Shown here piece after piece: positions 1 to 28,987 of a DNA stretch of 28,987 nt. Numbering within the stretch: position 1 is the stretch's first letter; each line of letters begins with the position of its first letter. The stretch spans positions 1-28,987 of IMG/VR virus record IMGVR_UViG_3300042905_003576, one strand, 5' to 3'. Under the pieces are notes generated by a model. It made no database searches. It was given only the letters and a program-made list of their open reading frames with translations, and was not told the origin of the DNA. Source of the stretch: a virus. Both the position numbers and the translations under genes were made by a program.

Positions 1-23
1 ACACGGTGGAGGTGGACGCCTGA
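1..23 (+). CDS. 3' end of an upstream gene (partial)
   Basis: Only the last few codons are in the window. They read ...TVEVDA and end in TGA at 21-23. The stop overlaps the next start as TGATG, the same coupling seen throughout this phage, so this is probably the end of a head or head-tail connector gene. Nothing can be said about its function. Confidence 0.5.
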
Positions 24-475
24 TGCCTGACCTCCAATCTATCGCCGCCTCGGTTGCGTCCGACCTCGCCGCCGCGTCCCTCGGGATGACGTTGACGGTC
101 GCTCGCGCGTTCGATCCGGATGTCGACATGAAGGGCCTGCCGCAAGCTGCGGACTCGGCCGCACACGTCACGGTCATCGGTCGCACGACGGCCACAACTC
201 GCGCCGCACGTCGGTTCTTGGAAGACGAAATCGTTGTTGATGTCGGCATCCGGGCGCGTGTCTCGCAGGACTACGACGACGAAGCGGACGACCTCGCCGA
301 ACTGACGCGGAAGGTTCAAGACTACTGGTGGGACACGGACTACTCCGGCGCCCGCTTCCGCGCGGTCGAGGTCACGCCGTGGTCCGTCACGCACCTGACC
401 GAGCACCGCCTGTGGATGTCGCTGGTGTCACTCACGTTCGTCAACAGCCGGGAAATCCCGACGAGGGGGACGTGA
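23..475 (+). CDS. Head-tail joining or tail-completion protein candidate
   Basis: This 150-residue soluble protein starts with an ATG that overlaps the preceding stop. It is mixed alpha/beta with no signal peptide or membrane segment. I see no diagnostic motif. The assignment rests on position: it directly precedes an HK97 gp10-like protein and the tail tube gene, the slot usually held by head-tail connector, neck or tail-terminator proteins in siphoviruses. Its stop overlaps the next ATG (TGATG at 473-477), so the two are probably translated together. It could equally be a neck protein of a different class. Confidence 0.5.
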   Translation: MPDLQSIAASVASDLAAASLGMTLTVARAFDPDVDMKGLPQAADSAAHVTVIGRTTATTRAARRFLEDEIVVDVGIRARVSQDYDDEADDLAELTRKVQDYWWDTDYSGARFRAVEVTPWSVTHLTEHRLWMSLVSLTFVNSREIPTRGT

Positions 476-1014
476 TGGTCAAGTTCAAGATCGGTGACAT
501 CAAGAAGATGTTCTTCGACCGTGCGGCGGTGGCTGGGTCCGTCGACAAGGCGACCGCGTCCGTGTTGTCGAAGTTCGGGGCGTTCGTCATGCGAGCGGCC
601 CGGACCTCGATCCGCAAGGCTCGGCAAACGCCGGTGTCCGAACTAAACGCCGAACAACTCGCGGCCTACAAGCGGCGTTCGGCCATCGCGAAGGCGAAGG
701 GCCAACCGCGTCCGCGGCGACCGCTCCAGTCATCGAAGCCCGGACAGCCACCTCGGTCGCGTCTCGGGCTGCTGAAGAAATTCATCCTGTTCGGCTACGA
801 CCGGTCGAACAACTCGGTTGTTGTCGGCCCGGCTCGCCTCAATGGCGTGGTCGGCGGTCCGCAGGCGCTGGAAGCGTTGGAAGAGGGCGGGCAAACACGC
901 ACGCCGCAGGGACAGACGGTATCGATCAAGGCGCGTCCGTTCATGGGTCCGGCCTACGCGAAGGAATCCCCCAAACTGCCCGCGATGTGGGCCAACTCTG
1001 TGAAAGGACGATGA
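475..1014 (+). CDS. HK97 gp10-like tail-component / neck protein
   Basis: This is a 179-residue basic protein. I chose the ATG at 475, which overlaps the previous stop, because an in-frame extension further upstream would run through the preceding gene. The N-terminal third is lysine- and arginine-rich. The C-terminal part has the layout of the HK97 gp10 family: a GQPPRSRLGLLKK segment, a short VVVGP strand, a LEEGG motif near residue 135 and an ARPFMGPA segment close to the C-terminus. Family members sit at the head-tail interface and help attach tails. The location just before the tail tube gene agrees. Identification is by motif pattern only. Confidence 0.65.
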   Translation: MVKFKIGDIKKMFFDRAAVAGSVDKATASVLSKFGAFVMRAARTSIRKARQTPVSELNAEQLAAYKRRSAIAKAKGQPRPRRPLQSSKPGQPPRSRLGLLKKFILFGYDRSNNSVVVGPARLNGVVGGPQALEALEEGGQTRTPQGQTVSIKARPFMGPAYAKESPKLPAMWANSVKGR

Positions 1015-1017
1015 CAA

Positions 1018-1461
1018 ATGGCCGCTTCTCTTGTGGGCATCGATTGCGAGTTGCACGTCAACACCGGCACCTACGCCTCGCCGACGTGGGTCGAGGTTGT
1101 CGACGCGAAGGACGTGACGATCAACGACACGCGGGCGGAGGGTGATTCCTCGGTGCGCGGGTACGGGATGGGCAGCGTGACGCCCGGTCAACGGACGGTG
1201 CAGATCACGTTCGACATGCGGTACGACAACGACGCGGCGGCCTACGAGGCGATCAAGACCGCCTACGACGCGCGGACCGTGCTCGGCGTGTTGGTGACCG
1301 ACGGGCCGCGAGCCACGGCGGGTGTCGAGGGCTTCCGTCTCGACACCTACGTCACGTCGATGACGAAAAACGAGCCGATGAACGACGTGAAAACCGTCTC
1401 CATCGTGCTGTCGGGCACGACCGACGCTGGCAAGGAAATCGAAAACTACACCGCGTCGTGA
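1018..1461 (+). CDS. Major tail tube protein
   Basis: A 147-residue beta-rich protein of a size typical for siphovirus tail tube subunits. It opens with a strand-rich segment (GIDCELHVNTG), has a middle region matching the usual 'tail tube expressed as residue change from a reference' pattern (QRTVQITFDMRYDN, residues about 60-75), and ends in a strand carrying an LSGTTDAGKE segment. It starts three bases after the gp10-like gene and is followed by the chaperone and tape-measure genes, the canonical order. About 58 bases with no gene follow it before the next start. I infer that it polymerises around the tape measure to form the tail tube. Confidence 0.65.
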   Translation: MAASLVGIDCELHVNTGTYASPTWVEVVDAKDVTINDTRAEGDSSVRGYGMGSVTPGQRTVQITFDMRYDNDAAAYEAIKTAYDARTVLGVLVTDGPRATAGVEGFRLDTYVTSMTKNEPMNDVKTVSIVLSGTTDAGKEIENYTAS

Positions 1462-1519
1462 TGGTGTGTCGGTCGGCGTGCTGGTGCTTGGGTAAAGTCC
1501 TTTTCCCCGGAGTGGTCCC

Positions 1520-2017
1520 GTGACCGGATTGTCAACCATCGAAGGAAGCCTGCGGGTCCGTGGGACACTTCTCGCGGACGCATTTACTCCGCCGGACGAC
1601 TCCATCGGGAGCGACCAGATTGATGTCGCGAACCCGATTGTCGCCGACAAGCTCAAGCACCAGTACCTGCCGACCTACTCGCAGCCAAACACGACGGCGA
1701 CGACCGAGACGCGGGTGATTCACGTCGCCCGCGCGGCTGGGACCATCGAGGGCTTCCGGGCCGGGTCGATTGCCGCGTGCTCGGGCGCGGCGACGATCAC
1801 GTTCGACCTGAAGAAAAACGGCACGACGGTGTTGTCGTCCGTCATCACACTGGACAACGCGAACACGGCTCGGGTCATCGAGGCGGGGACTCTGTCGGGT
1901 TCCCCCACGGTGGCCGCCGGTGACGTGCTCGAAGTGGTCATCACGGCAACGGCTGGCGGCGGGACCCTCGGGACCGGGGCGTTCTGCGAAGCCATCGTGC
2001 GAGAGGGGGCGTCGTGA
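1520..2017 (+). CDS. Beta-rich virion surface protein (decoration or fibre-like)
   Basis: A 165-residue protein starting at GTG, supported by GGAG seven bases upstream (1509-1512). Residues 1-60 look like a short virion-anchoring segment. Residues 60-165 form a beta-sandwich-like region rich in Thr, Ala, Gly and Val with regular strand periodicity (ATITFDLKKNG, VLEVVITATAGG). Such domains are common in head-fibre, decoration and minor tail proteins that face the outside of the particle. Its insertion between the tail tube and chaperone genes is unusual, and suggests an ornament on the tail tube or a late addition to the module. No specific family is recognised. Confidence 0.5.
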   Translation: MTGLSTIEGSLRVRGTLLADAFTPPDDSIGSDQIDVANPIVADKLKHQYLPTYSQPNTTATTETRVIHVARAAGTIEGFRAGSIAACSGAATITFDLKKNGTTVLSSVITLDNANTARVIEAGTLSGSPTVAAGDVLEVVITATAGGGTLGTGAFCEAIVREGAS

Positions 2018-2517
2018 AGTCGTTCAAGGATCGCGAGGGCCGGGCGTGGGACTTGGTGCTCAACCTGGGTTCGCTGAAGCGGATCAAGGCGGCAACCGGT
2101 CTCGACATGCTCGACCTGAACGTCGCGTCGAAGCAGCGGTCGGACGTGTTCGAGCGGCTGTCGACGGACCCCGTCACGCTGGCCGATGCGCTATGTGCCG
2201 TCTGCCGTCCGCAGTTGGAGACGCGGAACATCTCTGACGACGCATTTGCCGAAGCGTTGGGGGGCGAAGCGATTGACGACGCGCTCGTCGCTCTGGTCGG
2301 AGAGTGGGCCGATTTTTTCCGCCAGCGGAGGAACGAGGTGGCCGCGACGTTCCTCGATCAAGCGCTCGTGATGATCGCGGAAGTGCGGGAACGGATGAAC
2401 CAGACGGCACCGCAACTCAGGGAAGCCCTGTCGGCGGACCGTCTGTTCTCGAAATCGCCTACGAACTCGCCGGGGTCCTCGGAATCGACCCCGACGCCTT
2501 CACTCTCCGCGAACTGA
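2014..2517 (+). CDS. Tail assembly chaperone, first frame (gpG-like)
   Basis: A 167-residue protein whose ATGAAG start overlaps the previous stop. Residues 1-140 look like real protein: a short strand region (DREGRAWDLVLNLGSLKRIK) followed by long helices (RRNEVAATFLDQALVMIAEVRERM). The last 25 or so residues become a run of Ser, Thr and Pro, as expected where this frame is no longer selected. From about 2440 the protein-like signal moves to the frame that starts one base earlier. Together with its place before the tape measure, this matches lambda G and GT, where a fraction of ribosomes shift frame to make a longer chaperone that guides tape-measure folding and tube assembly. Confidence 0.65.
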   Translation: MKSFKDREGRAWDLVLNLGSLKRIKAATGLDMLDLNVASKQRSDVFERLSTDPVTLADALCAVCRPQLETRNISDDAFAEALGGEAIDDALVALVGEWADFFRQRRNEVAATFLDQALVMIAEVRERMNQTAPQLREALSADRLFSKSPTNSPGSSESTPTPSLSAN

Positions 2518-2714
2518 ACTGGATGGCGAAGGGTCGCCAGCGTCACGAATGGGCGATGGCGGGAGCGATTCAGGCGACGCAAGCGAACACGATGCGAGGG
2601 AAGAATCGACCGCCGTTCCGGGCGACCGACTTCATGCCGCGGGCGTTGTTGCCACCGGCGCCGAAGATGAAGCCCTCGGAGTGGTTCGGAAAGGTGTGGA
2701 AAAATGGCGGGTAA
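2440..2714 (+). CDS. Tail assembly chaperone, second frame (gpT-like extension)
   Basis: From about 2440 the -1 frame relative to the preceding chaperone encodes a protein-like stretch: LEIAYELAGVLGIDPDAF, then LRELNWMAKGRQRHEWAMA, then a segment ending at TAA in 2712-2714. The start given is approximate. There is no ATG, GTG or TTG in this frame between 2440 and the ATG at 2523-2525, and starting at that ATG would drop the conserved-looking first part. I infer production by -1 frameshifting from the first-frame chaperone. The only classical heptamer I see (T TTT TTC at 2313-2319) lies far upstream, so the shift site is unresolved. The end overlaps the tape-measure start by 11 bases. Confidence 0.55.
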
Positions 2715-4497
2715 CAGCGGGGCGATCAAGGCGGGCCGCGCCTACGTCGAAATCTACGGGGACCAGACTCCGTTGATGTCGGCGATGAAGGGCCTGCCGA
2801 AGGGCATCCTCGCTGCGTCTGCGGGCCTTGGCGCGATCGGCGGTACGATTGGCGGGCTGATCGCGAACGGCATCACCTCGGCGTTCTCAGCGGTCACCTC
2901 GTTCGCGTCGAACCTCGGGGAAGTCGGGGGCCGACTGGTCGACATGAGCGACCGAACGGGCGTCGGCGTCGAAGCGTTGGCCGAACTGGAACACGCGGCC
3001 ACGATGGGGGGAACGTCCCTTGATGCGCTCGAAGGCGGCCTGACGAAGATGGGCGTCAAGCTGGCGGACGCGGCTGGCGGATCCAAAACGGCGGTCGCTG
3101 CGTTCGACGCGATTGGTGTGAGTGTGACCGAGCTGCAGGGCCTGTCACCCGACCAGCAATTCGAGCGGATCGCGGACGGGCTGGCGGGCATCACGGACCC
3201 AGGGGCGCGGGCCGCTGCCGCGATGGACATCTTCGGCAAGTCGGGGGCCGACCTGCTGCCGATGATGAAGGACGGCGCGAAGGGTATCCGCGACTTCCGC
3301 GAGGAAGCGAAGGGCCTCGGGCGGATCACGGAAGAGGACGCCCGCGCGGTCGATGAGTTGGGGGACACGTTCGCGAATGTGCAGACGGGGATCACGAATG
3401 CGGGAGTCGCCATCGCGGCGTCGTTCGCGCCGGTGCTGAACGACCTCGGGCAGGTGTTGGTTCCTGTGGTCAACACGCTTGCGGGGGCGGCGTCGACTGT
3501 CGGCAAAATGGTCTCGGCTATGCTCGCGGCCAATCCCCCGTTGACGGTGCTGTCCTCGGGCCTGTCGTCGCTCGGCGGGATGTTCGACTCGGTGCTGACT
3601 GCGATGGGTCCGTGGGGGGAAACCATCCGGACGGTGCTGGGTGACGCGGGGGCCGGGTTTTCGGAGATGTTCGGCATCGCCTCGGAATCGTTTCAGGGCA
3701 TCGTCGACGCGCTCATGGCGGGCGACATCTCCGCCGCCTTCGACGTGATGGTGGCGGGCCTCAACGTCGCGTGGCAGCAGGGTCTCGCCGCGCTCGGGAT
3801 CGACTGGGTCGAAATCTGGGCCACGATTCAGGACACGTTCAACCAAGCGTCCGGCAACATCGCTGTCGCGTGGATCGACTGGACATCGTCGCTGGCTGGC
3901 TTCTGGAACGACCTCGTCGCGACGGTCCGCGACATCTGGGACCGGTTCACGGGCTGGCTGCAATCGTCGTTCGTGTGGATCAAAAAGCTGGTGGGGGCTG
4001 TCTCGGAAGAGGTCGCCGCTGAACAACAGCGGATGATCGGCGAAGCGACCGACGAAAAGATCGGCAACCGGAACGCCAAGAACGAGGACGCGAACCGGAA
4101 GATTCGCGAGGACCAGCAAGCCCAACGGGACTCGGTCCAACAGCAACGCGACGCCCGGACGGCCGAGATTCGCAAGGGCGCGGAAGAGAACAGCGCGGCG
4201 AAGCAACTGGCGGACGCGCGGGCCCGGTTGAACGCGGCGACGAAAGCCGCTGCCGAAAAGCGCGCCGCCGTCGAAGCTGCCGCGCCGGTCGATCCCGCTG
4301 CGTCCATGCGAGCCACGGCCCGCGCGGGGACTTCCGCTATGTTCGCGTCGAGTGCCGGGGCCATCTCGTTCGGTGGGGCTGCTGCCGGTATGGCCGCGAA
4401 CCAGGGGCCGATCAACAAGCTGGTCACGTCGAGCGAAGAGACCGCCGAGAACACGAAGAAGATGTTGTCGAAGCTCGACGCCGAAAGGGTGGGGTGA
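2704..4497 (+). CDS. Tail tape measure protein
   Basis: A 597-residue protein starting at ATG 2704. It sets siphovirus tail length and is injected or ejected ahead of the DNA. Residues about 35-75 form a hydrophobic Ala/Gly-rich segment. Residues 80-250 have the helical 'TGVGVEALAELEHAA ... MDIFGKSGADLLPMM' pattern typical of this family. A further hydrophobic region follows at about 250-300. Residues about 440-540 are highly charged and likely coiled coil (repeated Lys, Glu, Gln, Arg and Ala). At the usual rough scale of 0.15 nm per residue, the tail would be about 90 nm, which is short to moderate. The gene ends three bases before the next start. Confidence 0.85.
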   Translation: MAGNSGAIKAGRAYVEIYGDQTPLMSAMKGLPKGILAASAGLGAIGGTIGGLIANGITSAFSAVTSFASNLGEVGGRLVDMSDRTGVGVEALAELEHAATMGGTSLDALEGGLTKMGVKLADAAGGSKTAVAAFDAIGVSVTELQGLSPDQQFERIADGLAGITDPGARAAAAMDIFGKSGADLLPMMKDGAKGIRDFREEAKGLGRITEEDARAVDELGDTFANVQTGITNAGVAIAASFAPVLNDLGQVLVPVVNTLAGAASTVGKMVSAMLAANPPLTVLSSGLSSLGGMFDSVLTAMGPWGETIRTVLGDAGAGFSEMFGIASESFQGIVDALMAGDISAAFDVMVAGLNVAWQQGLAALGIDWVEIWATIQDTFNQASGNIAVAWIDWTSSLAGFWNDLVATVRDIWDRFTGWLQSSFVWIKKLVGAVSEEVAAEQQRMIGEATDEKIGNRNAKNEDANRKIREDQQAQRDSVQQQRDARTAEIRKGAEENSAAKQLADARARLNAATKAAAEKRAAVEAAAPVDPAASMRATARAGTSAMFASSAGAISFGGAAAGMAANQGPINKLVTSSEETAENTKKMLSKLDAERVG

Positions 4498-4500
4498 CCG

Positions 4501-5361
4501 ATGGCCGAGCCAATCCCCGGTGCGCCGGTCGTCGCGATGGCGTTCGACTCGATGGAGATTTCGTTCGCGGAATCCATCGAGGTTCGGCAGGTGTGGGTCG
4601 TCACGTGGGCCGATGACGAAATCGCCGCGTCTGCTGCGCTGCTGTCGACCGTCCCGCCCCTGTACCGGACGCTGCCGCTGGCGAGCGTGTCCATCTCGGG
4701 CCGCGAGGGCGTCCACTGCTGGAAGTTCGACGTGTCGTATTCGTCGACCCGGTCGAAGCCGGTGTCGAGCGTGCAAGCCAACGTCGAGGACCCGGAAGTT
4801 TCCTACGACCTAAGCGGCGAAAACCGGCACGTCACGCAATCGCTCTCGACTCGCGGGAAGACATCTGGCGGACTGCTGATTAACGGCGGTCCGGGAACCG
4901 TGACGGACTCCGGCGCGATCGGCGTGACAAAGGACGGCGTCACTGGTGCCGACATTCTTGTTCCTGTCGAGCGGTTTTCGGAAACGCACTACTTCCTGCG
5001 GAAGGACCTGACGCGGGCGGTTCGGAAGAAGTGGCGCACCCTGTACGCCAAGACGAACAATGCGCTGTTTCGCGACTACGCCATCGGCGAGGTGTTGTTC
5101 GAGGGAGTGTCGGTCACGATCAAGGGGGCGCCCGACGGCGTGGTCCCGGTGACGTTCCGGTTTACTGCTCGTGAAAACCGTGCGAACGAGGACATCGGCG
5201 GAATCGTGCTGGATGTCAACGGCTGGGAACTCGTCGACATGCGCTACAGGGATGACCTGAACACGACCAGCAAACGGACGGAAAAACTCCCGTCGAAGGT
5301 CCTGCTGCACACGGTCTATCGGTCCGCCAACTTCGCCGACTTGGGGATTTCGACGACATGA
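4501..5361 (+). CDS. Tail-tip protein candidate
   Basis: A 286-residue beta-rich protein immediately downstream of the tape measure, where distal tail and baseplate-hub proteins normally lie. There is no signal peptide or membrane segment. Residues 15-90 contain several strands with a KFDVSYSSTRSK segment, and the C-terminal third is mixed. No motif ties it to a known Dit or Tal family, so the role is inferred from position and length. It overlaps the next gene by four bases (ATGA, 5358-5361). Confidence 0.5.
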   Translation: MAEPIPGAPVVAMAFDSMEISFAESIEVRQVWVVTWADDEIAASAALLSTVPPLYRTLPLASVSISGREGVHCWKFDVSYSSTRSKPVSSVQANVEDPEVSYDLSGENRHVTQSLSTRGKTSGGLLINGGPGTVTDSGAIGVTKDGVTGADILVPVERFSETHYFLRKDLTRAVRKKWRTLYAKTNNALFRDYAIGEVLFEGVSVTIKGAPDGVVPVTFRFTARENRANEDIGGIVLDVNGWELVDMRYRDDLNTTSKRTEKLPSKVLLHTVYRSANFADLGISTT

Positions 5362-7511
5362 GCACGCCCCCCGGACAAAGAGCGAAGCCCGGCGACCGCG
5401 TGCGCGATGTCGTGACGGCGCAAGCGTGGAACTCGCTGATCGACCTCCGCGACCAGTTCGCGCGATCGCAGCAGGGTGCGAACATCGGGGCCTCCCCCCT
5501 CGTGTCGCGCGACTGCCTCGTCGAGGTGCGAAACGACACTGGGGCGGACCTGACGCGATACGCTTGCATCGGTCTGGACGGCGTCACGGTCGAGCCGAGC
5601 GAGAACGTGGACGAGTTCACCGAGCGGCATGTTCTGCTGGCGGAAATCTACGACGGCGTCGACGCGACAAAGTTCGCGGTCGTGCAAGAGGACATCCCCG
5701 ACGGCGAGATCGGGCGCGCGGTCGTCTGCGGTGTGACCATCGCCCAAATCAACGTCGGATCGACGCTGCACAAGTTCGCCAAGCCCGTGGCCGACGACAC
5801 GGTGATGGTCACGGCGGATTCCGGGTACGCGAAGCTGCTGCACGTCGAGGAGATCGGCGACGACAAATTGGGGCTGATCGTCATCGGTGGGGGGCTGGTC
5901 GAGACGAACAACACGACCGGGGGACACGACGGCACAAGCTGGCTCGGGTGCGACATTACGGACTGCCTGCCCGAGTCGTCGGCGTTCATGGTCGAGAAGA
6001 CGTGCGGCGGGTGCTCGAAACTTCCGCTCGCCTACGAACTGGTGACCGGCGCGGGGACCGTCGACAACGACTGTTCGATATTCGGGTACGACCAGCGGCC
6101 CGGCGTGGGGCTGATCCAACCGCACTACACGAACTGGATTCTGACGGCTGTCGACATCGAAGACCCGGAAAACTGCACGTATGAGTCGCCCGAGATTGAG
6201 TGCGACGCGCAATTGGACGGGCGATGCGGGTACGCGACTTGGGTCTGGTCGACTGGGTTTCGCGAAGTCGATTGCTCGGTGACGTGGACAGCAACGGAAA
6301 ACACCTGTCCGGGATGCCAGCATGAATGGCTTTGGACAGGTGGTCCGAATTGGGTGTACCAAGGGCAGATCGGTGACTGTGCAGGCGGGGTCCAATCACC
6401 TTCACAACCACCCGCTTGGACCAGTGGTCCCACGACTGTTTATACCCCTTGTACATCATCAACCCAGCCATACGTCTGGGAATGCTCAAACGACTTCCGG
6501 CAACCGGAGTGTGATGATTGCGATGCGCAGGGTGGCTGCGATGGTGGCGCATCAACAGCGATGCCGACAACCCCACCGGCATCACTGTCCGATACCGTGA
6601 CCCGTACCTGCACAATCTCAGTTCCGGACGAAGATGCAACCGGCTGGGAACTGACGGTTGAATGCAACTGCGGGACCACCGATCCGCCCCCGGTCGACGG
6701 CACGGTCGACGGCCAAACCTATTCGATGCGGTGCGTTCAGGAAGAGGGCTACGAAAACCCCGCGAAGTACAAATGGCGGCTGATCGTCGACGGCTGCGAC
6801 ACGACGTTGCAACTGCTGTCGATCGCGCCGAGTGGGTCCACCTCCGTCGTCTGGACCTATGAACCGGTCGCCCCTCGCTGCTGGTGTTGCAACTGTACGA
6901 ACACGATGGTGTCCCGGTCGTGCGGGCCGTATCCGCGCGGGTTTTATGCGCCCGGTGTTATCTGCCTCAAACCGGCGACGGTGTCCGGGTGTCCGGCGGC
7001 CACGTTGTTCGACGATGGTGCCGAAGTCGAGATCGACATCCCGTGCATCGACAACGGCGCGGGGAACGGCATGATCTTCGGCCTGTCTGGACCGGTGCCG
7101 TACATCGACGAATACCTTGGGCCGTATCGATATTGGCCGGGCGAAACCGCTCTTACGCAAAACCTATTCGGCGGAGGTGTGCCCAATTGCAACGTAACAT
7201 GCTCCAGTGATGACGTGTGCGAATTCCATTCGCCTGTGTCAGTAGTGGACATTGATGGCGTCGACCATTGGATTGCGGTGTCGATGTGCTTCGGGTTTGT
7301 AGAGGGCGTGTTTGTGATTTCTGTTTGGGTGAACATTGCGGCAGTGGCTGGATCGTTGTGCGGGTCATCAAAGGTTGGATACGTGGCCTCTGGTCTTGAT
7401 CCGACAAATTCCGAATTTGTGCTGACGCTTAGCGAGGATGTTTATCCATATCCGCCCTGCGGAACGGACTACACCGGCTGGCCTGAAACGATCACGGTCA
7501 CGAAGTATTGA
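5358..7511 (+). CDS. Large cysteine-rich tail protein, receptor-binding candidate
   Basis: A 717-residue protein whose first 200 or so residues are ordinary for a phage (a helical start, then a beta-rich domain with VVCGVTIAQINVGSTL). From about residue 195 onward it carries about 35 of its 39 cysteines, many closely spaced (KTCGGCSK, DDCDAQGGCDG, RCWCCNCTN), with Trp, Asp, Thr and Pro. This looks like a disulfide- or metal-stabilised extracellular protein, not a cytosolic one. It is last in the tail-tip series, so receptor binding is a reasonable inference. Base composition drops in parts (about 6250-6660 and 7190-7460), as often seen in exchanged receptor-binding segments. No family is recognised. 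Confidence 0.55.
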   Translation: MSTPPGQRAKPGDRVRDVVTAQAWNSLIDLRDQFARSQQGANIGASPLVSRDCLVEVRNDTGADLTRYACIGLDGVTVEPSENVDEFTERHVLLAEIYDGVDATKFAVVQEDIPDGEIGRAVVCGVTIAQINVGSTLHKFAKPVADDTVMVTADSGYAKLLHVEEIGDDKLGLIVIGGGLVETNNTTGGHDGTSWLGCDITDCLPESSAFMVEKTCGGCSKLPLAYELVTGAGTVDNDCSIFGYDQRPGVGLIQPHYTNWILTAVDIEDPENCTYESPEIECDAQLDGRCGYATWVWSTGFREVDCSVTWTATENTCPGCQHEWLWTGGPNWVYQGQIGDCAGGVQSPSQPPAWTSGPTTVYTPCTSSTQPYVWECSNDFRQPECDDCDAQGGCDGGASTAMPTTPPASLSDTVTRTCTISVPDEDATGWELTVECNCGTTDPPPVDGTVDGQTYSMRCVQEEGYENPAKYKWRLIVDGCDTTLQLLSIAPSGSTSVVWTYEPVAPRCWCCNCTNTMVSRSCGPYPRGFYAPGVICLKPATVSGCPAATLFDDGAEVEIDIPCIDNGAGNGMIFGLSGPVPYIDEYLGPYRYWPGETALTQNLFGGGVPNCNVTCSSDDVCEFHSPVSVVDIDGVDHWIAVSMCFGFVEGVFVISVWVNIAAVAGSLCGSSKVGYVASGLDPTNSEFVLTLSEDVYPYPPCGTDYTGWPETITVTKY

Positions 7512-9121
7512 TGCGGGGGACGACGGCGATGGTGGAAGCGGCGACGGCGACGGGCAGCACGACGTGCGACTACGCGGACATTGGGCGCGGGATGGTCAAG
7601 TGTCGGCACTGCGGGCACACGCGGACGGTGAAGAATGCCAGTGTGCGGATCGTTCGGTCGTGCCCGAAGCTGCGGGGAACCGGTGCGCGGCCCGTGCTGG
7701 CAGCCTCTGACGGCGATCCGCCGTGGTGGCCGAAGGATGCCGACGGCGACCTGATCCCGCAGGACGAGATCACGGCCGAGGATATGCCCTGCCCAAATCG
7801 CGTCGGCAAGATTCGCGGCGACACCTGCGATACGTGCGGCTCGGTGGGGAAGCCGTTCGACGTGTTTGGGTGCGAGGTGTTCGGCGAATGTTCGCTGATC
7901 GCCCGCAAGAAGGGGGGCGCTCTCGCGAACTGCCTTAAATGCGTCACCCGGATCAACGCTCTGGCGAATCCGCTCGGGTCGCTGCCGGTCGTGCCTGCAC
8001 CGGCGCCGCGAGGCCCCGTCCGGGTCGCCATCCTGACGCCCGACCTCGGCGGCGGGGGCGTCGAAGTCTGGATCGATCACCTTGCGCACCGCATGCCGCG
8101 CGACCTCGCCTACGTGTCCGCCGTGGGGATCGTCCGCCACGGGCAGAAATGGGACCGCGTCGCCAACTCGATTGCGTCCGCGGGCGTCTCGATCTACGGG
8201 ACGCGCGACGTGAAATGGGGGTTTCATCCGGGGCCGGACTCGCCGGTCAAGATGCTCCCGACCGACGCGGACGTGATGCGAGCGGCCACCAAGGGGGCCG
8301 ACGTGGTCGTGTCGTGGGGAACCGCTGACGCTGCGTCGATCCTGGCGGATATCGGCTGGCGTGGTCCTCACGTCCATGTCTGCCACGGGGCGAGCGATTG
8401 GGCGCGGAAACAGGTCACCGGCACGGCATGCACGCACCGCGTCGGGGTGTCGCGTCTCGCGGCGGCGTTGTTCCCCGAGGGGGCGGACGTGATTCCCAAC
8501 GGGTCGGACGGCGAGCGGCTGCGTCCCGTTCGATCGCGCGACGCCGTGCGGGCCGAATGGGGCCTCGCCGACCGGGACATTGCCGTCGGCCTCGTGGCTC
8601 GGGTTGCGACGGAAAAGCGACCGATGGACCTCGCGCGGGCTGCCGTCGCGTTGCAACGCCTCGTTCCGGATCGCCGCGTGCGCCCGGTCTGGATCGGCCC
8701 CGGCCTCGAAGGTGACGTGCGACGATACCGCGAGGAAGCGGCCCGGATCGCCGGGGACGCCTGCGTGTGGGTCGCCCCCCCTGAGTGCATCGGCGATGCG
8801 TGGCACGCTCTGGACGTGCATTTCCTGCCGTCGCCCGAGGAAGGGTTCGGGCTGGTCATCACCGAGGCCGGGCTGGCCGGTATCCCGCAGGTCGCGCGCA
8901 ACACGGGCATCGTCCCAGAGATCAACGAGCGGCTGCCGGGGGCCATCCTGACGGTTCCCCTCGACGCAGACGATGAAACGCTCGGGCGGGCGTTGCTCGC
9001 CGCGATGGACGGCAAGCGGCGGCACACGGTGTCGAATCTGCGGCAACTGTGCTGGATCGAGTACAGCGCGGCGAAGATGGCGAAGCGATGGGCGGAATAC
9101 CTGCAAGGGGTGGTCGGATGA
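7511..9121 (+). CDS. GT4-type glycosyltransferase with cysteine-rich N-terminal region
   Basis: A 536-residue protein using the ATG at 7511, which overlaps the previous stop. An ATG at 7529, with a GGGGG run upstream, is an alternative. Residues 1-150 hold three CxxC pairs (31/34, 106/109, 141/144) and several single cysteines, suggesting zinc-ribbon-like folds. Residues 169-530 form a GT-B glycosyltransferase: a Gly-rich loop in the first Rossmann half (LTPDLGGGGVE), and the C-terminal EX7E nucleotide-sugar motif with Glu444 and Glu452 in PEEGFGLVITEAG. Retaining GT4 enzymes transfer a sugar from a nucleotide sugar. The acceptor is unknown: a virion protein or host surface glycan would both fit. 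It overlaps the methyltransferase by four bases. Confidence 0.8.
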   Translation: MRGTTAMVEAATATGSTTCDYADIGRGMVKCRHCGHTRTVKNASVRIVRSCPKLRGTGARPVLAASDGDPPWWPKDADGDLIPQDEITAEDMPCPNRVGKIRGDTCDTCGSVGKPFDVFGCEVFGECSLIARKKGGALANCLKCVTRINALANPLGSLPVVPAPAPRGPVRVAILTPDLGGGGVEVWIDHLAHRMPRDLAYVSAVGIVRHGQKWDRVANSIASAGVSIYGTRDVKWGFHPGPDSPVKMLPTDADVMRAATKGADVVVSWGTADAASILADIGWRGPHVHVCHGASDWARKQVTGTACTHRVGVSRLAAALFPEGADVIPNGSDGERLRPVRSRDAVRAEWGLADRDIAVGLVARVATEKRPMDLARAAVALQRLVPDRRVRPVWIGPGLEGDVRRYREEAARIAGDACVWVAPPECIGDAWHALDVHFLPSPEEGFGLVITEAGLAGIPQVARNTGIVPEINERLPGAILTVPLDADDETLGRALLAAMDGKRRHTVSNLRQLCWIEYSAAKMAKRWAEYLQGVVG

Positions 9122-9759
9122 CTGAAGCGGAACGGCAAGTTGCGTGGCTGACCGGCTGGCTCGCGGATCACCCCGACGCAGGCATGGTCTACGGCGACCA
9201 GTGGGGCAGGGTGACCGACGGCGCGATGGCCGGGGTGTTCGCTCACTTGTGCGACTGCCTCGCGCTCGCCCCCGGCTGCGTGCTTGAGATCGGCCCCGGT
9301 GGCGGTCGCTGGTCCCGCGAGATCGCGCCGCGCATCCCCGAGGCGTCCCGGCTGATCCTGGTCGACGGCACCGATGCGGCCCGCGACACCCTCGCCCGAC
9401 AGGTCCGCCGCCCGTTCGACCTGATCGTGTCCCCGGACGGCAACCTTTCGGAAATCCCGAATAGTTCGGTCGACCTCGTGTTCTCGTTCGACGTGTTCGT
9501 GCATTTCGACAACGTACTGTTTTTGCAGTACATGCGGGAAATCTATCGCATCATGCGGCCCGGCGGACGGCTGATGCTGCACTACGCGCACAAGTGGGAC
9601 CATCCGGGAGTCGTCGCCGATCCCACGGGATGCTTTATTCCCCCGAGCGTGTTCGCGCGGGACATCCTCGACCAGCATTTCGAGCGTGACGATGCGGGGG
9701 CCTATCTGCCGATCCCGCGCGGGTTCGGGTCGCTGTTCGTGTCGGTCGTCAAGCGGTGA
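9118..9759 (+). CDS. SAM-dependent class I methyltransferase
   Basis: A 213-residue protein starting at ATG 9118 (ATGA overlap). An upstream in-frame start would lie inside the glycosyltransferase gene. Motif I is LEIGPGGGRW at residues 56-65, the acidic end of strand 2 is LVDGTD at 81-86, and a VDLVFSFDVFVHF segment forms motif IV. RPGGRLMLHY follows as the next strand. This is the Methyltransf_11/25-like fold, usually acting on small molecules or sugars. Coupling to a glycosyltransferase suggests methylation of the transferred glycan or its precursor. It is the last gene of the late plus-strand run. Confidence 0.8.
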   Translation: MTEAERQVAWLTGWLADHPDAGMVYGDQWGRVTDGAMAGVFAHLCDCLALAPGCVLEIGPGGGRWSREIAPRIPEASRLILVDGTDAARDTLARQVRRPFDLIVSPDGNLSEIPNSSVDLVFSFDVFVHFDNVLFLQYMREIYRIMRPGGRLMLHYAHKWDHPGVVADPTGCFIPPSVFARDILDQHFERDDAGAYLPIPRGFGSLFVSVVKR

Positions 9760-9762
9760 CGC

Positions 9763-9996
9763 TCAATCGTGCCGCGCTGGGCCTCGCGGGATGCCCGCTC
9801 CCGGCCCTTCGAGGAACTCCCACCCCTCGCGCCAACGCACGCCGTTTCCGGTCTCGACCATGTACCCGTTCGCGATGCCCTGCCGAACAAGTTCGAGGCG
9901 TCCGCTCTCGCCGACAACGTACCCCGTCGCTCCAGCCATCGCACAGACGACGAGCACGGGAAAATAGGCAACGGCGGGTCGCGAGTACCGGTCCAT
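9763..9996 (-). CDS. Small single-pass membrane protein, unknown function
   Basis: A 77-residue ORF convergent with the methyltransferase gene and only three bases from its stop. I chose the ATG at 9994-9996 (minus strand) because the longer frame begins with TTG and its extra residues are arginine-rich and not protein-like. No clear ribosome binding site is visible. Residues about 8-27 (PAVAYFPVLVVCAMAGATGYV) form one transmembrane or signal-anchor segment, followed by a polar tail with a WREGWEFLEG segment. Lysis accessory or superinfection-exclusion roles are possible for such phage proteins, but nothing here shows either. Confidence 0.45.
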   Translation of the reverse strand: MDRYSRPAVAYFPVLVVCAMAGATGYVVGESGRLELVRQGIANGYMVETGNGVRWREGWEFLEGPGAGIPRGPARHD

Positions 9997-10117
9997 TCGC
10001 AGTATTGGCCGCTGCCTCACGCGCAAAGTCAAGTCTGCGGCGTCATATTTCGCATCGCCGTATCGCCAAAAACGAAGCGCTACACGAAATGTAGCGCCGG
10101 ATTCTCGCCGGTTTCCT

Positions 10118-10173
10118 CCCGCTTTCTTGGTCAAATTTGACTAAGAATCCGGGGCGAGAACCGGGAATGAGCC
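10118..10173. repeat. Degenerate copy of the replication-origin element
   Basis: A 36-bp interrupted palindrome (10118-10153) is centred on the perfect 12-mer GTCAAATTTGAC (10130-10141). On its right are two 11-bp units, GGGCGAGAACC (10152-10162) and GGGAATGAGCC (10163-10173). The same core, the extension CTAAGAA and the same 16.5-bp distance from palindrome centre to first repeat recur at 20311-20392 inside the initiator gene. The two right-hand units match the iteron GGGAAGCAACC at 7 and 8 of 11 positions. Confidence 0.65.
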
Positions 10174-10354
10174 GAAGTTTCGCGCAAAATTTGGAGCGGG
10201 CCACACACTGCGCGCAGGATGGCGCAAATTCTGGCTTGGACGGTTCGGCCTTTCGCCTGCGGCGACCGATACAGCGATCCGAGGCGCCGACTGTGGCTCG
10301 GGCGGTTACATGGGTGGGGGTCCTTACGGACGGAAATGCAGAAAGGCAAAAGCC

Positions 10355-10421
10355 TGTCACCCTAAGCAACGGGCGCACCGACCCCGCGTGATGCGAGGTC
10401 GGCGGGAGTGTCACCCTGAAG
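10355..10421. repeat. Hairpin flanked by TGTCACCCT(G)AAG direct repeats
   Basis: Direct repeats TGTCACCCTAAG (10355-10366) and TGTCACCCTGAAG (10409-10421) flank a strong hairpin at 10378-10402 with CCGACC and GGTCGG outer arms, a CGC/GCG inner arm and a five-base loop. There is no T-run, so it is not a standard terminator. It may be a REP-like palindromic element or an RNA structure. Confidence 0.4.
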
Positions 10422-10772
10422 TATCCGGTGCTTCCCGTCCGGGGATGATTGATTTTCGTGGAACCCCGGATTCCTCCGTCACCACGGGCTGCGGATCGGC
10501 TCTCGATCAATCCGGGGGCGTTCGTCGGTACACCTCACCCCGGCACAGACTCTTCTCGTCGAGGCTTCGGGCGCGTTCCCCGGTGGCGACGGTCCACCTT
10601 CCGTGATCCACCGCAGTGGCAACTCGTCACGGTCGAGCCTGGTTCGGATTGTCGCCAATGAGGACGACGAGAACCAAAGAGGGAGAACTTCTCGTGAAAC
10701 GCGGCGAATCGTGTGTCGATCTCTTGAACCGCGAGCGGAAGTTTCTATCCTTGCGTTGGTTTTTCGTTGACA

Positions 10773-10810
10773 GGCCGGGGTTGAGATTCCAAGTCTCCCC
10801 CGGCCATTTT
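10773..10810 (+). terminator. Candidate rho-independent terminator
   Basis: GGCCGGGG (10773-10780) pairs perfectly with CCCCGGCC (10798-10805). Inside, GAGA (783-786) pairs with TCTC (794-797) around a seven-base loop TTCCAAG, and ATTTTC follows. It would stop plus-strand transcription leaving the late region. The inner arm also resembles an acceptor/T-arm minihelix, but no other tRNA part is present. Confidence 0.5.
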
Positions 10811-10861
10811 CATTGACGGGCGTATCTTGAGCGTGTTCTAGCTCGGTCGTCAATGCTCGCA

Positions 10862-10882
10862 AGTCCCGCCCGGACTGTTTTT
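10862..10882 (+). terminator. Candidate rho-independent terminator, weak stem
   Basis: AGTCC (10862-10866) pairs with GGACT (10872-10876) around CGCCC, followed by G and TTTTT (10878-10882). The stem is only five base pairs. It may back up the stronger hairpin 55 bases upstream. Between the two lies a longer inverted repeat, CATTGAC (10811-10817) with GTCAATG (10849-10855), enclosing GAGC/GCTC. Confidence 0.4.
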
Positions 10883-11039
10883 CTCCGGAAAGTCGCGGAC
10901 TCGGTCGCCCAAAAAATGGCTTGACAGCCGTCTGTACCTGCGCGAATGTACACGCACGCCCCACGACGGGGACCGATGGCCGCGCCGGAACAGCAAGCCC
11001 CCACAAGGGCACGCGGTCGCCTCCCGATGATGGGGGCTG

Positions 11040-11174
11040 ATGATGGGCATGATCGCGTTGGAGCCGTGGGCACGGCTCGTGTTTGTTCGCTGCTGCTGGG
11101 CGCTCTGCTGGATCGACACGGGGCCGACTGCGCCCCCTGGATCGCCCCCCGCGCAACACGCCTGCGTCTGGTGA
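11040..11174 (+). CDS. Tiny hydrophobic ORF, unknown function
   Basis: A 44-codon frame (MMGMIALEPWARLVFVRC...) with GGGGG about five bases before the ATG and third-position GC as high as in the neighbouring genes. Residues 13-27 are hydrophobic and include three cysteines and two tryptophans; a Pro-rich tail follows. It sits between the terminators and the convergent PDZ gene. Nothing identifies it, and it may be noise; the ribosome site and codon bias are the only support. Confidence 0.3.
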   Translation: MMGMIALEPWARLVFVRCCWALCWIDTGPTAPPGSPPAQHACVW

Positions 11175-11189
11175 CGGGGCTGCGGTCGC

Positions 11190-12104
11190 TCACTTCGCCT
11201 TGCTGGCGGCGTTCCGTTGGTGCCACAGCGCGGCCGCTGCGACGTCTCGCATGACGAGGTAGTTGAAGCCCTGAAGCGATGCGCTCGCTCGAGATTCCTT
11301 CCCGTTCAGGGACACCCCGACCTTTCCCGTCTCGGTCTCCAGTTGGGAGATCGCTTTGACCTCTTCGTCCGTGAGGTACACCGTGACCGTTTCCTCGACA
11401 CCGGCCCCGACGCGCACGTTCTGTTTGACGTCCCCCAACTTGAAATCCCGCTTGATGACCGTGTCGCCGATCTTGACCTCTGCGGAGCGGATGAAAAGCC
11501 AATCCTTGCCCTTCCAACCGAGTTGGATATTCCAGTCCATTTCCCCGTTGACGTTCGCGTTCCAGAATGGGGAAACCGTCACCCCGTTCAACTCGCTGTC
11601 GTCAATGTCGACGATGTGGTGGTACTGCGCCCAACCCTCGCGCGTGGGGTTTTCGGTCTTGTTGTGCAGACGGACGCACCACTCGCCGTACGCGATGGGC
11701 TTCAAGTTTGCCTCGACCCGGTCTCGCCACTGCTTGCGGGCAGCCAAAATGCCCGGTCGAAGGTATGCGACGACAACGGGGTCTCCGGCCTTGAGTTTTG
11801 CGAGCGATGCTTTCGCTTGCGCCGCGTTGTCGATGACGTCTTCGCCAATCTGCACCACGGCGTATTCCGGCTTGATCCCGAACTTGGCCGCTGGACTTTC
11901 GGCGCCAACGCTGAGCACCCACGCCCCCTTGAGCGGGAACAGCGCCGACGTCTTGGTGATCTTTCTGTCGCGCGGCGGGATCGGCCCCAACTCGAGGCCA
12001 AGAACCGGGCGGTCGTACCAGTCTTCGGCAACAACTGGACCACTCAGCGAAAGAACCAGCACCGACACAGTCGCAAGAAAACGCCCCGCGCACGAACCGG
12101 CCAT
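11190..12104 (-). CDS. Secreted PDZ-domain protein (moron candidate)
   Basis: A 304-residue protein on the opposite strand to nearly all its neighbours. I start at the ATG (12102-12104) because a Sec signal peptide then begins exactly at residue 1: a short basic start, a hydrophobic core (FLATVSVLVLSLSG) and an Ala-X-Ala-like cleavage after residue 26 (VVA/ED). Residues about 35-117 form a PDZ domain (LGLELG; SPAAKFGIKPEYAVVQIGEDVI; GDPVVVAYLRPG). Residues 120-304 are beta-rich with no recognised family and no protease catalytic motif. The own-strand unit, signal peptide and place between tail genes and integrase are typical of lysogenic-conversion genes expressed in the host envelope. Envelope or surface function is inferred. 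Confidence 0.7.
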   Translation of the reverse strand: MAGSCAGRFLATVSVLVLSLSGPVVAEDWYDRPVLGLELGPIPPRDRKITKTSALFPLKGAWVLSVGAESPAAKFGIKPEYAVVQIGEDVIDNAAQAKASLAKLKAGDPVVVAYLRPGILAARKQWRDRVEANLKPIAYGEWCVRLHNKTENPTREGWAQYHHIVDIDDSELNGVTVSPFWNANVNGEMDWNIQLGWKGKDWLFIRSAEVKIGDTVIKRDFKLGDVKQNVRVGAGVEETVTVYLTDEEVKAISQLETETGKVGVSLNGKESRASASLQGFNYLVMRDVAAAALWHQRNAASKAK

Positions 12105-12173
12105 GATGCATTCCCGGGAACTCAAGTGGACTACAGTGGACAAACCACGACAGACAGGCTACCGTTTGCCCCA

Positions 12174-12218
12174 CCAAAAAAGCGAGCCACGGGGGGACGC
12201 CAATCCCCCGCGTGGCTC
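12174..12218 (-). terminator. Strong minus-strand terminator
   Basis: GAGCCACG (12184-12191) pairs with CGTGGCTC (12211-12218), extended by GGGGG with CCCCC. On the minus strand the hairpin is followed by GC and six T (complement of 12176-12181). It would stop minus-strand transcription just before the PDZ gene's own start region, so that gene must have a promoter inside the last 70 bases. Confidence 0.65.
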
Positions 12219-12404
12219 TGACCAACTGTCCGTCGTTCACACGGAAGTGGCTATGCTCGTGGATTCTATGCGCCTCCGAGGGCGCTTTGCACTGCTGCGC
12301 GCGGTTGAACCAAGGCAATGGTTCCCGCTTCTCTCGCGCCCGCCTCCGTTGACCCCGCGATGACGCTTGCTTTGCGTCCGTTGGGTGGTCCGGCGGATGC
12401 CCTG

Positions 12405-12443
12405 AAAAGCCAAAAGCCGAGAGGGGCGGCAACCCCTCTCGGC
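12405..12443 (-). terminator. Second minus-strand terminator
   Basis: GCCGAGAGGGG (12416-12426) pairs perfectly with CCCCTCTCGGC (12433-12443) around CGGCAA. Read on the minus strand it is followed by TTTT GGC TTTT (complement of 12405-12415). It would stop antisense transcription coming out of int/xis. On the plus strand there is no T-run, though the hairpin would lie in the excisionase leader RNA. Confidence 0.6.
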
Positions 12444-12487
12444 CCGTTTGGCATCAATCCATGTCCCCCCCAGCAAAGGCGAGACAG

Positions 12488-12706
12488 ATGGACGATACCC
12501 ACGGTGCGCCCGTATGGCAAGGAAGGTTTCCCGATGACACTCGCGGCCCGATGGCCGTGGAGCATTGGGCGGAAGTGTTGGGAGTGGACGAAAAGCGAGT
12601 GCGCGACCTGCTGCGCGAGCACAACGTCCCCCGGAAGAAGATCGGAGCGCGGCTGTACGTTCGCGCGTCCGACCTGTGGTCGGCTTTCAAGTACGTCGAG
12701 GACTGA
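12488..12706 (+). CDS. xis: Excisionase-like HTH protein
   Basis: A 72-residue protein from ATG 12488; a frame extension to 12461 has no ribosome site. Residues 22-72 form the small winged-helix layout of phage excisionases and MerR-like DNA-binding domains (AEVLGVDEKRVRDLLREHNVPRKKIGARLYVRASDLWSAF). Excisionases bend DNA beside attP and direct the integrase toward excision. It ends three bases before the integrase gene, the standard xis-int arrangement. It could instead be a small transcription regulator with the same fold; a second such protein is encoded at 14313. Confidence 0.65.
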   Translation: MDDTHGAPVWQGRFPDDTRGPMAVEHWAEVLGVDEKRVRDLLREHNVPRKKIGARLYVRASDLWSAFKYVED

Positions 12707-12709
12707 AGC

Positions 12710-13891
12710 ATGGGTAAGCGGCAACCGAACGGGGCCGGTTCGATCTTTCGACACCGGGGCGGCTGGCGACTCGAACTGCGGATCCGCCAGCCTGACGGCT
12801 CGATGAAGCGTGTCACGCGCGATCGGAAGCGACAATCCGACCTCGTCACGCTCCGCGAGCAACTGCTGTTCGACGCGAAGTCGACCCCGTCGTTGCCGGT
12901 TGCCGCGTTTCCGACGGTGCCCGAGTGGTTGGCTCAATGGCTGGAAGCCGGGCGACCATCGTGGGCCTCGTCGACGTTCACCAACTATCGGCAGATCGTT
13001 TCGAAGTGGATCGTCGGTCGCACCGGACCTGTCCGTGTTCCCGAGTTCTCCGCCGGTCACGTCCGCGCGTTGCTGTCCGAAGCGGCGGCGGACGGGGCGG
13101 GCGTTCGAACTCAACAGGTGATTCGCGAGGCCCTGCTGTCGGCCTTCAACATGGCGAAGCGTGACGGGATGATCATTTCGAACCCCGTCGAGGGAATCCC
13201 GGTTCCCCGTGGCGATGCCGATCCCGAGATTCGCCCCTTCACCGAACCCGAGGCGCGGGCCCTGCTGGCCAAGTCGAGCGGGCATCGATACCACGCGGCG
13301 GTCGCCATGATGCTCACCCTGGGCCTTCGAATCGGCGAAGTGGCCGGGCTTCGAAAGGATCACGTCAGCATGGCGGCGCGCACGGTTCGAATCGAGGAGC
13401 AAATCACGCTCGTGTGGGGCGTGCTGACGCGGAAGCGGCTCAAGACCAAGCATTCCAAGCGAACACTGTCCCTGCCCGAGGAAGCCGTCAAAGCCCTGTT
13501 TGAGCACGAAGCCATCATGCTCCGCGAGGGGCGGCGCGACCGCGACATCCTGTTTCCCACGAAGGACGGCAAGACGATCAACCGGGCCGTGTTCTCGCAC
13601 TCGTTTTGGAAACCGCTGTTGAAGCGGTGCGGCATCGAGGCCCGCGGCGTCCATCACGCCCGGCACACGTTCGCCACGATGACCCTGCGGCACGGCGTGG
13701 CGTTGCACGTCGTTTCCCGCATGCTCGGGCACAGCAGCCCTGGCGTTACGCTCTCGGCGTACGCGCACTACGTCCCCGACGACCAGTCGCGAGCCGTCTC
13801 GGCAATCGATGCGATCATGCGTGGGGCGGGCAATTGCCACCAGAACTACACCAGAAACGAACAGGAACAATCCCAAACTGATGCGGGGTAG
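12710..13891 (+). CDS. int: Tyrosine recombinase integrase
   Basis: A 393-residue phage integrase that performs site-specific recombination between attP and the host site. Residues 1-45 form an arm-binding-like N-terminal region (GAGSIFRHRGGWRLELR). Residues 67-160 form the SAM-like core-binding domain. Residues 175-360 form the catalytic domain, with Arg207 in GLRIGEV, Lys245 or Lys247 in the beta-hairpin (RLKTKHSKR), the H-x-x-R box at His315-Arg318 (HHAR), His341 in LGHSS and the nucleophile most likely Tyr351 (SAYAHY). All key residues are present, so it should be active. The attachment site starts 24 bases after the stop. Confidence 0.93.
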   Translation: MGKRQPNGAGSIFRHRGGWRLELRIRQPDGSMKRVTRDRKRQSDLVTLREQLLFDAKSTPSLPVAAFPTVPEWLAQWLEAGRPSWASSTFTNYRQIVSKWIVGRTGPVRVPEFSAGHVRALLSEAAADGAGVRTQQVIREALLSAFNMAKRDGMIISNPVEGIPVPRGDADPEIRPFTEPEARALLAKSSGHRYHAAVAMMLTLGLRIGEVAGLRKDHVSMAARTVRIEEQITLVWGVLTRKRLKTKHSKRTLSLPEEAVKALFEHEAIMLREGRRDRDILFPTKDGKTINRAVFSHSFWKPLLKRCGIEARGVHHARHTFATMTLRHGVALHVVSRMLGHSSPGVTLSAYAHYVPDDQSRAVSAIDAIMRGAGNCHQNYTRNEQEQSQTDAG

Positions 13892-13914
13892 GGCTTTGCG
13901 CCTGTTGGTGGTTG

Positions 13915-13957
13915 TGGTCCCAAACCAGGCGCTCTAGCCAAGCTGAGCTACATCCCG
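13915..13957 (-). other. attP: attP core: 5' half of tRNA-Pro(UGG)
   Basis: Read on the minus strand from 13957, the sequence gives a proline tRNA: acceptor strand CGGGATG, TA, a GCTC/GAGC D-stem around AGCTTGGCTA, then CCTGG and the loop TTTGGGA with anticodon TGG. The 3' side of the anticodon stem begins CCA and then diverges (CCACA instead of CCAGG), and no T-arm or acceptor 3' strand follows. The match therefore stops in the anticodon arm, the usual crossover place for tyrosine integrases that use tRNA genes. It is not a functional tRNA by itself. Confidence 0.75.
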
Positions 13958-13969
13958 CGAATCAATTTG

Positions 13970-13993
13970 CCCCGCGTTTTTGCGGGGTTTTTT
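13970..13993 (+). terminator. Terminator downstream of int and attP
   Basis: CCCCGC (13970-13975), loop GTTTTT, GCGGGG (13982-13987), then TTTTTT (13988-13993): a textbook rho-independent terminator. It would end the xis-int transcript and insulate the early operon. Confidence 0.8.
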
Positions 13994-14146
13994 CGTTTCT
14001 GGGCAACGGTACCGATCAACCGTCGCCGTGGGGGCGTGTGACAGGAGCGGACCCGAGAGGACTCGCAATTGCCACCTGAACTGCCACCCAAGGCCAGCGT
14101 AGGGGTCCGGATCGCCACCCGCAAGATTTTCTCGAAAGTTTTTCTG

Positions 14147-14212
14147 TGCCGCATCCATGCCGCATCTGCGTCCAGACCATGCCGCAACCACTGCACATGC
14201 AGTTTTCCGCAT
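14147..14212 (+). repeat. Phased TGCCGCAT repeats, possible integrase/excisionase arm sites
   Basis: TGCCGCAT occurs at 14147-14154 and 14158-14165, TGCCGCAA at 14180-14187 and TTCCGCAT at 14205-14212. The first three starts are 11 and 22 bases apart, so they lie on one face of the helix. An AT-rich tract precedes them. The position about 200 bp from the attP core fits arm-type sites; an early-operon operator is the alternative. Confidence 0.45.
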
Positions 14213-14312
14213 GAGTGCCAATCGAACAAACCCCGCTTTCCGCCGCGTTTTTCGCGGGTATTGTTCCTCGTGTTGACAGCAGCGAACGCAACTGAACGCG
14301 AGGGGACAAACG

Positions 14313-14555
14313 ATGGCGACTGGGACGGCGAACCCAACGGACACCAAATGGGGATACCGGGTCGGGGTCGACGGGCTGGTCGACATCGCCGAAGCGGCGA
14401 AGCTCCTCGGCGGTGTGCATCGGCGGACGGTGGAGCGGATGGCCAAGGACGGGTTGCTGCGACGGTGTGAGATCGGCCGCGCTGGAAAGCAGCGTGGTCG
14501 CATCAAAATCTGTCGGCGGTCGCTGATGGACTACATCCGGTCGACCGAGCGGTGA
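14313..14555 (+). CDS. HTH DNA-binding protein (MerR/excisionase-like), early regulator
   Basis: An 80-residue protein with a strong ribosome site (AGGGGA at 14301-14306, six bases before ATG). Residues 22-77 form a helix-turn-helix of the excisionase/MerR type (VDIAEAAKLLGG, RRTVERMAKDGLL) followed by a basic wing (RAGKQRGRIKICRRSLMDYI). It is the first gene after attP and heads the early operon, so a regulator of early transcription or an excision factor are both plausible. It is similar in fold, not in close sequence, to the protein encoded just before int. Confidence 0.7.
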   Translation: MATGTANPTDTKWGYRVGVDGLVDIAEAAKLLGGVHRRTVERMAKDGLLRRCEIGRAGKQRGRIKICRRSLMDYIRSTER

Positions 14556-14573
14556 CGCGGCGGGGTTGAACGA

Positions 14574-14596
14574 GCGGCGTGTGCCGCGTGCTTTTT
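14574..14596 (+). terminator. Weak hairpin with T-run after the HTH gene
   Basis: GCGGC (14574-14578) and GCCGC (14583-14587) flank GTGT; GTGC and TTTTT follow (14592-14596). It is short and could act as an attenuator between the regulator and the following genes. Confidence 0.35.
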
Positions 14597-14667
14597 CCGA
14601 CCGGCGGGGGTCGGGCAACGAACGAACTGCGCACCCGGTGCGCGCATGGGGTGAGGACGTGGAACGA

Positions 14668-14976
14668 GTGGTTGTCAATCGCGACGGGTACACCGACGAC
14701 CCGGTTGCCGCAGCGGAACAGATGGCGGATAGCGAGGCGGCCCCGTGCCCCTACTTCTCGGTGCGCGGCCTGCCGTCGTGCGTGTTCCCACTGCGGTACA
14801 TCCCCGGCGAGTTCGCTCTGGTCGACGCGCACGGGATGCCGCTGGCGGATTTTGAGTACGGGTCGATGCCGGACCACGAGACGCACGCCTTTGCGAAGTG
14901 GGTCGCGGACGTGATGAACAAGGACGCGAACGCGACGCGGGAAGCGGAAGCGGTTGTGGCTCGGATGCCGGACTGA
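14668..14976 (+). CDS. Hypothetical early protein
   Basis: A 102-residue acidic protein. I use the GTG at 14668, ten bases after GAGGA (14653-14657), because the in-frame extension to a TTG at 14566 is an arginine-rich stretch crossing a hairpin and does not look coding. GTG at 14659 or 14638 are alternatives. The middle has a compact beta-like section with CPYFSVRGLPSCVFPLRY and ALVDAHGMPLADFEYG, and the C-terminus is helical. I do not recognise a family. Confidence 0.5.
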   Translation: MVVNRDGYTDDPVAAAEQMADSEAAPCPYFSVRGLPSCVFPLRYIPGEFALVDAHGMPLADFEYGSMPDHETHAFAKWVADVMNKDANATREAEAVVARMPD

Positions 14977-14990
14977 GGGGGGCGACCGTC

Positions 14991-15095
14991 ATGGATGACG
15001 CGGTGGTGATGTTGGCCAAGACGCTCGGGCCTGTGCTGGCGGTGTGCGTCGTGTGCTGGATCGTGGGCGAGTGCAGACGGGACATGAACGAATGA
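14991..15095 (+). CDS. 34-residue single-pass membrane peptide
   Basis: It starts at ATG 14991 with GAGGGGGG eight bases upstream. Residues about 6-26 (VMLAKTLGPVLAVCVVCWIVG) are one membrane span, followed by a charged tail. The end overlaps the next start by four bases (ATGA at 15092-15095), which supports it being real. Small early membrane peptides of phages often affect host membrane functions, but no specific role is visible. Confidence 0.5.
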   Translation: MDDAVVMLAKTLGPVLAVCVVCWIVGECRRDMNE

Positions 15096-15448
15096 GATCA
15101 CGAAACGGAGTCGCCGACCATCGAATTATCAGCCGACCCTATCGGACCCCGTTCGAGGGGAACCCGTGCCTCGGCCTCATCACTGCCGTCGTCGACAAGG
15201 CGATGAGCGACATTCGCTCTTATGCGGAGTTAGTCAACGGCGACCGCATTGGCAGCGATTGGTATCTGCGGGAGTGTCGCAAGCACGCCGTGTCGGGCTG
15301 GAACTGGGTGAAGTCGGACGCGAAGAACGAACCGGGGCGGCTGACGTTCGTGTTCTGCTGCGAGGCGTTGGACATGGACCCGGAGCGGATTCGGGTTCTG
15401 TTGTCGCGGTTGATTGGTTCGACCGCTGTGTATCGGCTCAACAACTAA
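15092..15448 (+). CDS. Hypothetical early protein
   Basis: A 118-residue protein starting at the overlapping ATG. Its middle is helical with a WYLRECRKHAVSGWNWVKSDA segment, and the C-terminus is helical (DMDPERIRVLLSRLIG). The pattern resembles small phage proteins of unknown function with a HTH-like C-terminal half, but I cannot name a family. Confidence 0.55.
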   Translation: MRSRNGVADHRIISRPYRTPFEGNPCLGLITAVVDKAMSDIRSYAELVNGDRIGSDWYLRECRKHAVSGWNWVKSDAKNEPGRLTFVFCCEALDMDPERIRVLLSRLIGSTAVYRLNN

Positions 15449-15463
15449 GAACGGACGGGGAGC

Positions 15464-15685
15464 ATGGCGAACACAATGCGAATTCAGATGGACAACACTA
15501 ACAACACAACCATCGAGACCATCGCCGATTTGTTGACCATCTGTGATAACGAGGATGAAGACACGATGGTTCAAATCCCGCTTGACCGGGCCGAAGAGTT
15601 CATCGGCCACATACGAACGGTGGTCGAGTTTCACAACAACCAACAAAATGGAGGCAAGGATGCTGGTTCTATCTCGGCGGAATGA
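15464..15685 (+). CDS. Hypothetical acidic small protein upstream of csrA
   Basis: A 73-residue protein rich in Asn, Asp, Glu and Thr with lower GC than its neighbours. GGGGAG directly precedes the ATG. Its last 26 bases overlap the start of csrA, so the two are likely translationally coupled. No domain is recognised. Confidence 0.5.
   Translation: MANTMRIQMDNTNNTTIETIADLLTICDNEDEDTMVQIPLDRAEEFIGHIRTVVEFHNNQQNGGKDAGSISAE
15655..15663 (+). promoter_or_regulatory. Candidate CsrA-binding site at csrA start
   Basis: CAAGGATGC overlaps the csrA start codon. It agrees at 8 of 9 positions with the CARGGAUGU portion of the known CsrA consensus. A matching CAAGGATGG follows the gene at 15857-15865. 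Confidence 0.45.
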
Positions 15686-15854
15686 TGAATCGATCCTGAT
15701 CGGCGACGACATCCGGATCGTGGTCGTCGACATCCGCGAAAACTCCGTGCGGCTGGGCATCGAGGCCCCCAAGGACATGCGGGTGGATCGCAGCGAAGTG
15801 CGTGACGACATCCTACGGGAACGGGCGGCGGCGAAGCGTGGGCGTGAAGAGTGA
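15660..15854 (+). CDS. csrA: CsrA/RsmA-family translational regulator
   Basis: A 64-residue protein of standard CsrA length. It starts MLVLSRR (Leu4, Arg6 and Arg7 of the RNA-binding strand) and continues IGDDIRIVVVDIRENSVRLGIEAPKDMRVDRSEV, keeping Val42 and Arg44 of the second RNA-contact patch. The C-terminal helix is followed by a basic tail. CsrA dimers bind GGA motifs in mRNA leaders and block or alter translation and mRNA stability. GGAGG (15650-15654) sits five bases from ATG. The motif CAAGGATG covers the ribosome site and start codon and recurs three bases after the stop. A phage copy could retune host carbon, motility or biofilm genes, or time the phage's own early genes. Confidence 0.92.
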   Translation: MLVLSRRNDESILIGDDIRIVVVDIRENSVRLGIEAPKDMRVDRSEVRDDILRERAAAKRGREE

Positions 15855-15940
15855 ATCAAGGATGGTGCGTCCCGGCGGCGGTGGAACCGAGAGCGCCCGC
15901 CGGGGCGTTGTGTTGCGGCTCTTATACATGGGGAACAAGC

Positions 15941-17428
15941 ATGTCGACGGTGTTGATCGAAAACGTGGGACCGATTTCCAAGTTGGAGATTCCGCTGCCC
16001 GAGGGTGGCGGGGTGGTCGTGCTGCAAGGGCCGAACGGCTCGGGCAAAACGACGGCGTTGCAATCGGTCGAGGCGTTGGCGAACGGGGCCAAGGCTCCGG
16101 GCCTCAAGGACGGCGAGAAGAAGGGTCGCATCGAGGGGCTTGGCGTGCGGGTGCATGTCGGCGGATCGACGCGGCGGTCGGGTTCGCTGGAGGTGCTGAG
16201 TCTCGACGGCAAGCTCGACGTGTCGGACTTGGTCGATCCGGGCATTACGTCGCCCGAAGCTGCGGACGCTCGACGGATCAAGGCCCTGATCGCCCTGTCC
16301 GGGCGGACGGCGAATTCCGAGACGTTCGGGGAGTTGTTCCCCGGTGGTCCGGACGCCATCGAGGCGCAGATTCCCGGCAAGGTGCTGGCGAGCGGCGACC
16401 CGTTGGAGATTGCGGGGCACGTCAAACGGGCGCTCGAAAAGGCGGCTCGCGACCAGGAGACCGTCGCGGACAACCACGACGGCAAGGCGGCGACGCTTGC
16501 GGCGCAGGTGGGGGACGCCGAACTGTCGGACGTGCCCGACGCGGCGGCGTTGCGGCGGGAACACGGCGACGCGGTGCTGGCGCACATGCGGCTGCAAGAG
16601 GAGCGGAGGAGCGGGCTGGCGGAAGCCGAACGGAGCGAGGCGGCTCGGGCGAAATTGACGGAACTGCGGGCCAAGCCGGGGGACACGGTCGAGGAGTGCG
16701 AGGGCCACGTCAACGAAACCAAATGGCTGGTGGAACAGCGATCCGCCGAAGTGGAAAAGCTGGCAAAGCAACTCGACCAAGCCAAGGGGCATCTCTCCGC
16801 TGCTATGAGAGACCACAAGGACTGGTGCAAGCGGCAGACGTTTGCTGCTGATCGCGCGAAGGCAATCGCCGACCTCGAATCCGTGCTGTCTGGCACCTAT
16901 GCAACCCCGCCAACCGAGGACGCCATCGCCCAGGCCCGAGCAAAGATCGACGCGGCATCGAAGCGGATCGAGGAAGCGGCCCTGCTGCGGGAGAAGCTGG
17001 CGAAGCGGTCCGAACTGGACGCGGCGCGGGAAGCGGCGGCGAAGGCCCGAGCGGTCGCCAAGAAGACTCGCGAGGGGGCCGCGGCGGTCGACGACGTGCT
17101 GTCCGACATGGTCTCACGACTCGGCGTCCCCTTGAAGGTGAAGGTGCTCGACGCGCGGACGCGGCTGGTCACGACGACGGAGCGCGGCGAGGTGCCGTTC
17201 GCGGACCTGTCTGCCGGCGAGCGGTGGCGGATGGCTCTGGACATCGCGGTCGACGCGGTGGGGGCGCGCGGCCTGCTGCCGGTGAAGCAAGAGGCGTGGG
17301 AAGGTCTCGACCCGATCAACCGTGCGGCCATCGCCGAGCACTGCAAGAAACGCGGCGTCTGGGTCATCACGGCGGCGGCGGCTGGCGGGGAAGAGATTGT
17401 GCCGGTCGTGGAAGGGGGTGCGGCGTGA
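15941..17428 (+). CDS. SMC/Rad50-like AAA ATPase
   Basis: A 495-residue protein from ATG 15941 (GGGGA six bases upstream); the longer frame to 15851 has no support. The Walker A motif is GPNGSGKT at residues 30-37. The middle (about 210-400) is a long charged coiled coil. The C-terminal ABC-like signature is LSAGERW at 423-429, followed by a degenerate Walker B region (LPVKQEAWEGLD). This is the layout of SbcC/Rad50/RecF-like proteins: ATP-driven clamps acting at DNA ends. The next large gene is a YqaJ nuclease and then RecT, so it likely belongs to a recombination module. The 86-bp gap before it carries a CsrA-like motif. Confidence 0.75.
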   Translation: MSTVLIENVGPISKLEIPLPEGGGVVVLQGPNGSGKTTALQSVEALANGAKAPGLKDGEKKGRIEGLGVRVHVGGSTRRSGSLEVLSLDGKLDVSDLVDPGITSPEAADARRIKALIALSGRTANSETFGELFPGGPDAIEAQIPGKVLASGDPLEIAGHVKRALEKAARDQETVADNHDGKAATLAAQVGDAELSDVPDAAALRREHGDAVLAHMRLQEERRSGLAEAERSEAARAKLTELRAKPGDTVEECEGHVNETKWLVEQRSAEVEKLAKQLDQAKGHLSAAMRDHKDWCKRQTFAADRAKAIADLESVLSGTYATPPTEDAIAQARAKIDAASKRIEEAALLREKLAKRSELDAAREAAAKARAVAKKTREGAAAVDDVLSDMVSRLGVPLKVKVLDARTRLVTTTERGEVPFADLSAGERWRMALDIAVDAVGARGLLPVKQEAWEGLDPINRAAIAEHCKKRGVWVITAAAAGGEEIVPVVEGGAA

Positions 17429-17661
17429 GTCTCGACCCGAACGCACCGGCGTATCCGCAGGGGCCAAAAGACCGATACGGCGACCCAATCCGCTGCGAAG
17501 GGATGGGACTCACCGTGCGGGAAGCGATGGCGAAGGACAACATGGCTGCATTTTTGGTGGGGAACCCGGAGCCGAACGTCACGCATCTCGCTGGCGTGGC
17601 CGTCGAAGCCGCCGACGCCCTGATCGCCGAACTCAACAAGACCGAAGGGGGTGCGTCGTGA
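17425..17661 (+). CDS. Hypothetical small early protein
   Basis: A 78-residue protein starting at GTG inside the GTGA overlap with the ATPase stop. It is composed of an N-terminal Pro-rich segment, then helices (LTVREAMAKDNMAAFL; VAVEAADALIAELNK). No family is recognised. Confidence 0.5.
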   Translation: MSLDPNAPAYPQGPKDRYGDPIRCEGMGLTVREAMAKDNMAAFLVGNPEPNVTHLAGVAVEAADALIAELNKTEGGAS

Positions 17662-17849
17662 TCGCGTGGTGCTGGCCCAAGCAACCGGGGGTGTACTGGC
17701 TGCGGAGCGAGTTCGACACCGCTAACCGATTTACGCTCGGGCCTGACGGGCTGTGGTCGTTTGGCATGTGGGGTGGTTGGACCCGCCAGCAAATCCGCCT
17801 GCTGGGGTGGCGTGGGATTCCCTATCGGATGGAAGGGGGTGCCTCGTGA
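17658..17849 (+). CDS. Hypothetical small tryptophan-rich protein
   Basis: A 63-residue protein starting at GTG in a GTGA overlap. It contains about eight Trp residues (WCWPKQPGVYWLR; SFGMWGGWTR). It is beta-like and small. Position within the recombination module is its only context. Confidence 0.5.
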   Translation: MIAWCWPKQPGVYWLRSEFDTANRFTLGPDGLWSFGMWGGWTRQQIRLLGWRGIPYRMEGGAS

Positions 17850-18739
17850 TCGCAGTCGCACAAACCGGCACGGACGAATGGTACGCCGCGCGATCGACCG
17901 GAATCGGGGCCAGCGAGGCGGCCGCGGCGTGCGGTCGCTCCCAGTACGAAACTCCGCTCCACGTCTACGCCCGCAAGGTCGGCGAACTGGCCGAGACGCG
18001 GGACAACGAGGCGATGTACTGGGGCCGGGTGCTGGAACCGCTGGTCCTGACGCGGTTCGTCGAGCAGTCCGGGCTGGTGATCGAGGACGCTCCCTGCCCG
18101 ATGTTCCGCCGTGACGAGTTGTCGTTCCAACTGGCGACCCCTGACGCGATTCTCGCCGATGGGACGCTGGTCGAGATCAAAACCACGAACTGGCGGCGGG
18201 CGAAGGAAATCGGGACCGAGGGAAGCGACGCCATCCCCGACGAGTGGCTGATGCAGTGCCAGCAGCAGATGGCGGTGCTCGGGGCCGAACTGGTCCATGT
18301 CGCGGTGCTGATTGACGGCCGCAACCTGTGGACGGGTCGCGTCGAGCGGAACGACAAGTTGATTGCCCGCATGACGGACATCGAGGCGGATCTGTGGGGC
18401 CGGGTCGAGGCCCGCAACCCGCCGGAACCGGACTGGGAGCACGGAGCGACCCAGGAACTCGTGAGGTCGATCCATGCGGGCGTCGAGGCGGGCAAGGTGG
18501 TCGACCTCGCGGAAGACATCGCGGCGGCGTGGCGGCGGCAAAAGGAACTGGCCGCGTCGATCAAAACGCTGGAAGAGGAACGCGAGGCCCTGCGGTCGCG
18601 GGTGCTGTTCGCGATGGGGGACGCGGCTGTCGGGTGTGCGCCCGATGGTCTGGAACTGGTTCGGCGGGTCGTCGCGGGTGGTCCGGTCTCCTACGAGCGG
18701 AAGCCCTACGCGACGTTGCGGGAGGTCAGCAAGAAATGA
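17846..18739 (+). CDS. YqaJ-type viral recombinase nuclease
   Basis: A 297-residue protein starting at GTG (GTGA overlap). Residues 19-24 are GIGASE, with Glu64 in RVLEP. The PD-(D/E)xK catalytic residues are Asp100 in TPDAIL and Glu110-x-Lys112 in VEIKTT. A Gln-rich helix (MQCQQQMAVL, about 136-145) completes the lambda-exonuclease-like set. The C-terminal 80 residues are helical. YqaJ enzymes degrade one strand of double-stranded DNA to give ssDNA for an annealing protein; RecT is encoded next with a four-base overlap. Confidence 0.88.
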   Translation: MIAVAQTGTDEWYAARSTGIGASEAAAACGRSQYETPLHVYARKVGELAETRDNEAMYWGRVLEPLVLTRFVEQSGLVIEDAPCPMFRRDELSFQLATPDAILADGTLVEIKTTNWRRAKEIGTEGSDAIPDEWLMQCQQQMAVLGAELVHVAVLIDGRNLWTGRVERNDKLIARMTDIEADLWGRVEARNPPEPDWEHGATQELVRSIHAGVEAGKVVDLAEDIAAAWRRQKELAASIKTLEEEREALRSRVLFAMGDAAVGCAPDGLELVRRVVAGGPVSYERKPYATLREVSKK

Positions 18740-19635
18740 GCACGGAAATCACCGAGCGACCGGCTGCGGTCGTCTCTCAAAAGATCGTGGTGACGGACGC
18801 GGTGCCGATGCTCGACACGGGCATGTTCGAGCACATGCAACGGGTGGCGACGGTGTTGGCGGCAAGCCCGCTGCTGCCCGACCACCTGCGGGGCGCGAAG
18901 CGTGGCGATGTGTTTACTCCCTACGAACAGAACAAGATTGTCGCCAATGCGTTCCTCGTGGTGAATCAAGCTGTGCGATGGATGATGGACCCCTTCGCGT
19001 TGGCGGCGGAATCCTACGTCGTCGGCGGGAAACTCGCGTTTCAGGGAAAAGTGATCCAGGCACTCGTCAACAAGCGGGCGGGCCTCAAAACGCGGCTGTC
19101 CTACGACTTCAGCGGCGCCGGGGAGGACCGCAAGGTGACTGTGACCGGCACGTTCGATGGGGAGACCGAACGCCGAAGCGTCGAGGTCGTCCTCAAGAAC
19201 GTCAAGACGGCAAACCAACTTTGGAAGACCGACCCGGATCAAAAGCTGGTCTACAACGGGTGCATCAAGTGGGCGCGCCGATTCGCGTCGGATGTTGTGC
19301 TCGGCGTGCTGACCGACGATGACCTTGAGCGGATGGCTGAGAACCGCACGCCACACACGACGATGCCGGTGTCGGACGCTGCCACGAAGTCGGAGCGGAT
19401 CGCACTGGAAATGTCCGCGCCGACCACGCCAGCGGGCGAGACGTTCATCGAAACCGAGGCGCAAACCCCGTCCGCTGTCGCCCGCTACGAGGCCCGGATC
19501 GCGGCGGCGACGCTCGACACGTTGGCCGATGTGGCGGCGGATTTCGACTCCGACCCGGAGTTGAGCGACAGCCAAAAGTCGCACCTGGCGAAGCTCGGCA
19601 TGGAACGCCAGCAGGCTTTGACCACCAAAAAATAG
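18736..19635 (+). CDS. recT: RecT-family single-strand annealing protein
   Basis: A 299-residue protein starting at an overlapping ATG (ATGA). The region about residues 30-180 shows the RecT layout: MFEHMQRVATVLAASPLLP, then NKIVANAFLVVNQAVRW, DPFALAAESYVVGGKLAFQG and VIQALVN, followed by NGCIKWARRF. The C-terminal 100 residues are helical and more variable. RecT anneals complementary ssDNA and works with the exonuclease encoded before it. The stop (AAAAAATAG) lies at the edge of a hairpin. Confidence 0.88.
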   Translation: MSTEITERPAAVVSQKIVVTDAVPMLDTGMFEHMQRVATVLAASPLLPDHLRGAKRGDVFTPYEQNKIVANAFLVVNQAVRWMMDPFALAAESYVVGGKLAFQGKVIQALVNKRAGLKTRLSYDFSGAGEDRKVTVTGTFDGETERRSVEVVLKNVKTANQLWKTDPDQKLVYNGCIKWARRFASDVVLGVLTDDDLERMAENRTPHTTMPVSDAATKSERIALEMSAPTTPAGETFIETEAQTPSAVARYEARIAAATLDTLADVAADFDSDPELSDSQKSHLAKLGMERQQALTTKK

Positions 19636-19649
19636 CCCGCAGTGGGCTA
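19627..19649 (-). terminator. Minus-strand terminator-like hairpin at recT 3' end
   Basis: TAGCCC (19633-19638) and GGGCTA (19644-19649) flank GCAGT; on the minus strand TTTTTT follows. No minus-strand gene is seen upstream of it, so it may only be a structure at the recT stop, or it may block antisense transcription. Confidence 0.4.
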
Positions 19650-19928
19650 CGGACGCGGTTCCGACGCCGCTGGGTGACTCTGTCTGTTCGGTCACTCGGT
19701 TGCGGAATCCGCCGGTGCATCACTCGTGCCGCACAGGGGACGTAGCAGCCCCCGGACAAAACATCCGCGCCCGGATGAGAAACGAGTGGAGGGAAGACGG
19801 ATCGCGGGTAGGGATGCCACGGCCACGGACGGCCAACGGCTCGTGCAGGTGCTGGTCGGCAGTCATGCCGCCGACTGCGGGGTTCGACTCCCCGGCGGGC
19901 CTCTGTTGTTCGTTTTTTCGAGGGACCA
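19650..19928 (+). other. Gap between recT and the initiator gene
   Basis: About 280 bases without an ORF worth keeping. It contains small hairpins (GTGAC/GTCAC near 19675-19700; ATCCG/CGGAT near 19770-19783) and a tRNA-like element at 19831-19902. The next gene's ribosome site GAGGGA is at its end. Confidence 0.6.
19831..19902 (+). tRNA. tRNA-like element, anticodon CAT (degenerate)
   Basis: The T-arm is perfect: CGGGG (19878-19882), TTCGACT, CCCCG (19890-19894). The acceptor strands GGCCAAC (19831-19837) and GCGGGCC (19895-19901) pair at five of seven positions. CGGCA (19857-19861) and CGCCG (19869-19873) form an anticodon stem with one mismatch; the loop is GTCATGC, so U33 and a CAT anticodon (Met or Ile2 type). 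A GG pair sits at the D-loop position. The weak D-stem, a G at position 8 and the mismatches mean it may be a decayed phage tRNA or a tRNA mimic. Confidence 0.5.
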
Positions 19929-20801
19929 ATGAGCGCTCCAGCCTACCCCAAGCGTTCATCCCATTTCGCCCATAGGTTCGTTCGCGCCATGGTCAAAACG
20001 TGCGTAGCTCAAGAACACGGACAGGGGGCTTTCACGCTGCTGTCCGTGATCGCCCACACGGAAGACGCCCGTCGCTACACCAGCCCGGTCACGTTCTGGA
20101 ATGAGCAGTTAGCCGCTGTCGCCGGGTTCGCAAACGTCAAGGCAATGGACCGACAGCGAGCCAAGGCCGTCGAATCGGGATGGCTGGTGTACATCCCCGG
20201 AGCCAAAGCCAAGCCCGGAAAGTATTGGGTCGCCATCCCCCCCGAATTCTCCATTTTGGACGACGGGCCGACAGACGAAGGGTGCGTCGATGTATCAACG
20301 GACATGAATACTTCCCCAGATTCTACGTCAAATTTGACTAAGAAAGTGGGGAAGCAACCGGGAAGCAACCGGGAATTAACCGGGAAGCAAGTGGGCAACA
20401 TTCAACCCTATCCCTATCCCTCCCCCTCGCCCTCCCAAAAACCCATGTCCACTCAGCGCGCGCGCAAGGGTGGAATGGGTGTCCTGACGGACTGGAAGAA
20501 ATCCGACCTGACGGACGACGCCAAGCTGATCGAGCGTTTCCGCGAAGCCGTCGCCGCAGGGGTGATCCCAGACTCCGAAGCCATGCGGCTGCGATTCGTC
20601 GCCGAGGCCGAGCGCGTGTTGTCGGCCAAAGGTGTGCGCAACGCGGCGGTGATGTTCGTCGCGAACGTCCGCAAGGGGCTGCCGGATCGGCTGACCGACG
20701 CCGACGAGGATCGCGGGCGGGCGCGTCTCAAGCGGATGCGGGCGGGCAAGGTGAACGACGCGGCTGCACAACTGGCCGAGAAGCTGGGGGGGCCATCGTG
20801 A
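19929..20801 (+). CDS. Lambda-O-like replication initiator
   Basis: A 290-residue protein. Residues 10-115 look like a winged-helix DNA-binding domain of phage initiators (FVRAMVKTCVAQEHGQGAFTLLSVIAH, then TFWNEQLAAVAGFANVKAMDRQR). Residues about 125-175 are a low-complexity linker (Ser, Thr, Gly, Lys, then a Pro-Tyr run) encoded by the iteron DNA. Residues 180-290 are a helical C-terminal domain that could contact the helicase or loader. Lambda O has the same two-domain plan with the origin inside its gene. DnaB follows after one short gene. Function as initiator is inferred from layout and context. Confidence 0.7.
   Translation: MSAPAYPKRSSHFAHRFVRAMVKTCVAQEHGQGAFTLLSVIAHTEDARRYTSPVTFWNEQLAAVAGFANVKAMDRQRAKAVESGWLVYIPGAKAKPGKYWVAIPPEFSILDDGPTDEGCVDVSTDMNTSPDSTSNLTKKVGKQPGSNRELTGKQVGNIQPYPYPSPSPSQKPMSTQRARKGGMGVLTDWKKSDLTDDAKLIERFREAVAAGVIPDSEAMRLRFVAEAERVLSAKGVRNAAVMFVANVRKGLPDRLTDADEDRGRARLKRMRAGKVNDAAAQLAEKLGGPS
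20311..20435 (+). other. ori: Putative replication origin inside the initiator gene
   Basis: A 44-bp interrupted palindrome (20311-20354) matches at 18 of 22 pairs, with the perfect core GTCAAATTTGAC at 20327-20338. It is followed by four 11-bp direct repeats at 20349-20392 (GGGAAGCAACC twice, GGGAATTAACC, GGGAAGCAAGT). After that comes a polypyrimidine run at 20404-20435. Eleven bases is about one helical turn, so the repeats face one side. This is the arrangement of an iteron origin in an O-like gene. Confidence 0.65.
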
Positions 20802-20944
20802 GCGAGCGCGATCGACAAGCGGCGTTGCGGGCGATCCTTCGACCACGGTCGCGGGACGCCTCGCCGGTAGACGTGGAGCGGTTTCGGCAGGTGTGCCTCG
20901 CGCACTTGCGGGCGATGCGGGACGGAAAGCGGGTGACGCGATGA
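20798..20944 (+). CDS. 48-residue basic protein between initiator and helicase
   Basis: It starts at GTG in a GTGA overlap with the initiator stop and ends in an ATGA overlap with dnaB. The sequence is highly basic and helical (RQAALRAILRPRSRDA, VERFRQVCLAHLRAMR). Double coupling argues that it is real despite its size. In lambda, the gene between O and the helicase step encodes the helicase loader P; this protein is far shorter, so a loader function is only a guess. Confidence 0.55.
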   Translation: MSERDRQAALRAILRPRSRDASPVDVERFRQVCLAHLRAMRDGKRVTR

Positions 20945-22338
20945 GCACGACAACGGCAACACGGCGCGATCGGGAGACCGAAGCCCCCCATATCGAAATG
21001 CCGCCGACCAACTTCGACGCCGAAAACTCGCTGCTGGGTTCGCTTCTCCTGGATTCGACGGAGGTCGACAACGTCTCGGGGATCGTCACCGAGGCCTCGT
21101 TTTACCAGCCTCGCGCCGGTCGCGTGTTTCGCGTGCTGTCGTCGATGGTCGAGAAGTCGAAGTACGTCGACACCGTCACCGTGTTCGAGGCGTTGCGAAA
21201 GCTGAAAGACGCGGAGCCGGGCGACGAGGGCTTCAACGCTGAGCAAGAGTTTCTGATCCAGTGCATGAACACCGTCCCCATCGCCGGGCACGCGGTCGCC
21301 TATGCCGAGATGGTGGCCGACTGTCACGTTCGCCGCCGGTTGCTGCGCGCTGCGGTCGACATGAAGGCGATGGCGCGACGCGAGAACATCGACGTTGACG
21401 AGGCGCTGGCCGACAGCGAATCGGCGTTGCACACGATCATCGAGGAGCGGGCCGGGCGACAGCGCGTCGACGTGACGATCCGCGAGTCGATGCTGCAACT
21501 CCTCGACGCCTTGCACGACGGGCCGATTGTCGGCTGGCCGACGGGCTTCACTGACTTCGACGACCTCACCGGGGGGGGCCTCAAGGCTGGGCAACTGGTC
21601 ATCCTGGCGGCGCGTCCCTCGATGGGGAAAACCGCGCTGGCGGCAAACATGATGCTGGGCCTCGCCAAGCGTGGGTCGCCGGTGCTGATGTTTTCGATGG
21701 AACAATCGCGGCTGGAACTCTCCTCGCGGCTGCTGCAAACCCAAACGGGGATCGGCGGCATCCTGACGGGCGAACGCAAGAGCGCTGACGAGATGGCGCG
21801 GATTCTTGAATCGGCCAGCGGTCTAGGGGATCTGCCGATCCAGATCGACGAGAACACCGTGCGGTTCTCGGCCATCGCCTCGCTGTGCCGGGTGGCCGCG
21901 CGAAAGCACGGCGTGCGGGTGGTGTTTCTCGACTACCTGCAATTGATCCAGCCCGACGACCGACGCATCCCGCGGGAACAGCAGGTGGCTGAAATCACGC
22001 GCGGCCTCAAGCAACTCGCGCGGCAACTCAAGATCGCCGTCGTGGCGCTGGCGCAACTCAATCGCGGGATCGAGGGTCGCGACGAGAAGCGGCCCCGCCT
22101 GTCGGACCTCCGCGAGTCGGGGAGCATCGAGCAAGACGCGGACATCGTGCTTTTCCCGAATCGGCCGCACTACTACGACCCGCAGCTACCGGAAAGCGAC
22201 GCGGTGCTGATCGTGGCGAAGCATCGGAACGGGAAGACGGGCGCGATCGACCTGCACTGGGACGCGCGGCTCATGACGTTCCGCAATGCGGCGGACTGCC
22301 CGCCCGGAATGGCTGGCGAACAAAGCAGGTTGTGGTGA
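20941..22338 (+). CDS. dnaB: Replicative DNA helicase (DnaB family)
   Basis: A 465-residue full-length DnaB. Residues 18-125 form the N-terminal DnaB domain (DAENSLLGSLLLDS). The linker covers about 125-190. The RecA-like ATPase domain has Walker A at 224-231 (ARPSMGKT), an FSMEQS segment at 251-256, Walker B at 327-336 (VVFLDYLQLI), an AQLNRGIEGR loop at 371-380 and the SDLRESGSIEQDAD box at 388-401. It unwinds DNA at the replication fork as a hexamer. A phage-encoded DnaB avoids having to recruit the host helicase. Confidence 0.95.
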   Translation: MSTTTATRRDRETEAPHIEMPPTNFDAENSLLGSLLLDSTEVDNVSGIVTEASFYQPRAGRVFRVLSSMVEKSKYVDTVTVFEALRKLKDAEPGDEGFNAEQEFLIQCMNTVPIAGHAVAYAEMVADCHVRRRLLRAAVDMKAMARRENIDVDEALADSESALHTIIEERAGRQRVDVTIRESMLQLLDALHDGPIVGWPTGFTDFDDLTGGGLKAGQLVILAARPSMGKTALAANMMLGLAKRGSPVLMFSMEQSRLELSSRLLQTQTGIGGILTGERKSADEMARILESASGLGDLPIQIDENTVRFSAIASLCRVAARKHGVRVVFLDYLQLIQPDDRRIPREQQVAEITRGLKQLARQLKIAVVALAQLNRGIEGRDEKRPRLSDLRESGSIEQDADIVLFPNRPHYYDPQLPESDAVLIVAKHRNGKTGAIDLHWDARLMTFRNAADCPPGMAGEQSRLW

Positions 22339-22364
22339 TGGGTTTCATTTTTCGGGAGGCGAAC

Positions 22365-23309
22365 ATGGACGGCGGTGAGGGTTTCGATATCGGGTGCGAC
22401 TTTGGGGTTGTCAGTCTGCGAGCGCAGGTCATCACCTTCGGCATGAAGGTCTCGCGGACGGAAATGAATTTGGACGAGGTGGACCGGCGGCTGTGCTGCA
22501 AGCGACTGACGGGCAAGCTGGTTCGTGGGGGTCGCTCTGCCGCCCCCAATCAAGCGTTGTTGCCGGGCATGGAAGGCGAGGCCCATTCGGTCGAGGGTGC
22601 GTTCGACGTGAAGCGATACGGGGTGAACGCGAACGGTTACACGTTCTCTCTGTCGTTCTCTGCTGGATCGGTTGACGCGAACGAGTGCCAGAAGCTCGCG
22701 AACAGCGCGGGGCGGTTGATTGTGTCGCACGTCGAGGATTTGCCGGACGAGGACGATGGCGACGACGACGATGGGCACGACGACCACGAGGACGTGGGGC
22801 CGCGACCGCGGACGAAGGCGATGACGTTCGATGCCGCTCCGTCACCGGCGTGTTTGGCCGACCTGAAGCTCGACCTTGGCGCCGCGATGCCGCTGTCGAC
22901 GCTGGAGCAGTTCGGCACGACCAAGGGCATCACGAAGTCGGTCAAGGCGGTTGTCGGTGGCGGCACGGTGGGCCACCTCGAAAAGTTTATGGCGGCGAAC
23001 CCCGAGTTCTGGCACCGCGACATCAAGGGCGTCGGCGAAGAGAAGCTGACAAAGCTCCAAGACGCCCACCTCGCGTTCCGCCAGCAAAACCCGATGGTGT
23101 CCGACGAGGACCGTAGCGATATCGACTACGCATTCCACCAGGGGCGCGAGGCGTGGGACGAGGTGATCGCCGCAGGCATCCAAGCCGCCAACCCGTACCC
23201 CGCTGGCGACCGGAGGTCGAAAGCGTGGCAACTGGGCTGGGAAGCGGGCGAGGCCGACAGCAACGCGGGCACGGTGTTCGACCAAACTGGCGACGAGGCC
23301 GCATCGTGA
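22365..23309 (+). CDS. Protein with C-terminal RMF-like domain
   Basis: A 314-residue protein. I use ATG 22365 because GGGAGG lies six bases upstream, although ATG 22338 would overlap the dnaB stop. Residues 1-125 are beta-rich and unidentified. Residues 126-145 are a strongly acidic run of Asp, Glu and His. Residues 205-235 contain a possible helix-hairpin-helix (IKGVGEEKLTKL). Residues 254-298 (AFHQGREAWDEVIAAG, NPYPAGDRRSKAWQLGW) resemble ribosome modulation factor and the related CrpP-type small proteins: spaced G residues, PYP, then W..GW. RMF dimerises ribosomes in stationary phase. A role in host translation control is inferred from the motif only. Confidence 0.6.
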   Translation: MDGGEGFDIGCDFGVVSLRAQVITFGMKVSRTEMNLDEVDRRLCCKRLTGKLVRGGRSAAPNQALLPGMEGEAHSVEGAFDVKRYGVNANGYTFSLSFSAGSVDANECQKLANSAGRLIVSHVEDLPDEDDGDDDDGHDDHEDVGPRPRTKAMTFDAAPSPACLADLKLDLGAAMPLSTLEQFGTTKGITKSVKAVVGGGTVGHLEKFMAANPEFWHRDIKGVGEEKLTKLQDAHLAFRQQNPMVSDEDRSDIDYAFHQGREAWDEVIAAGIQAANPYPAGDRRSKAWQLGWEAGEADSNAGTVFDQTGDEAAS

Positions 23310-23731
23310 AAGCATCGATCCGACTGCCGTGGCCGCCCTCGGTCAACGACTACTGGTTTTCGACCGTGGTCAAAAAGCGGGTGTGCGTGTTCATCGGCGC
23401 GAAGGGAAAGGCGTTTCGCGCGCAGGTCGCGGCTGCCGTCTGGGAGCGGTGGCCGGGCCTGCGTGCGACTGGCGCGAAGGTCGCGGTAACTCTGGTCGTC
23501 CATCCGCCGGACCGACGCAAACGGGACTTGGACAACCTGCCGAAAGCTGTGCTGGATGCGCTGACCCATGCTCGCGTGTGGGCTGACGACAGCCAGATCA
23601 CGGGGCTTGCGGTGACGATGTGCGACATCGTGCCCGGTGGCGCGATCGACGTGGAAATCGAGTTGGTCGAGGGTGCCGTGCGGCATCTCGGGTGGGAGCG
23701 TGTGGGGGAAAGACAGGGGGTGTTGGTGTGA
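23306..23731 (+). CDS. rusA: RusA-type Holliday junction resolvase
   Basis: A 141-residue protein starting at GTG (GTGA overlap). It opens with [11 protein letters not shown], the standard RusA start. Active-site acidic residues are in [16 protein letters not shown] (about 71-86) and VWADDSQI (91-98). Length is close to the usual 120-140. RusA cuts four-way junctions, fitting the recombination and replication genes around it. Confidence 0.92.
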
Positions 23732-24894
23732 CGCAGCGAATCCTTATCGGCGACGTGCGCGAGAAGCTGCGGGAACTCCCCGAACGCTCGGTGCAGTGCT
23801 GCGTCACGTCGCCGCCGTATTGGGGATTGCGCGACTACGGCGTCGAAGGCCAGATCGGCAACGAGCGCACTCCGGAAGAGTACGTGGCCACGATGGTCGA
23901 GGTGTTCCGCGAAGTGCATCGCGTGCTGCGGGACGATGGGACGCTGTGGCTCAACCTGGGGGACACGTACAACGCCTACAACGGCAATCGAGGCGCGAGC
24001 AAGTCTCTGTCGTCGGCTGTCGAGGAAGCCGTGCCGAAGCTCTCGAAGGGCGCGGGCCTGACCTGTGCCTCGCTCAAGAACAAAGACCTGTGCGGCATCC
24101 CGTGGCGTGTCGTACTCGCGCTGCAGGCGGATGGGTGGTACTGGCGCGACACGATCATTTGGCACAAGCCCGCCCCCATGCCGTCGAGCGTGAAGGATCG
24201 GACCTGCTGCGCTCACGAGCCGGTCTTCATGCTCACGAAGAACGAGCGTTACTTCTACGACTGGTTGGCCATTTCCGAAGCGTGTGTGACCGGGGCCAAG
24301 GGAAGCAAGTTCAACAGCGGAAAGACCGGCGTGTATCAGGTTCGGTGCAGCGACAAGCCGCGCACCGATGCGACGCGGCGTCTCGCGCGATCGGTCTGGC
24401 GAATCAACCCCAAGGGCTTCAAGGGGGCGCACTTCGCGACGTTCCCTCCCGCGCTCGCCGAGCGTTGCATCGCCGCCGGGACGCCGTCGCAAGGCGTGTG
24501 CGGCGAATGCGGGACACCGCTGGTCCGCATGGTCGACACGGTGCGCGTCCCCACGAGGCCCGGAACGAACAGCAAGGTCAATCGAGCGAGCGACGATCCG
24601 GACTCGCCCTACGAACAGCACACGGGGTCCGTCGTCGGCAACCGCGACCCGAAGCGGCACATTTCGGAGTACGTGACCACGGGCTGGATGCCGAAGTGCA
24701 AGTGCGACTGCCTCACCCGTCGACCGGCCGTCGTGCTCGATCCGTTTCTCGGATCCGGAACGACGCTCGCCGTGGCGAAGGAGTTGGGCCGGGACGGAGT
24801 CGGAATCGAACTGAACGCGGATTACGCCGCGATGGCGCGGACGCGGATCGACGCGGCGCAACCGAGGATCGTCGAACTGATGGAGGTGGGGTGA
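23728..24894 (+). CDS. Orphan DNA methyltransferase (beta-type, N4/N6)
   Basis: A 388-residue protein starting at GTG (GTGA overlap). Catalytic motif IV is TSPPYW at 27-32 near the N-terminus, and the SAM motif FLGSGTT is near residue 340, so the order is beta-class. TSPPY favours cytosine-N4, but adenine-N6 cannot be excluded. Residues about 258-261 (CGECG) and 324-329 (KCKCDC) suggest an inserted zinc ribbon in the target-recognition region. No restriction gene is adjacent, so it probably protects phage DNA from host restriction or alters regulation. Confidence 0.88.
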
Positions 24895-25097
24895 TGACGA
24901 ATCCGTATCCACCATTTCCTGAAGTGGGGTCGCTTTGGCGAGGCATGTTCGATGGCAGCCACGAGCGTGTGGTTCAGGTCGTAAAGCTCTCGGCGGGGGC
25001 TGTGCATTGGAAGCTGCACCCGCGAGGAAGCGTCCGGAAATGGAACATCTGGACTTGGGACAGGCTGAGGAAAGAGCGGGTTGACGATGCTCGCTAA
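24894..25097 (+). CDS. Hypothetical 67-residue protein
   Basis: It begins at the ATG overlapping the methyltransferase stop (TGATGA). It is beta-like with an SLWRGMFDGSHERVVQVVKL segment and a VHWKLHPRG segment, the profile of small SH3-like phage proteins. Its end overlaps the next start. Function unknown. Confidence 0.55.
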   Translation: MTNPYPPFPEVGSLWRGMFDGSHERVVQVVKLSAGAVHWKLHPRGSVRKWNIWTWDRLRKERVDDAR

Positions 25098-25278
25098 CCC
25101 GCGCCTCGGCCAACGTGTGCAGGTGTGGTATCGGCGCGACCGCGCGGCGTTCATGCCGTTGCACGGGCGCGAGGGGACGGTCGTCGTGGTGTCGCGAGGG
25201 AAGCCGAGGAACCACGGGGTCGAGGTTGATGGCGTGCTGTACGCCGTGCCGTGTGGCAATTTGCGAAAGGTGCAGTGA
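25087..25278 (+). CDS. Hypothetical small KOW/SH3-like protein
   Basis: A 63-residue protein from ATG 25087. It has a KOW-like stretch (PLHGREGTVVVVSRG, then HGVEVDGVLYAVPCGNLR). Such domains bind RNA, DNA or proteins. The stop overlaps the next start. Confidence 0.55.
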   Translation: MLANPRLGQRVQVWYRRDRAAFMPLHGREGTVVVVSRGKPRNHGVEVDGVLYAVPCGNLRKVQ

Positions 25279-25883
25279 TGGGCCGACGCCTGATCCTGAA
25301 GGAATGGGAACGCCTCGCGCGGCGGAGCGGCGCGACGATGCTCGTGCGGGTACTCGCTCTACAGCCGCGACACGACGGCTGGACTCTCGAAAAGTATCAC
25401 CCAACTGTCGTGGGCAAAGGCGGCATCCAACAGCCGGGCGAGGAAGTGTTCGGGTTGTTCTCGGATGACGGCGAGTTCGGAATCCTGTCGCCATTTCAGC
25501 CCGAGGGGGAACTGTGGCTCGCCGAACCGCACTGGCCGATTGACGACAAGGATTGCTGGTATCGGGACGACTTCCTGAACGAGCCAGAAGGGCCGGACGG
25601 CGAGAACCGCAAGTGGCGACCAGCCACGCAGATGCCGGAGCGATACGCCCGCGAGCGGATCGTCGTCGAAGCGGTGGACGTGATGCGGGTGTCGAAGATC
25701 ACGGAAGCGATGGCGATGGCAATGGGTGTTCCGATCCCGAGTCACATGGCGTTCTCGTCTGGTGGTCGGAGAGAGGATCGGAATGAGTCGAGGTGTGCTC
25801 TGCGGGAGAAGATCGGCGGCAGCCTGTTCGACTTGGACCCGTTCGTGTGGGTGGTGACTGTGAGAAAGGCGGTGGCCTCGTGA
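25278..25883 (+). CDS. ASCH-like early phage protein
   Basis: A 201-residue protein starting at ATG 25278. It shows the phage ASCH-type pattern: ELWLAEPHWP (near 76-85), a WYR segment, KWRPATQMPERYARERIVVEAVDVMRVSKITEAMAMAMGV (about 112-150) and an ending DPFVWVVTVRKA. ASCH domains are beta-barrels linked to RNA binding or nucleotide chemistry, and phages carry many copies with unknown roles. Identification is by this pattern. Confidence 0.65.
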   Translation: MGRRLILKEWERLARRSGATMLVRVLALQPRHDGWTLEKYHPTVVGKGGIQQPGEEVFGLFSDDGEFGILSPFQPEGELWLAEPHWPIDDKDCWYRDDFLNEPEGPDGENRKWRPATQMPERYARERIVVEAVDVMRVSKITEAMAMAMGVPIPSHMAFSSGGRREDRNESRCALREKIGGSLFDLDPFVWVVTVRKAVAS

Positions 25884-26125
25884 GCGGAGATTCGGTGATG
25901 AACGACGACATCGCAACGCCTGATGGCTGGACGCCACAAGGCCCGTGTTTCACGCGGCTGCACGACGGCGTGTTCGCTGTGCTCGAACGTGGCTCACCCG
26001 AGGATTCGCTTTGGTGGGTGACCATCCACCGGGACCGGCAGTCCCCGATCAACATTGGCTGGCAACCGCTGGCTGAGGTAGTCGCGTGGGCCAACGAGCG
26101 ACTTGGCGTGCGAGGTGCCTCGTGA
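25880..26125 (+). CDS. Hypothetical 81-residue protein
   Basis: It starts at GTG 25880 (GTGA overlap); ATG 25898 with GGAG upstream is an alternative. It is a compact beta-alpha protein (GVFAVLERGSPEDSLWWVTIHRD, then AEVVAWANERLG). No family is recognised. Confidence 0.5.
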   Translation: MSGDSVMNDDIATPDGWTPQGPCFTRLHDGVFAVLERGSPEDSLWWVTIHRDRQSPINIGWQPLAEVVAWANERLGVRGAS

Positions 26126-26661
26126 TCGGAACAATCTTCTCGCCCGACCGGACGTACCGCTACACGCTGTACCGCGAGTGGGAACCATCGAAGCCACTCG
26201 TGGCGTTCATCGGCCTCAACCCGTCAACCGCCGACGAGACGAACAACGACCCCACGGTCACGCGGTGCATCAACTTCGCGAAGGCGTGGGGCGCGGGCCG
26301 GTTCGTCATGCTCAACCTGTTCGCGTATCGGAGCACCGACCCGAAGGCGCTGTACGCGGTCGACGATCCGGTGGGCGAGGCGAACGTCGGTTGGATCGAG
26401 CAAGTCGTCGGCGTGCATGCGGGCCTTGTGGTCTGCGCGTGGGGAACGCATGCGGAGAATCGGGAGCCTGCACACGTCGCGGACTGCTACGCGATGTTGC
26501 GTCGGCACAAGCACGTCAACGGCGTCCCCATTTGCTGTCTCGGGAAGAACCAGAACGGCAGCCCGAAACACCCGCTGTATTTGCGGGGGGATAGCTGGCC
26601 GGTAGACCTGTGGACGGGTGAGCGGTGGCCGGGGTTCAACAAGATCGGGGGTGCAATGTGA
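26122..26661 (+). CDS. DUF1643-family protein
   Basis: A 179-residue protein starting at GTG (GTGA overlap). The family signature GLNPSTADETNNDPTVTRC lies near residues 32-50, followed by FVMLNLFAYRSTDP and VVCAWGTHA. Proteins of this family are frequent in phages and bacteria, and their biochemical role is not established. Full length for the family. Confidence 0.85.
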   Translation: MIGTIFSPDRTYRYTLYREWEPSKPLVAFIGLNPSTADETNNDPTVTRCINFAKAWGAGRFVMLNLFAYRSTDPKALYAVDDPVGEANVGWIEQVVGVHAGLVVCAWGTHAENREPAHVADCYAMLRRHKHVNGVPICCLGKNQNGSPKHPLYLRGDSWPVDLWTGERWPGFNKIGGAM

Positions 26662-27056
26662 GCATGACGCCTGAGCAACGGGAAGCGGAACGTGTGGCGT
26701 TCCACAATCGATTCCCCCTGCCGCCGTCCGGCCCGCTGGTCGAACTGCACAATCAAGGCGAGCGGCAAGCTGGATGGCTCGCCCGTGCCGAGAGCGCCAT
26801 CGCGGAGCGTTCTGAACTGCAAGCCGAGATCGAGCGGCTGCGGGAGCGGGTGAGCGAGTTGGAATCATCCCCCACGATTGACGAGTTGGAAAAGTACCGT
26901 TCGCCGATGGATAAGGCGCAGGCAAGGCCGCTGCGTGAACTGGTAGCCGAGTGGCAGGCAAGGGTGGAGCGTTCGGAGGATCGCGAGCAGGAAATCCGCG
27001 ACAGGTCGGGGAACTGGCCGTTGGGTCGTCGAGTGGAAAGCGATGTGGAGCAATGA
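26658..27056 (+). CDS. Hypothetical coiled-coil protein
   Basis: A 132-residue protein starting at GTG 26658 (ATG 26664 is possible). Residues about 40-75 form a predicted coiled coil (ERSELQAEIERLRERVSELES), and the rest is helical and charged. It overlaps the next gene by four bases. No function is evident. Confidence 0.5.
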   Translation: MSMTPEQREAERVAFHNRFPLPPSGPLVELHNQGERQAGWLARAESAIAERSELQAEIERLRERVSELESSPTIDELEKYRSPMDKAQARPLRELVAEWQARVERSEDREQEIRDRSGNWPLGRRVESDVEQ

Positions 27057-27247
27057 CCCGAGCCATCTACCTCGAACACCTGCGCGGCGAGGACAGCCGA
27101 CGCGCGACGCTCACGAATCAGCAGGTGCGAGCAATCCGCCGCATGAGCACCGAGGGTCAGTCGCTCGCTGAGATAGCCCGCGTGTTTGATGTCTCGCGCG
27201 GGCATGTTTGCAACATCGTCAACGGGCGCGTGCGCCTCAGGGGGTAA
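27053..27247 (+). CDS. Small HTH protein (resolvase-type helix-turn-helix)
   Basis: A 64-residue protein starting at an ATGA overlap. Residues 20-60 form a helix-turn-helix of the resolvase/sigma-like type (LTNQQVRAIRRM, SLAEIARVFDVSRGHVCNIVNG). It should bind DNA. It may regulate the end of the early operon or the neighbouring late genes. Confidence 0.65.
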   Translation: MTRAIYLEHLRGEDSRRATLTNQQVRAIRRMSTEGQSLAEIARVFDVSRGHVCNIVNGRVRLRG

Positions 27248-27250
27248 GAC

Positions 27251-27556
27251 GTGGAACCAAGAAACTACATTTTCTGCGGCATCTGCAAAGGCAAGCGGGA
27301 CAACGTCGGCGGCCTGTGCTCGGGCTGCGGTGGCGAGGTTGACCAAGTGCGGATGTCGGCCAACCCGAAGCCGGTCGCCCCCAAGTGCCCACAATGCGGA
27401 CCACGGACCGACGCCTACAAACTCGAACGCGGGTCGTACCACTGCCGGAGATGCGGGGCCGAGTTCGCGCCGGTCGAATTCGCCTTTCTTGATTCGAGGC
27501 CGGATCGCAACGCGGAGCGGATCGAGCAACGGGAACGGTCGCGTCGCAAAGCGTAG
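27251..27556 (+). CDS. Double zinc-ribbon protein
   Basis: A 101-residue protein starting at GTG. Cysteine pairs are CGIC (9-12), CSGC (23-26), CPQC (46-49) and CRRC (64-67), giving two zinc ribbons. The last 25 residues are a charged helix. Zinc ribbons of this kind bind nucleic acid or proteins. No further assignment. Confidence 0.65.
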   Translation: MEPRNYIFCGICKGKRDNVGGLCSGCGGEVDQVRMSANPKPVAPKCPQCGPRTDAYKLERGSYHCRRCGAEFAPVEFAFLDSRPDRNAERIEQRERSRRKA

Positions 27557-27689
27557 TTGCGCCTGCGTGGCGATGAGGCCCGAGGACGACCGATTGGCCG
27601 TCCGTACAGCCGAAGCCCCGTAGAACGCGACTGTGTGCGTTTGGCGCGGTGTGTGGTTTGGCAAGTTTGGCAATCTGTGGGAGATGAAC

Positions 27690-28100
27690 ATGAACTGGAA
27701 TGGTTGCGGTTGGGCTGTCGGTCTCGCTTTCACCCAATGGGCCAAGGCCCTCGGGTACGCGGATTTCAGCGTCGACCAGGATTCGCCGGTCGTCGCATTC
27801 ACCGATCCCGAGGTCAATCGGCGGTGGCTTGAGTTCTCGTCGCACGCTTCAGCGATTCGCGACGGCGAAAAGCCGTGTGACCTGCTCGAACTGCGGGTGC
27901 CTGTCGTTGCGGACGATGGCACCGAGCACACGGTCGAATGCTGGAATGAGTTCGGCGGCGCGCCCAATTTCGAGGCAATCGATACTCGTTTCGTCACGTC
28001 TGACGGCTGGCACGTCGCACCGCTTGGCAGCAACAAATTCAAGATGCTCAATCCCGAGACGCGCGAATTCATCTCGGCGACAACGAAGGCGGGGGTGTGA
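27690..28100 (+). CDS. Hypothetical protein
   Basis: A 136-residue protein. I use ATG 27690 because GGGAG is placed six bases upstream; ATG 27684 directly abuts the same GGGAG, and the extension to 27633 is not protein-like. It is helical at the start (NGCGWAVGLAFTQWAKALGY), then mixed. It follows 133 bases with no gene. No family recognised. Confidence 0.55.
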   Translation: MNWNGCGWAVGLAFTQWAKALGYADFSVDQDSPVVAFTDPEVNRRWLEFSSHASAIRDGEKPCDLLELRVPVVADDGTEHTVECWNEFGGAPNFEAIDTRFVTSDGWHVAPLGSNKFKMLNPETREFISATTKAGV

Positions 28101-28933
28101 CCATGTTGCGAATGGCGCACCGGGTGTTGATGACGGTGGACTGTTTCGAGGAGCGGTTCGGCGAAAATCGCTCTGAGTTCGAGAAAACAGTTTGCATCGA
28201 TGTGGAAAATCTAGTGCTTCCACTCAGGCACTTAACGGGACTCGGAGACAAAAACATTGAGTTTGATCTGACTGCTCGCTCACTCTCGGGTCGGCTAAGA
28301 ACGCCATTTCCGAGCGTGTTTCTGGAGTTCACCGATTCCGATCACATGCAAATGGGAATGTGGTGTCGCCAGCAAAATGATCGGCTGATTTCCGTGTCGA
28401 CGTTTCAGTGCATCGGAGGGCGTGCGTATCGAGTGCATTTCGACGTGCGGCTAAACCTTGATGCGGTTGGTGCGTTTGACGGATGCAGTGTTGTTCCGGT
28501 TGGCAGGATGTGGAGCGGAGCAAGCGAAGAGGATCTTGCATGGGCAACGCCAGCATTGCGCCCATACGGCTGGCACCTCCTACCGATTCTGTGCCTGTCT
28601 CTGCTTAATTGCCGACGGCAGACGCGGGTCATAGAACGCCCTGACATGAATCCTGCCGAAAAGTGGCTGCGTCGTCAGAAGCAACCGAGGCTTCGCTATC
28701 ACACTCTCGACATCGACCCGTTGAAGAAGATGTTGAGGTACGACGAAAAGGCCGACCCGACCGGCAGGGAACTGGCGTGGCACCTGTGTCGAGGCCACTG
28801 GAAGCACTACACCGAAGAGAAGCCACTGTTCGGGCGCTACGTTGGGAGCGTCTGGTGTCCGCCGCATGCAAAGGGAAAGCAGGAAAACGGGGTGGTGCTC
28901 AAGGAATACGCCCTGAACATCGAGGGCGGGTAA
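28097..28933 (+). CDS. Hypothetical protein of lower GC
   Basis: A 278-residue protein starting at GTG (GTGA overlap) or at ATG 28103, which has a GGGGG run upstream. The C-terminal 60 residues carry a GHWKHYTEEKPLFGRYVGSVW segment that recalls a sequence common at the ends of phage proteins of unknown function. The gene is visibly less GC-rich and uses different codons from its neighbours, which suggests a separate origin. Intact and last in the window. Confidence 0.55.
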   Translation: MTMLRMAHRVLMTVDCFEERFGENRSEFEKTVCIDVENLVLPLRHLTGLGDKNIEFDLTARSLSGRLRTPFPSVFLEFTDSDHMQMGMWCRQQNDRLISVSTFQCIGGRAYRVHFDVRLNLDAVGAFDGCSVVPVGRMWSGASEEDLAWATPALRPYGWHLLPILCLSLLNCRRQTRVIERPDMNPAEKWLRRQKQPRLRYHTLDIDPLKKMLRYDEKADPTGRELAWHLCRGHWKHYTEEKPLFGRYVGSVWCPPHAKGKQENGVVLKEYALNIEGG

Positions 28934-28987
28934 CTGGGCGATTTAGAAAGGTCAGCGGGTCCCTCTCCGTCGATCCTTGCTCCTGAT

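Follow-up and report, generated by a model that had tools for sequence, protein, structure and literature searches.

A putative second initiator-binding site 10.2 kb from the in-gene replication origin of an uncultured phage

What is a relative of a replication origin doing 10.2 kb away from that origin, in DNA that apparently encodes nothing? The question arises in the window, a stretch of 28,987 nt (positions 1 to 28,987 of IMG/VR record IMGVR_UViG_3300042905_003576) from an uncultured phage that probably infects planctomycetes. The second site, at 10097-10173, is apparently intergenic and non-coding and lies beyond the last tail and late genes; no convincing gene was found to overlap it. 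An initial annotation had described it as a decayed duplicate of the origin, built around a 12-mer shared with the initiator gene. This 12-mer, GTCAAATTTGAC, indeed has just two occurrences in the window, 10130-10141 and 20327-20338, with no copies at one or two mismatches, and its reported CTAAGAA extension is real, the exact stretch common to both sites being the 18-mer GTCAAATTTGACTAAGAA. Inverted repeats were found around each copy, at 10105-10166 (arms of 31 nt, 71%) and at 20311-20354 (arms of 22 nt, 82%), so that both 12-mers do centre imperfect palindromes. To the right of both centres, units starting with GGG set in at a distance of 16.5 bp; those at 10.1 kb agree with the iteron GGGAAGCAACC in 7 and 8 of their 11 positions, again as described. 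The description was thus accurate but incomplete, having missed two minus-strand units in the left arm (L1 and L2). The site and its surroundings comprise the following elements.

9766-9993, minus strand: possible ORF for a small membrane protein, with its start about 105 bp from the site
10076-10098, minus strand: terminator-like (intrinsic) hairpin GGCGCTACATTTCGTGTAGCGCT followed by a T-run, directly adjoining the site on its left
10099-10109, minus strand: left-arm unit L2, GGCGAGAATCC, a weaker iteron-like match (7/11)
10110-10120, minus strand: left-arm unit L1, GGGAGGAAACC, iteron-like (9/11), 15.5 bp from the centre
10124-10147, no strand: central 24-bp dyad TTCTTGGTCAAATTTGACTAAGAA, with 11 of 12 pairs, the centre of the site
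10152-10162, plus strand: right-arm unit R1, GGGCGAGAACC, iteron-like (7/11), 16.5 bp from the centre
10163-10173, plus strand: right-arm unit R2, GGGAATGAGCC, iteron-like (8/11)

L1 is the best-matching iteron unit of the site, and both the 11-bp spacing of the units and the 16.5-bp offset are the same as at the in-gene origin. A CCCTAW hexamer tract is absent here. Nor is there a separate AT-rich tract; weak pairing is confined to the dyad core, which forms the third least stable 30-bp stretch within the window. An Rfam search with the element returned no structured-RNA match, and a search for relatives of the ORF at 9766-9993 found none. Two further structures lie to the right: a hairpin at 10357-10423, with a CCGACC/GGTCGG stem from about 10378 and the near-repeats GTCACCCTAAG and GTCACCCTGAAG on either side, and, at 10773-10805, about 1.9 kb upstream of the integrase gene, the sequence GGCCGGGGTTGAGATTCCAAGTCTCCCCCGGCC, which is similar to the acceptor and T-arm of a tRNA and is possibly the relic of an attachment site.

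The view that chance is very unlikely to have produced this arrangement was borne out by a scan of dyads and flanking iterons in combination. Six phage records (222 kb) yielded 130 dyads of 24 bp with at least 9 of 12 pairs, and each was scored for the presence of iterons on either side at a distance of 15-16 bp. No assumption was made about the dyad sequence, and the scoring matrix was derived from 16 in-gene units, the 10.1-kb site contributing none. Only the 10.1-kb site (16.9) and two in-gene origins, those of the window (20.4) and of its relative G002 (20.2), stood out; the next dyad scored -9.5. The origin of a second relative, G001, is not in the list, presumably as its dyad falls under the nine-pair cut-off. 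Outside the 12-mer, the right arm and the origin arm share 23 of 36 positions, as against a maximum of 21 elsewhere over 56,826 window positions. The 11-bp tandem pair at 10152 reaches 16.2 bits and the runner-up among unrelated pairs of the window 4.6; when a 12-bp spacing is also allowed, however, one unrelated pair in G002 reaches 16.0 bits, so the tandem pair alone is not decisive and the joint dyad-plus-two-arm architecture is. Nor does the element recur in many unrelated places: the exact 18-mer has two matches in IMG/VR and seven in GTDB, all isolated and without iterons, and a general repeat or host motif is ruled out, these matches being isolated chance. A search of IMG/VR for the dyad plus GGG retrieved the G001 and G002 origins together with five unrelated contexts. 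When region 9760-10911 was compared as DNA with 392 genomes of the planctomycete phylum, only short matches of 27-45 bp were found and judged to be chance; for the match at 10151-10177 (L046), no dyad was present in the stretch read.

To judge what the second site may do, the origin that it resembles has to be described. That origin is located inside the initiator gene, among genes for replication and recombination.

17753-18739, plus strand: RecE-like exonuclease
18736-19635, plus strand: RecT-like annealing protein
19929-20801, plus strand: initiator gene, encoding a winged-helix N-terminal domain (about residues 1-112), an origin-encoded linker and a C-terminal domain
20306-20316, minus strand: one weak inverted iteron, GGGAAGTATTC, to the left of the origin
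20321-20344, no strand: in-gene origin dyad TTCTACGTCAAATTTGACTAAGAA, with a core 12-mer that is identical in G001 and G002
20349-20392, plus strand: four 11-bp iterons of the origin (GGGAAGCAACC twice, GGGAATTAACC and GGGAAGCAAGT)
20406-20423, plus strand: CCCTAT hexamer tract, which follows the iterons and is conserved across the family
20893-22338, plus strand: DnaB-type replicative helicase, after the initiator gene

A search with the DnaB-type helicase matched distant phages only. Downstream of it, the protein encoded at 22332-23309 ends in a stretch that resembles ribosome modulation factor, with a Pfam RMF match (E 1.4e-5) that falls just short of the curated cut-off.

The initiators of G001 and G002 are 71-72% identical to that of the window over the best matching segment, and both relatives retain GTCAAATTTGACTAA plus GGG iterons within the gene. 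The dyad and 11-bp iterons, all inside 19929-20801, are codon-identical in these relatives: the codons over TSNLT agree at 5/5 in the three phages, as do those for P-G-N-R-E. Because only about half of the codons are shared elsewhere in the DNA-binding domain (35-50 of 80-84 conserved residues), selection acts on the in-gene DNA pattern as such. Distant homologues in G005, G007, G008 and plasmid pPLIM01 carry other repeats at the same position in the gene, and a CCCTAA/CCCTAT-like hexamer tract follows the repeats in every in-gene origin examined in the initiator family. The tract is read in different codon frames, as Pro-Tyr, Pro-Asn or Pro-Ile repeats (window 20406-20423; L012, L013, L017, L033, L035, L037), which suggests selection on the DNA and not on the protein. 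The G003 origin has AATCAG repeats in place of the tract. In pPLIM01, a plasmid of Planctopirus limnophila, the distant homologue is the hypothetical protein PLIM_RS21975 (L033 5923-6951), which shows 29% identity to the initiator over the DNA-binding domain (tblastn E 5e-3) and has repeats inside its gene; the replication origin of the plasmid may therefore reside there.

The N-terminal 112 residues of the initiator are predicted to fold with a pLDDT mostly of 73-93. For residues 15-112 of this model the best structural matches are 4pql, 4pt7 and 5kbj, with Z scores of 9.4, 9.1 and 8.6 against a common background of 7-8, and these entries bear the titles 'N-terminal domain of DNA binding protein', 'Structure of initiator' and 'Rep-DNA complex'. 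We take all three to be structures of RepA_N plasmid initiators. With a common background that high, the predicted fold supports a winged helix but not membership of the RepA_N family. The initiator has no match in Pfam at E<=1, the RepA_N model included, and no family match in PHROG.

Is the second site then a copy of this origin that has decayed, or a binding site in its own right? Its relatedness to the origin is well supported by the architecture, as is the idea of a second initiator-binding site. The best origin match at the site detected by BLAST is inverted, pairing 20314-20372 with 10154-10097 at 79.7% over 59 columns (E 5.8e-6); in the same inverted orientation the cores CCCCGGATTCTTAGTCAAATTTGACCAAGAAAG and CCCCAGATTCTACGTCAAATTTGACTAAGAAAG agree at 29 of 33 positions, and the AGAATC/AAGAAAG flanks common to the site and the window origin are unseen in G001 and G002. 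So close a match to the window's own origin, with the linker frame still recognizable at 10.1 kb (APDS*SNLTKKAG), would suit a relic without present function, either part of an inverted origin duplicate or a fragment left behind by cassette-swap recombination. The original claim of a decayed duplicate, by contrast, is right only in part. In the three clear units, mismatches to the window iteron fall at 2 of 24 invariant positions and at 7 of 9 variable positions (positions 5-7), a bias (Fisher p=2.6e-4) that is post hoc and rests on few letters; against it, R1 deviates at position 4, R2 at position 9 and L2 at three informative positions. Moreover, the right arm at 10.1 kb corresponds, given the inverted orientation, to the in-gene left arm, and its two further iterons have no counterpart there; a copied origin that merely decayed would not yield the site. 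Invariant iteron positions kept, iterons on two sides and no hexamer tract give the element the look of a binding site, not of a complete origin in decay. Flanking initiator coding sequence has left no trace at 10.1 kb, where tblastn finds only the dyad-encoded linker, and a remnant of a second initiator gene was rejected. We accordingly consider a functionless relic fairly unlikely, and the element is probably a binding site for the phage's own initiator.

Comparison with relatives bears on both readings. A sister phage, G003, has a record of 40.9 kb that appears to be a circular and complete genome because its ends match. It is 98% identical to the window over 12126-19931 and mostly 90-92% over the rest of the aligned window, falling to about 71% over 8012-9760. 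In G003 and G004, window positions 19932-20435, that is the DNA-binding domain and the origin, are replaced by an unrelated domain with repeats of its own, while the C-terminal part of the initiator, a domain common to all three, is kept (20436-20827 at 94.7%), as are the flanks; the DNA-binding half and the origin are thus seen to be swapped as a block of ~500 bp (L014 9743-10555; L015). Window 9760-10911, with the second site inside, is likewise replaced in G003 (8931-9928). This segment forms the junction between the late genes and a conserved promoter-like TTGACA near 10920; it appears to hold small minus-strand ORFs in G003 and is largely non-coding in the window. Location of both the element and the origin cassette within segments replaced relative to G003 is a further point for the relic. 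No second copy of the own origin dyad was found in G003 or G004, none of the own origin sequence in G007, G008 or pPLIM01, and no second site in G001, G002 or G005. The absence from G001 and G002, which have the same initiator family, means that conservation across phages does not vouch for function. Among the records compared, the site occurs in one phage only, as a relic might, and this phage has the matching initiator, in what is a single comparison. From this pattern one may imagine that a two-sided dyad-centred locus serves remote control only and was acquired with the swapped initiator and origin cassette, an idea that we hold to be unlikely on the sequences at hand; if true, initiator specificity, origin and distant control site would evolve as a matched set.

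G003 also weighs on a possible role in the mode of replication. The initiator G38P of Bacillus phage SPP1 has one binding region, oriL, within its own gene and another, oriR, 12-13 kb away in an intergenic part of the late region; according to a proposal, initiator bound to oriR brings forks to a halt and sets off concatemer replication (PMC3485210, PMC6316719). By analogy, initiator bound at 10.1 kb could form a fork barrier or a late origin in a switch from theta to recombination-dependent concatemer replication. The 10.2-kb separation is similar, and the window encodes RecE, RecT and DnaB helicase, as the SPP1 model requires. A near-uniform G excess over the window and G003 would fit unidirectional replication, although gene orientation confounds the signal, and GC skew shows no change of sign useful to place an origin or terminus. 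However, G003 has a RecE and RecT pair 98% identical to that of the window, in the same gene order, without a second copy of its own origin; since it lacks one, a concatemer switch in this group needs no second site. SPP1 oriR, moreover, has its own AT-rich unwinding region, whereas the 10.1-kb site is weakly paired in the dyad core only. We regard an oriR-like role as unlikely.

The local setting suggests yet another role, as a transcriptional operator through which the initiator, or some other dyad-binding regulator, would control 9766-9993 or transcription entering from the right. The site does lie about 105 bp upstream of the start of that ORF and next to the minus-strand hairpin, but the same terminator-like element then separates it from the gene, and no promoter-like match was found in 9600-11300 with the sigma-70 consensus, the only one used. 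A regulator that recognized just the dyad would also leave the shared 11-bp iterons unexplained, and we consider an operator quite improbable.

We tentatively favour, at somewhat less than even confidence, a second, non-origin initiator site that sequesters initiator and/or pairs with the in-gene origin. The winged helix at the N terminus of the initiator (19929-20801) would bind the 11-bp GGG units at 10.1 kb, and the central dyad would probably be held by an initiator dimer or higher oligomer, as at the in-gene origin. Two-sided iterons without a hexamer tract would allow the initiator to be loaded without starting a full replication bubble. From such holding without firing, action at a distance would follow: the site could sequester initiator and/or pair with the in-gene origin by looping or handcuffing, and either process would damp origin firing. 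Remote restraint of the origin by pairing or titration seems the likeliest role, albeit one that we put forward with reserve, because the site has the binding pattern but no hexamer tract and because the replication and recombination genes of G003 do their work with no site of this kind. For the same reason a second site must be dispensable in this group.

Few systems are known in which phages carry distant second initiator sites, and the action of SPP1 oriR is itself still a proposal. Judged by layout, SPP1 is the closest known arrangement to the two sites of the window: both phages combine a repeat cluster in the initiator gene with a distant intergenic cluster in the late region, and both have genes for an exonuclease, an annealase and a DnaB-type helicase nearby. 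The two differ in that both window sites are centred on a dyad, with iterons on both arms of the distant one, whereas SPP1 oriR consists of direct repeats plus an AT-rich unwinding element and the second site of the window is without the conserved hexamer tract. What is new relative to SPP1, as read from the sequences, is this dyad-centred, two-sided layout of the second site and its absence from near relatives. In the genome of phage P4, too, initiator-binding repeats form two separate regions, ori1 and crr.

RepA_N plasmids already provide examples of iteron origins inside the initiator gene and of exchanged blocks made up of N-terminal domain and origin, and lambda provides one of an in-gene origin. 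According to the available part of the work on pSK41 and the chimeric pPR9 (PMC5703833), these plasmids have a winged-helix N-terminal domain that binds DNA and a separate C-terminal domain, with the origin repeats midway along the rep gene, and differ by exchange of a ~500-bp N-terminal-plus-origin block, much as the window and G003 differ over 19932-20435; that part of the work describes no second distant site. Unlike RepA_N proteins, the window initiator has no Pfam match at E<=1, and host phylum and sequence differ. Lambda, in the portion of the account available (PMC3349717), likewise has iterons, of 18 bp, inside gene O and adjoining the unwinding region, but this is its one iteron origin of the kind, with no dyad-centred second copy. 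In Vibrio cholerae, RctB sites outside the minimal origin, namely 39-mers and a distant iteron cluster, restrain the origin by titration and handcuffing (PMC6090056), as the putative 10.1-kb site may do; the 39-mers, however, differ in sequence from the iterons and are located next to the origin, whereas the second site of the window is a relative of the origin located 10 kb away. For planctomycete phages and pPLIM01, in which replication has been little studied, the comparison offers a specific prediction of origins. In addition, a near-identical pair of phages, one with and one without the second site and with the initiator module swapped between them, makes the role of such a site testable by module exchange.
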